Part shown: in pieces, positions 1-64,000 of the stretch
Numbering within the stretch: position 1 is the first letter of the stretch
Layout of the letters: each line of letters opens with the position of its first letter
Assembly: GCA_018889975.1 (NCBI GenBank)
Contig: CP076546.1
Location: 4,154,501-4,218,500, forward strand
Direction of reading: 5' to 3'
Origin: Bacillus sp. NP157
Lineage (GTDB): Bacteria > Pseudomonadota > Gammaproteobacteria > Xanthomonadales > Rhodanobacteraceae
Length of the DNA: 64,000 nucleotides
Notes under the pieces: model-generated
Database searches by the model: none
Told to the model about the DNA's origin: nothing
What the model saw: the letters and a program-made list of their open reading frames with translations, nothing else
Program-made: the position numbers and the translations under genes

Positions 1-651
1 GCGGGTACGGTAACCGCGCACCGGCAGTTCGCGGCTACCTTCGAAGGTGAGCGGGGTGTTCTGGATGTCCTTGGGGATATCGATGACGACGGGGCCCGGG
101 CGGCCGCTGCGCGCGATGTGGAATGCGGTGCGCAGCGTCGCTTCCAGGGTCGACGCGTCGGTGACCAGGAACACGTGCTTCGCGCAGGCACCCATGATCT
201 GGCTGACCGGCGCCTCCTGGAACGCATCCGTGCCGATCGCCTTGGTCGCGACCTGGCCACAGACCACCACGAGCGGGATGGAATCGGCCATGCAGTCACG
301 CACCGGGGTCACCGCGTTGGTGGCGCCGGGCCCCGAGGTGACCAGCGCCACGCCGACGCGACCCGACGCCCGCGCATAGCCGGCGGCCATGAAGCAGGCA
401 CCCTGTTCGTTGGCCGGCACGATCAGCGGCAGCGGCTCGCTGCCGTCGTCGCCGGCGTGGGTGCTGTTGTAGCGAAAGACCGCGTCGTACACGGGAAGGA
501 TGGCGCCACCGGAATAGCCGAAGAGCACATCGAGGCCTTCGTCGGCGAGTACCTGCACGACGATGTCAGCACCGGTCATCGCATGGCCGGCCAGGGGATG
601 TTTCGCGTCGGGGCGACGAATGTCGCCGGGGGATTCCAGTTGCGCGTTCAC
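1..651 (-). CDS. ilvG: Acetolactate synthase large subunit, N-terminal part (runs off left edge)
   Basis: The minus strand is open from a GTG at 651 to the left edge (217 codons seen). The protein would condense two pyruvates, or pyruvate and 2-oxobutyrate, using ThDP. Visible are the N-terminal ThDP-binding fold with LFGYSGGAILPVYDA (about 43-57), the catalytic-glutamate segment NEQGACFMAAGYAR (Glu about 82) and the typical VTSGPGATNAVTP. The GTG is preferred because AGGAAGGA lies 8 bases upstream; an internal ATG (codon 25) has no such site. It is the last gene seen in the leu-ilv operon, 90 bases after ilvC. The regulatory small subunit (ilvM/ilvN) is not inside the window and may follow to the left. 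Family assignment is firm; ilvG versus ilvB or ilvI naming is by operon position. Confidence 0.93.
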   Translation of the reverse strand, partial: MNAQLESPGDIRRPDAKHPLAGHAMTGADIVVQVLADEGLDVLFGYSGGAILPVYDAVFRYNSTHAGDDGSEPLPLIVPANEQGACFMAAGYARASGRVGVALVTSGPGATNAVTPVRDCMADSIPLVVVCGQVATKAIGTDAFQEAPVSQIMGACAKHVFLVTDASTLEATLRTAFHIARSGRPGPVVIDIPKDIQNTPLTFEGSRELPVRGYRTR

Positions 652-680
652 GATGTTTTCCTTCCTATCAACCAACCCAT

Positions 681-703
681 GTAGGTGCGCGCCTGCGCCC
701 GAT
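681..703. repeat. Degenerate REP palindrome between ilvC and ilvG
   Basis: The sequence GTAGGTGCGCGCCTGCGCC differs at a couple of bases from the GTAGGAGCGCGCCTGCGCGC palindrome found at eight other sites in this window. It fills most of the otherwise empty 90-base ilvC-ilvG gap and leaves the ilvG ribosome-binding site free. Confidence 0.6.
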
Positions 704-741
704 AGCCCAGGCACGATCCCCCCATCAGGAAACAATGAATC

Positions 742-1773
742 TCAAGACGCCTTGGCCGCCGCATCCGCCGCATCCGCCGCGGCCTTCGGCTGGTTCGCCG
801 CCAGCCAGGGCATCCGCGCACGCAGCTGTGCACCGACCTTCTCGATCGGATGCTCCAGGTCACGCTGCTTGAACGCCTTGTAGTTCGGCAGGCCAGCCTT
901 GTACTCGGCCGTCCACTCGCGGGCGAAGGTGCCGTCCTGGATTTCGGTCAGCACGGCCTTCATGCGCTCCTTGGTGCCTGCGTCGACGATGCGCGGGCCG
1001 CGGGTGTAGTCGCCGTACTGCGCGGTCTCGGAGATGAACTCGAGCATGCGCGCGATGCCGCCTTCGTAGAACAGGTCGACGATCAGCTTCAGCTCGTGCA
1101 TCACTTCGTAATAGGCGATTTCGGGGCGATAGCCGGCTTCGACGAGGGTTTCGAAACCCTTGATCACCAGCTCCGACGCGCCACCGCAGAGCACGGCCTG
1201 CTCACCGAACAGGTCGGTCTCGGTCTCTTCCTTGAAGTCGGTCTGGATCAACATCGCACGGGCGCCGCCGATGCCGGCAGCGTACGCCGTCGCGCGTTCG
1301 GTGGCGTGGCCGGTCGCATCCTGGTGCACGGCGTACAGGCAGGGAACGCCGCGACCGATCTCGTACTCGCGGCGCACCAGCGCGCCCGGGCCCTTCGGCG
1401 CGACCAGCACCACGTCGATGTCTTCGCGCGGGGTGATCTGGCCGAAATGCACGTTGAAGCCATGCGCGAACAGCAGCGTGGCACCCGGCTTGATGTTCGC
1501 CTCGATGGCGTCCTTGTAGATGCCCGGCTGGGTCATGTCCGGGGTGAGCACGGCGACCAGGTCGGCACCGCGTACGGCTTCGGCCGGCTCGGCGACGGCG
1601 AAGCCATCGACATAGGCACGGTTCCACGACGGACCGCCGGGACGCAGGCCGACCACGACGTCGAGGCCGGAGTCCTTCAGGTTGAGCGCATGCGCGCGGC
1701 CCTGGCTGCCGTAGCCGAGCACGGCGATACGGGCGTTCTGCAGGGGAGCGGTGGTGGCTTGCTTGTCGGTCAT
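742..1773 (-). CDS. ilvC: Ketol-acid reductoisomerase (class I)
   Basis: Converts acetolactate or acetohydroxybutyrate to the dihydroxy acid with NADPH and Mg2+, the second common step of valine and isoleucine synthesis. The 343-residue length fits the short class I enzymes. The Rossmann loop GYGSQG is at 20-25, followed by LRPGG for the NADPH phosphate; VAPKGPG and the metal-binding [12 protein letters not shown] segment with its Asp and Glu are intact. The C-terminal tail is alanine-rich ([13 protein letters not shown]), which is ordinary low-complexity extension. AAGGA stands about 7 bases before the ATG. The gene lies between ilvD (82-base gap holding a REP element) and ilvG in the same operon. 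Confidence 0.97.
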
Positions 1774-1816
1774 GGCGTTGTCCTTGGGGATGACTGATGA
1801 ATGGATGCGAAAAAAA

Positions 1817-1839
1817 ATCGCGCGCAGGCGCGCTCCTAC
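1817..1839. repeat. REP palindrome between ilvD and ilvC
   Basis: An ATCGCGCGCAGGCGCGCTCC palindrome, the reverse orientation of the family consensus. It sits in the 82-base gap between the ilvD stop and the ilvC start, inside the operon, where its transcript could fold into a stable hairpin that influences mRNA decay. Confidence 0.8.
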
Positions 1840-1855
1840 ACGGGCATTGCGGGGG

Positions 1856-3616
1856 TTAGTTGCCGATCAGTTCCTGGGTCATGTCTTCGTCTTCGATTTC
1901 GCGGCGCACGCGCTGGGGGCTGGCGGGTGCGTCGTCGAAGGCCTGGGTGACGGCGCCTTCCGCGGCCGAGCCGACGAGGCGTGCGTATTTCGCCAGCACG
2001 CCACGCGCGACCTTCGGCGGTGACGGCCGCCACGCGGCACGCCGCGAGGCCAGGTCGGCATCGGTGCGCAGCTCGCGGGTCGACGCGTCGATGAAGATCG
2101 CATCGCCTTCGCGCAACAGGCCGATCGGGCCGCCGCGGGCGGCCTCCGGTGCGATGTGCCCGACCATGAAGCCGTGCGTCGCACCGCTGAAGCGGCCATC
2201 GGTGATCAGCGCGACGTCGTTGCCCAGGCCGCGGCCGACCAGTGCGGCGGTCACGGCCAGCATCTCGCGCATGCCCGGGCCGCCGGCGGGGCCTTCGTTG
2301 CGGATGACCATGACGTCGCCCGCGCGGATCCGCCCGGCCTGCACCGCGGCGAACGCGTCCTCTTCGCTTTCGAACACGCGGGCCGGGCCCGCGAAGCTCA
2401 TCCGGCCGTGGCCGGCGAGCTTGAGGATGCAGCCCTCGGGCGACAGGTTGCCGTAGAGGATGCTGTAGCCACCGCGCGGCTTGAACGGCTCGGCCACCGG
2501 GCGAACCACGACCTGGCCTTCGGTCGCCTTCGGTGCCGCGTCCAGTTCTTCGAACATCGAGCGTCCGGTGACGGTCGGGGTGTCCTTCAGCATGCCGGCC
2601 TTGCGCAGTTCCTGGGCCACGATGGCGACGCCACCGGCCGCCGACATCTCGACCGCGCTGAAGCGTCCACCGGGCATCAGGTCGGCGATCACCGGCGTGT
2701 GCTTCGAGGCCGGCTCGAAGTCTTCGATCGACAACGGCACGCGGGCTTCGTTGGCCATCGCCAGCAGGTGCAGGACGGCGTTGGTGGAGCCCGCCGTGGC
2801 GGCGACCACGCGGGTCGCGTTGTCGAAGGCTTCGCGGGTCATCACATCGCGCGGCTTCAGGTCGGCGGCCAGGGCCGCCATCGCCAGTTCGCCGCAGCGA
2901 TACGCCGCATCGCGCTTGGACGGGTGGGTGGCCGGGATGTCGTTCAGGCCGACCGGCGTGAGGCCGAGCATGGTCAGCACCATCGCCATCGTGTTCGCGG
3001 TGTACTGGCCACCACAGGCGCCCGCGCCGGGGCAGGCATGCCGTTCCACGTCGTCCAGCTCTGCGTCGCTGATCTTGCCGGCACCATGTGCACCGACGGC
3101 CTCGAACACGTTCTGCACGGTGATCGCGCAGCCGTTGCGCTTGCCGTGGTCGATGCTGCCGCCGTACAGGGCCACGCCGGGGATGTTCAGGCGTGCCAGC
3201 GCCATCGCGGCCGCGGGGATCGTCTTGTCGCAACCGCACAGCACCACCATCGCGTCGAGGCAATGGCCATCGACCGCCAGCTCGATCGAATCGGTGATCA
3301 CTTCGCGGCTGACCAGCGAGGCACGCATGCCGGTCGTACCCATGGCGATGCCATCGGTGACGGCGATGGTGTTGAATTCCACCGGCGTACCGCCGGCGGC
3401 GCGGACGCCTTCGGCCGCGGCCTCGGCGAGGTCGCGCAGGTTGAGGTTGCACGGCGACACGTTGGACCAGCTATGCACGATGGCGACCATCGGCCGGGCG
3501 ATGGCGTCGTCGTCCAGGCCGGTGGCACGCAGCATCGCGCGGGCCGGGGCGCGGTCCGGGCCGCTCTTGATCGCATCGCTGCGCAGCGTGCGGATAGGGA
3601 TGTTCCGGGTGCTCAT
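1856..3616 (-). CDS. ilvD: Dihydroxy-acid dehydratase
   Basis: Dehydrates dihydroxy acids to 2-oxoisovalerate and 2-oxo-3-methylvalerate using an Fe-S cluster. The protein has 586 residues. The three cluster cysteines are visible in conserved contexts: C56 (SPCN), C129 (CGCDKTIPA) and C201 (CPGAGACGG), a spacing typical of the [2Fe-2S] IlvD/EDD enzymes. The C-terminal motif [12 protein letters not shown] and [11 protein letters not shown] are intact. Its ATG overlaps the leuB stop by 4 bases (ATGA), so translation is probably coupled. The operon order leuB-ilvD-ilvC-ilvG mixes leucine and isoleucine-valine genes. Confidence 0.97.
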
Positions 3617-4680
3617 GCGGCCTCCGCCTTGGCTGAGATGGCGTCCAGGACGGAACGGGTGACGGCATGCGTCGTCGCCGTGCCGCCGAGGTCGCGGGTG
3701 AGGTTGGCGTGCTCCAGCACGTGGTCCACCGCGCTTTCGATCGCGGCGGCTTCGTCGGCCAGGCCCAGCGAATGGCGCAGCAGCATCGCGGCGGAGAGGA
3801 TCGTGCCCAGCGGGTTGGCCGCGGACTGGCCGGCGATGTCCGGGGCCGAGCCGTGGATCGGTTCGTAGATGCCGGCGCCCGGGCCACCGATCGACGCCGA
3901 CGGCGACAGACCCAGTGAGCCGGCCAGCACCGAAGCTTCATCGGTGAGGATGTCGCCGAACATGTTCTCGGTCACGATCACGTCGTAATCGGCCGGATGG
4001 GTGAGCAGGTGCATCGCCATCGAATCGACCAGCTGGTGCTCGAGCGACACATCGGGGTAGTCCGCGGCGACCCGGGTGGTCACCGAGCGCCACAGGCGCG
4101 AGGTCTCCAGCACGTTGGCCTTGTCGACCGAGGTCACCTTCCCGCGGCGCGTGCGGGCCAGTTCGAAAGCGTGGCGGACGACGCGCTCCACTTCCTCGAC
4201 GCTGTAGCGACACTCGTCGGTGGCGTCGGTGTCGCTGCGCGTCTTCGCACCGAAGTAGATGCCGCCGGTGAGTTCGCGGATGAAGACCAGGTCGACGCCC
4301 GCGGTGCGTTCCGGCTTCAGCGGCGACAGCGCCGCCGTGCGTGGATGCAGCTTCAGCGGACGCACGTTGGCGAACACGCCGAGCATCTTGCGCATGGCCA
4401 GCAGGCCCTGTTCCGGACGCACCTTGGCCGACGGATCGGACCACTTCGGGCCACCGACGGCACCGAGCAGGATCGCATCGCAGGCGAGCAGTGCGTCGCG
4501 GGTGGCCTGCGGCAGCGGGTCGCCGAAGCGGTCGATGGCGTCGCCACCGATGGCGTGCTCGGTGAAGGTGAAGGCGTGGCCGAAGCGCTCCGCCACCGCG
4601 CGAAGCACGGCGACGCCCGCGGCGGCGACCTCGGGGCCGATGCCGTCACCCGGCAATACGACGATGCTGGCTTTCTTCAT
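3613..4680 (-). CDS. leuB: 3-isopropylmalate dehydrogenase
   Basis: Oxidises and decarboxylates 3-isopropylmalate to 2-oxoisocaproate with NAD+, the third leucine-specific step. 355 residues, the family's usual size. [10 protein letters not shown] is at the N-terminus; [19 protein letters not shown], the substrate-binding arginines, and the metal-binding [19 protein letters not shown] are present. The NAD-selecting GSAPDIAG is near the end. It overlaps leuD upstream and ilvD downstream, each by the ATGA tetranucleotide. Confidence 0.97.
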
Positions 4681-5273
4681 GCGGCTTTCTCCATGCGTTG
4701 TTCATAGGCGCCGATGGACGCGTCCTGCTGCAGCAGGAAGCCCATCTGGTCCACGCCGTTGAGCAGGCAGTGGCGGGCGAACGGTTCGAGGTCGAAGTGG
4801 ATGTTGCCGCCGTCGGGCAGGCGGATCGTGCCGGCGGCGATGTCGATGCGCAGCTCGACGCCGGGGTTGTCGAGCAGCCAGCGGTGCTCGGCGTCGGAGA
4901 GGACGATGGCGAGCAGGCCGTTCTTCAGCGCGTTGCCGCGGAAGATGTCGGCGATCTCGCTGGAGATGACCGCCTGGATGCCGTAGTCGAGCAGGGCCCA
5001 CGGCGCGTGTTCGCGCGACGAGCCGCAGCCGAAGTTGTGCCCGGCGACCAGGATCGAGCAACCGCGTGCAGCGGGCTGGTTCAGCGGGAAGGCCGGATCG
5101 TCGCTGGCGTCGGCGGCATAGCGCCAGTCTTCGAAGCAGTGCTTGCCCAGCCCCGTGCGCTCGGTGGTGGTGAGGAAGCGCGCCGGGATGATCCGGTCGG
5201 TGTCGATGTTTTCGTCGCGCAGCACGGCGGTGCGCGAGTGCACGTAGGTGAGCGGGCGGCTGGTCTGGCTCAT
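4677..5273 (-). CDS. leuD: 3-isopropylmalate dehydratase small subunit
   Basis: Small swivel-domain partner of LeuC in isopropylmalate isomerase. The reading frame stays open far upstream (to 6200) inside leuC, but the real start is the ATG at 5273, which overlaps the leuC stop as ATGA and begins [18 protein letters not shown]. 198 residues, typical. Diagnostic motifs are [13 protein letters not shown] and [17 protein letters not shown]. The C-terminus overlaps leuB by 4 bases. Confidence 0.96.
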
Positions 5274-6685
5274 GCGGCGGCCTCCTGGGTCATGTATTCG
5301 CGCGGATCGGTGACCCGGCCGGCGACGGCGGACGCGGCGGCGACCAGCGGGCTGGCCAGCACGGTGCGTGCGCCCTTGCCCTGGCGACCCTCGAAGTTGC
5401 GGTTGCTGGTGGCGACGACGAGCTGGCCCGGCTGGGCCATGTCCCCGTTCATGGCGATGCACATGGAGCAGCCCGGCTGGCGCCATTCCGCGCCCGCTTC
5501 GAGGAAGACCTGGTGCAGGCCTTCGCTCTCGGCGTCGCGGCGCACCTGTTCGGAGCCCGGCACGACCAGCATGCGCACGCCATCGGCGACGCGGCGGCCG
5601 CGCATGATCTCCGCGGCGGCACGCAGGTCGGACAGGCGCCCGTTGGTACAGCTGCCGATGAAGACGACATCCACCGCTTCGCCGGCGATCGGCTTGCCCG
5701 CGGTGACCTTCATGTAATCCAGTGCGCGCTGTTCCAGTGCGTCGGCCGCGGCGGGCACCGAGGCGTGGATGGCCATCACCATGCCCGGGTGCGTGCCATA
5801 CGTCACCGACGGCTGGATGGCCGAGGCATCGATGCGCACTTCGCGGTCGTACGCGGCGCCCTCGTCGGTGGCGAGCCCGCGCCAGCGGGTGACCGCGTCG
5901 TCCCATGCCGCGCCCTGCGGTGCGCGCTCGCGCCCCTTCAGCCAGGCGAAGGTGGTTTCGTCCGGGGCGACCAGCCCGGCGCGGGCGCCGGCTTCGATCG
6001 ACATGTTGCAGACGGTCATCCGCTCTTCCATCGACATGGCGCGGATCGCCTCGCCGGTGTACTCCAGCACGTAGCCGGTGCCGCCGCCGATGCCGATCTT
6101 CCCGATGATGTGCAGGATCAGGTCCTTCGCGGTGACGCCCTGTTGCAGCTGGCCGTCGACATGGATGGCGAAGGATTTCGGCTTGCGCTGCAGGAGGCAC
6201 TGGGTGGCCAGCACGTGGCCGACCTCGGTGGTGCCGATGCCGAACGCCAGCGAACCGAACGCACCGTGGGTAGCCGTGTGGCTGTCGCCGCAGACGATGG
6301 TCATGCCCGGGTGGGTCGCGCCCACTTCCGGCCCGGCGACGTGGACCACGCCGCGATGCGGGCTGTCCCAGCCCATCAGGTCGATGCCGAACTCACGCAC
6401 GTTCGCTTCGAGTTTCGCGACCTGTGCTTCGGCTTCCTTCGTGAAATAGGGGCGCTTGCCGTCGGCGCCGGCGGGCAGGGTGGGCGTGGAATGATCCAGC
6501 GTGGCCAGCGTGCGGTCGGGGCGACGCACCTTCAGGCCACGCGCGCGCAGCTCGTCGAACGCCTGCGGCGAGGTGACTTCGTGGACCAGGTGCAGGTCGA
6601 TGTACAGCACGCCCGGCGTGCTTTCGGTCTCGGCCGTGACCTGGTGGGCATCCCACAGCTTGTCGAACAGCGTGCGTGCGGTCAT
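5270..6685 (-). CDS. leuC: 3-isopropylmalate dehydratase large subunit
   Basis: Aconitase-family [4Fe-4S] subunit that, with LeuD, isomerises 2- to 3-isopropylmalate. 471 residues. The cluster cysteines fall at about 346 (GSCTNGR), 406 and 409 (GCSMC), one residue off the Escherichia coli positions as known from that family. [21 protein letters not shown] is intact. The ATG at 6685 overlaps the ilvE stop and its own stop overlaps leuD, both ATGA, which suggests coupled, near-stoichiometric synthesis of the two subunits. Confidence 0.97.
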
Positions 6686-7629
6686 GCCGCGACCCTCCCG
6701 GCGGTGGCTTCTTCCACCGGCGTGAGCCAGCCCCAGCGATCCTCGGTGCGGCCGTCGAACAGGCCGAAGAAGGCGTCCTGCAGTGCACGGGTGATGGGAC
6801 CCGGGCGACCGCTGCCCACCGGCTTGCGATCGACCGAGCGCACGGCGGTGACTTCGGCGGCGGTGCCGGTCATGAACACTTCGTCGGCGAAGTACAGCAG
6901 TTCGCGCGGCAGCGGCTGCTCGACCACCTCGTAACCCAGTTCCTTCGCCAGGGTCAGCACGGAGTCACGGGTGATGCCGCAGAGGATCGATGCAGCGGCC
7001 GGCGGCGTGTAGATCACGCCCTTGCGGACCACGAACAGGTTTTCGCCGGCGCCTTCGCTCAGCAGGCCGTCGGTGCCCAGCGCGATGCCTTCGGCATAGC
7101 CGCCGTTGATGGCTTCGCGGGCGATCAGCTGGCTGTTGAGGTAGTTGCCGCCGGCCTTGGCCCCGGACGGGAAGGTGTTCGGTGCGGCGCGGTTCCACGA
7201 GGACACGCACACGTCGACGCCTTTCTCGATGGCGTCCGCGCCATGGTAGGCACCCCACGGCAGCGCGATGATCGCGACATCGACGGCGGTATCCAGCGAC
7301 GGGGCGAGGCTGAAGGTGAAGCCGCTACGGAACACGATGGGACGCACGTACGCGGACTTCAGGCCGTTCGCGGTGATCAATTCGCGGCAGGCGCGGTTGA
7401 GCGTCGCGGCGTCGTACGGCATCACCAGGTCGTACACGCGTGCCGAGTGGAACAGGCGCTCGGTGTGCTCCTCCAGGCGGAAATAACGCGGGCCGTCCGG
7501 GGTGGAGTACACGCGCACGCCTTCGAACACGGAGGAGCCGTAGTGCAGCGCATGCGCGCCAACGTGGCAGGTTGCTTCGGCCCAGGCCTTGATGCGGCCG
7601 TTGTGCCAGAGATGGGTCGGGGCTTCCAT
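6682..7629 (-). CDS. ilvE: Branched-chain amino acid aminotransferase
   Basis: PLP enzyme that makes leucine, isoleucine and valine from their 2-oxo acids. 315 residues, fold-type [18 protein letters not shown] near the N-terminus, the PLP-lysine region [14 protein letters not shown], and [19 protein letters not shown] mark the BCAT group; the C-terminus [16 protein letters not shown] closely follows enterobacterial IlvE. GGAGGA lies 5 bases before the ATG, in the 11-base gap after leuA. Placement as second gene in a leu operon is unusual compared with enterobacteria, where ilvE is with ilvGMDA. Confidence 0.96.
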
Positions 7630-7640
7630 GGGGTTCCTCC

Positions 7641-8870
7641 TCAGGACTGGACCGCGACGGACGCGGTCTCGTGTTCGGCCTCGAACGCGCCCATCAGCGC
7701 GGCGAGGTCGTCGTTGGTGACGGAGCGCTGGCGGTCGGCGACGACCTTGAAGCGCTCGAAGATGCTGTCCAGCATGGTTTCGTCGACCTCGTAGTCGAGT
7801 TCGGCCAGGCGCTGGCGCAGGGCGTGGCGGCCGGAATGCTTGCCCAGCACCAGCGAGGTCTTCGCGCCGACGTCCTGCGGGCTCATGATTTCGTAGGTGC
7901 CGCGGTGCTTGAGCATGCCGTGCTGGTGGATGCCGGATTCATGCGCGAAGGCGTTGTCGCCGACGATGGCCTTGTTGCGCGGCACGGGCTGGCCGGTGAC
8001 CTCGGCCAGCAGGCGCGAGGTGGGATACAGGTGCTGGGTGACGATGCCGGTATCCAGTTTGAACAGCGGGCGGCGCGTGTGCAGCGCCATGACGATCTCT
8101 TCCAGCGCGGCGTTGCCGGCGCGTTCGCCGATGCCGTTAATCGTGCATTCGACCTGGCGGGCACCGGCGCCGATCGCAGCCAGGCTGTTGGCGACCGCCA
8201 TGCCCAGGTCGTCGTGGCAATGCGCGGAGAACACCACCTTGTCGGCCCCGCGCACGTTCTTGCGCAGGTAATGGAACATCTCGGTGATTTCGGCGGGGGT
8301 GGTGTAGCCGACGGTGTCGGGGGCGTTCAGGACGCAGGCGCCGGCTTCGACGGCGACCGAGAAGATCTCGGCGAGGTAGTCCGGCTCGGTGCGCAAGGCA
8401 TCTTCGGCGGAGAATTCAACTTCGTGGGCCAGGGCTTTGGCCCGCATGATCGACGCGGCGGCGATGTCGATCACTTCCTGTTTCGATTTGCCGAGCTTGT
8501 GTTCGCGATGCAGTGGTGAGGTGGACAGGAACAGGTGGATCCGTGAGTGCCTTGCGCCTTCCAGCGCCCTTCCCGCGGAGTCGATGTCGCCGGGTTGGCA
8601 TCGGGCCAGCGCGGCGACGGTCGGTTGTTTCAACGTCCTCGCGATCTCGGCGACGGCGGCGAAATCGTCGGGCGAGGCTTGCGGGAACCCGGCCTCGATG
8701 ATGTCGACGCCCAGTGCTTCCAGGGCTTGTGCCATGCGCAACTTGGCCCGCCGGTCCATGGAGAAACCGGGTGCCTGCTCGCCATCGCGCAAGGTGGTGT
8801 CGAAGATGCGCACGCGGCCTACGTCGCTTTCGACAGTGCCGGTGTTATCGCCCTGGTGTGCTGGATTCAT
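7641..8870 (-). CDS. leuA: 2-isopropylmalate synthase lacking the regulatory domain
   Basis: Catalyses condensation of 2-oxoisovalerate with acetyl-CoA, the first leucine-specific step. The open frame extends to 8921, but that ATG lies inside the attenuator terminator; the ATG at 8870 (MNPAHQGD) has GGAG about 8 bases upstream and is chosen, giving 409 residues. The TIM-barrel motifs FDTTLRDGEQAPG, HCHDDLGMAVANSLAAI, NGIGERAGNAALEE and HESGIHQHGMLKH are intact. The protein ends shortly after the subdomain corresponding to DYDLEAL in E. coli, so the C-terminal leucine-binding LeuA dimer domain (about 110-130 residues) is absent; only 11 bases separate its stop from ilvE, so no remnant exists. 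It is expected to be insensitive to leucine feedback. Confidence 0.93.
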   Translation of the reverse strand: MNPAHQGDNTGTVESDVGRVRIFDTTLRDGEQAPGFSMDRRAKLRMAQALEALGVDIIEAGFPQASPDDFAAVAEIARTLKQPTVAALARCQPGDIDSAGRALEGARHSRIHLFLSTSPLHREHKLGKSKQEVIDIAAASIMRAKALAHEVEFSAEDALRTEPDYLAEIFSVAVEAGACVLNAPDTVGYTTPAEITEMFHYLRKNVRGADKVVFSAHCHDDLGMAVANSLAAIGAGARQVECTINGIGERAGNAALEEIVMALHTRRPLFKLDTGIVTQHLYPTSRLLAEVTGQPVPRNKAIVGDNAFAHESGIHQHGMLKHRGTYEIMSPQDVGAKTSLVLGKHSGRHALRQRLAELDYEVDETMLDSIFERFKVVADRQRSVTNDDLAALMGAFEAEHETASVAVQS

Positions 8871-8905
8871 GTCTGGCTCCGCTCGTTGTCGAGGCGGGCC
8901 GGGCA

Positions 8906-8943
8906 ATAAAAAACCCCGCATCCGTTTCCGGGTGCGGGGTTCT
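8906..8943 (-). terminator. Attenuator terminator of the leu-ilv operon
   Basis: On the minus strand AACCCCGCA and TGCGGGGTT pair (plus positions 8933-8941 with 8912-8920), with an inner CCG/CGG extension, and are followed by TTTTTTATT. This is a textbook intrinsic terminator located between the leader peptide and leuA. It also shows that the upstream in-frame ATG of leuA (8921) cannot be the normal start. Confidence 0.88.
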
Positions 8944-8999
8944 TCAGGAGTCTTCAGGTTATTTTCGTTTCACCTGGACACTTGCCCTTAGCCCGCACC
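8931..8999 (-). promoter_or_regulatory. Antiterminator pairing of the leu attenuator
   Basis: The last leader codons carry GGTGCGGG (plus 8992-8999), an exact 8-base complement of CCCGCACC in the 5' arm of the terminator (8931-8938). A ribosome stalled on the Leu/Ile/Val codons at 9007-9035 would leave this segment free to pair and prevent termination; a ribosome reaching the stop at 8988 would cover it and let the terminator form. A small CAGGT/ACCTG hairpin (8955-8976) lies between them. The geometry is seen in sequence; the mechanism is inferred from enterobacterial leu/ilv attenuation. Confidence 0.75.
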
Positions 9000-9116
9000 T
9001 CCGCAGGTAATAAGTACAAGGTTAATAAGAAGGAGGCCGTTGCCGAGACGCAGCTTGCCGTCGACCTTGTTAAGTCGAACCGGGGCAAAGCGGCCAGTGG
9101 TGGTGCGCTGCGTCAT
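8988..9116 (-). CDS. leu-ilv operon leader peptide (attenuator ORF)
   Basis: A 42-residue ORF starting MTQRTTTGRFAPVRLNK and carrying LLLINLVLIT at residues 28-37 before ending CGGAG and TAA. Eight of nine residues 28-36 are Leu, Ile or Val, using CTT, ATT and GTA codons that are rare in this GC-rich genome, so charging of all three tRNAs could be sensed. The arrangement leader-antiterminator-terminator-leuA is that of ilv/leu leader peptides. No Shine-Dalgarno is visible; the predicted transcription start falls on or beside the ATG, so the mRNA may be leaderless. It is too short for usual gene callers. Confidence 0.88.
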   Translation of the reverse strand: MTQRTTTGRFAPVRLNKVDGKLRLGNGLLLINLVLITCGGAG

Positions 9117-9123
9117 GCGGTCG

Positions 9124-9153
9124 AACGTACGTCACCCGTTCGACGCGTGTCAA
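9124..9153 (-). promoter_or_regulatory. Promoter of the leu-ilv operon
   Basis: A perfect -35 TTGACA (plus 9148-9153) is followed after 18 bases by TACGTT (9124-9129), which keeps the important TA...T of a -10 box. Only 7 bases separate it from the leader ATG at 9116, which puts transcription start at the ATG. The same layout occurs at the thr operon. Confidence 0.7.
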
Positions 9154-9294
9154 CAGTTTCAGCGGAAAGTTTTTCTTAGGAAGGTTTGGACGGCTAGACA
9201 TCCGAGCCGTGGTTTGCCCGAGAAAACCGCGCCAGAATGCGGCCGCCAGCGAAGTGGTATGGCCCGATTCCACGGTTTTTCGTACTCGCCCCCT

Positions 9295-9317
9295 GTAGGA
9301 GCGCGCCCGCGCGCGAT
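9295..9317. repeat. REP palindrome in the leu leader-RHS intergenic region
   Basis: GTAGGAGCGCGCCCGCGCGC, a C-for-T variant of the family. It is the only recognisable element in the 9181-9526 gap between the divergent leu leader and the RHS gene. I see no further gene there and no confident RHS promoter. Confidence 0.75.
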
Positions 9318-9526
9318 CACACCCATGCGAAACCTCCCCGGTCCTCGAATCCAAGATTGAGAATCCTCGACGACCCAAACCCCCGCCCCCCAACAACCAT
9401 CCGTTCCATAGCCGTAGGAAAGCTCTGAAAAACCAATACGTGTGACAGCTGCCACACAAGACGTGCGTACGCCGCCGTACCGATTCCGTAGAGTCCGCCG
9501 CCCCAACCACTGACGGACACGGGCCC

Positions 9527-12500
9527 ATGTCACGGACTTCACTCAGGCACGTCGGGTGCCTGCTTCTCGCCCTGCCTTTGCAGGTTTTCTCGCATCGTTC
9601 GATGGCGGCTGACGTGGCCGCGATAAAAGTTGAGCCGTTCTGGGACTACGGCACTATCGACGATCAGTTCTTTCCGGAACTCGAAAAGGCAGCCGAGGCA
9701 GACATGAATGCCGACTGCCGCCAGCGGAATCGGCAACGGTGCGAGCTTCTGGATTCGACCCAGACCGAAAGGGGCTACAGCTATAACTACAGGTACCTGA
9801 AGAAAGGCCGCCCGGGCGACAAGGACGACGATTGGGAAGCCTGGGATGGCGCGGGATGGGCCTATCTGTCGTGCGAGGCAAACTATTCGGTGTACCTGAA
9901 CGCCTTCGGCCAGCTTCTCGGTCCGTACCCTAACCATGAACTCGAAGTCGGGTCTGGGTTCACCGCGGTATGCAGTTACAACCCCACGCCGCAGACGGCG
10001 ACCGAATTCCAGGCGAACCTTGGCGGTTCACAATGCTCGGCAGAGCCTTCGGCAATGGTTGGCAACCCGGTCAACGTCGCGGCGTCCAACAAATTCGAGG
10101 TCGTGACCGATATAGCCCCCACCGCGGCCTCGGCGCTGACGTGGGTGCGCTATTACAACAGCGGCGTCGTATACAGCGACGTCGGGAACGGCCGCCCTAT
10201 CGGAAAGACTTCGGCGAGAAGCGGCCGCGTCGGGAGCCAGTGGCGTACCACCTACGATCGCAGTGTCGAAAGTACGGTGATGACCACACCGAGCGGCTTC
10301 GAAGAGGTCGCGCGCCTGCATCGCCAAGACGGAGCCCGCATTGACTACGTAAAGCGTGGTTCGGGATATATCAATGCCGCGGACGGTCGCGGTAGGCTCT
10401 TGCGCGATCGCAACGGGTGGATCTACCGGTCAGACGACGGCGACGTGGAAACCTACGATGCGCTGGGGCGGCTCGTTCGGCTGGAAATGCTTGGCGGCGC
10501 CGGCTTTTCTCTTATCTATAGTGATAATGGAACCCCTCCGGATGTTGCACCGGCGCCGGATCTCCTGATCAAGGTCGTCGATGCGCAAGGGCGTACCCTC
10601 TCGGTCAAATACGATCTCGCCGGACGCGTCGAAAGCGTAGCGGACGGGCACGGGGCAGCCGTTACGTACAGCTACGTCGAGACGGACGGTAAGCTACTTA
10701 ATGCCGATCTGTCGATCGTTGCGTACGGTGACGGAACGGCGGTCCACTACAAATACAACGAGCGCGAATTTACCGAAAGCAAGTCAATTCCGCACGCACT
10801 CACTGGCATCGTGGATGAGAATGGCGTGCGCTTCGCCACCTTCAGCTACGACGGTCAGGGCCGGGCGCAGAACACAACGCATGCCCTTGGTTCGGGGTCG
10901 ACTTTTATCTTGTCCGAGACAGACGATAAAAAAACCGTGCGTGGACCGAATGGCGCACTGCACGCGTACGGGTTTGCAAAAATCCGTGGATCACGCCGGC
11001 TTGTGTCGGTGAATCAGCCGGGTGGGGCGGGTTGTGGTGCTGCGTTTTCATCCATTGAGTACGATCCCGACGATCCCGACGATCCCGACGGTCACGTGTC
11101 GGCGACGAAGGATTTCGACGGTTCGCTGACCCGATTTGTACACAACAGTGATGGAAAGGAAACCGAGCGGACGGAGGCAGCCGGAACGGCGCTTGCGCGT
11201 CGAATCGTCACTGAGTGGCACGCGGATCTCGGTCTGCCGACCCGGCGCGCGCGCCAAGGATACGAAGAGCTGCTGACCTACGACGCGCGCGGCAATGTCA
11301 CGGATCGTACCGTTGCTGGCAGTGTCGACCCGAGCGACGCCTCGTCACCGCTGGGCGTCGTCCGAAAATGGCACATCACATACAACGCTGATAACAAGCC
11401 ACTTGTTGTAGAGGGTCCCAGGAGCGACACCGGCGCGATGGGTCTTCTTACCAAATACACCTATCGCGAAGCGGACTCGGCTGACTGCAATGCGTCCGGG
11501 ATTTGCTCTTACCCAAAGGGTGATCTCTGGACAACAGAGAACGCCATCGGCCAGGTCGAGGAAATCCTTTCATACGATCGGGCAGGTCGCGTGCTTTCGC
11601 GGAGGGACGCGAACGGAATCATTACGCGATACGCTTACACCGCCCGTGGATGGCTGGCCTCGACTGAGGCGACTGACCTGTCTGGCGTGAGCCGGATGAC
11701 AAAACTCGATTACACGCCAAGTGGTCAGGTCAGTCGTTTTGTCGACCCCGACGAGGTCACGCTCGAATTCAGATACGACGATGCCCAGCGGGTCGTTGCA
11801 ATCATCGATGCCAGCGGAAACAGGGTTGACTACGAACTCGATGCCGCCGACCAGCGCCTGAAGGAAGTCGTCAAGGATGCAAAGGGCACGATGGTGCGCC
11901 AGCTTGAGCGCACGTTCGACGCACTGGGGCGAATTGCGTCGGAGAAAGACGGCATGGGCCGTATCTCGCATTTCACGTACGACGAACTCGACCGATGGAC
12001 GGGTACCACTGACGGCGCGGGTAACCGCATTGCCGCGACACGCGACGCGCTTGGCCGACTCCGTGACGTGATTGGCGACGTAAGTGGGGTTCAGGCAAAA
12101 GTCGTGAATGCTTACGATCCCCTTGACCAGACGCTTTCTATCGAGGATCCCAAGGGGCTCAAGACCAGCTACCTGACCTCCGGTTTGGGTGATCCTGCAC
12201 ACGTAGCGAGCCCGGATTTGGGAGATGAGTGGAACGAGTTCGACGTTGCTGGACGCGTCGCTGCCCATGAGGCGGCGCAGCCTAAAGGCTCGTTCACCGT
12301 GACTCGCGATGCTCTTGGTCGAACCCTTGCACGGACCTATGCCACCGGTGGTGAGCGCGTTACCTATACTTATGATGCTCCCCCATCGGTATGCCCAGCA
12401 TCCGAGCAGTATTCCTTGGGTCGGCTTTCCCAGATGGTCGATAGTTCTGGTACCACGGCGTATTGCTACAACGCTGAGGGCCAAGTGGTCCGGCGTGCCT

Positions 12501-14161
12501 GGACGACAGGTGGTGGTGCTACCCTCACGCTCGCCTACCGATACACCAAGGCCGGTCGCTTGTCTGGACTCACCTATCCGGACGGCATGGCCGTTGAGTG
12601 GGTCCGCGACGGGGCTGGCCAGGTCAGCGGTGTTGATGTCGCCACGGCGACAGGCTCAAGCCAGCACCTCCTTTCGGATGTCAAGTGGGCTCCCTTTGCT
12701 GGGCCGAGTGAGTGGACGTATGCGAACGGCCGGAAATTGCGTCGCGAGTTCGACCTGGCAGGGAAGCCGTTGTCGGTGCGCGATACGCAACGCGGAGGCC
12801 TCAATTACGGTCTGACGTACAACGATGCGGCTCAAATTTCGCGCATCGATTCGGTAACTGCGAGCCGAAGCTACGGCTATGACGGCCTGGGTCGTCTGCG
12901 AACCACTCATGACGGCTCTTCTGGCGTTCTTTTGGCTCAATACGATTACGACGCCACAGGAAACCGAACTGCGATTCATATGCATGGGGGCGCTGATCGT
13001 TACGAATACGCCGCCGGGAGCCATCAACTCCTAATGGCCTCCGGATCGAGGAGGACCTACGACGATAGCGGAAACACGGCTAGCATTGGAGGGCTCAACC
13101 TCAACTACGACTCTGCTGGCAGGTTATCTTCGATTGACGACGGCCCCAACGTTCGAGTGAAGTATGTTTATAACGGAACTGGGGAGCGTGTCGCCAGGTT
13201 CGAATCAGATGAAACAAGGCTGTCGGTCTATGACCGCAATGGGCGCTGGCTAGCTGATTACGACAATGGCGGGAAGTCGATCGTACAGATCGTGTGGATG
13301 GATGAGTTTCCGGTAGGCATGTCCACTGATGGTGAACTGTTCGCCGTCGAGCCCGACCACATAGGTTCGCCTCGGATTGTCGTCGATACGAAACGCGATG
13401 CTGCTGTTTGGGCCTGGCCTCTAGAGGGTGAAGCATTCGGTTCAGATGGTTCTGACACCGACCCGGATGGCGATGGAGTTCCGACCAATCTGGATATGAG
13501 GTTTCCCGGTCAGCGGTATGACGCGCTGTCTGGTCTGCATTACAACTACTATCGCGACTACGATCCAGGTACGGGTCGATATATACAAAGCGATCCTACT
13601 GGGCTTTCCGGAGGAGTCAGTACATATGCCTATGTAGGGTCCGACCCGCTGTCCCTGAGTGACATATACGGACTTCGAGCTGACACCGATTTCTGTGCGG
13701 GCTTAAGCGCGAAGGCGTGTATGCAAATTGGAGTTGCATATACACCAGACTACGTTTCAATCAACGTATCGTTGCTTGGTCTGTCATTGGGTTTGACAGC
13801 GACAGGCGATACGCTTTACTGGAACAAGGCCGTATCTAAGTCGTGGGGTGAAAACGTCAAGTTCAACACTTCGACTATCGGCACGCTGCTGAAGCCGTCA
13901 ATCTCGGCGGACATTGGATTCCTCAACTCGAACGTAGGTAAGAGATGCCAGTCAAGCGAAGGGCTGTCAGCCCGCCGTGCCGCCGTAAACAGTTTTGTTG
14001 ACGGATTCGGCATGGGGGTCGGTGCGTACTATGGGCCTGGAGCGTCCGTGGTCGTCCTTCCTGACGGCCGCACCGCGACGCAGATCGGCTTTGGCTGGGG
14101 CTTTGGCGTTACGCCTGGAGGCGAGTCCAAGCCATTGTTTGGTAAAGGTGCCTCGAATTGA
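9527..14161 (+). CDS. Secreted RHS/YD-repeat protein with unassigned C-terminal domain
   Basis: A 1544-residue RHS protein. An N-terminal signal peptide (hydrophobic CLLLALPLQVF, cleavage probably after SMAA) is followed by a Cys-containing domain shared with the gene at 15789, then a DUF6531-type segment from about 178 (GNPVNVAASNKFEVVTD), then many YD repeats (for example YDALGRLVRL, YDRAGRVLSRRD). The core ends RYDALSGLHYNYYRDYDPGTGRYIQSDPTGL...DIYGL near residue 1383, with DIYGL in place of the common DPxGL and a Ca-binding-like DPDGDG insert. The last ~160 residues differ from the core and hold two Gly-rich hydrophobic stretches (LLGLSLGLTATG; GFGMGVGAYYGPG). Known RHS proteins cage a C-terminal toxin; here the toxin class is not recognised. 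The next gene overlaps the stop as TTGA. Confidence 0.9.
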   Translation: MSRTSLRHVGCLLLALPLQVFSHRSMAADVAAIKVEPFWDYGTIDDQFFPELEKAAEADMNADCRQRNRQRCELLDSTQTERGYSYNYRYLKKGRPGDKDDDWEAWDGAGWAYLSCEANYSVYLNAFGQLLGPYPNHELEVGSGFTAVCSYNPTPQTATEFQANLGGSQCSAEPSAMVGNPVNVAASNKFEVVTDIAPTAASALTWVRYYNSGVVYSDVGNGRPIGKTSARSGRVGSQWRTTYDRSVESTVMTTPSGFEEVARLHRQDGARIDYVKRGSGYINAADGRGRLLRDRNGWIYRSDDGDVETYDALGRLVRLEMLGGAGFSLIYSDNGTPPDVAPAPDLLIKVVDAQGRTLSVKYDLAGRVESVADGHGAAVTYSYVETDGKLLNADLSIVAYGDGTAVHYKYNEREFTESKSIPHALTGIVDENGVRFATFSYDGQGRAQNTTHALGSGSTFILSETDDKKTVRGPNGALHAYGFAKIRGSRRLVSVNQPGGAGCGAAFSSIEYDPDDPDDPDGHVSATKDFDGSLTRFVHNSDGKETERTEAAGTALARRIVTEWHADLGLPTRRARQGYEELLTYDARGNVTDRTVAGSVDPSDASSPLGVVRKWHITYNADNKPLVVEGPRSDTGAMGLLTKYTYREADSADCNASGICSYPKGDLWTTENAIGQVEEILSYDRAGRVLSRRDANGIITRYAYTARGWLASTEATDLSGVSRMTKLDYTPSGQVSRFVDPDEVTLEFRYDDAQRVVAIIDASGNRVDYELDAADQRLKEVVKDAKGTMVRQLERTFDALGRIASEKDGMGRISHFTYDELDRWTGTTDGAGNRIAATRDALGRLRDVIGDVSGVQAKVVNAYDPLDQTLSIEDPKGLKTSYLTSGLGDPAHVASPDLGDEWNEFDVAGRVAAHEAAQPKGSFTVTRDALGRTLARTYATGGERVTYTYDAPPSVCPASEQYSLGRLSQMVDSSGTTAYCYNAEGQVVRRAWTTGGGATLTLAYRYTKAGRLSGLTYPDGMAVEWVRDGAGQVSGVDVATATGSSQHLLSDVKWAPFAGPSEWTYANGRKLRREFDLAGKPLSVRDTQRGGLNYGLTYNDAAQISRIDSVTASRSYGYDGLGRLRTTHDGSSGVLLAQYDYDATGNRTAIHMHGGADRYEYAAGSHQLLMASGSRRTYDDSGNTASIGGLNLNYDSAGRLSSIDDGPNVRVKYVYNGTGERVARFESDETRLSVYDRNGRWLADYDNGGKSIVQIVWMDEFPVGMSTDGELFAVEPDHIGSPRIVVDTKRDAAVWAWPLEGEAFGSDGSDTDPDGDGVPTNLDMRFPGQRYDALSGLHYNYYRDYDPGTGRYIQSDPTGLSGGVSTYAYVGSDPLSLSDIYGLRADTDFCAGLSAKACMQIGVAYTPDYVSINVSLLGLSLGLTATGDTLYWNKAVSKSWGENVKFNTSTIGTLLKPSISADIGFLNSNVGKRCQSSEGLSARRAAVNSFVDGFGMGVGAYYGPGASVVVLPDGRTATQIGFGWGFGVTPGGESKPLFGKGASN
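11063..11089 (+). repeat. Nine-base tandem repeat in the RHS gene
   Basis: Three perfect head-to-tail copies of GATCCCGAC encode a DPDDPDDPD stretch between two YD repeats. The repeat preserves frame whatever its copy number, so it could vary by slippage without inactivating the gene. Confidence 0.8.
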
Positions 14162-14622
14162 AAGGTTCAGTTTGGCTAAACGGTGCAGTAGCTCTCCTCA
14201 TCGTTGTCGGTTGTGCGTTCGGTGTCGCGAGAGATCGGCAGCTGCAAATGCAGACGCACCCCGGAACTGCAGAGCTAATACGTATCGTTAAGTCGATCGC
14301 GAGGGACGTTGCGGGCGATAAGTCAGTTCCGATCGAGATCAGGGAGAAGTCCTCGTCTGTCTACGTCACGGCTCAGACGAGCACTTCTTTTCGCTTGGTC
14401 GATCTGGCTGCGACCGCAGCCAGGCTTGAGCATGATGGCTTCAAGCGGCATCTGCTGACTGAAGGTCGGACGGCGGTCCTATGTAAAGGCGAGACCGTGG
14501 TGGAGATAGATGTGTGGCCTGCCCGACCGCCTGGGCCAGCATCAGTTTGGGTCCAGGCGACCTGGGGTGCGGCTCCTGTATTCGGAGGGACTCGATCCAC
14601 GTGCCCGCTTGATAGCCGCTAA
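14158..14622 (+). CDS. Small lipoprotein, candidate immunity protein for the RHS toxin
   Basis: 154 residues from a TTG that overlaps the RHS stop (TTGA), so it is almost certainly co-translated with the toxin gene. The N-terminus MKGSVWLNGAVALLIVVGC is a positively charged, hydrophobic signal ending in a lipobox-like VVGC (Cys about 19). The remainder is a small soluble domain with CKGETVVEIDVWP and a Pro-rich tail. I do not recognise a family. Gene order and stop-start overlap are those of toxin-immunity pairs; a periplasmic lipoprotein would protect against an effector acting in the periplasm or membrane. Function is inference. The alternative is an unrelated lipoprotein with a TTG start. 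Confidence 0.65.
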   Translation: MKGSVWLNGAVALLIVVGCAFGVARDRQLQMQTHPGTAELIRIVKSIARDVAGDKSVPIEIREKSSSVYVTAQTSTSFRLVDLAATAARLEHDGFKRHLLTEGRTAVLCKGETVVEIDVWPARPPGPASVWVQATWGAAPVFGGTRSTCPLDSR

Positions 14623-14687
14623 ACGTTGGCCGCCTACGGAACATTTGTTGGCTCGCCGCATGAGGGAGCGCCTAAGGAGTTCTAACT

Positions 14688-15569
14688 GTGCTCAGATCAG
14701 GCCAGGAATTTGTTGCACTCATCATGTCTTCCTCCAAAGCCGATCGGGTGCGTGCTTTAAGTAGCGAGGCACCCGCATCAGTTTGGATGAAGGTCATTCA
14801 CGAGTTCCCTGGGCTCATCAGGTTCGTCGCGTTCAATCGTTCACTTCCCGATGAAGTGCTAATCGAGCTTGCAGAAAGTGCGAGCGCCGAAGTCCGGGAG
14901 GCTGTCGCTAATAGGAGCCGCCTGCCGGAGCAAGTGCAGCGGAGGCTGGCTCGCGACGCTTGCTCTCGGGTCCGCCTCGCGCTTGTTCGGAAATCCATGC
15001 TCAGCGACGACCTGCTTGCTGATCTTGCTCGAGATACGGATTCCGAGATCGCGAGGTTCGTTCGAAGGGAAATCGATGCGAGAGTTCGAAAGCAGCTGCG
15101 TGCGGCGGACCTTGAGAAGGAAAAAGGTCTCCGCCCATTTGGCAAGGGATTCAAGCCGATCCAATCGGCAGCCGAATTTGAACGGTTGCTGCATAGTGAT
15201 CAACAGGACGAGTATTTAAGCGCGGCGCATTCCATCGCTTCGTTTGACGTATGGATGGATATCGCGAAAAGCTATCCCGAACTGAAGGAATGGGTCGTGC
15301 TCAACAAGACGGTAGGCGCTGACGTGTTAGCCGCGCTTGCCAGCGACGAGGACGAGAACATTCGTGCTGCTGTTGCGAGGAAATCAAAGGCTGGCAGCGA
15401 TACGCTGGATCACCTTGGTCGTGATAGGACGGCCTGCGTCAGGCTCGCTGTTGCAAGGAACCGTAAGACTTCATCGGCTTGCCTCAATGATTTGAAAGAC
15501 GACCTTGATGCGGAGGTTCGGTCGGCTGCCATTGCGAATCTGCAGCGCAGGCATGGTGAGCGTTTGTAA
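14688..15569 (+). CDS. LRV/HEAT-like repeat protein with internal duplication
   Basis: 293 residues from a GTG with AAGGAG 8 bases upstream. No signal peptide, so cytoplasmic. The sequence consists of alpha-helical repeats of the leucine-rich-variant type (LPDEVLIELAESASAEVREAVANRS; SDDLLADLARDTDSEIARFV). Two halves align: VWMKVIHEFPGLIRFVAFNRS (about 32-52) with VWMDIAKSYPELKEWVVLNKT (about 187-207), each followed by two or three repeats; a charged linker (RKQLRAADLEKEKGLRPFGKG) joins them. LRV/HEAT proteins bind other proteins. Located 65 bases after the candidate immunity gene, it may belong to the RHS module as adaptor or second immunity factor, but this is only inferred from position. 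Confidence 0.75.
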   Translation: MLRSGQEFVALIMSSSKADRVRALSSEAPASVWMKVIHEFPGLIRFVAFNRSLPDEVLIELAESASAEVREAVANRSRLPEQVQRRLARDACSRVRLALVRKSMLSDDLLADLARDTDSEIARFVRREIDARVRKQLRAADLEKEKGLRPFGKGFKPIQSAAEFERLLHSDQQDEYLSAAHSIASFDVWMDIAKSYPELKEWVVLNKTVGADVLAALASDEDENIRAAVARKSKAGSDTLDHLGRDRTACVRLAVARNRKTSSACLNDLKDDLDAEVRSAAIANLQRRHGERL

Positions 15570-15717
15570 GGCTGACCTGTCGCGCGACGTCCTGCGTCTG
15601 CGATGAGAAACGTCTTCTGACGATCGTGCAGGCTAGACACACCAACGCCTGAAATATCCGACCGTTTGAGAAGATTCCAATCTTCGGAATTATGTGATTT
15701 TCATCGCATTTTTGCCG

Positions 15718-15747
15718 TTGACCGGGCTCCGCGGCGATACCTAAGCT
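15718..15747 (+). promoter_or_regulatory. Putative promoter of the 15789 gene
   Basis: TTGACC (15718-15723), 18 bases, TAAGCT (15742-15747). The spacing and TA...T -10 match the leu and thr promoters of this window. Unlike those, it stands about 40 bases before its gene, which has its own ribosome-binding site. Confidence 0.45.
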
Positions 15748-15788
15748 CGCCGCCTTTCGCAGTCGAAGAACACCCCAAAGGAAGAGTC

Positions 15789-16661
15789 ATGGCCAATGTC
15801 CGGATGGCCGGGAGGCGCGCGCTGGCGCGGCTCGCGGTATGTTTTTGCCTCGGTTTCCCCATCGCCGCCTTCGCGGCCGACGACGCGGCCCCGTACCCCG
15901 AATACGAAGGCGACTACCGCTGGTCACCGATCGCGGCGGAGGCGTCCGGCTGGCAGCTCGCCGCCAATTGCGCCTGGGAAGGCTACCTCGGCTGCCAGCT
16001 GCAAACCGTGCAGGTCACGGGCAGCGGCTACGTCTACAAATACCAACACCATCGGACGACGCCGGGCGGCGGGATCGAACTGCTCTACGGCGAGGGCTTC
16101 GGCCAGGCGGCGTGGTCCTGCCCCCCGGGCCATGCCCTGTATGCCGTCTTCATGGGGATGGACGTGGGGCCGTATCCAAACCGGTCGATCGATCTCATCG
16201 ATGGTGCCGTCGTGAAGTGCAAGCCGGCGGGCGGCGGGCTGGGGAGCCTGGCCGTCGCCGGAACAGCCGCGATCGAAGAGCAATTCGACGAACGCGGAAG
16301 GCTGGTCGAGCGTCATGTCGGGGGTGGGGACCCCGCGGCATGGTCGGTGGCATGGGACGCCACCAGTGCAAGCGTGTCCGGGCATGGGGAGAGCTGGACG
16401 CTGCAGGCAACGATCGACCAGGGGCGGGCGGTGTCGCTCGGGCAGATGGAGCTCGAATACGACGCCGAGGGTGCGCTGGACACCGTGCGAGGCCCTGGGG
16501 GCACGGTGTTCGCGCGGGCCCTCGTCCACGACCCGGACGGCAGCCTGGTCGCCGCGCTCCGCGCAGCACGCCACCACCTCCCCGACCCCGGCGCACCCGG
16601 CCCCCTGGCCACGCTATCGCGCCTCGGCCCCGCCATCGACGCCCTCCTGGACGCCCGATAG
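15789..16661 (+). CDS. Exported stand-alone paralogue of the RHS N-terminal domain
   Basis: 290 residues from the ATG at 15789 (MANVRMAGRRALARLAV), chosen over an earlier in-frame start at 15666 because AAAGGAAGAG precedes it and a clear signal peptide follows (CFCLGFPIAAFA). The first ~150 residues align with residues about 35-150 of the RHS protein: YVYKYQHH with YNYRYLKKG, AWSCPPGHALYAVFMGMDVGPYPN with AYLSCEANYSVYLNAFGQLLGPYPN, and a final Cys (VVKC / AVC). The second half has degenerate YD-like segments (LEYDAEGALDTVRG) but no RHS core or toxin. It could be an orphan remnant or a free binding partner of the RHS shell. Function unknown. Confidence 0.75.
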   Translation: MANVRMAGRRALARLAVCFCLGFPIAAFAADDAAPYPEYEGDYRWSPIAAEASGWQLAANCAWEGYLGCQLQTVQVTGSGYVYKYQHHRTTPGGGIELLYGEGFGQAAWSCPPGHALYAVFMGMDVGPYPNRSIDLIDGAVVKCKPAGGGLGSLAVAGTAAIEEQFDERGRLVERHVGGGDPAAWSVAWDATSASVSGHGESWTLQATIDQGRAVSLGQMELEYDAEGALDTVRGPGGTVFARALVHDPDGSLVAALRAARHHLPDPGAPGPLATLSRLGPAIDALLDAR

Positions 16662-16744
16662 CGCCCCCGCGCGCGACCGATCCACGACCACCCATCACAA
16701 CCAACGGGCGCCCCCTCCGGGCGCCCGCCTCAACCTGAACGCCC

Positions 16745-17293
16745 ATGCCCACCAAACACACCTGGCTAGCCCTGCTAGCCCTCCTTTTCGCGTGCACGGC
16801 GCAAGCCGAATCGCACCTCGTGGCCACCCTCCGCGACACCACGCCGGCAGGTATCACCGACCGCGTGCTGGTAACCCTGTCGCTGGAGAACACGGGCGAC
16901 ATGCCCGTGCACTTCTACACGCCGATGACGCCGTTCATCGTTCCGTATGGCGAACTCTCCAAGGACATGTTCGAGGTCAAGGATGCCTTCGGCCACCGAG
17001 TGACCTACACCGGTGGCATCTCCGATTTCGGTCCGCCACCGATGAAGTTGTTCCGCTTGCTACAACCAGGCGAACGGCTTGAGCAGGAGGTCGACCTCGC
17101 GCCGATGTACGACTTTGGCAACGGTGGGCCGTTCACGATCTCCTACACGCTTCGGCCGGATGCCGCCCATCCCGACCCGCGTGTTACGTCCGACGAGGAA
17201 CGCCAGGCATTCCGACAGAGTGTCCAGCGCGACGTCGCCTCGAACGTGCTGACCGTGCTCGTTTCGCCATATCGACACCAGGATCAGCGATGA
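16745..17293 (+). CDS. Small exported protein, M35-prodomain-like (copy 1)
   Basis: 182 residues with a clear signal peptide (MPTKHTWLALLALLFACTAQA) and a single beta-sandwich-like domain (VTLSLENTGDMPVHFYTPMTP...LQPGERLEQEVDLAPMYDF...FTISYTL). The pattern resembles the N-terminal prodomain of deuterolysin-like M35 metalloproteases of Xanthomonadales, but no HExxH protease part follows. The next gene is a paralogue that overlaps its stop by ATGA, so the pair is co-translated. Possible roles are a secreted inhibitor or an orphan chaperone; none is shown by sequence. Confidence 0.7.
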   Translation: MPTKHTWLALLALLFACTAQAESHLVATLRDTTPAGITDRVLVTLSLENTGDMPVHFYTPMTPFIVPYGELSKDMFEVKDAFGHRVTYTGGISDFGPPPMKLFRLLQPGERLEQEVDLAPMYDFGNGGPFTISYTLRPDAAHPDPRVTSDEERQAFRQSVQRDVASNVLTVLVSPYRHQDQR

Positions 17294-17844
17294 CTCGAGT
17301 AAAAGCCTGGCTGGCGCTGCTGGCATCCCTCTTCGCGTGCGCAGCTCAAGCTGAATCGCACCTCGTTGCCACCCTCCGAGACACCACCCCACCGGGTGTC
17401 CGCGACCGCGTCTTGATAACCCTCGCGCTCGAGAACACAGGCGACGTACCAGTGCATGTGTTCACGCCAGCGACGCCGTTTATCGTCCCATTGGGGCACC
17501 TGAGCAACGATCTGCTGGATGTGACGGATGCCTTTGGAAAAAGGGCCAGCTTCATAGGCGCCCGGGCCCACTTCAGTTCACCCGGTATGAAGCTTTTCCG
17601 TCTCGTGGCACCCGGTGAACGCCTCGAGCAGGAGTTCGACCTCACCGAAGCGTACGACTTTGGCCATGGTGGACCGTACACGGTGAGATACACGCTTCGT
17701 ATGTGGCACCGACCGGCAGCGGAGTCCGTGACATCCGATGAAATGGCGCAGTTCAAGGCGAGCGAGCAGGATGTCGTTCTATCCGATGAAATCACAGTTT
17801 TCGCTCCGCCAGGCGAGGGCACTGGAGGACGACGGGGTGGCTGA
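17290..17844 (+). CDS. Small exported protein, M35-prodomain-like (copy 2)
   Basis: 184 residues, tandem paralogue of the preceding gene: AESHLVATLRDTTP is identical in both, and ENTGDVPVHVFTPATPFIVP, LVAPGERLEQEFDL and AYDFGHGGPYTVRYTL match copy 1. Signal peptide MTRVKAWLALLASLFACAAQA. The C-terminal 30 residues differ. The ATGA junction with copy 1 suggests coupled synthesis and perhaps a heteromer. As with copy 1, resemblance to the M35 prodomain is by eye. Confidence 0.7.
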   Translation: MTRVKAWLALLASLFACAAQAESHLVATLRDTTPPGVRDRVLITLALENTGDVPVHVFTPATPFIVPLGHLSNDLLDVTDAFGKRASFIGARAHFSSPGMKLFRLVAPGERLEQEFDLTEAYDFGHGGPYTVRYTLRMWHRPAAESVTSDEMAQFKASEQDVVLSDEITVFAPPGEGTGGRRGG

Positions 17845-17903
17845 GAGTCACCGGCGCGTGGGGCATGGACGGGGCTGTCCGTGAGCGCTACGTAGTGACC
17901 CGG

Positions 17904-17925
17904 TCGCGCGCAGGCGCGCTCCTAC
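17904..17925. repeat. REP palindrome downstream of thrC
   Basis: TCGCGCGCAGGCGCGCTCC-TAC lies in the 112-base convergent gap between the exported-protein pair and the thrC stop. No U-tract terminator is evident here, so the palindrome may serve as transcript end-stabiliser for either gene. Confidence 0.8.
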
Positions 17926-17956
17926 AACAGCAGGAGCTGGGGGACGTCGTGCGGGG

Positions 17957-19246
17957 TTAGTGCCAGCTGCGGAGCCAGTCGGCGAACAGGCGGTGGTCGG
18001 CGGCCAGGGGGTCGGCCGTCGCTTCGCGCGACAGCATCGCGGCCAGCGCTTCGGGTACCTCGACGTCGCGTCCGATCAGTGGCTCGACGATGGTGTCGAA
18101 CTTCGCCGGGTGCGCCGTCGCGGCCATCGTCCATGCGCGCATGTCGCCCGCCATGCGGCGTTGTTCGAACACGCGCATGGCCGTGGCGGTGTGCGGGCAG
18201 AACACTTCGCCATCGTTGGCGGCGTGCCGGCGGATGACATCGCGGATGCAGGCGTCGTCGACACCGTGTGCGCTGCCGTTGAGGCGTGCCTCGTCTTCCC
18301 CACCGAACAGATGGCTCAGCCGTTCGAAGTTGCTCGGCGCGCCGACATCCATCGCGTTGGCGATGGTGGCGATCGCATCACGTGCGCGGTAGGGCTGCCC
18401 GGCGAAGAACTCGGGCAGCGTGTCGTTGGCATTGCAGGCGAAGACGACGTCGCCGATCGGCAGGCCGATCGTCCGTGCCCACAGGCAGGCGACGGCGTTG
18501 CCGAGGTTACCGGTCGGCACGATCACGTTCATCGGGCCGTCGCTGGCGTGCAGCGCCGCGTGGCCGAAATACGCCATCTGCGGCAGCAGGCGGCCGAGGC
18601 TGATGCTGTTCGCCGACGACATCGGCACGTCGGCCTGCAGCGTGGCATCGCCCAGCGCGGCTTTGACCAGCCGCTGGCAGTCGTCGAAGCTGCCTTCCAC
18701 GCGTAGCGCGCGCACGTTGCCGCCGAAGCTGCCGAGCTGGTGGGCCTGGCGCGGCGACACGCGGTTGTCGGGGTAGAGGATGGCGACGCGCACACCCTCC
18801 AGGCCGTGGAATGCCGCGCCGACGGCCGCACCGGTGTCGCCGGAGGTCGCCACCAGGATGGTCAGCGGACGCTCGGCGTCGCGGCGCAGGCGGGTGATGC
18901 AGGCCGCGAGGAAACGCGCGCCGAAATCCTTGAACGCCGCCGTGGGTCCATGGAACAGTTCGAGCACGTGCGCACCGTCGATGCGCAGTTCACGGCGCGG
19001 CGCCGGATGCGCGAAGGCTTCCGCGCAGATCGCGTCGAGTTCGTCGGCGAGCGCGTCGCCATCGAAGAAGGGCGCAAGCATCGCCGCCGCCGTGCTGGCG
19101 AGGTAGCCACCCGGCGCGAGCTTGCCGACACGCGGCATCGATTCGGGAACGTAGAGGCCGCCATCGGGCGCAAGGCCGGCGGCGATGGCGGAGGAAAGAC
19201 TGGCCGGCGCGGCACCGCCGCGCGTACTCACATAGCGCATCGTCAC
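17957..19246 (-). CDS. thrC: Threonine synthase
   Basis: PLP enzyme converting O-phosphohomoserine to threonine. 429 residues, matching the gammaproteobacterial size. [17 protein letters not shown] carries the PLP lysine; [17 protein letters not shown] is the phosphate-binding loop; FVxxGNLGNA-type [15 protein letters not shown] is present. The ATG overlaps the thrB stop by 4 bases. Last gene of the thr operon. Confidence 0.97.
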
Positions 19247-20199
19247 ACCACCCGCGCCGCGGGGCCGTCGACCGGTGCCACGAGGGCGTCGCTGGCGTGG
19301 CCGGCGGTGCGGAACGCGGCCTGCATGTCATGCGCCGCGGCCACGGCGGCCGCGCGGTCTTCGAACCAGCCGAACACGCTGGGGCCGGCGCCGGAGATGC
19401 TGGCGCCGAGCGCGCCATGGTCGAGTGCCGCCTGCTTCACCTGCGCGAAACCGGGGATCAGCGGCGCCCGGCGCGGTTCGACGAGCACGTCGGCAAGGCC
19501 TTCGCGGACGAGCGATGCATCGCCGCGATAGCAGCCGGCGAGGACCAGGGCCAGGTTGGCACTCTGCGCGACGAATTCGCCCAGCGCGTAATGGCCGGCC
19601 AATGCCGCGCGTGCCTTGCGGGTTTCCAGCACGACGTGCGGATGGACCAGCGCGCAATGCCATTCCGCCGGCACGGGGATGCGCACGAGGCGGCGATCCG
19701 TGGCCAGCACCAGCCCACCGAGCAGCATCGGGCCGAGGTTATCGCCATGCCGGCTGCCGCTGGCCACCACTTCGCCGTCCATCGCGAACGGGTAGAGCGC
19801 TTCCCGCGGCAACGGCGCATCGAGCAGCGCGTTGGCGGCGACCACGGCGGCCACGCACGACGCGGCGGAGCCGCCCATGCCCGAGCCGAGCGCGATGCCC
19901 TTGTGCAGGGTGAGTTCGAAGCCGAAGGGCAGGTCGAGCGCGCGCTGCATCGACAGCAGTGCGGCGCCCGCGGTGTTCCCGGCCGCGTCGAGCGGCAGGT
20001 CGGTCACCACGCCGTGGATGGCCGCGATGCGGACGCCACGCCCGGGGATGCGGCGGACTTCGGCACGGTCGCCGGCACCTTCGACGCAATGGCCGAGGAT
20101 GTCGAACCCGATGCCGACGTTGCCGACGCTGGCATAGGCCTCGGCCACGGCGACGTCCGCGTGGGCGAGGGGCGAGGTGTCTTCTTTCAGCATGCGCAT
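19243..20199 (-). CDS. thrB: Homoserine kinase
   Basis: GHMP-family kinase that phosphorylates homoserine. 318 residues. [15 protein letters not shown] at the N-terminus and the ATP-binding loop [19 protein letters not shown] are diagnostic; [10 protein letters not shown] near the C-terminus is the third GHMP motif. The ATG at 20199 lies 10 bases inside the homoserine dehydrogenase gene with GGGAG 7 bases upstream; a second in-frame ATG two codons later is possible. Overlaps thrC by 4 bases. Confidence 0.96.
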
Positions 20200-21335
20200 C
20201 GTTTTACTCCCATGGCGCCGGCCACGCGCAGCAGGTCCGTGAAGACCGCCGCCGCGGTGACCTCGGGTCCGGCACCCGGACCCTGCACGACCAGCGCATT
20301 ATCGCAGTAGCGGCGGGTGGCGAAACGCACGACGTTGTCGGTGAGCTGGCCATGGGCGAAGGCGTGGCTGCGGTCGAGGATGCGTACGCCCACCGCGGCG
20401 CCCTCCCGGTCCAGCCGGGCCACGTGGCGCAGCACGCCGCCCGCGGCCCGTGCGCTGGCGAGGAGCGCGGCCATCGGCGCGTCCATCGCCGGCAGGGCCT
20501 GCATGAAATCGTCGCGGTCCAGCGATGCCAGCTCCGCGGGTACCAGGCTCTCCACGGCCACGTCGTCCAGCGAAAGGGCCACGCCGGCCTCGCGGGCGAG
20601 GATCACCAGCTTGCGGGCGACATCCATGCCGGACAGGTCGTCGCGCGGATCGGGCTCGGTGTAGCCGAGGTCGTGCGCCTCGCGGACCAGCTGGGAGAAC
20701 GGCACCGAGCCGTCGAAGCGGTTGAACAGCCAGGCCAGCGTGCCGGAAAGCATGCCTTCCACGGCCTGCAGCTCGTCGCCGGTGTCGATCAGGTCGCGCA
20801 AGGTCTGCACCACCGGCAGGCCCGCGCCCACGGTGCCTTCGTAGTGCAGGCGGGCGCCGCTGGCGTCGGAGGCGCGGGCGATGGCGTGCCAGCGGTCGAG
20901 GCAGCCACTGGCCGCGCGTTTGTTCGGGGTCACGACGTGGATGCCGGCCGACAGCCAGTCGGCGTAGTGGTCGGCGACCTTGTCGCTGGCCGTACAGTCG
21001 GCCAGGACGGCGGCTTCGCCACGGTGCCCGGCGACATAGGCCGCGAACTCGTCCAGCGCCGCCGGCCGCCAGGTCTGGGCGCCGCCGAGGCGGCCGTTCA
21101 GGGCCTCGTCGTCGCAGTCGAGCCACATGTGCCGGCTGTCGCTGACGGCGCGCAGGCGCAGTTCCAGCCGGCAATCCTGCAGGAGGCGCGGCGCCGCGTG
21201 GCGCAGTTGCTGGAGGAAGGCGCTGCCGACCTTGCCCGGCCCGATCACGCCGACATTGACGACGAGCGGGGCCGTGGCCGCACGCAGGGGCGCGGCACGC
21301 AGGAAGGAGCGGGGTAAAGCGACGGCGATGGACAC
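20187..21335 (-). CDS. Homoserine dehydrogenase, monofunctional but of the bifunctional ThrA type
   Basis: 382 residues from a GTG at 21335, reducing aspartate semialdehyde to homoserine. [18 protein letters not shown] is the nucleotide loop; [26 protein letters not shown] and [20 protein letters not shown] follow the HSD half of E. coli ThrA/MetL almost motif for motif, including the C-terminal [19 protein letters not shown]. No aspartokinase domain precedes it: upstream is only the leader region. There is also no C-terminal ACT domain. The kinase must be encoded elsewhere. The SD GGAGG is inside a small hairpin (21342-21356). Confidence 0.93.
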
Positions 21336-21341
21336 GGTAAA

Positions 21342-21356
21342 GCCTCCGGTAGAGGC
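21342..21356 (-). promoter_or_regulatory. Hairpin sequestering the homoserine dehydrogenase ribosome-binding site
   Basis: Minus-strand GCCTC-TACCG-GAGGC: the 3' arm contains the GGAGG Shine-Dalgarno 7 bases before the GTG. It is followed by only three T, so it is a poor terminator but a plausible translational switch. Further upstream are a strong hairpin (21401-21431, CCGGCCCCG with CGGGACCGG) and a long-range stem (TTCCATGTC 21436-21444 with GACGTGGAA 21363-21371, one G-U pair). Confidence 0.5.
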
Positions 21357-21445
21357 CCGTCATTCCACGTCAGGGGGGATTTCGGCTGTGGATCCCGGCG
21401 CCGGTCCCGTCCTGCGGGAGGTCGGGGCCGGCAGCGACATGGAAC

Positions 21446-21580
21446 CTAAGCGCGCGCGGACTCCGATCCTCCGACCGTAGTGGTCGTGGTGGTAGTCGTC
21501 GTCGCGGTAATCATGGACGCCAGTGCGCCGGCCACGAAGGTGGCCGGGGTGGAACGCAGCACGGGCGCGTTGGGATGCAT
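21446..21580 (-). CDS. thr operon leader peptide
   Basis: 44-residue ORF beginning MHPNAPVLRSTPATFVAGA and containing MITATTTTTTTTTVGG: nine consecutive Thr codons (27-35) plus Thr 11, 14 and 25 and one Ile. It stands between the promoter and the homoserine dehydrogenase gene, the position and composition of enterobacterial thrL. An internal ATG (codon 23, 21514) could give a 22-residue version, but it has no ribosome-binding site. The first ATG begins 6 bases after the -10 box, so the message is probably leaderless. The termination structure is less clear than in the leu leader. Confidence 0.87.
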   Translation of the reverse strand: MHPNAPVLRSTPATFVAGALASMITATTTTTTTTTVGGSESARA

Positions 21581-21586
21581 GGCCCG

Positions 21587-21616
21587 ACGTTAGGCCGCCG
21601 TTATGCGGCGTGTCAA
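21587..21616 (-). promoter_or_regulatory. Promoter of the thr operon
   Basis: TTGACA (plus 21611-21616), 18-base spacer, TAACGT (21587-21592). Six bases later is the leader ATG (21580). The element is nearly superposable on the leu-ilv promoter. Confidence 0.7.
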
Positions 21617-21642
21617 GCGCCGCGACGGCATATGCCCGTGCC

Positions 21643-23640
21643 TTACCGTTTGGACAGGTCGATCGCGTAGACGGCCGTGCCGTCGCCGTTGTCCTTGAGC
21701 TGGGTGATGTGCAGGCCGAGGGCTTTGGCGATGTCTTCCTTGCCGGAGGCGGCGGTGAACGTCACCGGGCCCTTCGTCTTCACCGGCACGAACGACCACG
21801 AGCGCTTGTCGACGTCCTTCGCCGTGACCGTCTTCTTCGCCTGGATCCACTTGATGACGACTTCGCGGTTGCCGTCCGGTGCGTTGAGCACCACCGAATC
21901 ACCGTTCATGCCCGGGAACTCGCCGCCGCCGTTGGCGCGGTAGCTGTTGGTCACGACGATGAAGGGCTGGCCATCCTTCACCGGCTTGCCCTTGTAGCGC
22001 AGGTTGCCGATGCGCTGGCCTTCCGGCTTGCTGATGTCGATCGTGTAGGTGAGGCCACCCTGCATCTGGTCGAAGTTGTACGGCACGAGCTTGCCGGTGA
22101 GTGCCTGCTCGCCGTCCTTCGACGGGTCGATCTGGTTGAAGCGCGTCGCGGACTTCTCCAGCCATGCCTTCACGCCGGCGCCGTCGATCTTCACCGCCGC
22201 CAGCGTGTTCGGATAGAAGTACAGGTCGGCCGCGTTGCGGATCGTCATCGGCCCTTTGGCGACGTCGGTGTAGTCATCCGGGCCGCCGAAGCCGGTGCGG
22301 AAGGCGGACGCCGCGGAGATCACTGGCACGTCCTTCAGGTCCGGCCGCGAACGGGCGAGTTCGTCGCGGGCGTAGTCGATCTGCGCCGCATTGACGATGG
22401 CCAGCGCGCTCATGTTGCCTTCGTCGGCGAAGTAGCTGCTCAGCTGGTGGTCGGTCGCGCCGATCGGCGTGTTGACGTAGGCGATCGCGGCATCGTGCGC
22501 TTCCTTCACGATCGGCGCGATGGTCGGGTCCGCCGCCACGCATTCGTTTTTCTTCGGGCAGATCGGACGCACTTCGCTGTGGCTCTTGTCCTTCTGCACC
22601 ACCCAGCGGTCACCCTCGCGCGTGAGCGAAAGGTTGATGACGCCGAGGTCCTTGCCGAAGAAGCCGCCCATCACCGCGGGCACGCCACGGACGATGCCGC
22701 GCTTCGCGTCCACGTCCTTCATGCCGGCGTAGCGCGGCCCGGGGAATTCGGTGTGCGAATGGCCGAGCAGCAGCGCGTCGATGCCCGGCACGCCGGCGAG
22801 GTACCAGCCACCGTTCTCCATCTGCGGCGTGTACGGCGCCGTGTTCAGGCCACCGTGCAGGATCGCGACGACGAGGTCGGGGTGCTGTGCCTGGATCTCG
22901 GGCATGTATTTCTGCGCGGCTTCGACCACGCCGGTCACGGTGACCTTGCCCTGCAGGTTGCGCTTGTCCCAGTCCAGGATCGGCGGCGGGGTGAAGCCGA
23001 CGATCGCGATGCGCAGGGTGGTCGGCACGTCCTTGCCGTTCGCATCCTTCGCGTTGACCGTCTTGGTGACGATGGTCCACGGCTTGAAGATCGGCTGGTT
23101 GTCACGCGCGCTGTAGACGTTCGACAGCACCAGCGGGAACTTCGGGCCAGCGCACTGCTTCGGGGTGACGCCATCGACGTTCATCGCGGTGTTGGTCACC
23201 TGGGCGAGGAACGGCAGGCCGTAGTTGAACTCGTGGTTGCCGGCCGTGCCGCCGTCGTAACCGACGCTGTCCATCGCGGCGTAGATGCCCAGCTCGGTGT
23301 CGCAGCCGATCGGCTTCACCAGCGCCTGGTAGTCGGCGAGCACGCTGCCCTGGATGGTGTCGCCGCTGTCGAACAGCACGGTGTTCGGGAATTCCTTGCG
23401 TGCCTGGCGGATCAGCGTGGCGACCCGCTCGTAACCGAGCGACGGGTCGTCCTTCTGCTTGTAGTAGTCGTACGAGAGGATGTTCGAGTGGACGTCGGTG
23501 GTCTCGAGGATCGCGAGGTCGAGCGTCATGCCGTTGCTGGCGCGGGCGGCGGCCTTGCCGGCGTGGTCGGCGGGCGTGCTGGCGCACGCAGCAAGCAGGG
23601 CGGCCGAAAGCGAGGCCAGCGCGAGGGGCTTGAACATCAT
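21643..23640 (-). CDS. cpdB: 2',3'-cyclic-nucleotide 2'-phosphodiesterase/3'-nucleotidase, lipoprotein
   Basis: 665 residues; a lipobox ALLAAC follows the hydrophobic signal, so it is probably a lipoprotein rather than the soluble periplasmic form. The metallophosphatase motifs are ETTDVHSN (about 48-55), DSGDTIQGS, GTAGNHEFNYGL and LLGHSHTEFPG; the C-terminal nucleotidase domain has FRTGFGGPDDYTDV and NSYRANGGGEFPG. It would release phosphate and nucleosides from cyclic and 3' nucleotides. It forms the minus-strand half of a phosphate-ester utilisation cluster with the phosphodiesterase at 23748 and the divergent TonB receptor and GlpQ. Confidence 0.92.
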   Translation of the reverse strand: MMFKPLALASLSAALLAACASTPADHAGKAAARASNGMTLDLAILETTDVHSNILSYDYYKQKDDPSLGYERVATLIRQARKEFPNTVLFDSGDTIQGSVLADYQALVKPIGCDTELGIYAAMDSVGYDGGTAGNHEFNYGLPFLAQVTNTAMNVDGVTPKQCAGPKFPLVLSNVYSARDNQPIFKPWTIVTKTVNAKDANGKDVPTTLRIAIVGFTPPPILDWDKRNLQGKVTVTGVVEAAQKYMPEIQAQHPDLVVAILHGGLNTAPYTPQMENGGWYLAGVPGIDALLLGHSHTEFPGPRYAGMKDVDAKRGIVRGVPAVMGGFFGKDLGVINLSLTREGDRWVVQKDKSHSEVRPICPKKNECVAADPTIAPIVKEAHDAAIAYVNTPIGATDHQLSSYFADEGNMSALAIVNAAQIDYARDELARSRPDLKDVPVISAASAFRTGFGGPDDYTDVAKGPMTIRNAADLYFYPNTLAAVKIDGAGVKAWLEKSATRFNQIDPSKDGEQALTGKLVPYNFDQMQGGLTYTIDISKPEGQRIGNLRYKGKPVKDGQPFIVVTNSYRANGGGEFPGMNGDSVVLNAPDGNREVVIKWIQAKKTVTAKDVDKRSWSFVPVKTKGPVTFTAASGKEDIAKALGLHITQLKDNGDGTAVYAIDLSKR

Positions 23641-23747
23641 CAGGTCCGTTTATCGTTCGATCAGGAGGCGCAAGCTAGCAGAAAACCCATGACCGCCGCT
23701 GCCCCGCCAGCCCCGCCCCAACACGGGCGATGGCGGCATTCAGGGGA

Positions 23748-25673
23748 TCAGGGGCTGCGCTCGGCCCTGGCCTGGTCGAAGTACGTATACGTCTTGCCGT
23801 TATCGGTCAGCTGTTTGGTCTTCAGCACGAACCGATACGTGCTTCGCCCCATCGGCGTGCCGTCCACCCGGCGCACGTCCAGCCCCGTGGCGGCATCGGT
23901 CGCGATGTCGACGGGCCTTGCCGACAGCCCCTTGTCGTCCCGCCCTTCGAGCCCTTCGCGCAGCACCCGGCCGTCTGCTTTGGCGAGGTCCAGGCCGAGC
24001 ACCGCCGCCAGCGTCGGCGCAAGGTCGACGTTGCCGCTCGGCAGTTCGCTGCGCAGGTTTTTGCGGAAATCGGGGCCGCTCATCAGCAGCGTGTTGTGCA
24101 CGTCCACCGGGCTGAAACTGCCGTGCATCCCGCGCTCGTTGCTCATGCTGGTGTACACCGTGCCGCGGAATCCCTGGACCATGGCATCCGGATCGAAGTC
24201 GTAGCTGGCGACGATGTCCGGGGCGCGCTGGTTCGCAAGATGCACGGCGGCCAGCGGTAGCGTGCCGGGGATCTTGCCGTAGCGCGCATCGACGAAGATC
24301 GCACCGACCATCTCGCGCGACTGCAGGAAACGCACGGCCTTCCCGACCAGCGCGCGATCGTGCGAGGGCAGGTAGAGGTACTCGCTGCCGCCGTTCGGCG
24401 CGATCACGAAGGCATTCTTCGGCAGCTCGGCCGGCACCTTGTACGAAGGCGTCGTATACGGACCGGGCTTGCCGCAGACGCGCCCATCGTCGTCGTAGCG
24501 CGTCGGGTGCAGCAGCGTCCCGTCACCGCGGACACCGGCCATCACCGGCGCGTAGATGCAGCCGAAGCCGTCGAAGGCGGTGAAGCCCGCCGCGCTCATC
24601 TCGTCGGCGAGGCGGATGGCGCCGGATACCGAGAAGCCCCATTCGCCGTCCGGCTTGCCGACCCGTCCATCGGCGATCTGGCGCAGCGGGAACAGGTCGC
24701 GGGGACCGGCGACGTTGCTGTGCGCATGGTCCGACACGATGACCAGGTCGGTATCGCCGTCCATGCCGAGCGCCTTCAGCTTCGCCTGCAGCTCGCCGAG
24801 CAACGCATCCTGCGCGCGCAGGGCGAGATGGAAATTGGGCGAGCCCACGCCGTACTGGTGTTCGGTCGAATCCGGGTTGCGCAGCCAGACGAAGCTGAGG
24901 TCGGGCTTCTCCACGGGCAAGATGTACTCGAGGAAGGCCTTCATCAGGTAGGCATTGGAAGCACTGGGCGGGGCGCCGGCACCATCGGAAGCATCCGACG
25001 TGCTGCCATCCTTCAGCGTCACCAGCGGCAACTGCGCGGTCGGGGTGCCGTTGTCCGGCTCCAGGTGGAAGTGGTCGGGGTCGTAGGCATGCACCGTGTT
25101 CGCGGGCAGCGCGAATCCGGCCTTCGCCAGCTTCTGGGCGAACGCCAGCGGCAGCGCCACGTTCTCGTCGAGGATGGTGCCGCCCTCGTGGATGTCCTGC
25201 AGGAACGCCGGGCCGGACTTGCCCACCACGGCCGTCTTCAGGCCCTTCTTCCGCGCACGTTCCAGCAGCGTCGGTGCCTGCAGCAGGTCATGGTGCCAGT
25301 GGTCGTCGAGGGCACGCAGCACGGCGTAGTCTTCGGTGTAGATCGGTGCCGCGAAGTCGCTGGGCACGCCCTTGGCGTCGAAGCCACTGGCCCCCGGCGC
25401 CCAGAAGCGGTTGCCGAAGAAGCCGATCGTGCCCGGGAACGAACCGGTGGCGAAGCTCGATGCGTTGACCATCGTGAAGGTCGGATACGTCGCGTGGTTA
25501 TCCGCGAAGAACGTGCCCTGCCGGGCCAGGGCGGCCAGGTTCGGGGTGTCGTCTTCGCTGATCGCGTCGGGCCGCATGCCATCCCAGACAAAGACGATGA
25601 CCCGATGGGCGGCGTGGGCTTGCAGCGCGGTGGCAAGCAGGATCAGGGCGGTCAGGCGGCGACGCAGCGACAT
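23748..25673 (-). CDS. Exported alkaline-phosphatase-superfamily phosphodiesterase (PF01663-like)
   Basis: 641 residues from the ATG at 25673 (AAGGA 8 bases upstream); the frame stays open for another 150 codons but those overlap the receptor gene and lack a signal. Signal peptide MSLRRRLTALILLATALQAHA. Catalytic features of type I phosphodiesterase/nucleotide pyrophosphatases: VWDGMRPDAI (metal Asp), YPTFTMVNASSFATG (Thr nucleophile), DSTEHQYG, VIVSDHAHSN and MHGSFSPVDVHNTLLMSGP. Probably periplasmic or secreted, hydrolysing phosphodiesters. 107 bases upstream of cpdB, likely co-transcribed. Confidence 0.9.
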   Translation of the reverse strand: MSLRRRLTALILLATALQAHAAHRVIVFVWDGMRPDAISEDDTPNLAALARQGTFFADNHATYPTFTMVNASSFATGSFPGTIGFFGNRFWAPGASGFDAKGVPSDFAAPIYTEDYAVLRALDDHWHHDLLQAPTLLERARKKGLKTAVVGKSGPAFLQDIHEGGTILDENVALPLAFAQKLAKAGFALPANTVHAYDPDHFHLEPDNGTPTAQLPLVTLKDGSTSDASDGAGAPPSASNAYLMKAFLEYILPVEKPDLSFVWLRNPDSTEHQYGVGSPNFHLALRAQDALLGELQAKLKALGMDGDTDLVIVSDHAHSNVAGPRDLFPLRQIADGRVGKPDGEWGFSVSGAIRLADEMSAAGFTAFDGFGCIYAPVMAGVRGDGTLLHPTRYDDDGRVCGKPGPYTTPSYKVPAELPKNAFVIAPNGGSEYLYLPSHDRALVGKAVRFLQSREMVGAIFVDARYGKIPGTLPLAAVHLANQRAPDIVASYDFDPDAMVQGFRGTVYTSMSNERGMHGSFSPVDVHNTLLMSGPDFRKNLRSELPSGNVDLAPTLAAVLGLDLAKADGRVLREGLEGRDDKGLSARPVDIATDAATGLDVRRVDGTPMGRSTYRFVLKTKQLTDNGKTYTYFDQARAERSP

Positions 25674-25712
25674 GGGCAGGTCCTTACGGGGTGCGCCATT
25701 GTTGGGCCCAAG

Positions 25713-25732
25713 TGTTGCAGTTTTTCGCAACA
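25713..25732. promoter_or_regulatory. Inverted repeat in the divergent phosphodiesterase/receptor control region
   Basis: TGTTGC-AGTTTTTC-GCAACA, a perfect 6-base-arm palindrome in the 163-base gap between the divergent phosphodiesterase (start 25673) and TonB receptor (start 25837). Candidate operator; it does not resemble the PhoB direct repeat. Confidence 0.4.
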
Positions 25733-25836
25733 TGAGACGGCGGTCACTCTTCGAAGGATCCGGCTGTCGTCGTAAGAAAACGTAAACATCGCACCTGCAC
25801 GCTCGTCGGCTTCCCTGATGTCGAGCTCCCCCATCG

Positions 25837-28128
25837 ATGAAGCACGCGCGCACTGTCCTGTTCCTCGCCCTCACCGGCGCGATCGCCGCCACGGCCCACG
25901 CCGACGACGCCCCGCCGCCGAAAACCCAAGACCTGGAAACGGTCTCGGTGATCGGCCAGGGCGAGACCCGCCAGGTGCAGCGCATCGTGCCGGACGACGA
26001 GAAAGTGCTCCCGCCGGGCACCAGTCCGCAAAAGATCCTCAATCGCCTGCCCGGTGTCAGCGTGCAGTCCAACGATGCCTTCGGTGCCAACGAGGAATCG
26101 CAGAGCATCACGCTGCGCGGCTTCAACACCACCCGCCTGGGCTACACGCTGGACGGCCTGCCGCTGGGTGACAACGCCTATGGCAACTACAACGGCCTGA
26201 ACATCTCGCGCGCGCTGATCGCCGAGAACATGTCCACGGTCGAACTCTCCGAGGGCATTGGCGCGCTGGGTACGGCATCCACCAGCAACCTCGGCGGCAC
26301 CATCCAGTATTTCTCGGCCGATCCGTCGACGAAGTTCGGTGGCAAGGTCGCGCAGACCTTCGGCAGCGACCACAACCGCCGTACCTACGCGCGCATCGAC
26401 ACCGGCGATTACAAGGGCTTCTCCATGTATCTCTCCGGCGTGCACGCCGGCGCGGACATGTGGGCGCAGCCGAACTCGCCGACCGACACCAAACAGTTCA
26501 ACGGCAAGGCGGTGTACGAGTTCGGCAATGGCAATCGGATCACCGGCTTCGCCGATACCTCGCGGACCAGCCAGGCCGACTACGCGTATCTGTCGAAGAG
26601 CGGCATGAAGCGTGGGTTGGGCTGGGACTGGAACCTGTACGCGCCGGACTGGAACCGCGCCCTCGCCGCGGCCTACTGCGCCCCCGCGTACACGATCGGC
26701 GGCGTGAAGGATCCGCGCTGCGGCTTCTCCGGTGGCGTCGACAACATCGACGATGCCTATTACCAGAGCCGCGCCTTGCGCCGCGATGATCTCTATTACA
26801 TCGCCGGCGACTTCACCGTTGCCGACAGCGGCACCCTGCATACGCAGGTCTACCATCACGAGAACGCGGGGCAGGGCCACTGGTGGTCGCCGGGCCAGAA
26901 GTCGTTCCCGGGCACGCCCGAGGAACTGCCGATCAGCATCCGCAGCACGAACTACACGATCAACCGCAACGGCGCGATCGCGTCGCTGGCCTGGGACTTT
27001 GGCACCCACCATGTCGAAGGCGGCGTGTGGTACGAACAGAACGACCACCACGTCGAACGCAATTTCTATTACATCGACGGCCCCGTCAGCGATAAGTACT
27101 ACCTGCAGGATCCGGACCGCCAGCTGTTCGCGCAGGACTACACCATCACGACGAAACAGGCTTACCTGCAGGACAGCTTCAAGGCGTTCGACGACCGGTT
27201 GTCCGTCGATGTCGGCGTGAAGAGCCCGCACACCACGATGAAGGCGGTCGAGCTGCCCGGCGTGGAAAGCCCCTACGCCACCGGCACGCTGAAGGCGCAG
27301 AAGTCGTTGCTGCCGCAGGCCGGCCTGGCCTGGAAGCTGGCGCCGGGCCAGGAGTTGTTCCTTTCCTATGCGAAGAACATCGCCTCGTTCCAGGGCGGCG
27401 GCGCGGGTGGCCCGCAGTCGGTGTCGCAGGCGGCGTTCGATGGCACCCGGTCGAGCCTGAAGCCGGAGCAGTCGCGCAGCATCGACGGCGGCTTCCGCAG
27501 CGTCGGCTCGTTCTACGAGGGCTCGGTCGCGTTGTACGACGTGAAGTTCGACAACCGGCTGCTCTCGCTCAATCCCTGCCCGAGCATCGAGGTGGGCACG
27601 CGGCCGGAGTGCAACACGGCGTTCGTCAACGTCGGCTCGGTCAGCAGCCGCGGCGCGGAGTTCACCTTCATCTGGAAGCCCCTCAAGGGGTTCCAGTGGT
27701 ACAACTCGGCGTCGTTCAATCGTTCGAAGTACGATGACAACTACGTGGCCAACGGCGTGGTGGTTCCGGTGAAGGACAAGACGACGGTGGATACGCCCAA
27801 GCGGATGTTCGCCAGCGAGGTGAGCTACACCACGGGGCCGTGGTCGGCCAGCCTGCGCGGCAAGTACACCGGCAAGCGCTACTACACGTACACCAATGAC
27901 CAGGGCGTGGCCGGCGCGACCTCGTTCGACTTCGGCGCGAGCTACGACTTCGGTGCGCTTGGCGAGCTGAAGGCGCTGACGCTGGCGCTGAACGTCACCA
28001 ACCTGACCGACCATCGCTACGCCACCAACCTGACCGCGTTCGCGGCGACGGATCCGCAGGGCCGGGCCCTGGCGTTCCATGCCAGCGCGCCGCGGCAGAG
28101 CTTCGTGACCCTGTCGGCGGACTTCTGA
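25837..28128 (+). CDS. TonB-dependent outer membrane receptor
   Basis: 763 residues. Signal peptide ending AHADDA, a TonB box ETVSVIG at about 32-38, plug domain with SPQKILNRLPGVSV and ITLRGFNTTRLGYTLDG, and a 22-strand barrel ending in the aromatic FVTLSADF. The plug and Gly-Pro-rich loops look normal. Substrate is not readable from sequence, but the downstream GlpQ overlaps it by one base (TGATG) and two phosphodiesterases are divergent, so a phosphorylated compound such as a glycerophosphodiester or nucleotide is a reasonable inference. Confidence 0.9.
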   Translation: MKHARTVLFLALTGAIAATAHADDAPPPKTQDLETVSVIGQGETRQVQRIVPDDEKVLPPGTSPQKILNRLPGVSVQSNDAFGANEESQSITLRGFNTTRLGYTLDGLPLGDNAYGNYNGLNISRALIAENMSTVELSEGIGALGTASTSNLGGTIQYFSADPSTKFGGKVAQTFGSDHNRRTYARIDTGDYKGFSMYLSGVHAGADMWAQPNSPTDTKQFNGKAVYEFGNGNRITGFADTSRTSQADYAYLSKSGMKRGLGWDWNLYAPDWNRALAAAYCAPAYTIGGVKDPRCGFSGGVDNIDDAYYQSRALRRDDLYYIAGDFTVADSGTLHTQVYHHENAGQGHWWSPGQKSFPGTPEELPISIRSTNYTINRNGAIASLAWDFGTHHVEGGVWYEQNDHHVERNFYYIDGPVSDKYYLQDPDRQLFAQDYTITTKQAYLQDSFKAFDDRLSVDVGVKSPHTTMKAVELPGVESPYATGTLKAQKSLLPQAGLAWKLAPGQELFLSYAKNIASFQGGGAGGPQSVSQAAFDGTRSSLKPEQSRSIDGGFRSVGSFYEGSVALYDVKFDNRLLSLNPCPSIEVGTRPECNTAFVNVGSVSSRGAEFTFIWKPLKGFQWYNSASFNRSKYDDNYVANGVVVPVKDKTTVDTPKRMFASEVSYTTGPWSASLRGKYTGKRYYTYTNDQGVAGATSFDFGASYDFGALGELKALTLALNVTNLTDHRYATNLTAFAATDPQGRALAFHASAPRQSFVTLSADF

Positions 28129-29225
28129 TGAAGGCAACGGCGCTATCCTTCGGCATCCTTGCCTTGTTGAGCGGAGCCCTGCCGATGACCGTGGAAGCCC
28201 AGGCCGCCCGGCCGATCGCCGCGAAAGGGCTGGTGATCGGCCATCGCGGGGCCAGCGCCCTGCGCCCGGAACACACGCTGGCCTCGTATGCCTTGGCCAT
28301 CCGCGACGGGGCCGATTTCATCGAGCCGGACCTGGTGTCGACGAAGGATGGCGTCCTGGTCGTCCGCCACGAGAACGAGATCGGCGGCACCACGGACGTG
28401 GCCGCACATCCCGAGTTCGCCTCGCGCAAGACGACGAAGACCGTCGACGGCGTACAGGTCACCGGCTGGTTCACCGAGGATTTCACCCTCGCGGAACTGA
28501 AGACCCTGCGCGCACGTGAGCGCCTGGCCGATATCCGCAAGGCGAACACCGCCTTCGATGGACAGTTCACCGTGCCGACCTTCGACGAGATGATCGAGTT
28601 CGTGGCGGCCGAGGCCTCGGCGCGCGGGAAGGTGCTGGGCATCATTCCGGAGATCAAGCATTCGACGTACTTCCGTGGCGTGGGCCTGCCGATGGAAGAC
28701 AAGGTGCTGGCGACCCTGGCCGCGCATGCCTATACCCGCACGGCCCCGGTGGAGATCCAGTCGTTCGAGGTGGGTAACCTGAAGTACCTGCGCGGCAAGC
28801 TGGGCAAGGACCACCCGAACATCCGCCTGCTGCAGCTGATGGAGGCCGGGGAGGAGCGCCCGGCCGACCAGCCCTCGCTCACCTACGCGCAGATGATGAC
28901 GCCCGCGGGCCTCAAGGCCATCCGCGGCTACGCCGACGCCATCGGCCCGTCCACCCGCAGCATCATCCCGCTGGGCAAGGACGGGAAGCTGGCCCCCGTG
29001 GCGCCCCTTGTCCACGACGCCCACGCGGCCGGCCTGGAGGTGCATCCGTACACCTTCCGCCCCGAGAACCACTTCCTGGCGGCGGATTTCCGCAACGGGG
29101 CGGGCGATGCGGCCCGCAACGAGGCAGGCTCGGTCGCCGAGATTCGCGCCTATATCGCCACCGGCATCGATGCCTTCTTCACCGACGACCCCGCCCTCGG
29201 CCGCCAGGCCCTAGACACCCCGTAG
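28128..29225 (+). CDS. glpQ: Periplasmic glycerophosphodiester phosphodiesterase
   Basis: 365 residues; signal peptide MKATALSFGILALLSGALPMTVEAQA. GDPD motifs: VIGHRGASALRPEHTLASY (catalytic His and Arg), ADFIEPDLVSTKDGVLVVRHE (metal-binding Glu, Asp and His), IIPEIKHSTYF, and a C-terminal VHPYTFR with DAFFTDDP. Hydrolyses deacylated phospholipids to glycerol-3-phosphate. Its ATG overlaps the receptor stop (TGATG). Its own stop TAG (29223-29225) is the TAG of the adjoining REP element. Confidence 0.95.
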   Translation: MKATALSFGILALLSGALPMTVEAQAARPIAAKGLVIGHRGASALRPEHTLASYALAIRDGADFIEPDLVSTKDGVLVVRHENEIGGTTDVAAHPEFASRKTTKTVDGVQVTGWFTEDFTLAELKTLRARERLADIRKANTAFDGQFTVPTFDEMIEFVAAEASARGKVLGIIPEIKHSTYFRGVGLPMEDKVLATLAAHAYTRTAPVEIQSFEVGNLKYLRGKLGKDHPNIRLLQLMEAGEERPADQPSLTYAQMMTPAGLKAIRGYADAIGPSTRSIIPLGKDGKLAPVAPLVHDAHAAGLEVHPYTFRPENHFLAADFRNGAGDAARNEAGSVAEIRAYIATGIDAFFTDDPALGRQALDTP

Positions 29226-29287
29226 GAGCGCGCCTGCGCGCGATAACCAGCCCGCGACCCACCCCATCGCGCGCAGGCGCGCCCCAC
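29222..29287. repeat. REPIN: two inverted REP palindromes after glpQ
   Basis: GTAGGAGCGCGCCTGCGCGC (from 29222) and its inverted copy ATCGCGCGCAGGCGCGCC (from 29266) separated by about 21 bases. Paired inverted REPs are the mobile REPIN form spread by RAYT transposases in related genera; no RAYT gene is in this window. The remainder of the 149-base gap before the permease shows nothing else. Confidence 0.75.
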
Positions 29288-29374
29288 GGGCCCGCGCCTG
29301 TGGGGGCCCACAGCGACACACCCCCACCCAGCCCGCTATGATCCGCGGTCATTTGCCACACCCCGGATTGCCCC

Positions 29375-30880
29375 ATGTCGCTAGCCAGGTTCCTTCGCCA
29401 TAAGTCGGTCGAGCAGTTGCAGGCGGAAGTCGGCAAGCGATCGGATTTCCGCCGCGTGCTGGGCCTGTGGCAGCTCACCGCCATCGGCATCGGCGGCATC
29501 ATCGGCGTGGGCATCTTCGTCCTGGCCGGCCAGCAGGCCGCCATGAACGCGGGCCCGGCGGTGGCCCTCAGCTTCATCATCGCCGGCCTGGGCAGCGCCT
29601 GCGCCGCGCTGTGCTACGCGGAATTCGCCGGGCTCATTCCCGTCACCGGCAGCGCCTACACCTACGGATACGCGGTGCTCGGCGAGGGCGCGGCGTGGAT
29701 CATCGGCTGGGATCTCTTGCTCGAATACGCCCTGGTGGTGGCGGTGGTCGCCATCGGCTGGTCGGGCTACGTGCAGGTGTTGCTGGCCACGGCGGGCGTG
29801 CACCTGCCGGAGTGGGCGCAGAAGAGCATGAGCGCCGACACCATGAAGTACTACTGGCAGCACGCGGTGGGCTCGCTCGGCGTCAGCTTCGCGAACCCCG
29901 TGCCGGCGCCGACGGACGGCCATCGTTTCAACATCATCGCCGCGGGCATCTCGCTGCTGGTGGCGATCATGCTCTCGGTGCGTACCGAGTGGGGCGCGCG
30001 CCTCAACACGCTCATCGTCACCATCAAGGTGATCGGGGTGGCGCTGGTCATCGGCGTCGGCGCGTTCTTCATCAACACCGCCAACTGGCATCCGTTCATC
30101 CCCGAGCGCGTCTTCGACGACAAGGGCATGAGCCACTTCGGCTGGCACGGCGTGCTCACGGGCGCATCGGTGGTGTTCTTCGCCGTGTTCGGTTACGACA
30201 CACTGACCACCGCCGCCGAGGAGGCGAAGGACCCGCAGCGTGACCTGCCGCGCGCGGTGTTGCTCTCGCTCGCCGTCGCCATGGTGCTCTACATCGCCGT
30301 CTCGCTCGTGCTCACCGGCATCGTGCCGTACAGCTCGCTGGGTGGCGAGGCCTCGGTGTCCGACGCCTTCAACGCGATCGGCCTGCCGTGGATCAGCAAC
30401 ATCATCGCCGTCGCCGCCGTTATCGGCGTGGTGAGCGTGCTGTTCGCCTTCATGCTCGGCGCCGCGCGGATCTGGTTCGCCCTGTCGCGCGATGGCCTGT
30501 TGCCGGCCTGGTTCTCGAAGGTGCATCCCCGCTTCGGTACGCCGGCGCGTCCGACGATGATCCTCGGCGGATTCACCGCCATCGTGTCGGGCCTGCTGCC
30601 GATCGGCGAAGTGGCCGAGCTGGTCAATATCGGCACGCTCAGCGCGTTTATTCTCATCTGCGCCTCGGTCCTGGTGCTGCGCGTGCGCCGGCCCGGACTG
30701 CACCGCAACTTCCGCACGCCGGCCGTGTGGTTCACCGCGCCGCTGGGCATCGTGTTCTCGCTGGCGCTGATCTATGGATTGCCGTGGATCACCTTCGAAC
30801 GGTTCGCGGTGTGGATGGTGATTGGTCTCATTGTCTACTTCGCTTATGGCGCGCGGCATAGCCGGCTCAATGACCAATAA
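29375..30880 (+). CDS. APC-family amino acid permease (cationic amino acid transporter type)
   Basis: 501 residues with about 12-13 hydrophobic segments. LGLWQLTAIGIGGIIGVGIFVLAG is the first helix with the conserved GIGxxIGxGIF; PAVALSFIIAGLGSACAALCYAEFAGLIPVTGSAYTY is the typical APC substrate-site segment; FFAVFGYDTLTTAAEEAKDPQRDLPRA is the cytoplasmic loop signature. It belongs to the CAT/YfnA branch. Imports amino acids by proton symport or exchange. It stands alone between glpQ and cdiB. Confidence 0.92.
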   Translation: MSLARFLRHKSVEQLQAEVGKRSDFRRVLGLWQLTAIGIGGIIGVGIFVLAGQQAAMNAGPAVALSFIIAGLGSACAALCYAEFAGLIPVTGSAYTYGYAVLGEGAAWIIGWDLLLEYALVVAVVAIGWSGYVQVLLATAGVHLPEWAQKSMSADTMKYYWQHAVGSLGVSFANPVPAPTDGHRFNIIAAGISLLVAIMLSVRTEWGARLNTLIVTIKVIGVALVIGVGAFFINTANWHPFIPERVFDDKGMSHFGWHGVLTGASVVFFAVFGYDTLTTAAEEAKDPQRDLPRAVLLSLAVAMVLYIAVSLVLTGIVPYSSLGGEASVSDAFNAIGLPWISNIIAVAAVIGVVSVLFAFMLGAARIWFALSRDGLLPAWFSKVHPRFGTPARPTMILGGFTAIVSGLLPIGEVAELVNIGTLSAFILICASVLVLRVRRPGLHRNFRTPAVWFTAPLGIVFSLALIYGLPWITFERFAVWMVIGLIVYFAYGARHSRLNDQ

Positions 30881-30982
30881 TCTCATTCGTATCTAAGGTT
30901 TCCCCTACAAGCGTCGGGCAAAAATCCGGCACGTTTTTCAGAATCCTTCTACTGCGTAGCGCCCTGCGGCACTCATAACATT

Positions 30983-31026
30983 CCCTGGCACGGAAGCACT
31001 TCGACCCGAAGTGATCGCGGCCAGGG
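30983..31026 (+). promoter_or_regulatory. Two-tier hairpin at the cdiB start
   Basis: Outer arms CCCTGGC (30983-30989) and GCCAGGG (31020-31026) enclose an inner perfect stem CACTTCG-ACC-CGAAGTG (30997-31013). The outer 3' arm includes GGGA, the only Shine-Dalgarno-like bases before the cdiB ATG (31032). The transcript could therefore hide the ribosome-binding site. Alternatively the DNA palindrome is an operator. Confidence 0.5.
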
Positions 31027-31031
31027 ACGTT

Positions 31032-32744
31032 ATGAGCAACAGGCACTACATCGCCAACACCCGATGCGGCCTCGCATCGATGGCCTGTGCGGCTGCGGTG
31101 CTCGCCGGTGCATCGTCTCCTGTCGGCGCCGTGGCGCTGGAGGACATCGACACCCAGGAGCGTCGCGCTCGCACCCAGCGTGAAGCAAAGTCGCGCGACG
31201 ACCAGCGTGCCCAGCCGGCCGTTCGGCTGGGCAGCGCGCCGCCTGCGGACTTCCACCGCACCGACCTGCCTGTCGAAAACGAATGCTTCCGCATCGACGC
31301 CATCGTCCTGGATGGTTTCCCGGGGCGCGCGTTCGACTTCGCGCGGCGCTATCTGCGCGCGTACGTCGGTCGCTGCATGGGCCACGACGGCATCAACCTC
31401 GTCGTCCGCCGCGTATCCGACCTGATCATCGATCGTGGGTATGTCACCACGCGTGTCGGCCTTGCGCCGCAGGATATCCATTCGGGTGTCCTGCGAATCA
31501 CCCTGGTCCCCGCTACCGTGCGTGCCGTTCGCTTCGCACCGGGCTCGGCAAGCGGGTTCTGGCGCACGGCCCTGCCGTCGCGGGTCGGTGGCTTGCTCAA
31601 CCTGCGCGACATCGAGCAGGGGCTGGAGCAATTCAAGCGCGTGCCGTCGCAGGACGTCACCATCGATATCGCCCCGGGTGACGTCCCGGGCGAGTCCGAC
31701 CTGGTGGTGTCGATCGCGCGCACGCGGCCCTGGCATGTCGTCGCGACGCTGGACGATACCGGCTCGCGCGCCACGGGCCGGCTGCAGGGCGGCCTCCAGC
31801 TCGGGCTGGACAATCCGCTGCGCATCAACGACGTGCTCACGCTGGGCTACAACCACGATGTCGGTCGGAGTAGGGGGCACGGTACGCGCGGCAACAGCGC
31901 GAACTACGCCGTGCCGCTCGGCAATGGCTCGGCCAGCATCAGCCTCTACGACTACCACTACCACCAGACGGTAACGGGCTCGCAGCAGGCCTTCCTGTCG
32001 AGCGGCAAGTCGCGTTCCGTCGATCTCACCCTGCAGCGACTGTTGCACCGCACGGCGTACGGGAAGACCTCGCTGGAGTTGCGCGTCGGCAAGCGCCTCG
32101 CGCACAACTTCATCGAAGGCACGGAACTGGTGAGCCAGCAGCGGCATGTCGCCACGGCCGAGCTGGCGCTGGTGCAGCGGCAGTTCGTGGGGCGTGCGCA
32201 GGTCGACCTGCGCATCGCGCGCCGGCAGGGCCTGCATGCGCTCGGCGGACAGCGCGATGCCGCGAACCTGCCGGCGGGCTATCCCACCTTCCAGTACCGC
32301 ATGGGCATTCTCGATGCCTCGCTCTCGCTGCCCTTCAGCGTGGGCGGCGCGCCACTGCAGTGGACCAGTGAACTGCGGGCACAACGCAGCGGCGACGTGC
32401 TGTACGCGTCCGAGTTCATCACCGTCGGCGGTCGCTACAGCGTGCGCGGGTTCGATGGCGAGCAGAACCTGGCCGGCGAAAAGGGCTGGTACTGGCGCAA
32501 CACGCTGAGTGCTCCGCTCGGTTCGCTGCCCGTGGCCGTCTACCTCGGCATCGATGGCGGCCACGTCGGTGGTCCCAGCATCAAGGCGCTACCGGACAAG
32601 ACGCTTCGCGGCGCATTCGCCGGCGTGCGTGGCGGGGCGGGTCCCCTGAACGTCGATTTTTTTGCCGGGTGGGCGGGCAAGGGCGGTCGCGCCCTGCAGA
32701 CCGTGCGCCCTGCGACGGGCTTCCAGCTCGTCTATCAGTACTGA
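31032..32744 (+). CDS. cdiB: Two-partner secretion transporter CdiB (ShlB/FhaC/HecB family)
   Basis: 570 residues from the ATG at 31032. Omp85-superfamily outer-membrane pore that exports the adjacent CdiA. Signal peptide at the N-terminus (LAGASSPVGA), a polar N-terminal helix region, then POTRA domains (CFRIDAIVLDGFPG; GYVTTRVGLAPQDIHSGVLRITLV) at about 75-180, and a 16-strand barrel. The L6-loop signature VRGFDGEQ is at about 470; the protein ends in aromatic FQLVYQY. The usual N-terminal proline-rich linker is short. It is 16 bases from the cdiA start, one transcription unit. Confidence 0.93.
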   Translation: MSNRHYIANTRCGLASMACAAAVLAGASSPVGAVALEDIDTQERRARTQREAKSRDDQRAQPAVRLGSAPPADFHRTDLPVENECFRIDAIVLDGFPGRAFDFARRYLRAYVGRCMGHDGINLVVRRVSDLIIDRGYVTTRVGLAPQDIHSGVLRITLVPATVRAVRFAPGSASGFWRTALPSRVGGLLNLRDIEQGLEQFKRVPSQDVTIDIAPGDVPGESDLVVSIARTRPWHVVATLDDTGSRATGRLQGGLQLGLDNPLRINDVLTLGYNHDVGRSRGHGTRGNSANYAVPLGNGSASISLYDYHYHQTVTGSQQAFLSSGKSRSVDLTLQRLLHRTAYGKTSLELRVGKRLAHNFIEGTELVSQQRHVATAELALVQRQFVGRAQVDLRIARRQGLHALGGQRDAANLPAGYPTFQYRMGILDASLSLPFSVGGAPLQWTSELRAQRSGDVLYASEFITVGGRYSVRGFDGEQNLAGEKGWYWRNTLSAPLGSLPVAVYLGIDGGHVGGPSIKALPDKTLRGAFAGVRGGAGPLNVDFFAGWAGKGGRALQTVRPATGFQLVYQY

Positions 32745-32760
32745 ACGGATCGCATACCTC

Positions 32761-35700
32761 ATGAAGAGCCTTTCTTTTCCCCACGGCACCGCCCAGTCGC
32801 TTGCCCTCGCCATCCTCGTCGCACTGGCCGGTGGCCCGGTCGCCGCACAGGCGCAGGTCGCCCCCGCGGCGGGTTCGGCCCACGCGCCGGGCGTGGATCA
32901 CGCCGCCAATGGCACGCCGGTGGTGAACATCGTCGCGCCGAACCAGCGCGGTGTGTCGCACAACCAGTACCAGGACTTCAACGTCGATCCGCGCGGCCTG
33001 GTGCTGAACAACAGTGGTGCTGTCAGCCAGGCCCAGCAGGCGGGCTACATCGTGGGCAACCCGAACCTCGCGAACGGCGCGTCCGCACGGATCATCGTCA
33101 ACGAGGTGACCTCGGCCAATTCGTCTCGCCTGCGAGGGTTCACCGAAGTCGCGGGCCAGCGGGCCGAAGTGGTTATCGCCAATCCCAACGGGATCAGCTG
33201 CGACGGCTGTGGCTTCATCAATACCTCGCGCAGCACGCTGGTGACCGGCACGCCGTTGTTCGGTGGCGATGGAAGCCTCGCGGCGTTCCGCGTCACCCGC
33301 GGGCAGATCGCGATCGAAGGCGCCGGATTGAACGCCTCCGGGGCCGACCGGCTCGATCTCATCGCCCGGACCGTCGCCGCCAATGCGAAGGCATGGGCCA
33401 ACGAACTCAACGTCGTTACCGGTGCCAATGAGGTGGATTACACCGGCCTCGGTGCCAGGGCGATCGCGGGCGAGGGCGCGGCGGGCGTCAGCCTCGACGT
33501 GGCCGCGCTCGGTGGCATGTATGCCAACAAGATCCGGTTGGTGGGAACGGAGACCGGCGTCGGCGTGCGCAACGCGGGCGAGCTGGCGACGCAGGGCGGT
33601 GACTTCACCATCGACCAGGCCGGCCATCTCGAACTGACGGGGAAAACGACGTCGACGGGGCATCTCGGTATCCAAGCCGCGGCGCTGGCCAACAGCGGCA
33701 CGCTCGCCTCGGGCGGCAATGTGACGCTGTCCACCACCGGGGCCATCGACAACAGCGGCACGATCTACGCGGCGAACGATGCCGCGCTCAGCAGCGGTGG
33801 GTCGCTGGCCAACAGCGGCAAGCTTTACGCCGTCGCGGGGCTTCTCGATATCCATGCAGCGGGGTTCCGCAACACGGGCGCTGGCGATGCGTACGCGGGC
33901 AAGCAGCTGGCGGTGCGTGCGGACAACATCGCCAACGAGGCGTCCATGGAGTCGGGCGGCGGACTGCTGCTGCAGACGGGCGGCACGCTGCGGAACACCG
34001 GGACGGTCATTGCCGGTGGGGCGGCGCGCGTGGAAGGTGGCGACATCGATAACAGCGGCCGTCTCAGCCTGGCGGGCCCCGCCGTGCTGTGGGCGACGCG
34101 TGCAGTGGTCAACCGCGGGACCCTCGTCGCGGGTGGCGAAACGTCGGTGCGCGCCGCTGGCATCACGAACGACGGCCACTGGCAGTCGGGTGGCGACATG
34201 GCCCTTTCGGGCGCGTCGCTTTCTGTCGGTGCGCAAGGCGTGTTGTATGCGGAGCGCGGCTTGACGGTCGATGTCGACGGCAGCGTGGATAACGCCGGCC
34301 AGGTCTACGCCGCTGGCACGCTGGGTCTGCGTGCTGGCGCGCTCGATAATGCGAACACCCTGCGCGCTGGTGGCGACCTGTCGGTCCGCGTGGCTGGCGA
34401 CCTCGGCAACACCGGCAAGCTGATTTCCGACACGGGTAACGTGACCCTGGCTGCCAACCGCATCACCCAGGACGGCATGGTCAGCGCCGTCGGCGATGCC
34501 GCCCTGTCGGCCGCGAACGTGCTCAGCAATACGGGTACGACGGTGGCAAGGGGCAACCTGGTCCTCAACGCGGGCACGCTCGTATCGTCGGGCGTGCTCG
34601 GTGCGGGGATCCAGGCCGATGGCAGCCTTGGCACCGCCGGCATCCTCAACGCCACTGTCGCAGGGGCGCTGTCGGTCCACGGTGACACCCTGGCGGCGAG
34701 CGGGCTCACGCTGTCGGCGGCGTCGCTTGACCTGGACCATGCACACCTCCGCTCGGCGGGCGACATCTCGCTTACCGCCCGCCAGGGCGGGATCGACACC
34801 GGGGACGCCGACGTCGCGACGAGTCGTGCGTTGGCGTTGCACGCGGCCGGGGCGATCGGCAATCGCGGCGGTACGTTGCAAGGTGGCACGCTGGCGATCG
34901 CGGGCGGCAGCCTCGACAACCGGGGCGGCACCATCACCCAGACGGGATCGGCCGATCAGGTGCTGTCCTTCGGGGGTGGCATCGATAACTCCCGTGGACG
35001 CATCACGTCGAACGGCAAGAACGTCACGTTGCGTGCGTCGTCGATGCTCAACAACGACGGCGCCATCGAGCATGCGGGTGATGGCGTGCTCACCATGCGC
35101 AGTGGTGGTGGCGTTGCCAGCCGTGGTGGCCGCATCGTCGGCAATGGTGCGCTGGATCTCGATACGCAGGGCGCACTCGATTCGACCGGTGGCACGATCA
35201 GCCTGGCCCAGGGCGTGACGCTCAACGCCGCGAGCATCGCCAACGATGGCGGCACGCTCGTCGGCAGCGCACTGGCGGTGACGACGGCGGGTGTCCTGTC
35301 CAACGATGCCGGGACGATCCAGTCCGGTGGCGCCACCCTTATCAACGCAGGCTCGCTCGCCAACGGCAGCGGCCAGCTCAAGGGGCTCTCCGGCGAACTG
35401 ATTCGGCTCGGCATCGCCAACGCGCTCAGCAATGGCGTCGGTGGTTTCATCGGTGGCAACGGCGGCCTTTGGTTGCACGCCGCTGCGCTGGATAACGCGG
35501 GCCAGGTCTATACCGGTGGCAGCGCCAACATCGCCACGACGGGCCAGCTCGTCAATCGCGGTGCGATCCAGGCCATGGGCGGCCTGTCGGTCGCCGCGGG
35601 CACGGCACTGGACAACAACGGCGGCCGTATCGAGGGCGGTAGTGGCGACAGCGCGGCGGAGCTCGCCGTCAGTAGCCGATCGCTGGCGAATGTCGGTGGC

Positions 35701-38700
35701 CGCATTGCCAACGGCGGCGCCGGGCAGACCCGCTTCAGCGTCGGCGGTGGCATCGACAACAGCGGAGGCACCCTGGGTGGCCAGGGCAATGTGTCGGTCA
35801 ACGGCACATCGATCGACAACAGCGACGGTCGCGTGGTCGCGGGTGGCGACCTGGCCCTCGGCACCGGAGCTTTGTTGAACGCCCGCGGCAATGTCTACGC
35901 CGCGGGGACGCTCGCCTGGCACAACGGCGATGCCGTGCTGACCAACACCCAGGGCCAGTTTGGCGCGGGCGCACGCCTGGCGCTCACCCTGGCGTGGCTG
36001 GAAAACCTTGAAGGCAATGCCTCGTCCAACGGCGACGTGGCGCTGTCGCTCACCGGCGGCATCGTCGGCGACGGGCGCGTCATCGCGGGCCGCGACCTCG
36101 ACATCAGCCTGCCGGGGCATTTCGTCAATAGCGGTGGTAGCCAGTTCAAGGCCAACCGGAACTTCGGCCTGCACCTGGGTGGTTCGTTTTACAACGGCGA
36201 TGGCGCGGTGCTGGAGAGCGTTGGCGCGCTCACGATCGACGCGGCGTCCATCGACAACGGCACGGGCGCGCGGATCAGCAGCGCCGCCACTACCCTGAAC
36301 TCACGTGGCCAGGTCACGAACCGTGGGCGCCTCGAAGGCGATACGCTCGACGTCAGTGGTACCGATATCGATAACACCGGCTCGATCATCGGCGACACCA
36401 TCACCATCCGTGCGCTTAACCTCACCAACGGTGCCGACCTTGGCGGTGTCACGGACAATGCGGCCTACCAGTCCGCGCTGATCGCCGCCACGAAGGATGT
36501 CAGGCTGCTGGTCGGCGGCACCTTCCTCAACCGCGACGCGATGGTGTTCGCGCTGGGCGACATCTTCATCGCCGCCGACGAGGCCGGTAATCGCACGCAG
36601 GCGATCGTCAACCGCTCCGGTGATATCGAAGCCGACCAGCGCGTGACGCTGGCCGCGCAGCAGATCACCAACGAACGTCGTGTCTTCGAGACCGAGACCG
36701 TCCGACTTGCCGACGACGCGGTGAAGCAATCGAGTGGCCCCGTGGTGCGCTATGCGTACAACGATCCGGATCCGAATCATCGGCCGCCGAACATCGATCC
36801 CTCGCAGGTCGTGTCCGCGGAAGAGATCGCGCTGGCGCGGGCGTATTGCCAGCAGAGCGGTTACGACAACCACCGCTGCATCGGCTTCCGTGATGGCGAC
36901 GGGATCCCTTCGTCGTTCGAAGGCTCCTTCGTCGACACGCTGGTGTCGTACGAGCGGCTGAAGCGCACCAGCGCCGAAGGGCGCATCGTCGGCGGTACCG
37001 ACATCGTGCTGTCCGGTTCGGTGACCAACGACAAGTCCACCGTCGCCGCCGGCAACAACCTCATCATCAACGGAGCCGGCCAGGGCTCGGTGGGTGCGGG
37101 CGAGACCGCCATCGGCGGCGAAATCATCCGCAATATCGCCTGGGCCCCGACGGGCACGGTCCGCACGGTGGCCTTCAACGGCGTCGGCTGGGAGGCGCTG
37201 GTGCATGACCCGCGTCGCTGGGTGCCCGACGGGTTTCGTATCTACGGCACGAGCAGCAACATCGCGACCATCGCCCTGGGCGACGGCCAGCGGCCCGCAT
37301 GGATCACGATCGACCCGGGCCAGGGCCTGGCCTCGCGGATGACCGCGGGTGGCTCCCTAAAATTCCACGGCGAGGCGATCGAAAACACCACCGTCGGTGC
37401 CGATGGCAAGCCGATCAGCGGCGTACAACTGGGTGCCAACGTGGGCGGTGGCAATGTCGTCGGCAAGGGCGCTGGCCAGGTCGGCCACGCCGGCGGCGAC
37501 GTCGACCTCGGCGGCCTGGGTGACGCACCGGGCAACAGCCACGCCGGCCCGCGTCCGGGCTCGCAGAGCATCGGTGGTCCCGACGCGCCGGCCGGGCAGA
37601 TCCGGCTGCCGTCCAATGGCCTGTATACGACGCACGCCGGCAGCGGCAGCCCCTACCTGATCGAGACCGACCCGCGCTTCGCCAGCAAGGCCGGCTTCCT
37701 CGGCAGTGACTACCTGATGCGCCGGCTCGGCTTCGACGGCACGCGCCTGATGAAGCGCCTCGGCGACGGCTTCTATGAACAGCGGATGGTGCTCGACCAG
37801 ATCACCTCGCTGACCGGCCGCCGCTACCTCACCGACAACACCGATGCGATGGCGCAGTACCGCGCGCTCATGGATGCGGGCGCCGAAACGGCGGGCACCA
37901 TCCAGCTCGCCGTCGGTGTCGCCCTCACCTCCGACCAGATGGCGAACCTCACCCAGGACATCGTCTGGATGGTGAGCCAGGAGGTCAACGGCGAGAAGGT
38001 GCTGGTGCCGGTGGTCTACCTCTCCGCCGCGCACGCGCAGGAAGCGGCGCAGGGCGGGGCGATCCTCTCCGGCAAGTCGGTGGTGCTCGATGCGTCGGGC
38101 GCGCTGACGAACACCGGCACCATCGCGGCAAGCCGTGACGCCAGCCTCAAGGCGGGCACCCTGCTCAATGCGGGCAACCTCACCGCCGGCGGTGATCTAA
38201 ATGTTACCGCGGCGCAGGACATCCTCAATGGTGGGGTGATCAAGGGCGGGAACGTCAGCCTTGCGGCTGGCAACGACATCCGCAGTGGCGCCGATATCGG
38301 CCGCGTCGACCTCGGCGGACTGAAGCTCGGCGACGCCATGGCACCGTTCGATGCCGGCCGCCTCGGGCTCGCCACCGGCGGTTCGATCGCTTCGACCGGC
38401 GACCTCAGCGCAAATGCGGGCCGCGACCTTGCGCTGGGCAACGTGCTGGCGACGGCCGGTGGCGATCTGTCTCTGTCAGCGAAGCGCGATCTCTCACTTG
38501 ACGCGACGTCGGTCAAGGCGGGCGGTGATGCGCAGCTCGTCGCCGGAGGGGACATCAGCCTGGGTGCGACCAGCCAGACGACGGCTGTGCAGGGTGGAAT
38601 GCATAACAGTGAGCGCACAGCGCACGCGGTGACGACGATCAGCGCGGGTGGAAGTGCCGCACTCGTGGCTGGGCGGGATGTGATCAGCGAAGGGGCAAAG

Positions 38701-41700
38701 GTCACTGCGGGTGAGCAGTTGGTTGTCAGCGCCGGTCGCGACGTCGTTCTGAATGCCGTCACCGACACCGAGCGGCACGATGCCCATGACAAGGAAGGCA
38801 AGAAGCTGATCCGCACGTCGACCATGGACGAAACCCTCAACGGCACGCAGCTGGCAGGCGCGCAGGGCGTAACTATCAGCGCAGGCCACGACGTCAACGC
38901 CACCGCCCTGAGCATCACCAGCGAAACGGGTGGTGTTGCACTGGCGGCGGCAAACGACATCACCCTGAATGCTGGGGCTGAGCGGCACACAACCCAGCAA
39001 ACAACCCAGAAGAAGACGTCCAGCACCTTCTCGAGTAAAAAGACGAGCACGCGGGACACCACGGATGACACGTACGCCATCGGTTCCGCTATCCATGGCG
39101 CCGATGGCGTTATCCTCGCAGCGTCGCGCGACATGAGGCTGCAGGGCACCCAGGTCAGTTCCGATGGTGCCATCGCGCTCGCGGCGGGACGCGACATCGC
39201 CCTTGAAGCCACGCATGACAGCTACAGCGAAAGCCATGCCTCGCGGACCAAGAAGTCCGGCGCGGTCCTCAACCGCGGCCTGGCGCCGGTGCACCAGGGC
39301 AAGGCCACTACCCGCGACTCGTCTACGACCCAGACCATCGCACATGGCACGACCGTGAGCGGTGACAGTGTCACCGTCGCTGCCGGCCGGAACCTTGTCG
39401 GCCAGGGCGTGCAGATCGCCGCGACGAACGATGTGCTGCTCGCCGCGGGGAACGATCTGCGCCTGACCACCGCCGAGAACACCTACAGCTCGAGCCAGGA
39501 CAGCTCGGTGACGTATACCGGCTTTTCCCGTCAGGGCTTGAACGATCACTATGGGAAGGCAAGGGATACGCAGGGCCAGAGCATCACGGAACTGACCCAC
39601 ACCGGCAGCCTGGTCGGCTCAACCAATGGTCAGGTCACCCTGACGGCAGGCAATGACCTGCGCCTGACCGGGACTGACGTGATCAGCGAGCGAGCCACCA
39701 CGATCGTTGGCAAGAATATGACGATCGACTCGACGGTCGGTACCGTCGATGCGACCCAGTACCAGCGCCACGACGAAGGCGGGGTCACCGTAGGCCTCGG
39801 AGGCTCCATGGCGTCCCTTGCGATGGACGCGCGGCAGTCCGCCCGGCGTGCCAGCGAAGTCGATGACGGTCGGCTCAAGGCACTGTACGCCGCTAAGGCC
39901 GCCTATGACATCAAGGACCTCAGCGACGCGTACGTTGCCAAGGGCGTTCGCGCCGGTGAAGGTGGGAAGGCAGGCGAAGAGGGCATCAACGTCCAGGCCA
40001 GCGTCGGCGGCAAGAGCGCGAGCAGCCGCACAACCAGCCACGACGAAGTTGCCTTCGGAAGCCATATCCGGAGTAACGGCGATGTCACCATTGCGGCTAC
40101 CGGTGGCGATCTGAACATCATCGGGAGCGAAGTTACGGGCAATAACGTGGCCCTCGCAGCTGCGCACGACATCAACCTGCTGAGTCAGGCCGAACAGCAC
40201 ACACTCAAGAACGACTCAAAGAACAGCAGCGGCGGTGTGGGTGTGAGCTTTGGGACGAGCGGCTTGGGCATCTTCGCAGAGGCGAGCGTCGGCAACGGCA
40301 AGGTTCGGGGCAACGGCACGACGCACGCCGAAACAACAATCAACGCTGGCAATGTCCTCACCCTGCTTAGCGGGAATGACACGACCATCCAAGGCGCGCA
40401 GCTGAAGGGTGAGCAGGTCATCGCCGACATCGGGAACAACCTGACCATCCGCAGCGAGCAGGACACCGACGATTACGCCAGCAAGACCATGCAGGCCGGC
40501 GGCAAGGTCATGGTCGGCTGGACACAAAGTGGGTTCGTCAGCGCAAGCGGTTATTACAGCAAAGGAACGGTCGACAGCCATTACCAGAGCGTCAACGAAG
40601 TCAGCGGCATCAAGGCTGGCGCCGGCGGGTTCCAAATGGCGGTGGGCGGCACGACACACCTGGTTGGCGGCCAGATTGCCAGCACGGCCGATGCGTCGAA
40701 GAACCTACTGAGCACGGGAAGCCTTGTCTATGAGGATCTGCACAACGAGACCAAGTACAAGGCCACCCAGGTGACCATGAGCGGCGGGAGTACCCTGGCG
40801 AGCAACATTTCGGGCGCCGTGGGTGCCGCTGTTGGCCTGCTTACGCCGCAGCACGATAACGAGAGTAGCGACACCAAGGCGGGTATCGCTGGAGGCACGA
40901 TCATCGTGCGTAATGAGCCGGGCAAGGATCTCAGCGGCCTCGATCGTACGCCGACACTGGCGAACGATTCCCTCAAGAATGTGTTCGATCTGGAAAAGGT
41001 TCGCGAGAACCAGGAATTGACCACGCTTACTGGCTATGTCGGGATGCGCGGCGTCGGCGATGTGGCTACCCACATGCAAAACAAGAGTAAGACCGAAGAG
41101 GAATGGAAGTCCTGGGGCGACGGCGGCCGAAACAAGGTGATCCTGCACGGCGTCGTCGGCGCTGCCATAGCAGCGCTGGGCGGTGGAAGCGCAGCTGAGG
41201 GCGCGCTCGGCGGCACCGCGAGCGAGGCTGCATCCAAGGCGATGCAGGAGTTCCTCTACAAGCAGGGCGTGGATCCGCGCAGTGACGAGTGGCGAGCTTT
41301 CATGGAGCTTGGAAGTGCCGCTGTAGGTGGCGTCGCGGGCCAAGGAACGGGTGCGCTTGCTGCTCTCAATGGTGAAAAGTACAACCGGCAGATTCACCCC
41401 AGCTTGGTCAACTTCATCACCGACGAGGTCGCCATAAAGTATGCGGCGGAGAAGGGCATCACTGAGCGTGAAGCACGCGGCCTGCTCATTCGTGCGGTGA
41501 TGGCGGCGAACGATGACTTTTCCGGGAGATACTTCGGTGGAAAGGACGTTGGCGTGAACGATACCCCTGAGCAGCGCGACGACGCGCGGGATTTTCTCGG
41601 CCTCAACAATCCTGCCACTCTAGATGGATGGAAGTACGATCTAACATCGACGGGGGAGGAGCGAGCGAATTCGGAGCTCGGCGCCGACCAGCTGTTTAAA

Positions 41701-42411
41701 GATAAGCGCGCGTTGGCCAGTGTTCTGGAGGCTATGAATCCACTCGGAGATGTCGGCCGAGAGTCTGCGCTTCTTACGTACTACGAAAGCACGAGCTTGC
41801 CTGAGCGAGTCGATGCATGGGTATCTGAAGACACAGGTAAGTTCCTGAAGTTTAATGGTCAGCTCGTCATGACTGGCGTAAGTGGAGGCTTGTCAGCGGG
41901 CGTTCCATTCTTGGCGGCAGCTAATGCATCTCGCGAAGGCGCGCTAGTCGCGAACGCCGCTACCTACGTTCTGGCCTCGCGAGCTGGCGCAGGCGCGTTG
42001 AATGGAGGGGTCAATGCTGCCTCGCAGCTCGCGCAAGAAGGGCATGTCCGGTGGACGAACGTCCTTATAGCGACGGCTGGAGGATCCCTCGGTGTCGGTG
42101 GTGGTGCTTCGTGGAACATGGCAGTCGGTTCGGTTGGAGCGTTTGCACAGACCGAACTTAACAATCGAATCTACAACGAAAACAACGATCCTTTCTTAAG
42201 CTCGCTTTTCTCCGGAATCGCTAATGGCGCGGGCTATAAAAATGGAGGTTTGATCACCAACTGGATGCGAAAAAAAATGCCGTCGTCTGTCTTGCCATAT
42301 GTCTCAGGTAATGCGGCTGGTCCTATGACAGCGGAGGCCTTTCAGGCACTTATGAATTCGGTGCAAACGCAGGCGCCAAAGGAAGGTACCGCACGAGTCC
42401 ATGAAAAATGA
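32761..42411 (+). CDS. cdiA: CdiA-type contact-dependent inhibition toxin / filamentous haemagglutinin
   Basis: 3216 residues from the ATG at 32761. Signal peptide ending VAAQAQV; two-partner-secretion domain (VVNIVAPNQRGVSHNQY...NPNGISCDGCGF at about 140) with the characteristic Cys pair; many FHA-1 repeats (DNSGTIYAANDA type) to about 1300; a distinct Tyr/Pro/Cys region about 1330-1760 (PDPNHRPPNIDPSQ; YCQQSGYDNHRCIG) that fits the receptor-binding part; FHA-2 repeats (LAAGRDIALEATHDSYSE) to about 2650; a pretoxin Ala/Gly region (VVGAAIAALGGGSAAEGALGG). No VENN motif; the junction appears as YNRQIHP near 2880. The last ~340 residues contain hydrophobic Gly/Ala stretches (GGSLGVGGGASWNMAVGSVG) and lower-GC codons; the toxin class is not recognised, a membrane-acting toxin is suspected. 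The stop overlaps the next gene. Confidence 0.93.
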   Translation: MKSLSFPHGTAQSLALAILVALAGGPVAAQAQVAPAAGSAHAPGVDHAANGTPVVNIVAPNQRGVSHNQYQDFNVDPRGLVLNNSGAVSQAQQAGYIVGNPNLANGASARIIVNEVTSANSSRLRGFTEVAGQRAEVVIANPNGISCDGCGFINTSRSTLVTGTPLFGGDGSLAAFRVTRGQIAIEGAGLNASGADRLDLIARTVAANAKAWANELNVVTGANEVDYTGLGARAIAGEGAAGVSLDVAALGGMYANKIRLVGTETGVGVRNAGELATQGGDFTIDQAGHLELTGKTTSTGHLGIQAAALANSGTLASGGNVTLSTTGAIDNSGTIYAANDAALSSGGSLANSGKLYAVAGLLDIHAAGFRNTGAGDAYAGKQLAVRADNIANEASMESGGGLLLQTGGTLRNTGTVIAGGAARVEGGDIDNSGRLSLAGPAVLWATRAVVNRGTLVAGGETSVRAAGITNDGHWQSGGDMALSGASLSVGAQGVLYAERGLTVDVDGSVDNAGQVYAAGTLGLRAGALDNANTLRAGGDLSVRVAGDLGNTGKLISDTGNVTLAANRITQDGMVSAVGDAALSAANVLSNTGTTVARGNLVLNAGTLVSSGVLGAGIQADGSLGTAGILNATVAGALSVHGDTLAASGLTLSAASLDLDHAHLRSAGDISLTARQGGIDTGDADVATSRALALHAAGAIGNRGGTLQGGTLAIAGGSLDNRGGTITQTGSADQVLSFGGGIDNSRGRITSNGKNVTLRASSMLNNDGAIEHAGDGVLTMRSGGGVASRGGRIVGNGALDLDTQGALDSTGGTISLAQGVTLNAASIANDGGTLVGSALAVTTAGVLSNDAGTIQSGGATLINAGSLANGSGQLKGLSGELIRLGIANALSNGVGGFIGGNGGLWLHAAALDNAGQVYTGGSANIATTGQLVNRGAIQAMGGLSVAAGTALDNNGGRIEGGSGDSAAELAVSSRSLANVGGRIANGGAGQTRFSVGGGIDNSGGTLGGQGNVSVNGTSIDNSDGRVVAGGDLALGTGALLNARGNVYAAGTLAWHNGDAVLTNTQGQFGAGARLALTLAWLENLEGNASSNGDVALSLTGGIVGDGRVIAGRDLDISLPGHFVNSGGSQFKANRNFGLHLGGSFYNGDGAVLESVGALTIDAASIDNGTGARISSAATTLNSRGQVTNRGRLEGDTLDVSGTDIDNTGSIIGDTITIRALNLTNGADLGGVTDNAAYQSALIAATKDVRLLVGGTFLNRDAMVFALGDIFIAADEAGNRTQAIVNRSGDIEADQRVTLAAQQITNERRVFETETVRLADDAVKQSSGPVVRYAYNDPDPNHRPPNIDPSQVVSAEEIALARAYCQQSGYDNHRCIGFRDGDGIPSSFEGSFVDTLVSYERLKRTSAEGRIVGGTDIVLSGSVTNDKSTVAAGNNLIINGAGQGSVGAGETAIGGEIIRNIAWAPTGTVRTVAFNGVGWEALVHDPRRWVPDGFRIYGTSSNIATIALGDGQRPAWITIDPGQGLASRMTAGGSLKFHGEAIENTTVGADGKPISGVQLGANVGGGNVVGKGAGQVGHAGGDVDLGGLGDAPGNSHAGPRPGSQSIGGPDAPAGQIRLPSNGLYTTHAGSGSPYLIETDPRFASKAGFLGSDYLMRRLGFDGTRLMKRLGDGFYEQRMVLDQITSLTGRRYLTDNTDAMAQYRALMDAGAETAGTIQLAVGVALTSDQMANLTQDIVWMVSQEVNGEKVLVPVVYLSAAHAQEAAQGGAILSGKSVVLDASGALTNTGTIAASRDASLKAGTLLNAGNLTAGGDLNVTAAQDILNGGVIKGGNVSLAAGNDIRSGADIGRVDLGGLKLGDAMAPFDAGRLGLATGGSIASTGDLSANAGRDLALGNVLATAGGDLSLSAKRDLSLDATSVKAGGDAQLVAGGDISLGATSQTTAVQGGMHNSERTAHAVTTISAGGSAALVAGRDVISEGAKVTAGEQLVVSAGRDVVLNAVTDTERHDAHDKEGKKLIRTSTMDETLNGTQLAGAQGVTISAGHDVNATALSITSETGGVALAAANDITLNAGAERHTTQQTTQKKTSSTFSSKKTSTRDTTDDTYAIGSAIHGADGVILAASRDMRLQGTQVSSDGAIALAAGRDIALEATHDSYSESHASRTKKSGAVLNRGLAPVHQGKATTRDSSTTQTIAHGTTVSGDSVTVAAGRNLVGQGVQIAATNDVLLAAGNDLRLTTAENTYSSSQDSSVTYTGFSRQGLNDHYGKARDTQGQSITELTHTGSLVGSTNGQVTLTAGNDLRLTGTDVISERATTIVGKNMTIDSTVGTVDATQYQRHDEGGVTVGLGGSMASLAMDARQSARRASEVDDGRLKALYAAKAAYDIKDLSDAYVAKGVRAGEGGKAGEEGINVQASVGGKSASSRTTSHDEVAFGSHIRSNGDVTIAATGGDLNIIGSEVTGNNVALAAAHDINLLSQAEQHTLKNDSKNSSGGVGVSFGTSGLGIFAEASVGNGKVRGNGTTHAETTINAGNVLTLLSGNDTTIQGAQLKGEQVIADIGNNLTIRSEQDTDDYASKTMQAGGKVMVGWTQSGFVSASGYYSKGTVDSHYQSVNEVSGIKAGAGGFQMAVGGTTHLVGGQIASTADASKNLLSTGSLVYEDLHNETKYKATQVTMSGGSTLASNISGAVGAAVGLLTPQHDNESSDTKAGIAGGTIIVRNEPGKDLSGLDRTPTLANDSLKNVFDLEKVRENQELTTLTGYVGMRGVGDVATHMQNKSKTEEEWKSWGDGGRNKVILHGVVGAAIAALGGGSAAEGALGGTASEAASKAMQEFLYKQGVDPRSDEWRAFMELGSAAVGGVAGQGTGALAALNGEKYNRQIHPSLVNFITDEVAIKYAAEKGITEREARGLLIRAVMAANDDFSGRYFGGKDVGVNDTPEQRDDARDFLGLNNPATLDGWKYDLTSTGEERANSELGADQLFKDKRALASVLEAMNPLGDVGRESALLTYYESTSLPERVDAWVSEDTGKFLKFNGQLVMTGVSGGLSAGVPFLAAANASREGALVANAATYVLASRAGAGALNGGVNAASQLAQEGHVRWTNVLIATAGGSLGVGGGASWNMAVGSVGAFAQTELNNRIYNENNDPFLSSLFSGIANGAGYKNGGLITNWMRKKMPSSVLPYVSGNAAGPMTAEAFQALMNSVQTQAPKEGTARVHEK

Positions 42412-42626
42412 CCCGCCTACTTCTTAGCATCGCGGTCGGATTGAATTTCTTTGTGTTCACAACAAGCCTGACCGTCATCTTTGCGTGGATAGCATGCGCA
42501 ATAAAGGGTATTGACTTTGATTTCGTGTTCGCCGTGACATTCGCGAGTAAGCGAGGATTGGTGTCGGCAGTCATGGGTATGCTTCTCGTCTATCTGCCGC
42601 AACCAAGACCTCGAAGACCCCACTAG
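42408..42626 (+). CDS. Two-helix membrane protein, candidate CdiI immunity protein
   Basis: 72 residues whose ATG overlaps the cdiA stop (ATGA), the position of CdiI. Sequence MTRLLLSIAVGLNFFVFTT... has two hydrophobic segments (about 4-33 and 43-62) separated by the short polar GIDFDF and ends in a basic PRPRRPH tail, so it is an inner-membrane hairpin. Known ionophore CdiA toxins are neutralised by small membrane immunity proteins, which agrees with the hydrophobic CdiA C-terminus. It is related in layout and motif (M-R-x ... Asp-Phe loop ... Gly-rich second helix) to the proteins at 45371, 45656 and 45976. Function is inferred. Confidence 0.7.
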   Translation: MTRLLLSIAVGLNFFVFTTSLTVIFAWIACAIKGIDFDFVFAVTFASKRGLVSAVMGMLLVYLPQPRPRRPH

Positions 42627-43058
42627 CGAACATTCAGGCTATCAACGGTTTTGAAACATCGCTTCAGTCGTTAGACCAAGTACGTGAGAAACGAAGGCAG
42701 ACTTCTGTTGCCTAGCTCTTTTGACGTCTTCTTGGTCGATACCAATTTAAATGACGCAATTGAGCGACGGGTTGAGTCGATGCGGGATGTCAGGATCAAT
42801 CGTGCGATGTTAGAGAGCGAAACAATATTTGACTACGCGCTTTTCGACAAATTCGTCGAACCCGTGCGCGTGGGCCTGGGGAAGCGAGGCTGTTGCGAAC
42901 GCCGCTGTCTGGGGTGACAGCATTTAGGGATTCGTGAACCAGTTGACGAGCGAACATCACGATTGTTGCCTCCCGAAGTATTGATGAGCCCCAATCGAGA
43001 AGTGGGTGCCAGGGTTTGACGAAGTTATTTAGTGATGAAGGAAAGAGAGGGGTTTTTG
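42627..43058 (+). other. Low-GC gap after cdiI with one doubtful ORF
   Basis: A 432-base stretch of lower GC than the flanks. The only ORF is 42684-42917 (GTG, 77 codons, includes FDYALFDKFVEPVRV), without a recognisable family or good ribosome-binding site. In the next frame the end reads AWGSEAVANAAVWGDSI then a stop, vaguely like the SREGALVANAATYV of the CdiA C-terminus, so the segment may be a decayed toxin or immunity remnant. Confidence 0.35.
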
Positions 43059-44186
43059 ATGAAAGGCATTTTTGCCAGAGCTACTATGCTCGCTTCAATA
43101 TGTGTTTCTGGTATCTGCCAAGCGGGCGATGAGGCGCCTCGTACGCTGCGCTTTCTTGCAGATCGCTCGAGGTTTATCGCGGAGCTCCAAGCAAAGAGCG
43201 AGGCGTCGAGGCTCAGGGCCCTCAACAGCAAGGCTATCGTCGAAGGCGCCGCCTCCCTGGCGCGGCTCGACGAGCGATCGGCGGCGGCACGGAAGGGCTC
43301 GTTTGTCGAGGCCGATGCTCTCGGTTCGGACCTGCGAGCTTACCTGCTTGGTAAAGGGGTCGATCTGAATTCAGACGATGGGCAGGAAGTGGTCAGCCGT
43401 GTAGCTGCCGCGGTCGCTGTAAGTGCGGCGAGCGAAGCAGATGAGAAGAAGCCGCAAGACACGGGCGTCTTGCTTCGTCCCCTCACGGACGTAGAAGTCG
43501 CTTGGATTCATCAGCATGCGGAGCAATACGGATTTGAGCGTCGTCTGCCGCCGCAAGAAGCAGCACTGCTGCTTCTTGCGCAGGCGGGTCGCCAAGTCCG
43601 CGATGGTTCAAATGCAGACTGGGATCTAGACTCCAGCAGGTTTCTCTCGCGCGCGACGAGAGCAAGATTCGTTGACTCCGACCACCCAGGTCTATCACTT
43701 CGGATGTTCCACCCGTCGTTCTCTTCTAAAGGAGAGAGCCTTGCTAACGCACGACGGTCACTGTCCGGTGAAGAGCTTGCCTTCGCAGTCAGATTTGATC
43801 TGGTGGACCCGCCCAATGCTGCTCATCTCTACGGAGCCACTCACTATTCGATGAAAGGCCGTGTGAGATCGGGCGTCGACAGCGGAGTGGAGGTCGCTAT
43901 CCTTTCGACTGTTCGGCCGGCCACACGAGTAGCCGGTCGTTTGGCAGTAGCTTGCGCGGCGATTGATTTAGTGGCATGCCGACAAAGCGACGGTCTATCG
44001 TTGGCGTTCTCCGGTGACCGCCGCATTGGCGGACCCACGTTTGGAGGGCCGTCTCAGCTCTCGGAGTCTATGCCTTATTGGGTAAATGTGAATCGCTTTT
44101 ACCAATCAATGACTGACTATGGCGTGAGCGCTGTTACGCAAGAACAGTTTGCGATTGACATGGCCAAGGTTGGTGGCCAGAACTAG
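43059..44186 (+). CDS. Exported protein of unknown function in the CDI locus
   Basis: 375 residues from the ATG at 43059, preferred over starts at 43032/43035 because GAGAGGGG is 7 bases upstream and MKGIFARATMLASICVSGICQA is then a clean signal peptide. The mature part starts with a long charged helix (LADRSRFIAELQAKSEASRLRAL) and Ala-rich segments, followed by a mixed domain with Cys pair (ACAAIDLVACRQSDG) and aromatic C-terminus (YWVNVNRFYQSMTDYG). No family is recognised. Position between the CdiI candidate and a lipoprotein suggests cargo exchanged with CDI modules. Confidence 0.7.
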   Translation: MKGIFARATMLASICVSGICQAGDEAPRTLRFLADRSRFIAELQAKSEASRLRALNSKAIVEGAASLARLDERSAAARKGSFVEADALGSDLRAYLLGKGVDLNSDDGQEVVSRVAAAVAVSAASEADEKKPQDTGVLLRPLTDVEVAWIHQHAEQYGFERRLPPQEAALLLLAQAGRQVRDGSNADWDLDSSRFLSRATRARFVDSDHPGLSLRMFHPSFSSKGESLANARRSLSGEELAFAVRFDLVDPPNAAHLYGATHYSMKGRVRSGVDSGVEVAILSTVRPATRVAGRLAVACAAIDLVACRQSDGLSLAFSGDRRIGGPTFGGPSQLSESMPYWVNVNRFYQSMTDYGVSAVTQEQFAIDMAKVGGQN

Positions 44187-44189
44187 TTC

Positions 44190-44492
44190 TTGCAATTCGA
44201 GCGTGTGAGTACCTCTTGGGGAAGCAGGAAGATTTCTCCCTTGAGTTCGACTCGGATAACGTCCTGCGGATTATCAGGTGCGGATTTGCGGGTGGATCGT
44301 GCCTCGGAGTTTCATCTTTTCTCTTGGCATATTCTGGCCGTCACCGATGAGTCGGGAAGAAAGCGACGCACGGCCATGCACGGAACAAGCTCGTTCGTAG
44401 ATCTTCCATTCTGGATTCCGGATGCATCCGCCGAAGCCGTGCATAGCCCGCGTCTCACAGCTGCGCAACTACGTGCAGGAATGAACTTATGA
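44190..44492 (+). pseudogene. Probable decayed small gene
   Basis: A TTG-initiated frame of 100 codons whose second half looks protein-like (FHLFSWHILAVTDESGRKR...FVDLPFWIPDASAEAV), while its first half is poor; the adjacent frame instead reads EYLLGKQEDFSLEFDSDNVLRII over 44207-44270. A +/-1 frameshift near 44275 would join the two good halves. I therefore read it as a frameshifted small gene of unknown family. Confidence 0.35.
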
Positions 44493-44505
44493 CAAGGAGT
44501 CATAC

Positions 44506-45216
44506 ATGCGTCACTACGTCATTTCGACAGTTTTCGTTGCCATCGCGCTCTCCGGTTGCGCCGGTGGCCCGAAGCGTCCGGCGCTGAGCTCGGATGTCAT
44601 CGACACGATTCGCGCCAAAGGTCTCAACATGAAGCCTGCAGACGACGCGACTTTCCTCACGCAAACGAAGGAAAAGATCGCGGCGCTCGCCGTGTTGAGC
44701 TTCGCTACCGCTGCGCTGGGCGGAGGCAATCCGATCCCTGTCGGCCAGCGCAACAGGATGCCAGAAGGCGGGTATCTCGATGCGAACGCTTGGCCCTTAT
44801 CTCAGGTCGTCGTCGATGCCGGTGAGTTCAAAGACCCTGGGAAAGCAATGGACGTGAGTTTGCGGGACCGTTTGGCAAAGATAGGCATCATCCACAACCC
44901 AGCCGCGAACTACTCAATGATCGCCTCTGTCGATTTCTGGGCACTCGACTTCGAGAATCTCACCGAGTCCGATAACTACCGCTTGTACTTCGACCTGAGG
45001 CTGACCTTGAAGCGCGGGGTCTTCTTTGCGAAGACGGTCCGATGCGCGGGTGCGTCGCTTGAGAAACATAACTATGACGACTGGATGGCTGGTGATCACG
45101 AGCGCATCCATCGTACGGCGGCGGTGATTGGCGATAGCTGTGCCAGTCGGATGTTGGCAGAGCTTGACCTTGCGGGTGGTGAGACTGTGCCTTTGGTCTT
45201 GGAGGCCGAAGGTTGA
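44506..45216 (+). CDS. Lipoprotein of unknown function
   Basis: 236 residues. ACAAGGAG precedes the ATG by about 8 bases. N-terminus MRHYVISTVFVAIALSGCAGG is a lipoprotein signal with lipobox ALSGC (Cys 18). The mature domain has an Ala-rich hydrophobic stretch (IAALAVLSFATAALGGG) and a globular C-terminal half with two Cys (VRCAG; DSCASRM). No family recognised. The last ~17 codons (DLAGGETVPLVLEAEG) are duplicated in diverged form at 47207-47258 (VPAGGAALPLASEADG), marking one edge of the cassette repeats. Confidence 0.75.
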   Translation: MRHYVISTVFVAIALSGCAGGPKRPALSSDVIDTIRAKGLNMKPADDATFLTQTKEKIAALAVLSFATAALGGGNPIPVGQRNRMPEGGYLDANAWPLSQVVVDAGEFKDPGKAMDVSLRDRLAKIGIIHNPAANYSMIASVDFWALDFENLTESDNYRLYFDLRLTLKRGVFFAKTVRCAGASLEKHNYDDWMAGDHERIHRTAAVIGDSCASRMLAELDLAGGETVPLVLEAEG

Positions 45217-45345
45217 GCTGATTAACGTGAACCCCTGGAGTACGAGTCGCGCGCAGGCGCGCTCCTGCGGGAGGGCGGCGGCCAGGACGGTTAGGTTGGC
45301 GACGGTGTTGAATGTTCGTGCGATGCCGACCTTGAATCAGGCCGC
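45160..45345. repeat. Direct repeat A flanking the immunity cassette
   Basis: Composed of the 3' end of the lipoprotein gene, a REP element and, on the minus strand, about 22 codons of a DUF1697 3' end (KVGIARTFNTVANLTVLAAAL). The whole block is repeated in the same order at 47200-47385 with roughly three-quarters of bases matching, including TGCCTTTGG, the complete REP core and GGCGACGGTGTTGA. Confidence 0.75.
45247..45268. repeat. REP palindrome within repeat A
   Basis: TCGCGCGCAGGCGCGCTCC followed by TGC, one base different from the 47290 copy at the same place in repeat B. Its TAG has been lost in this copy, consistent with the DUF1697 fragment beside it being non-functional. Confidence 0.8.
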
Positions 45346-45370
45346 CATCTAGACCTATTGATGCAGGGCA

Positions 45371-45586
45371 ATGAGAGCATACCTAGCGGTTACCTCTACG
45401 ATGTTTGCAGTTTCTTTCATTAGTGTCGCCTTCTGGGGGGTGATAGCGACGATCCTTTATGGGGCGGCATTCACTGTTGAAGGCATGCTTTTCCTTCTCA
45501 AGCAATCACTGATTGCTGGATCGGGTACTGCCGCCACGTGCTTTGCTATTGCCGCCTTCTTTCTGCGCCGAAGAAGTCGTAAGTAA
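45371..45586 (+). CDS. Two-helix membrane protein, orphan-immunity paralogue 1
   Basis: 71 residues, MRAYLAVTSTMFAVSFISV..., hydrophobic 7-32 and 40-64, loop AAFTVEG, basic tail RRRSRK. It aligns without long gaps to the proteins at 45656 and 45976 (MF-x2-SF-x5-GVI ... LL-x5-IAG ... CF) and more loosely to the CdiI candidate at 42408. No recognised domain. Weak GCAGGG before the ATG. First gene inside the repeat-flanked cassette. Confidence 0.7.
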   Translation: MRAYLAVTSTMFAVSFISVAFWGVIATILYGAAFTVEGMLFLLKQSLIAGSGTAATCFAIAAFFLRRRSRK

Positions 45587-45655
45587 TGCGAGTGATGCCC
45601 TCATAGAAAGAATGGTCTAGCGCAGAAGGTTGCGGGTGTACCAAGAGACGAAGAA

Positions 45656-45979
45656 GTGAGAAGGCTCTTTAATGCGGCAAAGTTCGGTTCGGTCATGTTT
45701 GCGACGGTGTTCGTCATGGCCGTGGTGTCTGGGGTGATCGTAAACCTGATCTACGAATTTGACTTTAGCGAGCGAAGTCTCCGGCTTTTATTCACGCTGG
45801 CATTCTTAGCCGGCGTCAAGACTGGGTTTGTATGTTTTCTGCTGGGAATCTTCAATGTGTACTGGAAAATTGGGTCAAAGGCGCGTGGACGTGGTTGTGA
45901 TCTCGCACGATCACTAGGACGCGATAGACAGATTGAGCGTTTCGAAAAAGCTCAACCTAACGATGGGGCGTCGAAATGA
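45656..45979 (+). CDS. Two-helix membrane protein with C-terminal extension, orphan-immunity paralogue 2
   Basis: 107 residues from a GTG at 45656 in an AAGAGACGAAGAA purine-rich context. The first 75 residues (MRRLFNAAKFGSVMFATVFVM...FCFLLGIFNVYW KIGSK) align with the next gene, which ends at the same IGSK. Here the frame continues for 32 polar residues (GRGCDLARSLGRDRQ...), probably by loss of the original stop. Overlaps the following gene by ATGA. Confidence 0.7.
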   Translation: MRRLFNAAKFGSVMFATVFVMAVVSGVIVNLIYEFDFSERSLRLLFTLAFLAGVKTGFVCFLLGIFNVYWKIGSKARGRGCDLARSLGRDRQIERFEKAQPNDGASK

Positions 45980-46203
45980 GACGGCTAGTCAGCGCTGTGA
46001 TCTACGGATCAGCAATGTTCTGTACTTCGTTTGTAATTGCGGCGTCGTGTGGCGTGATTTACACGATATACGACGGCTTGAAATTTGACGAAAAGGTTGT
46101 CTTTTTCTTTCTTCGGAAAGCGTTTATTTCTGGTGCGGTAGCGGGGGTTGCGTGCTTTTTGATCGGCTACTTTGGAGTTCATCGACGAATCGGGTCCAAG
46201 TAG
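45976..46203 (+). CDS. Two-helix membrane protein, orphan-immunity paralogue 3
   Basis: 75 residues, MRRLVSAVIYGSAMFCTSF..., hydrophobic 8-32 and 44-68, central loop YDGLKFDEK, ending HRRIGSK. Nearest relative of the preceding gene: MRRL, GS-x-MF, GVI, F-x3-L-x-x-AF, CFL-x-G-x-F are shared. ATGA overlap with it implies coupled translation. Like its neighbours it would form a membrane hairpin with both ends in the cytoplasm. Confidence 0.72.
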   Translation: MRRLVSAVIYGSAMFCTSFVIAASCGVIYTIYDGLKFDEKVVFFFLRKAFISGAVAGVACFLIGYFGVHRRIGSK

Positions 46204-46258
46204 CTTAGCGACGGTCTTCTGCCTTGTCAGAAACGGCACGAACAGCGCCGCGAACGCA

Positions 46259-46564
46259 ATGATTGAAAGTCGAAGCCAAAGAGGCGGTGGGCCAGTGATC
46301 GATGGGCTCTGGTCTGGCGTTATCGGCGCGGTTATGGCCCAGTTCTCGAAGGTGAAGCCATCACCTTTGACATACGGCTTGGTGTTCTTAGCCGGAGCAA
46401 TCGGGGCAGTAGTCTTTATGGTCTTCTGCTTCACTGAGCACGGACGATGGAGAGAAGGTATCGACATCTTTATCAGCGTGCTGTTTACGCCTCTCGTCCC
46501 GATATCAATGATTGTCGGCGGATTATTTTTGACTTCGATATTCTGGTTCAGGATTGATCGATAG
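46259..46564 (+). CDS. Small membrane protein in the immunity cassette
   Basis: 101 residues from the ATG at 46259, or 76 from the ATG at 46334, which would match the size of the array members; neither has a good ribosome-binding site. Two hydrophobic segments (YGLVFLAGAIGAVVFMVFCF; FTPLVPISMIVGGLFLTSIFWF) flank a charged loop TEHGRWREGID. Layout like the array proteins but no clear residue match, so it may be an unrelated immunity type. Confidence 0.5.
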   Translation: MIESRSQRGGGPVIDGLWSGVIGAVMAQFSKVKPSPLTYGLVFLAGAIGAVVFMVFCFTEHGRWREGIDIFISVLFTPLVPISMIVGGLFLTSIFWFRIDR

Positions 46565-46572
46565 CTTGTTGA

Positions 46573-46641
46573 TATCCCATTGATGCCATGTTTTCGGTGA
46601 CATTCGCGTGGAAGTGGGGAATGGTTCCTTCGGTCATGGAT
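46573..46641 (+). pseudogene. Remnant of a CdiI-like gene
   Basis: After a stop, the frame reads YPIDAMFSVTFAWKWGMVPS then VMD. Ten of eighteen residues equal VFAVTFASKRGLVSAVMG of the CdiI candidate (codons 40-57), and the DNA shares GTGACATTCGCG and GTCATGG. Only this piece of the gene is present, directly before the zinc-ribbon gene. Confidence 0.55.
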
Positions 46642-47061
46642 AAGCATCAAATGCTGAAGAAAAGTGCCAGATCACTCGGCATCGAGGTGCTCATGCTGAG
46701 CAGTCTGGAGAGTCACGGTGTGACGTTTGCGATAGACGAGTCTCGATCTGATGTGGTGGGCGCCCAGTGCGCAAATTGCAACACGATAGTCTGGAAGAGC
46801 GGTAGGGAAGATAAGATCCTGAGCGAAGTGCCTCCGGTAGGCGTACCTGACTCTGGCGCTGGCTATCGAGCGTATTACGCTTCAAAGGTCGATCGCTTTC
46901 TCGCAGCTATTCCGGCTTGTCCGGACTGTGGAGCGACTAACTTTGATCGGTTTGTGACAAACGTCCGAACACCAAGATTCTCCGACGGAACGGTTTGGTG
47001 TGCGGATGCATCGCACAGTGCCATCCCAACATCCGATCGGGACGTGTGGTGGCTTGGATAG
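46636..47061 (+). CDS. Zinc-ribbon-like protein of unknown function
   Basis: 141 residues from the ATG at 46636 (MDKHQMLKKSARSLGIEV). An earlier in-frame ATG at 46588 belongs to the immunity-gene remnant and would add 16 non-native residues. Two CxxC pairs, QCANC (about 55) and ACPDCG (about 98), are spaced as in a zinc ribbon. A short N-terminal helix and WWLG end are the other features. No signal peptide or membrane segment. Last gene of the repeat-flanked cassette; role unknown. Confidence 0.65.
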   Translation: MDKHQMLKKSARSLGIEVLMLSSLESHGVTFAIDESRSDVVGAQCANCNTIVWKSGREDKILSEVPPVGVPDSGAGYRAYYASKVDRFLAAIPACPDCGATNFDRFVTNVRTPRFSDGTVWCADASHSAIPTSDRDVWWLG

Positions 47062-47199
47062 GGTGTCTGCATCGACATCAGATAAAGCAACGAACAGACG
47101 GCATCATAATCTTGCCGTTCTTACAAGAGATATCCGACTTGTTCGACGCCGCATCTGTTCCGTGGACGTCGTTCCCCCTGGTACCCATTGGGGCGTGTG

Positions 47200-47385
47200 A
47201 AGTCGAGGTCCCCGCGGGTGGTGCGGCTCTGCCTTTGGCCTCTGAGGCTGATGGGTAAGCGGACGATTGTGACCTTCTGGATGTAGGGGTCGCGCGCAGG
47301 CGCGCTCCTACAGGAGGGCGGTGGCGAGGTCGGTTAGTTTGGCGACGGTGTTGATGTTTCGCGCGGTGCCGGCTTTGGCGGCTGG
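47200..47385. repeat. Direct repeat B flanking the immunity cassette
   Basis: Matches repeat A (45160-45345) in order: fragment encoding AGGAALPLASEADG and a stop (counterpart of the lipoprotein C-terminus), REP element, and the genuine 3' end of the DUF1697 gene (KAGTARNINTVAKLTDLATALL). The 47062-47199 part of the gap contains no convincing gene. Confidence 0.75.
47290..47311. repeat. REP palindrome supplying the DUF1697 stop codon
   Basis: TCGCGCGCAGGCGCGCTCC-TAC; read on the minus strand its TAG at 47308-47310 is the stop codon of the DUF1697 frame. Confidence 0.8.
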
Positions 47386-47823
47386 GATCACCAGCTTGGA
47401 CGAGGCCATGCCGTCGTCGTATCGGACGTAGATCTCACGCTTGCCCAGGCGGATTTCCTCGTTCGCCTGGTGGCGTACCGAAGCCAGGGCGTCTTTGGGC
47501 GGTGGCGCATCGAGGAAGATGGCTACCACGCGGTTGCCGGGCGCATCGGGGAAGGGATTGGCGGCGAGCACGGCGGCCATTTCGGCGGCGGTGCGGACCA
47601 TGACTCCGACGGGCTTGCCGGCCTAAGCCGCCAGGCGGGCCTCAAGGGCGGCCTTGACGGCCTTCTCCTTGAGCGTGGAGGTAAACACCACATTGCCACT
47701 GGCGATATAGGTCTTTACCGCAAGGAAGCCCTCCGCCTCGCACATGGCCTTCAACTCGGCCATCGGTAGCTTCCCGGTGCCGCCGACGTTCACGGCGCGG
47801 AGCAGGGCGATGAAAGCGGGCAT
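47308..47823 (-). pseudogene. DUF1697 protein gene interrupted by an in-frame amber codon
   Basis: Minus-strand frame from the ATG at 47823 (MPAFIALLRAVNVGGTGKL) to 47308 is continuous except for TAG at 47623-47625, between LEARLAA and AGKPVGVMVRTAAEM. Without it the protein is 171 residues, the normal DUF1697 length, and both halves keep family motifs (YIASGNVVF; NPFPDAPGNRV; KREIYVRYDDGMASSKL). No frameshift is needed. It is either a nonsense pseudogene, a sequencing error (one base from CAG, AAG or GAG), or a suppressed stop. DUF1697 function is unknown. Confidence 0.8.
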
Positions 47824-47873
47824 GCAATGTATCCCCCAACGGAAGGCATGCCCGCAGTGTAAGCCGCCGCCGA

Positions 47874-48536
47874 TCAGAAGGCGTATTCGGCGCCGACGCC
47901 TACGGTGTTAACGGCCAGGAGTTGCGTACGGCCGTCGGTGTAATTTACCCGGTTCGCGAAGTAGCGGGTCGCATCGATGCTGAGGGTCAGCTTGGGAAGG
48001 ACGGCGTAGCCGAGGCTGACGCCGAAGTACGGGCGAGTGTTGCTGGCGTTGACCCACGACTTCCTGAGCAGGCCGGGCCCGATGAGCCGGTCGCGCTGGC
48101 GGGCCTGGTTCCAGGCAACGCCGCCATGGGCGACCAGCGAAAGCTGGTCGGCGATATGCCATTTGAAGGTTCCGCCCAGGAGGTAGGCGCGAAGGTCGAG
48201 GTCGCGGGTGTATAGCGCCTTGTTCTTGCTGCCCGCGATGGGCAGGTATTGGCGGTGGCCCAGGTGGCCAAGCCACGCGTACCCGCCTTCGGCACCCAGG
48301 GCGAACTGGTCGGCGACGGCCCAGCGGTAGCCGATCAAGGCATTGCCGTAGCGGCCGTGGGTGTCCTTCTGCACGTTGCGATCGATGTTGAACGAGGATT
48401 TCCCGAAGGTGGCATGGACGAAGAGGCCGCTTTGCGCGCCCCCCGACCTGGAGGATCCGCTGCCGCCATCGGTGGCGTGCGCGGCTAACGGTACGGCGCC
48501 CAGCAGCAGGGCGGTAAGGATGAGCTTTCGTTTCAT
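47874..48536 (-). CDS. Outer-membrane beta-barrel protein (OmpA/OmpX-like)
   Basis: 220 residues from the ATG at 48536 (AAGGGA upstream), not the longer frame to 48626. Signal peptide MKRKLILTALLLGAVPLAAHA. Alternating hydrophobic beta strands (GLFVHATFGKSSFNI; GNALIGYRWAVADQFALGAEGGYAWLG) and a terminal Phe (GVGAEYAF) indicate an 8-strand barrel. Related in pattern to the gene at 53022. Role probably structural or adhesive; not determined. Confidence 0.82.
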   Translation of the reverse strand: MKRKLILTALLLGAVPLAAHATDGGSGSSRSGGAQSGLFVHATFGKSSFNIDRNVQKDTHGRYGNALIGYRWAVADQFALGAEGGYAWLGHLGHRQYLPIAGSKNKALYTRDLDLRAYLLGGTFKWHIADQLSLVAHGGVAWNQARQRDRLIGPGLLRKSWVNASNTRPYFGVSLGYAVLPKLTLSIDATRYFANRVNYTDGRTQLLAVNTVGVGAEYAF

Positions 48537-48862
48537 GACAAGTCCCTTGTCGGTGAGGGTGGGTCGGGTGGTGCGCGAGGAGTTTAGGCGCCACGCATCG
48601 CCCATTTCGGCGTCCCCTACAGCCACGCCCCCGGACCCCGCGAAGCCCAGGAAACGCCCCAGCCCGCGCCCACACTCGCGTATCAGCCGACGCCTACATC
48701 ACCCCCAAGGCATTCCCCTACACCCCGCAGCGACATCACCCGACGCACAGCACCGCCGCATGCCTTCACCCATCCGGGAACAACGGCAGGCTACGGTTGA
48801 ATCCGCCACGCCGCCGCCCTACCTTCGAACGATCACTCCGCGCAAAACCCCAAGGAATCCCC
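48537..48862. other. Divergent intergenic region, barrel gene / GST
   Basis: 326 C-rich bases between the minus-strand barrel gene and the plus-strand GST. It must contain both promoters. I see no convincing -35/-10 pair, palindrome, REP or small gene in it. Confidence 0.4.
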
Positions 48863-49567
48863 ATGGCCGACCTCGACTCGTTCCCGATCACCGCCCGCTG
48901 GCCGGCGAAGCACCCAGATCGCATCCAGCTGTATTCGTTGCCCACGCCGAACGGCGTGAAGGCGTCGATCATGCTCGAGGAGCTTGGCCTGCCGTACGAG
49001 GTACACCTCGTCGACATCATGAAGAACGAGAGCAAGCTGCCGGAGTTCGAGTCGCTGAACCCGAACGGCAAGATTCCGGCGATGATCGATCCGAATGGCC
49101 CAGGTGGCGAAGCCATCGGCCTGTTCGAATCCGGTGCCATCCTGCTCTACCTCGCCGAGAAGACCGGCAAGTTCATCCCGAAGGATCCGGCGAAGAAATG
49201 GGAAACCATCCAGTGGGTGTTCTTCCAGATGGCGAGCATCGGCCCGATGTTTGGCCAGGTGGGGTTCTTCCACAAGTTCGCCGGGCGCGAATGGGAAGAC
49301 AAGCGGCCGCTGCAGCGTTATGTCGATGAAGCCAAGCGGTTGCTTGGGGTGCTGGACAAGCAGCTGGCCGGGCAGGACTGGATTGTCGGCGATGAGTACA
49401 CGATCGCGGATATCGCCACGCTGGGTTGGGTGAATAACCTGGTGACGTTTTATGGCGCGCGGGAGCTGGTGGCGTTCGACCAGTTCGAGAACGTCATTGC
49501 ATGGCTGGAGCGTGGGACGTCGCGGCCGGGAGTGGAGCGGGGGTTGAAGATTCCGGCGCGGGGGTAG
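48863..49567 (+). CDS. Glutathione S-transferase (nu-class/YfcG-YghU type)
   Basis: 234 residues from the ATG at 48863 with AAGGA 6 bases upstream; an earlier in-frame start at 48797 lacks support. Thioredoxin-fold N-domain (IQLYSLPTPNGVKASIMLEELGLPYEVHLVDI) with the TPN active-site segment of the nu class, cis-Pro in GKIPAMIDP and ESGAILLYLAEKTGKF, then an all-helical C-domain with DEYTIADIATLGWV. Such enzymes act as glutathione-dependent disulfide or peroxide reductases in the cytoplasm. Single gene. Confidence 0.93.
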   Translation: MADLDSFPITARWPAKHPDRIQLYSLPTPNGVKASIMLEELGLPYEVHLVDIMKNESKLPEFESLNPNGKIPAMIDPNGPGGEAIGLFESGAILLYLAEKTGKFIPKDPAKKWETIQWVFFQMASIGPMFGQVGFFHKFAGREWEDKRPLQRYVDEAKRLLGVLDKQLAGQDWIVGDEYTIADIATLGWVNNLVTFYGARELVAFDQFENVIAWLERGTSRPGVERGLKIPARG

Positions 49568-49598
49568 GTGAAAGGGTTCGAACGACTGGGAAAAAAGC

Positions 49599-49621
49599 AT
49601 CGCGCGCGGGCGCGCTCCTAC
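49599..49621. repeat. REP palindrome downstream of the GST gene
   Basis: ATCGCGCGCGGGCGCGCTCC, the G-variant also found at 9295, lies in the 96-base convergent gap between the GST and TonB receptor stops. Confidence 0.75.
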
Positions 49622-49663
49622 AGGGGAGTCGTGACCCGGCGCGATGCTTGCAACCCACTAACC

Positions 49664-52600
49664 TCAATAATCGTAATTAACGCTCAACCGCGCATACCGC
49701 GGCTGCTGCATCGACGTCGGCGTGCCGTACAGCGGGTTATTCAGGTTCGGGCTCGATTCGCTGTTCGGGAAGATCGCCAGCACCTTCTGCTCGTTGGTCA
49801 CGTTGAAGACGTTGAGGTTGAATGCGAGCCTCGATGCGGCGAAGGCCGGACGATAGGTCACGCCCAGGTCCAACTGGCGGACCCAGGGCAACCGCCCATG
49901 GCTGCCGGGCGGTGACGGTTCGCCGTAGCAGAAGTGATAGCTGTTGCCGTAACCGGCCGGGTCGGTGCGGTCTTCGCCAAAGTAGCCAAGGCACGGCTTC
50001 GGCGCGCCGGAGATCAGGCTGAGGTTGGCGCTGGCCAGCCATTCGGACGTGAACTGGTAATAGCCGAAGAACTTCAGCTGGTGCTTGTGATCGTTGTTCT
50101 GCACACCATTGGTGTTGACCATGATGTAGCTGTTATCCCAGTCCTGCGTCGTCGATACCGCGGTCTGGCCCGTGCCGCGCGATTCGCGGAACAGGTCGGA
50201 GCGAAGCTGGCCTTCGGTGTTGCCGTAGCTGCGCGAGAACGTATAGCTCACCTTGCCGTACCAGCCATCCGCGAACGGATGCTCGAGGAAGCTCTCCAGC
50301 GCGTAGTAACGACGCTTCAAACCCTGGAAACCGAACTCCTTGTTGCTCAGCGGCACGCTCACGTAATTCCCCGAGGTATCGACGAGGTTGAAGGTGTTGG
50401 CCTTGCCCGGGTTGAACAGCCAGCAGCTCACCGGGTTGCTGTCGGTCGTCACGTCGTAGCCCAGCGACTGGGCCTTCGCGAGCACCAGGTCGATGTCGCA
50501 ATAGTCGTCGATGGCGTTACGCAAGGTCCGCTGCGTTGCTTTCGCGCCGTAGACCCAGTCCGATCCCAGCGTCTTGGTGAAGCCGAGGATGAACTCGTCC
50601 TGGTACTCGGACTTCAGCCCCTTGGTGGTGACGGTCTTCGGATCCGGCAACTGGCCGAACGTATTGTTGGCCGCCACCGGCACCGAGATCGCGGTGAGCC
50701 CGGTCGGCGTGCCATCGGCCGCGATGCCGCCGTAGGTGAAGTACTGCGAGGTGGTGAGTGCACCGCCGGCCGCGTTGAGCGCCGGATTCAGCGGCAGGCC
50801 GAGGTAATAGCGGCCCGCGTTGGCGTACACCTTGAACGTCGCATCGCCCGTCACGTCCCAGCTAGCACCCAGGCGCGGGGCCCACTGCGGCTTGTGCTGG
50901 GTGATGAAGGCATCGCCGTCGGCGTTGTAGTTCTTGAACTGGTCGTTGCGGATGCCGAAGGAGAGCAGCCAGCGATCCGACACCTGCCACTTGTCTTCGA
51001 TGTACTGCGCACGCTGCGCGGACCGCACGGTGGCCAGGCTGCTGTTGATGTTCTGGATGACGTAGTAGCCACCCGCGCCGTTGGGGAAGCCGCCGGTGGC
51101 GGGTACGCCCAGGCCGGTCGAGATCGGCGTGTTCGGGTCGCCCTGGCCGTAGGTCCACGAGTAGCCGTTCGGGCCCGAGGTCACCGAGCCCTGGTCGATC
51201 GCCGTGGCCGTCTGGTTATCCATGCCGGCGGTAATCGTGTGGTCGCCGATCTTGTAGGTGATGTCGATGCGGGTATTGGTCGTACGGTTGCCCTTGCCGG
51301 GCGGGAGCAGGCTCGACACGGTCTGCGAGTTGCCACGCGGCGCACCGCCATTCAACGCGGGATTCTGGTTGACGATGCCGTCGACGTAGGTGAGCGTGGG
51401 ATCGTAGCCACCGGGTGAGTCGTAGGCCGTGGTGTGCAACTTGCCGTACTGGGCGCTGACGGTCAGGTCGTCGGTGATGTAGCCGGTGTACTTCGCCGTC
51501 CACAGGTCGCCACCGTTCTTGGTGTCGTCGTCCGCACCGATCCGGCCCAGCCGCGTGCGCGTGGCGTAGTTGTAGTCATACACCGTGCCCGAGGTCTCGT
51601 ACTTGTCCGACGCTCCGGTGACTTCGAGGATGTTGCTGTCGGTGATGTTCCAGTCGAGCTTGCCGTACCAGCGCGGCGAGTTGTAGCGGTAGTCCTCGTA
51701 AGGCTTCGTGCTGGTGAAGCCGCTCACCGGATTCACCGTATTGCCCTGCTGTCGCTGGTATTCCGCCGCGACGAAGACGAACAGCTTGTCCTTGATCAGC
51801 GGGCCGCCCGCGTAGGCGCTCACCGTGGTGCTGTCGCTGCCGTTCTCGCTATCCGGCGCGTAGAGGTTGCCGGCACGGGGCGACGCGGGCAGGCCGTTCT
51901 CGTAATAGCGGTTGCGCGGGGCCGCGCGTGCGAAGGCGGGCTCCCACAACACCTGTGCACCGAAGTGCCATTCGTTGGTACCGCGCTTGCCGACCACGTT
52001 GATCACGCCACCGTCGGAGCGACCGTATTGCGCGCTGTAGCCGCCGGTGTAAACCTCCTGCTGTTCGATCGCGCCGTAGGGCAGGGAAAGACCGCCAAAG
52101 CCCTGCAGCGGATCGGTGGTGGCGAAGCCGTTGACGTAATACGCGTTCTCACTCGCCGCCGAGCCACCGAAACTCACCAGCGAGTTGCCGGTGGCGCCGC
52201 GGAAGTTACCGCCGTTGTTGACCACGCCCGGGGCGAGCAGGGCGATCGCTTCGGAGTTGCGTCCCAGCGGCAGCTTCGCCAGCTGTTCGGAGGTGACCAC
52301 CGTGCGCGAGTCGATGGTCGACACGTCGATCCTCGCCAGCGCCGAGGCGGACACGGTCATCCCGCCCAGGTCCTGCGCGTTCGCGGCCGTGGAAACGAAG
52401 GAGACCTCGGTACCGGCGCCCACCTTGAGCGAGATGTTGTTGCGGGTATCCACGGTCTGGCCGTTGGCGCGCAGGCTGACGGTGTACGTGCCCAGCGGCA
52501 GCTGGCCGGCGCTGTAGCGGCCCCGTTCGTCCACCGCGACCTCGCGGCTCAGGCCGGTGTCGCTGGTGATGACGACCGTCTGCCCCGGGGCCACGGGGGC

Positions 52601-52711
52601 CTGGCCGAACAGGCCGCCGGTGGTGGACTGGCCAAAAGCCACGGGCACGGCGGCCAGGCCCAGGGCCACGGCGAGCGCGATGCGGTGGGGGCGGATGGTG
52701 CGACTGGACAT
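49664..52711 (-). CDS. TonB-dependent receptor with carboxypeptidase-regulatory-like domain (Oar type)
   Basis: 1015 residues from the ATG at 52711 (GAGGAG about 10 bases upstream). Signal peptide ending VPVAFG. Residues about 28-110 are a CarboxypepD_reg-like beta-sandwich (VVITSDTGLSREVAVDERGRYSAGQLPLGTYTVSL). The plug follows with NSEAIALLAPGVVNNGGNFRGATGN and YSAQYGRSDGGVINVVGKRGTN, then a large barrel ending ARLSVNYDY. Oar-type receptors of Xanthomonadales take up peptides, glycans or other large substrates; the ligand cannot be read from the sequence. No transporter gene is adjacent. Confidence 0.92.
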   Translation of the reverse strand: MSSRTIRPHRIALAVALGLAAVPVAFGQSTTGGLFGQAPVAPGQTVVITSDTGLSREVAVDERGRYSAGQLPLGTYTVSLRANGQTVDTRNNISLKVGAGTEVSFVSTAANAQDLGGMTVSASALARIDVSTIDSRTVVTSEQLAKLPLGRNSEAIALLAPGVVNNGGNFRGATGNSLVSFGGSAASENAYYVNGFATTDPLQGFGGLSLPYGAIEQQEVYTGGYSAQYGRSDGGVINVVGKRGTNEWHFGAQVLWEPAFARAAPRNRYYENGLPASPRAGNLYAPDSENGSDSTTVSAYAGGPLIKDKLFVFVAAEYQRQQGNTVNPVSGFTSTKPYEDYRYNSPRWYGKLDWNITDSNILEVTGASDKYETSGTVYDYNYATRTRLGRIGADDDTKNGGDLWTAKYTGYITDDLTVSAQYGKLHTTAYDSPGGYDPTLTYVDGIVNQNPALNGGAPRGNSQTVSSLLPPGKGNRTTNTRIDITYKIGDHTITAGMDNQTATAIDQGSVTSGPNGYSWTYGQGDPNTPISTGLGVPATGGFPNGAGGYYVIQNINSSLATVRSAQRAQYIEDKWQVSDRWLLSFGIRNDQFKNYNADGDAFITQHKPQWAPRLGASWDVTGDATFKVYANAGRYYLGLPLNPALNAAGGALTTSQYFTYGGIAADGTPTGLTAISVPVAANNTFGQLPDPKTVTTKGLKSEYQDEFILGFTKTLGSDWVYGAKATQRTLRNAIDDYCDIDLVLAKAQSLGYDVTTDSNPVSCWLFNPGKANTFNLVDTSGNYVSVPLSNKEFGFQGLKRRYYALESFLEHPFADGWYGKVSYTFSRSYGNTEGQLRSDLFRESRGTGQTAVSTTQDWDNSYIMVNTNGVQNNDHKHQLKFFGYYQFTSEWLASANLSLISGAPKPCLGYFGEDRTDPAGYGNSYHFCYGEPSPPGSHGRLPWVRQLDLGVTYRPAFAASRLAFNLNVFNVTNEQKVLAIFPNSESSPNLNNPLYGTPTSMQQPRYARLSVNYDY

Positions 52712-52904
52712 GGGGCAACGTCTCCTCGGTACGTTTCTTGGGCGCACGGCTACCTGCGGGGCCGCGGCACGGCCTCGTCATGGCTTCGATGGACAAACCC
52801 CTGGGTGCGCTCCGCCGAGCCGGCCGTGAAGCCGGTGGCGAGAGGCGTCTGGATGCTTCCTTTCGGAATTCCCTGCGTGCTGCGGCGCAACACGTGCTAT
52901 CGGT

Positions 52905-52949
52905 TATAGCCAACAACCGTAAGGTTGTATAGGGGTTTAGGCGGCTATA
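52905..52949. promoter_or_regulatory. Nested palindromes upstream of the Oar-like receptor
   Basis: Outer arms TATAGCC (52905-52911) and GGCTATA (52943-52949) enclose a perfect inner palindrome ACAACC-GTAA-GGTTGT (52913-52928). It lies about 195-240 bases before the receptor start in the 310-base gap; the outer arm contains TATAAC (minus strand), a possible -10. Candidate operator. Confidence 0.45.
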
Positions 52950-52972
52950 CGAAAAAATCCTACGAAACGAAA

Positions 52973-52998
52973 AACGGCCGCTTGCGCGGCCGTTGTTT
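52973..52998 (-). terminator. Intrinsic terminator of the 53022 barrel gene
   Basis: AACGGCCGC and GCGGCCGTT form a 9-base stem with a TTGC-like loop; on the minus strand it is followed by TTTTCGTTTC. It lies 24 bases after the stop of the barrel gene. Confidence 0.8.
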
Positions 52999-53021
52999 CC
53001 CTACCGGACGGATCCGGCGGT

Positions 53022-53666
53022 TTACCAGAAGCGATATTCCAGCGAGAGACCGGTCACGCCGACGTTCACCGTACGCTTGTCGCCGGTGATGTTTTCCGCC
53101 TTGGTGGCGTAGTGGTCGTAGACCAGCGTCAGGCCGAGGTTCTCGTTGAAGTCGTAGCCGAAGCCGAGGCCACCGTACACACCGTTATCGTTCGAATCGT
53201 GGTTCGAGTAATACGGGGTATAACCCGGCTGGCTGGGCGAAACGTACTCGCTGATCGAGTACTTCACGCGCGAGTGGGCAAGGCCGGCGTGCGCCGTGAT
53301 GGTGAAGCCGTGCGGAAGATCCCACTTGCCGTTGGCACCGACGAGGAGCGCCTGGCCCTTGAACTTCGCCTTGTAGACGTCGGTCTGGCCCGGGAAGCTG
53401 TAGTCGTCGCTGGCCTTCATGCTACCGAGGTCGACGTAACCCACTTCGACGCCGAGCGAGAACGGACGATCGACCACCCAGCGATAACCCGCGAGGGCAC
53501 CGAACGCGGTGTCGTTGTTGTCGTCGAAGCTGGTGTGGCTCACGCTGTAGTGGGAGCTGCCACCGTTCACGCTGACGAATGCACCCTGCTGGGTCACGGC
53601 GGCGGCGGAAAACGAGGCGAGGGAGAGCGCGGTGGCCGCAGCCACCGAAAGCAGAACCTTTTGCAT
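53022..53666 (-). CDS. Outer-membrane beta-barrel protein (OmpX/Ail-like)
   Basis: 214 residues, signal peptide MQKVLLSVAAATALSLASFSAAA. Strand pattern with GAFVSVNGGSSHYSV, AGYRWVVDRPFSLGVEVGYVDLG, GLGFGYDFNENLGLTLVYDHY and terminal Phe-Trp (LEYRFW) fits an 8-strand barrel; the exposed loop YVSPSQPGYTPYYSNHDSND is Tyr/Ser rich. Shares GYRWxVxxxFxLGxExGYxxLG with the protein at 47874. A clear terminator follows. Probably a surface protein; role unknown. Confidence 0.85.
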   Translation of the reverse strand: MQKVLLSVAAATALSLASFSAAAVTQQGAFVSVNGGSSHYSVSHTSFDDNNDTAFGALAGYRWVVDRPFSLGVEVGYVDLGSMKASDDYSFPGQTDVYKAKFKGQALLVGANGKWDLPHGFTITAHAGLAHSRVKYSISEYVSPSQPGYTPYYSNHDSNDNGVYGGLGFGYDFNENLGLTLVYDHYATKAENITGDKRTVNVGVTGLSLEYRFW

Positions 53667-53908
53667 GATGAAGTCCCTGATCCTTGTAAGTACGCCGACC
53701 CCTTTGCCGGCGTGCCTCGTGGGCGCCGATATCTTACGAGGGTTTCATGATGACTGCCATGACAGCTGCCGCCCCGTGACCTCTGGCATAGGGAGACCCG
53801 GGCCCCGGCGTTTAGGATCGGGGGCTTGCGCGGACCGCAGGGGCCCGCGCCGACCCCATCGCAGGCACGGACGGCCCGGCGACCCCACCTGTTCCTCGGG
53901 AGAGACAT

Positions 53909-55804
53909 TTGAAATCCACGCTTCTTGCTTCCGCGCTGCTAGCCGCCCTGGCCAGCCTTGGCGCCACGGCCGCGTTCGCAGACGACGTGCCGGCCATCCA
54001 GGATGGCCCGTACAACGGCACCCTCAAGGTCATGGTCGACGCGACCGACCTCGACCACCGCATCCTGCGGGTTAAGGAAACCGTCCCGGCCCAGCCCGGC
54101 AAGCTGACCCTGCTGTTCCCGGAGTGGATCCCGGGCCACCACTCGCCGACCGGCCCGATCGACCAGTTCGCCGGCCTCATCGTCAAGGCGAACGGCCAGC
54201 GGCTCGAGTGGACCCGTGACGAGTTCAACGTCTATGCCTTCCACGTCGAGGTGCCGGCAGGCGCGACGTCGGTGGACCTCGAGTTCCAGACGCTGACCCC
54301 GCAGGACACCCGCCAGGGTCGCATCGTGATGACCCCGGACATGGTCAACGTCGAGTGGAACCAGGTCGCGCTGTACCCGGCGGGCTACCGCGCCGACCAG
54401 GTCCAGGTCGAGCCGTCGGTGAAGTTCCCGGCCGGTTTCCAGTTCGGTACCGCGCTGGAACAGGCGAGCAAGGATGGCGATACCGTCACCTTCAAGAACA
54501 TCGACTTCGACAACCTGGTCGATTCGCCGATCTTCGCCGGCCGTTACTTCAAGCGCGTCGACCTCGACCCGAACGGTCGCTCGCCGGTGCACCTGAACAT
54601 CATCGCCGACAGCGCGAAGTCGCTGGAAATCAAGCCGGAAGCGCTCGAGATCCACCGCAACCTCGTCAAGCAGATGGACAAGCTGTATGGCGCGCGCCAC
54701 TACAACCACTACGACTTCCTGTTGGCGCTGACCGACAAGCTCGGCGGCATCGGCCTGGAGCACCATCGCTCCTCGGAAAACAGCGCGTCGACCAACTACT
54801 TCACCGAGTGGGACAAGAGCTGGCTCGGCCGCGACCTGCTGGCGCATGAGTACAACCACTCGTGGGACGGCAAGTACCGCCGCGGCGCCGACCTCGCCAC
54901 GCCGAGCTTCAACGTGCCGATGGGCGACAGCCTGCTGTGGGTGTACGAAGGCCAGACCCAGTTCTGGGGCAACGTGGTTGCCGCCCGTTCGGGCCTCGTC
55001 TCGCAGGACCAGGCGCGCGACCTGCTCGCCATGGTCGCCGCCACCTACGACAAGGGCCGTCCGGGCCTGTCCTGGCGTAACGTGCAGGACACCACCAACG
55101 ACCCGACCATCGCCCAGCGTCGCCCGCTCTCGTACCGCAACTACCAGATGAGCGAAGACTACTATTCGGGCGGCCAGATGATCTGGCTCGACGTCGACAC
55201 CAAGCTGCGCGAACTGACCAAGAACAAGCGTTCGCTGGACGATTTCGCCAAGGCCTTCTTCGGCATGAAGGACGGTGACTGGAAGGTCAATCCGTACACC
55301 TTCGAGGAAGTGGCCTCGACGCTGAACAGCATCACCCCGTACGAATGGGCGAAGTACCTGCGTGACCGCGTCGACGGCCACAAGGGCGACCTCGAAGGCA
55401 TCGAGCGCGGTGGCTGGAAGCTGGTCTACAACGACAAGCCGTCGGAAGCGGTGAAGGCGTTCGAAGCACGTCGCCACTACACCGACCTGACCTACTCGGC
55501 CGGCTTCGGCGTGTCGTCCAAGGGCGACATCTCCGACGTGCGCTGGGACAGCCCGGCCTTCAACGCCGGCCTGTCGCCGGGCATGCACGTGGTCGCCGTG
55601 AACGGCAAGGAGTTCGACGGCGATGCGCTGAAGGACGCCGTGACCGCGTCGAAGGGCACCTCGGCCCCGATCGAACTGCTGGTGAAGAACTTCGACCAGT
55701 ACAAGACGATCAAGATCGAGTACCACGACGGCCTGAAGTATCCGCACCTGGAGCGCGATGCGAGCAAGCCGGACTGGCTGACCCAGCTCTACAAGGCGAA
55801 GTAA
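53909..55804 (+). CDS. M61 family metallopeptidase (glycyl aminopeptidase type) with PDZ domain
   Basis: 631 residues from a TTG at 53909; GGGAG stands 6 bases upstream and a signal peptide (MKSTLLASALLAALASLGATAAFA) begins there, so TTG is accepted. N-terminal beta domain (LTLLFPEWIPGHHSPTGPIDQF), thermolysin-like catalytic domain with HEYNH (AHEYNHSWDGKYRRG) and downstream Glu in LLWVYEGQTQFWG, and a C-terminal PDZ domain (GDISDVRWDSPAFNAGLSPGMHVVAVNG). Periplasmic or secreted peptidase that removes N-terminal Gly/Ala in the characterised family members. Monocistronic, followed by a strong terminator. Confidence 0.95.
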   Translation: MKSTLLASALLAALASLGATAAFADDVPAIQDGPYNGTLKVMVDATDLDHRILRVKETVPAQPGKLTLLFPEWIPGHHSPTGPIDQFAGLIVKANGQRLEWTRDEFNVYAFHVEVPAGATSVDLEFQTLTPQDTRQGRIVMTPDMVNVEWNQVALYPAGYRADQVQVEPSVKFPAGFQFGTALEQASKDGDTVTFKNIDFDNLVDSPIFAGRYFKRVDLDPNGRSPVHLNIIADSAKSLEIKPEALEIHRNLVKQMDKLYGARHYNHYDFLLALTDKLGGIGLEHHRSSENSASTNYFTEWDKSWLGRDLLAHEYNHSWDGKYRRGADLATPSFNVPMGDSLLWVYEGQTQFWGNVVAARSGLVSQDQARDLLAMVAATYDKGRPGLSWRNVQDTTNDPTIAQRRPLSYRNYQMSEDYYSGGQMIWLDVDTKLRELTKNKRSLDDFAKAFFGMKDGDWKVNPYTFEEVASTLNSITPYEWAKYLRDRVDGHKGDLEGIERGGWKLVYNDKPSEAVKAFEARRHYTDLTYSAGFGVSSKGDISDVRWDSPAFNAGLSPGMHVVAVNGKEFDGDALKDAVTASKGTSAPIELLVKNFDQYKTIKIEYHDGLKYPHLERDASKPDWLTQLYKAK

Positions 55805-55808
55805 GGAA

Positions 55809-55831
55809 AAGGGCCCCTCGGGGCCCTTTTT
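55809..55831 (+). terminator. Intrinsic terminator after the M61 gene
   Basis: GGGCCC-CTCG-GGGCCC followed by TTTTT, immediately after the stop codon. It separates the peptidase from the LytTR gene. Confidence 0.9.
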
Positions 55832-55868
55832 CATTCCGGCCCCCGCCACTGCGACTAAACTCCACCCC

Positions 55869-56774
55869 ATGGACGAACAGCCAACCGCACCCGGGAAAGA
55901 CCTCGATACCGCCCATCGTCGCCGGCGCTGGGGCATGATCCTGTTCTGGGCGATCGTCTTCGCCAGCTCCGCGATCGGCAATACGCTGACCACGTCGATC
56001 GACGCCGAGCGCTTCCATATCCCGTTCGCCACCTGGCACATCGCCGTCAACGAGTTCAGCAGCACGCTGGTCTCGCTCCTGATCGTGCCCTTCCTGCTCG
56101 CCGCCTGCGACCGCTGGCCGCTGCACGCGGACACCTGGCGCCGCTACCTGCCGTTCTACGTCCTGGGCAGCCTGCTCTGGTGCGTGCTCCACGTCGGTGG
56201 CATGGACCTGCTGCGCTGGGTCGGCTACGCCATGGGCGGCGATACGTTCGACCCGGGCAACCTCGCGCTGCAGTTCGTCTACGAATACCTGAAAGACATC
56301 CGCACGTTCTTCTACATCGTGGCGGTGACCCACGCGGTGGAATGGTTCGGGCGCCAGATCAAGGGCGAAGCGAGCCTGCTCGACGTGCCCGACGTGGGAC
56401 CGCCGGTGGAACCGGTCGACCGGCCCGAGCGTTTCCTCGTGCGCAAGCTCGGCCGCGATTTCCTGGTCGCCACCGCCGACATCGAATGGGCCCAGGCCTC
56501 GGGCAACTACGTGAACCTGCGCGTGCGCGGCCGCGACTATCCACTGCGGTCGACGCTGGCCGCGCTGGAAGCCAAGCTGGATCCGGCGACGTTCGTCCGC
56601 GCGCACCGCAGCTATGTCGTCCAGTTGGCCCAGGTGACCTCGATCGAGCCGCTGGACGCGGGCGAGGCCCGCCTGCACATGGCCGACGGCACCGTGCTGC
56701 CGTGCAGTCGCCGTTATCGCGAGGCCCTGCGCGCCGTGGCGGCGGGCGTGGAGCCCGGCATGGCCCGCGCCTGA
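55869..56774 (+). CDS. Membrane-anchored LytTR-family transcription regulator
   Basis: 301 residues. The N-terminal half has four hydrophobic segments (about 21-41, 60-78, 97-117, 145-163), and residues about 195-295 form a LytTR DNA-binding domain (FLVRKLGRDFLVATADIEWAQASGNYVNLRV ... FVRAHRSYVVQLAQVTSIEPL). No receiver domain, so it is a one-component membrane sensor-regulator of the kind common in Xanthomonadales. Target genes unknown; it is separated from the M61 gene by a terminator and is followed by a tRNA. Confidence 0.9.
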   Translation: MDEQPTAPGKDLDTAHRRRRWGMILFWAIVFASSAIGNTLTTSIDAERFHIPFATWHIAVNEFSSTLVSLLIVPFLLAACDRWPLHADTWRRYLPFYVLGSLLWCVLHVGGMDLLRWVGYAMGGDTFDPGNLALQFVYEYLKDIRTFFYIVAVTHAVEWFGRQIKGEASLLDVPDVGPPVEPVDRPERFLVRKLGRDFLVATADIEWAQASGNYVNLRVRGRDYPLRSTLAALEAKLDPATFVRAHRSYVVQLAQVTSIEPLDAGEARLHMADGTVLPCSRRYREALRAVAAGVEPGMARA

Positions 56775-56830
56775 GGCGAGGCTAGGCCATTGGCCGCCAA
56801 CTCCGCTACAATGCCCGACCGCTCAGGTAC

Positions 56831-56907
56831 GCGCCCGTAGCTCAGCCGGATAGAGTAGTGGCTTCCGAAGCCATTGGTCGGGGGTTCGAATCCCTCCGGG
56901 CGCGCCA
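56831..56907 (+). tRNA. tRNA-Arg (CCG)
   Basis: 77 bases with 7-bp acceptor stem GCGCCCG/CGGGCGC, discriminator G and encoded CCA, T-loop GGTTCGAATCC, D-arm GCTCAGCCGGATAGAGTA, and anticodon loop TTCCGAA (anticodon CCG, codon CGG). All stems pair. No integrase or attachment-site duplication is visible next to it. Confidence 0.95.
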
Positions 56908-56918
56908 TCTTTCCTGAT

Positions 56919-57836
56919 CTAGCCGAATCGCCAGCCTGGCTCGGCTTCGCCCACCACGCCCGCGACCCAGTCGACGAAGGCACGCACGGTGGGCGACAGG
57001 TGCCGGTTACGTGGATAGATCACCGACAACGGCGCCGCGGGTGCCGCGTAGTTGGCCAGCACGCGTCGCAGGCGGCCGCTGCGAAGATGCTGCAGCACCA
57101 TGTAGCTACCCGCGCGAATCAGGCCCAGCCCTTCGATCGCCGACGTCACATAAGCATCGGTGTCGTTGACGACCAGCCGTTCGGGCATCGTGATGCATCG
57201 GCTTTCGCCATCCACGACGAAGTTCCACTCCAGCGAACGCGCGGTGCGGCTGGAGAGATAGCCGACGGCCTGGTGGCTGGCGAGATCCTCGAGCGTCGAC
57301 GGCGTGCCGTGCCGTTCCAGGTAGGCCGGCGATGCGCAGGTGATCCATTCGAATGCGCCGATGCGTTTCGCCACCAGCGTGGGCGAATCCTCCGGCGTGC
57401 CGGCACGGATAACGCAATCGACGCCTTCCTGGACGAGCTCGACCGTGCGGTCGCTGGCCGTCAGGGTCAGCTGCACTTCGGGGAATCCGTCGAGGAATTC
57501 CCTGACGCGGGGAAGCACGACCAGGCGTGCGAGCGACAGCGTCATGTCCACGCGCAGTCGCCCGCGCGGCTTGCCGGCGCTGCCGGGGAAACTCGCCTCA
57601 ACCGCTTCGATGTCGGCCAGGAGGCGCTTGCACTGGTCGAAATACTGCAGGCCATCCGGCGTCAGGCTGATGTGGCGCGTCGTCCTTTGCAGCAGGCGAA
57701 CACCAAGGAACGTCTCCAGTTCCTTGACGACGCGAGTCACTCGGGAGGGCGGCAGGGAGAGGCTGTCGGCGGCGCGACTGAAGCTCTGCATCTCCACCAC
57801 CCGGGTGTAGATCTGCATCGACTGGAGACGATCCAT
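56919..57836 (-). CDS. LysR-family transcription regulator
   Basis: 305 residues with N-terminal winged helix (MQIYTRVVEMQSFSRAADSLSLPPSRVTRVVKELE) and a periplasmic-binding-like effector domain. It belongs to the CrgA/AaeR-like group in pattern (RLLQRTTRHISLTPDGLQYFDQC). Divergent from the RND efflux operon, so it is the likely local regulator. A perfect palindrome for LysR binding lies 21 bases upstream of its start. Confidence 0.93.
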   Translation of the reverse strand: MDRLQSMQIYTRVVEMQSFSRAADSLSLPPSRVTRVVKELETFLGVRLLQRTTRHISLTPDGLQYFDQCKRLLADIEAVEASFPGSAGKPRGRLRVDMTLSLARLVVLPRVREFLDGFPEVQLTLTASDRTVELVQEGVDCVIRAGTPEDSPTLVAKRIGAFEWITCASPAYLERHGTPSTLEDLASHQAVGYLSSRTARSLEWNFVVDGESRCITMPERLVVNDTDAYVTSAIEGLGLIRAGSYMVLQHLRSGRLRRVLANYAAPAAPLSVIYPRNRHLSPTVRAFVDWVAGVVGEAEPGWRFG

Positions 57837-57856
57837 GGGCTCTCGACCTCGCTGAT

Positions 57857-57880
57857 TTTATTGCGACACGTGGCAATAAA
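57857..57880. promoter_or_regulatory. LysR-type operator palindrome between regulator and efflux operon
   Basis: TTTATTGC-GACACGTG-GCAATAAA: perfect 8-base arms around an 8-base centre, in the 183-base divergent gap. Arms ATTGC/GCAAT fit the T-N11-A dyads recognised by LysR proteins. Position near the lysR start suggests autoregulation plus control of the efflux genes. Confidence 0.65.
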
Positions 57881-58019
57881 CCGATCGGAAAACCTACCAG
57901 ATGCTCCGGTCGGCGGCCAATAATTCCATCCAGGGCAAGAATGTTACCCATTTTAGTGCCTAGATGACTGCCGGGCGCGGCCACAGACTGCTGGCCGTCT
58001 CCCTCTCGTGGTCATGCCC

Positions 58020-59192
58020 ATGAACCGCTCAGCCAAACCCCGAATCGCCGCCCTCGCGGCCGCCGTCGCCCTGGTGGTGGCGGGCAGCGCGTACTGGAAC
58101 GGCGTCCCCGACGCGCACGCCGCCACGGCCGCGCCCCCGCCGACCGTCACCTTCCGCGCCGCCGAAGAACGCACCGTGTCGGACAGCCAGGACTACACCG
58201 GCCGCCTGGAGGCCGTCGACCTGGTCGATGTGCGGCCGCGGGTGGCCGGGACGCTGCTGGCCGTGTACTTCAGGGATGGCCAGCACGTGGCGGCGGGCGA
58301 CCTGCTGTTCACGATCGATCCGGCGCCGTACCAGGCAGAGAAGGATCGGGCGGAAGCCGCCGTTGCCATGGCCGAAGAGCGCAGGCGCCTCGCAGGTAGC
58401 GAGCTGGCCCGTGGCCAGAAACTGGTCGAAGCCAATGCCATCTCGCGCAAGGAATTCGATGCGCTGGATAACGCGGCGCGCGAAGCCGCGGCGTCCCTGA
58501 AGGGCGCCCAGGCGGCACTCGCGCAGGCGCGGCTGCAACTCGGTTATGCGCAGGTCCGCGCACCCATCGCCGGGCGGATTTCACGCGCCGAGATCACCAC
58601 GGGCAATGTCGTGGTGGCCGGTGGCGATGCGACGCCGCTGACCCGGATCGTTTCCGACACGGCCCTCTACGCCTCGTTCAACGTGGACGAGCAGAGCTAC
58701 CTGCACCTGATCGCGCCGTCGCTCCGCGCGGGCCGGCTTCCCGTGGCCCAGGTCGGCCTCGCCGACGACGACGGCTATCCGTATGCGGCGACGGTGCAGG
58801 CCATCGACAACCAGATGGATACGCGCTCGGGCACCGTGCGCGTCCGCGCACGCATCGACGCGGTATCGCCGGCGATGCTGCCGGGCTTGCAGGCCCGGGT
58901 GCGCCTGCAGGGCGGCGAGCCCTACCGCGCCGTCGTCGTCGACGATGCCCTCGTCGGCACGGACCAGGATCGCAAGTTCGTCCTGGTCGTGAATGCAAAG
59001 GACACGATCGAGCGTCGCGTCGTCGAGCCCGGCGTCCTGCAGGGGCGTGAGCGGGTCTTGCGTAGCGGCATCGAGCCGGGTGCGCGCGTCGTCGTCGATG
59101 GGGCGTTCAAGGCACCGCCGGGCACCACGGTGAAAGCCGTGGCGGCCAGCAACGCCACGGCCAGCGTGGCCGATGCGGGGACGCGGCCATGA
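58020..59192 (+). CDS. RND efflux periplasmic adaptor (MFP, AcrA/MexE type)
   Basis: About 390 residues; in-frame starts at 58008 (GTG), 58014 and 58020 (ATG) are all possible and none has a strong ribosome-binding site, so 58020 is a choice. Signal/anchor segment (IAALAAAVALVVAGSAYW), beta-barrel and lipoyl halves (VRPRVAGTLLAVYFRDGQHVAAGDLLFTID; YAQVRAPIAGRISRAEI) around an alpha-hairpin (RRLAGSELARGQKLVEANAIS). No Cys lipobox. Connects the RND pump to the OMF channel. Overlaps the pump gene by 4 bases. Confidence 0.93.
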   Translation: MNRSAKPRIAALAAAVALVVAGSAYWNGVPDAHAATAAPPPTVTFRAAEERTVSDSQDYTGRLEAVDLVDVRPRVAGTLLAVYFRDGQHVAAGDLLFTIDPAPYQAEKDRAEAAVAMAEERRRLAGSELARGQKLVEANAISRKEFDALDNAAREAAASLKGAQAALAQARLQLGYAQVRAPIAGRISRAEITTGNVVVAGGDATPLTRIVSDTALYASFNVDEQSYLHLIAPSLRAGRLPVAQVGLADDDGYPYAATVQAIDNQMDTRSGTVRVRARIDAVSPAMLPGLQARVRLQGGEPYRAVVVDDALVGTDQDRKFVLVVNAKDTIERRVVEPGVLQGRERVLRSGIEPGARVVVDGAFKAPPGTTVKAVAASNATASVADAGTRP

Positions 59193-62100
59193 ACATCTCG
59201 AAATTCTTCATCGATCGCCCGATCTTCGCCTGCGTGCTGTCCGCGATGATCCTGCTCTCGGGCATCGTCGCCGCGTTTCACATGCCCGTGTCGGAATACC
59301 CGCAGGTGATCCCGCCCTCCGTGGTGGTGCACGCGCAGTACCCCGGCGCGAATGCGAAGACGATCGCGGAGACGGTAGCCGCACCGCTGGAACAGTCGAT
59401 CAACGGCGTGGAAGACATGCTGTACATGGATTCCAAGGCCAGCGGCGACGGCCACCTCTACCTGACGGTGACCTTCAAGCTCGGCACCGATCCGGCGCGG
59501 GCGCAGCAGTTCGTGCAGACCCGCGTATCGCAAGCCCTGCCGCGCCTGCCGGAAGACGTGCAGCGCCTGGGCGTCACCGCGGTGAAGAGCTCGCCGATCA
59601 TCACCATCGCCGTGCACATGGTGTCGCCCAAAGGCACCTACGACAACAACTACATCAGCAACTACGCGGTGCTGCACGTGAAGGACCGCCTCGCCCGCAT
59701 CGCCGGCGTGGGCGACGTCGTGCTGTGGGGGCCGGGTGGCTACGCGATGCGCGTGTGGCTCGATCCCGCGGCGCTGGCCGAGCGCGGGCTCGCCGCCAGC
59801 GATGTCGCCGACGCGATCCGTCGCCAGAACATCCAGGCCGCCGTGGGCACCATCGGCAGTTCGCCGGCGGTGCCGGACACCGCGTTCCAGCTGACGGTCA
59901 ATGCCGATGGCCGCCTGAAGACGCCCGAGGAGTTCCGGAACATCGTGATCAAGTCCGATGCCCGCGGCGCCATCACGCGCCTGGGTGACATCGCACGCGT
60001 CGAGCTCGGCGCCGAGGACTACGGCATCCGCGCGACCCTCAGCAACCAGCCCGCCATCGCACTGGCGGTGCAGGAAGCGCCCGGTGCCAACTCGCTGGAC
60101 ATCTCGCGCGACGTGCACGCGGCGATGGAGGAGCTGGCCCGGGAGTTCCCGCAGGACCTTACCTACCGCGTGGTGTACGAGCCCAGCCGGGCCGTGCAGA
60201 CCGGCATCGACGCGGTCATCAAGACGCTGCTGGAATCGGTCAGCCTCGTCGTGCTGGTGGTGTTCCTGTTCCTGCAGACATGGCGGGCGTCGATCATCCC
60301 GCTGCTGGCGGTGCCGGTGTCCATCGTCGGCACGTTCACCTTCCTGCTCCTGGCGGGATATTCGATCAACACGCTGTCGCTGTTCGGCCTGGTCGTCGCC
60401 ATCGGCATCGTCGTCGACGATGCGATCGTGGTGGTCGAGAACGTCGAGCGCAACATCGCACGAGGCCTTGCGCCGCGCGAGGCGACGTACCAGGCGATGC
60501 GCGAGGTCAGTGGCCCGATCATCGCCATCGCGCTTACCTTGTCGGCCGTGTTCCTCCCGCTGGCGTTCCTGAGTGGCCTGACGGGCGAGTTCTACAAGCA
60601 GTTCGCCGTCACCATCGCCATCTCGACGCTGATCTCCGCGGTCAACTCGCTGACCCTGTCGCCGTCCTTGTCGGCGATGCTGCTCAAGGCGCATGGCGAC
60701 AAGCCGGATGCGCTCACCCGTGCGATGCATCGCGTGTTCGGCCGCTTCTTCGGCCGGTTCAACCACGCGTTCGATCGGGCCTCCGAAGGCTACGGCGGTG
60801 GCGTCGCACGCCTGGTGAAGCACAAGGGCGCGATGCTCGGGGTGTACGCGGCGCTGCTCGTCGCGACGTGGTGGCTCACTGGCCACGTGCCGGGCGGCTT
60901 CGTGCCAGCGCAGGACAAGGAATACATCGTCAGCATGGCGCAGCTGCCGGAGGGCTCCACGCTCGACCGCACCGAAGCGACGATGAACCAGATGAACGCC
61001 GTGGCGCTGAAGCACCCGGCGGTGATGGGCACGTCGACGTATAGCGGCCTGTCGATCAATGGCGTGACGAAGAGTTCGAGCACGGCGCTCACCTTCGTCC
61101 TGCTCAAGCCGTTCAAGGATCGCCCGGGCGTCAGCGCGGACCAGGTGGCCGCCGACCTCAACCGCGAATACGGCAGCATCGGCCATGCCTTCGCCGCCGT
61201 GTTCCCCGCGCCGCCGGTGTATGGCCTGGGCACGCTGGGTGGTTTCAAGCTGCAGATCGAGGATCGCGCGGACCTGGGTTACGAAGCCCTCTACAAGGCC
61301 ACGCAGGCATTCATCAAGAAGGCCGCCGAGGCGCCCGAACTCGGCCCGTTGTTCTCCACCTACACCGTCAACGTGCCGCAGCTTAAGGTCGACATCGACC
61401 GGGCCAAGGCGCAGCAGCTCGGTGTGCAGACACCGGCGATCTTCGGCACGCTGCAAGCCTTCCTCGGTTCGTACTACGTCAACGACTTCAACTTCCTCGG
61501 CCGCGTCTACCAGGTACGCATGCAGGCCGACGGCAAGTACCGCTCGCGTCCCGACGACATCGGGCAGCTGCACGTACGCAGCGACGACGGCCAGATGGTG
61601 CCGCTGGCGTCCGTTGCCAGGGTGTCGCAGACCTACGGCCCCGACCAGGTGCAGCGGTACAACGGATTCACCTCGGCGGACGTGGGCGGCAGCCCGGCGC
61701 CGGGCTACTCGTCCGACCAGGCGATGGAGGCGATCAAGCGGATCGCGGCGGAGACGCTGCCGCCGGGCATGTCCTACGAGTGGACGGACCTCACGTACCA
61801 GCAAATCATCGCGGGCAACAGCGCGGTGTGGATCCTGCCGCTGAGCGTGCTTCTGGTGTTCTTCGTCCTCGCCGCGCAGTACGAGAGCGTGACGCTGCCG
61901 CTGGCCATCATCCTCATCGTGCCCATGAGCATCTTTTCCGCGCTCCTCGGTGTGTGGCTGACCCACGGCGACAACAACATCTTCACCCAGATCGGCCTGA
62001 TCGTACTGGTGGGCCTGGCCACGAAGAACGCGATCCTCATCGTCGAGTTCGCCCGCGAGCTGGAGATCGCCGGCATGCCGACGATCAAGGCGGTCATCGA

Positions 62101-62395
62101 GGCATCGCGCCTGCGCCTGCGTCCGATCCTGATGACATCGCTGGCCTTCATCATGGGTGTCATTCCCCTCGTGATGTCGACCGGTGCCGGCGCGGAGATG
62201 CGCAAGGCGATGGGTATCTCGGTGTTCTTCGGCATGCTCGGCGTCACGCTGTTCGGATTGTTCCTGACGCCGCTGTTCTACGTGGTCGCTCGGATCCTCG
62301 GTGGACGACGGCCGTTGCACTCGGCCGCGCACCATGAGGCGCCGGCGCTGGTGCCGCATCACATCGATGCCGGTCGCCTGGGAGGTGACGCATGA
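59189..62395 (+). CDS. RND multidrug efflux permease (HAE1, MexF/AcrB type)
   Basis: 1068 residues, ATG overlapping the adaptor stop. Begins MNISKFFIDRPIFACVLSA, with PVSEYPQVIPPSVVVHAQYPGA and the twelve-helix, two-docking-loop layout. VVAIGIVVDDAIVVVENVERNI carries the proton-relay Asp pair of helix 4; the NxDxE-like ISNYAVLHVKDRLARI and GLATKNAILIVEFA are intact. Inner-membrane proton antiporter that would extrude drugs or aromatic metabolites. Second gene of the efflux operon. Confidence 0.96.
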   Translation: MNISKFFIDRPIFACVLSAMILLSGIVAAFHMPVSEYPQVIPPSVVVHAQYPGANAKTIAETVAAPLEQSINGVEDMLYMDSKASGDGHLYLTVTFKLGTDPARAQQFVQTRVSQALPRLPEDVQRLGVTAVKSSPIITIAVHMVSPKGTYDNNYISNYAVLHVKDRLARIAGVGDVVLWGPGGYAMRVWLDPAALAERGLAASDVADAIRRQNIQAAVGTIGSSPAVPDTAFQLTVNADGRLKTPEEFRNIVIKSDARGAITRLGDIARVELGAEDYGIRATLSNQPAIALAVQEAPGANSLDISRDVHAAMEELAREFPQDLTYRVVYEPSRAVQTGIDAVIKTLLESVSLVVLVVFLFLQTWRASIIPLLAVPVSIVGTFTFLLLAGYSINTLSLFGLVVAIGIVVDDAIVVVENVERNIARGLAPREATYQAMREVSGPIIAIALTLSAVFLPLAFLSGLTGEFYKQFAVTIAISTLISAVNSLTLSPSLSAMLLKAHGDKPDALTRAMHRVFGRFFGRFNHAFDRASEGYGGGVARLVKHKGAMLGVYAALLVATWWLTGHVPGGFVPAQDKEYIVSMAQLPEGSTLDRTEATMNQMNAVALKHPAVMGTSTYSGLSINGVTKSSSTALTFVLLKPFKDRPGVSADQVAADLNREYGSIGHAFAAVFPAPPVYGLGTLGGFKLQIEDRADLGYEALYKATQAFIKKAAEAPELGPLFSTYTVNVPQLKVDIDRAKAQQLGVQTPAIFGTLQAFLGSYYVNDFNFLGRVYQVRMQADGKYRSRPDDIGQLHVRSDDGQMVPLASVARVSQTYGPDQVQRYNGFTSADVGGSPAPGYSSDQAMEAIKRIAAETLPPGMSYEWTDLTYQQIIAGNSAVWILPLSVLLVFFVLAAQYESVTLPLAIILIVPMSIFSALLGVWLTHGDNNIFTQIGLIVLVGLATKNAILIVEFARELEIAGMPTIKAVIEASRLRLRPILMTSLAFIMGVIPLVMSTGAGAEMRKAMGISVFFGMLGVTLFGLFLTPLFYVVARILGGRRPLHSAAHHEAPALVPHHIDAGRLGGDA

Positions 62396-63888
62396 ACGCC
62401 GCCCTGTCCTTCACGCGCACCGCCCTCATGACCTCGTTGCTGGCGCTGCTCGCGGGGTGCTCGCTCGCGCCGACGGAGCGGCGACCGGAGATCGCGGTGC
62501 CAGGCACTTTCCGCGAAGCCGGCACGGACGCGGTTACCGCCGTGCCGGGCGAGGAGCTCGGCCAGTGGGTGCCGGCCCAGCCGGCGGACGAGCAGACGCC
62601 TTCGCCCTGGTGGAAGGCCTTCGGCGACCCCGTGCTCGTCGAACTGGAAGCCCAGGCGTTGAAAGCCAATCCGGACGTCGCCATCGCCATGGCCCGGGTC
62701 AGGCAGGCACGTGCGCTGGGTTCCCGCGCCGAGGCCGAACGCTATCCCAGCCTCGACGTGGGGTTTGGTCCGACCCGGCAGCGTACCAGCGGTGCGGCGG
62801 CATTCCGGGGCGATGGCGCGCCGGGCGTGACGCAGACCCTGTGGCGTGCGCAGGGCACGGTCGCCTACGAGGCGGACGTGTTCGGGCGGGTGTCGTCGGA
62901 GGTGGCGGCGGCACAGGCGACCACCGCCCAGCAGCAGGCGCTGTCGCAGCAGATGCTGCTGATCGTGCAGGCCGACGTAGCGAGCACGTACTTCACCCTG
63001 CGGCAGCTCGAGGGCGAGCGGCGCCTCCTGCGCGATACCGTGGCGAGCTGGGAAGACAGCGTGGCGCTGCTGGAGCGCAAGCAGGCGCTGGGCGCCGTCG
63101 CCACCGTCGTCCTCGACCAGGCGAAGGCGGAACGTTCCGCTGCGCGCGCACAGCAGGCGTCGGTGGAGCAGGAGGCGGCGCTGGCCCAGCATGCGCTGGC
63201 CGTCCTGCTGGGAGAGACGCCGGCCGCGCTTGGCCTGGTGGCCAGCCCGCTGGAAAACGTCTCGGTGCACGTCTCGGAAGGCCTGCCGTCCACGCTGCTG
63301 GAACGCCGCCCCGACGTGGCCGCCGCCGAACGCGCCATGGCCGCGGAGAACGCGCGCATCGGTGTCGCACGGGCGGCGTACTTCCCTTCGCTGTCGCTGA
63401 CGGGTGCCTTCGGCTACGAATCCGCGGCACTGGGGAACCTCACCCAGTGGACCCAGCGCACCTTCCTGCTTGGCCCCCTGGTCGGCACGGCGCTGAACCT
63501 GCCGATCTTCGATGGCGGCAAGCGCAAGGCCGGCGTCGCGCTCGCCCGCGCCGACTACGAGGAAAGCGTCGGCGCCTACCGGAAGACCGTGCTCCAGGCG
63601 TTCCGCGAAGTGGAGGATGCATTGGCTTCCACGCGCTCGCTGGACGAACGGCTCGCGAACGATCGCGATGCGGAGGAAGCGTCTGCGCGCGTCGCATCGT
63701 CGGTGCGGACCCGCTTCGACGAGGGCGATGTCGACTACCTCGTGGTGGTCGATGCCGAGCGCACCTTGCTGAGGAACCGGCAGTCGCGCCTGCGCTCCGA
63801 GGGCGCGCGCGTGCGCGCCACCGTCGACCTCGTCCGCGCGCTGGGCGGTGGATGGCACGCGGACGCAACGCAGGGAGCCCCGCGATGA
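62392..63888 (+). CDS. Outer-membrane efflux channel lipoprotein (OprM/OprN, NodT family)
   Basis: 498 residues, 4-base overlap with the pump gene. Lipoprotein signal LLALLAGCSL (Cys about 23). Two OEP repeats of coiled helices and barrel strands: ANPDVAIAMARVRQARALG, YEADVFGRVSSEVAAAQA, LLERRPDVAAAERAMAAENARIGVARAAYFPSLSL and the second-repeat RLRSEGARVRATVDLVRALGGGW. Exports substrates delivered by the adaptor-pump complex. Confidence 0.95.
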   Translation: MNAALSFTRTALMTSLLALLAGCSLAPTERRPEIAVPGTFREAGTDAVTAVPGEELGQWVPAQPADEQTPSPWWKAFGDPVLVELEAQALKANPDVAIAMARVRQARALGSRAEAERYPSLDVGFGPTRQRTSGAAAFRGDGAPGVTQTLWRAQGTVAYEADVFGRVSSEVAAAQATTAQQQALSQQMLLIVQADVASTYFTLRQLEGERRLLRDTVASWEDSVALLERKQALGAVATVVLDQAKAERSAARAQQASVEQEAALAQHALAVLLGETPAALGLVASPLENVSVHVSEGLPSTLLERRPDVAAAERAMAAENARIGVARAAYFPSLSLTGAFGYESAALGNLTQWTQRTFLLGPLVGTALNLPIFDGGKRKAGVALARADYEESVGAYRKTVLQAFREVEDALASTRSLDERLANDRDAEEASARVASSVRTRFDEGDVDYLVVVDAERTLLRNRQSRLRSEGARVRATVDLVRALGGGWHADATQGAPR

Positions 63889-64000
63889 GCGTATCGGACC
63901 TGTTTAAGCCGCTCACGCTCATGCATGGGCCGGCGATGCGCAATCGCTTCATGCTGGCGCCGTTGACCAACCAGCAGAGCGAACTCGACGGAACGCCGTC
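63885..64000 (+). CDS. NADH:flavin oxidoreductase / Old Yellow Enzyme, N-terminal fragment (cut by window edge)
   Basis: 38 codons seen: MSVSDLFKPLTLMHGPAMRN then RFMLAPLTNQQSELDGTP. The LFxPLTL...NRxxxAPLT pattern is the start of OYE-family FMN oxidoreductases. ATGA overlap with the efflux-channel gene places it as fourth gene of the operon, where it might reduce the same electrophiles or enones the pump exports. Confidence 0.8.
   Translation, partial: MSVSDLFKPLTLMHGPAMRNRFMLAPLTNQQSELDGTP

Follow-up and report, generated by a model that had tools for sequence, protein, structure and literature searches.

A putative library of orphan CdiI immunity genes behind a CDI locus with an ionophore-like CdiA C-terminus

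Introduction

Why should the 3' end of a CDI locus be followed by several small membrane-protein genes when only one of them adjoins a toxin? It has been proposed that such bacteria gather immunity genes, but why toxin fragments are retained alongside was found to be unclear (Poole 2011, PMC3150448). Among the known candidates for such small proteins are the type 10 CDI ionophore immunity proteins, which are small, very hydrophobic and two-helix (Halvorsen 2024, PMC11630599). Here, we consider a 64,000-nt stretch of contig CP076546.1 (the window), in which the first-pass annotation had seen four paralogous genes downstream of cdiA and had read them as an orphan CdiI library.

Results

The CDI locus and its C-terminus

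The relevant genes at the upstream end are the following:

31011..32744, + strand: cdiB-type transporter (ShlB/FhaC with POTRA domains); Pfam ShlB 1.5e-93, POTRA_3, POTRA_2
32761..42411, + strand: cdiA-type gene; Pfam TPS 5.1e-51 and haemagglutinin repeats
41812..42411, + strand: CdiA C-terminus, glycine-rich, hydrophobic, putative ionophore; the boundary is approximate and was chosen by us
42408..42626, + strand: putative cognate immunity gene (P0001, 72 aa); relatives at CdiA 3' ends

The cdiA reading frame is open from 32662, with a signal-like start at the first ATG, 32761. Searches of Pfam and of plasmids with the C-terminus gave no match, and a comparison with long proteins gave three, one of them the window's own; among 233 genomes, 10 carry homologues of the C-terminus, with 12 loci in all. 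A small hydrophobic ORF lies at the toxin stop in 11 of 12 loci whose CdiA C-terminus is related, and in 7 of these 11 the overlap is 4 nt, as it is between the 42408 gene and the end of cdiA. The window's C-terminus contains a GxxxGxxxG pattern like the glycine zipper of type 10 toxins; of 9 C-termini aligned, only 4 have it in the corresponding position, and in so glycine-rich a sequence it may arise by chance. Provided that the C-terminus is an ionophore, the 42408 gene sits directly 3' of an ionophoric cdiA, as type 10 cdiI genes do. Ionophore-type CDI pairs are indicated in Luteibacter, Dyella and relatives, and no Pfam model was found for them.

Three orphan paralogues

Further downstream, 3' of cdiBA, lies an array (45371-46203) of three genes:

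45371..45586, + strand: putative orphan immunity paralogue (P0002, 71 aa); relatives P0013 (72%) and P0014 (43/71)
45656..45979, + strand: putative orphan immunity paralogue (P0003, 107 aa); relative P0010 (81% over 78 aa)
45976..46203, + strand: putative orphan immunity paralogue (P0004, 75 aa); relatives P0015 (88%) and P0011 (83%)

These three are related to one another: a search of their own genome with the 45976 protein finds the other two (E 5.5e-12 and 9.2e-7), and identities are 41% between the 45976 and 45656 proteins, 37% between 45976 and 45371, and 27% between 45371 and 45656. The 42408 protein, which the first-pass annotation had placed in the same paralogous set, was absent from the matches of that search. 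It shows no similarity to the 45976 protein by BLASTP (best E 1.3) and 14% identity to the 45371 protein in an alignment; a 45976-type profile gives it 3.5 bits, a score matched by 58 of 500 local shuffles, and hhalign of the two sub-families gives a probability of 45%. Kinship of 42408 to the other three through pairwise similarity or the 45976-type profile was rejected, and the fourth member of the proposed set is joined to the rest only by the profile described below.

A common length of about 70 residues, also proposed, holds for 42408, 45371 and 45976 but not for 45656, which carries about 29 extra C-terminal residues extending into the 45976 gene; the two genes overlap by 4 nt. Its relative P0010 ends at residue 78, and the hydrophobic part of the 45656 protein lies within those 78. 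Judged by hydropathy and charge, all four proteins have two hydrophobic stretches and basic N- and C-ends, the second stretch of 42408 reaching only 1.42. For the four proteins there was no match above the curated cut-off in Pfam or NCBIfam and none in PADLOC (any match at E of 1 or below), nor was there a Pfam match above cut-off for six relatives. A PDB search yielded two weak matches only (E 0.21, to an iron-sulfur protein).

The three paralogues do not stand directly behind an ionophoric cdiA and are orphans. A search of the plus strand from 42412 to 48000 with a profile of this kind of C-terminus found no toxin remnant of that kind before them, and no intact toxin was found joined to a gene of the 45371, 45656 or 45976 type. 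Relatives of all three at 72-83% identity each lie on a 3,721-base contig, presumably one and the same.

A profile link to CdiA-associated proteins

We built a CT-linked profile from 12 proteins encoded at CdiA 3' ends, P0001 included; one of the 12 rows (Dyella jiangningensis) follows a broken first copy rather than a toxin stop. With this profile the 45976 protein reaches 33.5 bits, a value that none of 1000 shuffles attains. The 45656 protein scores weakly at 11.7 bits (11 of 1000); the 2.6 bits of the 45371 protein (297 of 1000) are not significant alone. When the same profile is used in an ORF scan, the 45371 and 45656 frames score 2.2 and 5.6, against 7.4 bits for the best unrelated two-helix ORF. 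A bridging protein, P0020, gives 91% in alignment with the paralogue profile; it is encoded downstream of a cdiA with a C-terminus of this kind, and that cdiA has a small gene of its own as well.

The first-pass annotation had named the location of homologues as a check on its reading. Of 22 relatives, 17 are located within CDI loci or within the island, a share that is biased because CDI-linked proteins served as seeds for the profile; the other 5 have no cdiA near them in the sequence examined. Dropped before counting were G270 (371-aa frame, E 7e-4), G065 (E 0.002), G197, G126 (634-aa frame), G182 (591-aa), a second G068 match (148-aa) and a place at 738751 in the own-genome search (E 0.02).

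Island, remnants and border repeat

Island genes have a GC content of 47-58%, compared with 65-67% around them. Besides the intact genes, the island holds degenerate copies and a repeat:

44237..44362, + strand: decayed copy of a 45976-type gene, second half only; own-genome search E 2.2e-4, profile domain E 0.0039
46580..46648, + strand: remnant of a 42408-type gene; E 5e-5
45172..45334, + strand: island-border repeat, first copy; 79% over 164 nt to 47214-47377
47214..47377, + strand: island-border repeat, second copy, pairing with 45172..45334

The half-copy at 44237, which the first-pass annotation had missed, contains one internal TGA. The fragment reported there at 46573-46641 is real, and we assign it to the 42408 type because 69 nt of it match 42517-42585 with 72% identity in DNA; it sits at the start of the 46588-47061 ORF. 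The possible divergent member at 46259/46334 was rejected: these are inner starts of a 46172-46564 ORF that scores 6-7 bits, which is background, and that has its own relative in another genome. The first copy of the border repeat is made up of the last part of the 44506 gene together with a duplicate of the 47308 gene's 3' end.

Sister genomes, selection and history

Sister species G009 carries four intact relatives (P0015, P0016, P0017 and P0018) at the same site, and relatives occupy this cdiA-flank site in G022 as well. Broken C-terminus remnants overlap P0018 and P0017 in G009, and P0015 and P0016 are adjacent; the earlier statement that only the first gene is joined to a toxin is therefore correct for the window but does not extend to these two relatives.

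By a simple Nei-Gojobori calculation over 71-75 codons, dN/dS is 0.13 for 45976/P0015, 0.27 for 45371/P0014 and 0.23 for a third gene pair (the 45656 gene, whose orthologue is available as protein only, was left out). In the first two pairs, amino-acid changes are fewer than in any of 2000 random placements. These sequence comparisons indicate that the genes tested are conserved by purifying selection.

The 45976 gene is 87% identical in DNA to its G009 counterpart, and the outer flanks are 82% and 88% identical. Because this identity resembles that of the outer flanks, vertical retention could suffice, and we do not firmly claim that the gene was recently transferred between species. The lipoprotein gene next to it has just 72% identity (dS 2.25 versus 0.43), and the island genes therefore do not have one shared history.

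Discussion

With a probability of about 0.8, we read the region as a CDI locus with an ionophore-like CdiA C-terminus, in which 42408 is the cognate immunity gene and its superfamily also includes the three paralogues as orphan immunity genes, putatively protective. This reading is carried by homology and gene order, by purifying selection and by the toxin remnants that a sister species has kept. CdiA of this two-partner-secretion locus would end in a membrane-active C-terminus, with the immunity-gene island following. The 42408 product, to go by hydropathy and charge, would be a two-helix hairpin in the inner membrane with both ends cytoplasmic, and would bind the inserted helices of the presumed ionophore and so stop ion leakage. 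The toxin partners of 45371, 45656 and 45976 may have been displaced and then lost, the paralogues being retained because they would protect, with a presumed specificity, against the related ionophore-type CdiA proteins that neighbouring strains carry.

The paralogues could instead be decaying leftovers, immunity genes by descent that now protect against nothing and are being lost. The degenerate copies at 44237 and 46580 and the run-on tail of the 45656 gene fit such decay, but the low dN/dS values and the intact relatives of all three genes elsewhere speak for maintenance and make it unlikely. Less probable still is local amplification, in which tandem duplication of one immunity gene would raise its dosage or diversify binding to the home toxin: the genes do lie in tandem, two of them overlapping, yet each is closer to a relative outside the genome (72-88%) than to its neighbours (27-41%), and the home cognate type is the most distant of all. 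We give equally little credence to unrelated small membrane proteins, such as other toxin-antitoxin or phage-type parts, that came to lie behind cdiA by chance. The empty Pfam, NCBIfam and PADLOC searches and the five relatives outside CDI stretches would suit that explanation; the profile link to proteins at CdiA C-termini, the recurrence at one flank site in G009 and G022, and the toxin remnants adjoining relatives do not.

The orphan-immunity reading is thus preferred, and the original proposal of a putative orphan CdiI library is well supported: the genes are kin of proteins at ionophore-like CdiA stops and lie in a low-GC island at the cdiA 3' end, and a sister species has intact relatives next to broken toxin remnants. 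More tentatively, at somewhat less than even odds, the island may be an inherited immunity-only memory, its immunity genes selected after their toxins were broken (as in G009) and then removed (as in the window), with the 164-nt border marking a block swapped in by recombination at the island end. If so, the strain would be protected against several ionophore toxins without a matching toxin of its own, a point that matters for explaining the persistence of orphan immunity genes in CDI bacteria. The site is seen at one stage in G009, where the toxin remnants are broken, and at another in the window, where none is detectable; in both the immunity genes are conserved, and the library idea is therefore testable gene by gene.

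Comparison with known systems

The likeness to type 10 CdiI proteins, which replaces the earlier view that no described family has this signature, rests on size, hydropathy and gene order. Those proteins have 72-100 aa (here 71-75 aa and one of 107), are very hydrophobic and two-helix, stand at the end of an ionophore-like cdiA and are polymorphic, about 20-50% identical (PMC11630599). Type 10 CdiI proteins form hairpins with both ends on the cytoplasmic side and protect only against their cognate ionophore; for the four window proteins such a topology is putative. The present group is absent from the list in section 6 of that paper, and three of its four members are toxin-less stacked orphans.

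Vibrio cholerae T6SS arrays similarly place orphan immunity genes 3' of a weapon cluster, and are explained by effector replacement with the immunity genes staying (Kirchberger 2017, PMC5361080). The secretion system in the window is a different one. We know of no relationship between the genes of those arrays and the window genes.

Within CDI, orphan cdiI arrays are known: orphan cdiA-CT/cdiI modules likewise put extra immunity genes behind a cdi locus, as a proposed immunity repertoire, and their orphan toxin pieces lack a start (Poole 2011, PMC3150448). A cdiA-CT fragment precedes the orphan cdiI in such modules, as for two relatives in G009 but not in the window; the fragments kept there are functional, whereas none is detectable before the window paralogues and those of G009 are broken. 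Stenotrophomonas has non-cognate cdiI genes without their toxin (PMC11893273) and P. aeruginosa cdi loci have up to 15 orphan immunity genes, as told in PMC9086364; the parts of these accounts drawn on here describe no stack of two-helix ionophore-immunity paralogues. The array thus adds one more case to a strategy already described and does not constitute a novel type of system; what is new is a Luteibacter branch of it, stripped of toxin fragments, within an immunity island.

Layout of the locus and its small-gene array

The source genome is a single contig of 4.88 Mb, of which the window covers positions 4154501-4218500. Here, an island of small genes runs from the end of a cdiA-type gene to an opposite-strand flank gene:

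31011-32744: ShlB/FhaC-type transporter gene
32761-42411 (likely extent): cdiA-type gene
42408: small ORF at the cdiA stop, a putative cognate immunity gene
43032-44186: island protein of 384 aa with a signal-like start
44506-45216: island protein of 236 aa with a signal-like start and a 70% identical relative in genome G009
45371, 45656 and 45976: small ORFs, putative orphan immunity genes
47308-47823, minus strand: flank gene, which we take to be DUF1697-like

GC content is 66.7% over cdiA positions 32761-41000 and 53.8% in the final 450 bases of the gene; the island genes lie at 47-58%, versus 65.5% for the flank gene. The flank gene is itself split over two frames, with one TAG within its match to the intact G009 protein. 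The 43032-44186 and 44506-45216 proteins gave no Pfam match above cut-off.

The first-pass annotation had proposed that the four small ORFs encode paralogous two-helix membrane proteins of about 70 residues. All four ORFs are present, and three of them are, by sequence, clearly paralogues: searching the genome with the 45976 protein recovered 45656 (E 5.5e-12) and 45371 (E 9.2e-7), as well as a degenerate half-copy with an internal TGA at 44237-44362 (E 2.2e-4). Pairwise comparison did not extend this relationship to the 42408 protein, whose alignment with the 45371 protein gives 14% identity and for which BLASTP detects no similarity to 45976. A further fragment, placed at 46573-46641, was borne out as a remnant of a 42408-type gene, because 46580-46648 matches 42517-42585 at 72% identity across 69 nt. 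The divergent member suggested at 46259/46334 did not hold up: the ORF at 46172-46564 has only a background profile score, and a separate relative of that ORF occurs in G022. The 45656 ORF spans 107 codons, its tail overlapping the start of 45976 by 4 nt; its 81% relative P0010 ends at 78.

We estimated dN/dS (Nei-Gojobori) for three pairs of window genes and relatives from elsewhere, obtaining 0.13 (45976/P0015), 0.27 (45371/P0014) and 0.23 (42408/P0017). When amino-acid changes were compared with 2000 random placements, the observed number fell below all placements for the first two pairs; for the third, a single placement of the 2000 reached it.

Association with CdiA C-termini

Querying 233 family genomes with the 199-aa C-terminus of the window's CdiA yielded 13 matches, which represent 12 separate loci from 10 genomes, including Dyella monticola, D. 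mobilis and D. jiangningensis. The toxin stop coincides with or adjoins the start of a 70-101-aa hydrophobic ORF at 11 of the 12 loci, and 7 of the 11 have the window's 4-nt overlap; for D. jiangningensis, one of the 11, this initial copy seems to have a broken frame, with an intact one behind it. The sole locus lacking such an ORF (G072) covers just query residues 2-104.

We built a profile from 12 small proteins encoded at CdiA 3' ends (CT-linked) and used 1000 local shuffles as control. The 45976 protein reached 33.5 bits, and two relatives of it in G009, P0015 and P0016, reached 30.2 and 30.8 bits; no shuffle equalled any of these scores. Of the 1000 shuffles, 11 attained the 11.7 bits of the 45656 protein and 297 the 2.6 bits of the 45371 protein. 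We also scored, frame by frame, 54 two-helix ORFs over 235 kb: the values were 33.2, 5.6 and 2.2 bits for 45976, 45656 and 45371, and the top unrelated ORF scored 7.4 bits. Thus 45976 is tied directly to the CT-linked proteins, and 45656 and 45371 are tied through it. P0020, from G008, acts as a bridge: it aligns with the paralogue profile (91% probability) and is encoded behind a cdiA that has a related C-terminus and a small gene of its own.

The same gene order (cdiA, array, DUF1697-like gene) is found in G009, where, as we read the sequence, CdiA has another, lipase-like domain at its end, and a lipoprotein-like gene of 281 aa comes next. Behind the latter lie two remnants of an ionophore-like C-terminus, one frame-broken and the other with an internal stop, both picked up by a C-terminus profile. 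Each overlaps an intact small gene by 4 nt (P0018; P0017, 53% identical to the 42408 protein), and P0015 (88% to 45976) and P0016 stand between and after them. The same profile found no toxin remnant on the plus strand of window positions 42412-48000. Toxin pieces are therefore broken in G009 beside intact putative immunity genes, and undetectable in the window.

The island site and the spread of relatives

The window has two copies (45172-45334 and 47214-47377, 79% identity) of a 164-nt stretch containing the 3' ends of both the 44506 and the DUF1697-like genes, while G009 has a single junction between them; from this doubled border we infer that the block 45335-47213 joined the island end through recombination. 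Using the flank gene as anchor (E below 1e-40), we found the site in 6 of 23 genus genomes, the window's included, with paralogue relatives at those of G009 and G022. At the G003 site, cdiA precedes a Pfam Imm63 gene. A cysteine-pair (zinc-ribbon-like) protein at window 46588-47061 recurs there beside cdiA (stretch L052, 1246-1587), possibly representing another immunity family. At the G001 site (L051 1100-6000, minus strand), the part read has no cdiA. It carries three lipoprotein-like genes (about 273-301 aa) that are alike and resemble the one following G009's lipase-like CdiA, together with a pair of similar ORFs of 116/117 aa, a possible further stack of orphan immunity genes. Nothing obvious appeared in the stretch read at the G011 site (anchor 65% identical). 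Elsewhere in the genus (G021, L054 12145-13744), a short cdiA-like start leads directly into a papain-fold toxin domain with Imm35, as if cdiA had lost its middle; two 42408-type genes follow, of which the second is the shorter.

The family is rare. Of 163 candidates that a three-paralogue profile drew from about 5.8 billion proteins, 5 had E up to 0.01: the window's 45656 protein, one from Luteibacter yeojuensis (the sole named relative found), and P0010, P0011 and P0013. The last three, each on a contig of 3,721 bases and so presumably on one contig, match one window paralogue each (45656 at 81%, 45976 at 83% and 45371 at 72%), so that the trio seems to exist elsewhere too. The profile matched 4 of 233 family genomes, one weakly.

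A combined profile gave 23 matches in 15 of the order's 398 genomes, 22 being counted after a G270 match was left out. A predominance of homologues outside CDI loci, which would speak against orphan immunity, was not seen: 17 of the 22 lie at CDI loci or the island (four each in the window's genome and G009, two each in G008 and G022, one each in G021, G092, G098, G099 and G150), a share biased by the CDI-linked proteins that seeded the profile and including a G022 contig that begins at the island, with no cdiA visible. The other five (G112, G067, G068, G076, G074) lie in stretches of 3-10 kb without cdiA. At L057 112-4400 in G068, two small two-helix proteins are surrounded by numerous small uncharacterised ORFs; the 9 kb read contains no cdiA, and this may be an immunity island apart from CDI.

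Comparison with known systems

The suggestion that no described family bears this signature fails. As described by Halvorsen et al. 2024 (PMC11630599), CDI ionophore immunity proteins are very hydrophobic, 72-100 residues long and predicted to form two-helix hairpins with both ends cytoplasmic; they share about 30% identity within groups, and each is specific for its own toxin. Compared by description, the window's small proteins appear to share this signature, although the group list in section 6 of that paper does not name the window's order. Orphan cdiA-CT/cdiI modules were described by Poole et al. 2011 (PMC3150448), who suggested an immunity repertoire and called the reason for keeping toxin fragments unclear; according to a review (PMC9086364), P. 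aeruginosa can carry as many as 15 orphan immunity genes, and Kirchberger et al. 2017 (PMC5361080) present a displacement model for T6SS. Among the titles listed for Luteibacter and contact-dependent systems, none concerned Luteibacter CDI. The proposal of orphan immunity genes is, as a prediction from sequence, well supported, and the array looks like a Luteibacter branch of putative ionophore-type CDI immunity proteins, whose novelty would lie in forming a stack of orphans with no toxin piece detected among them, with putative protection and specificity.
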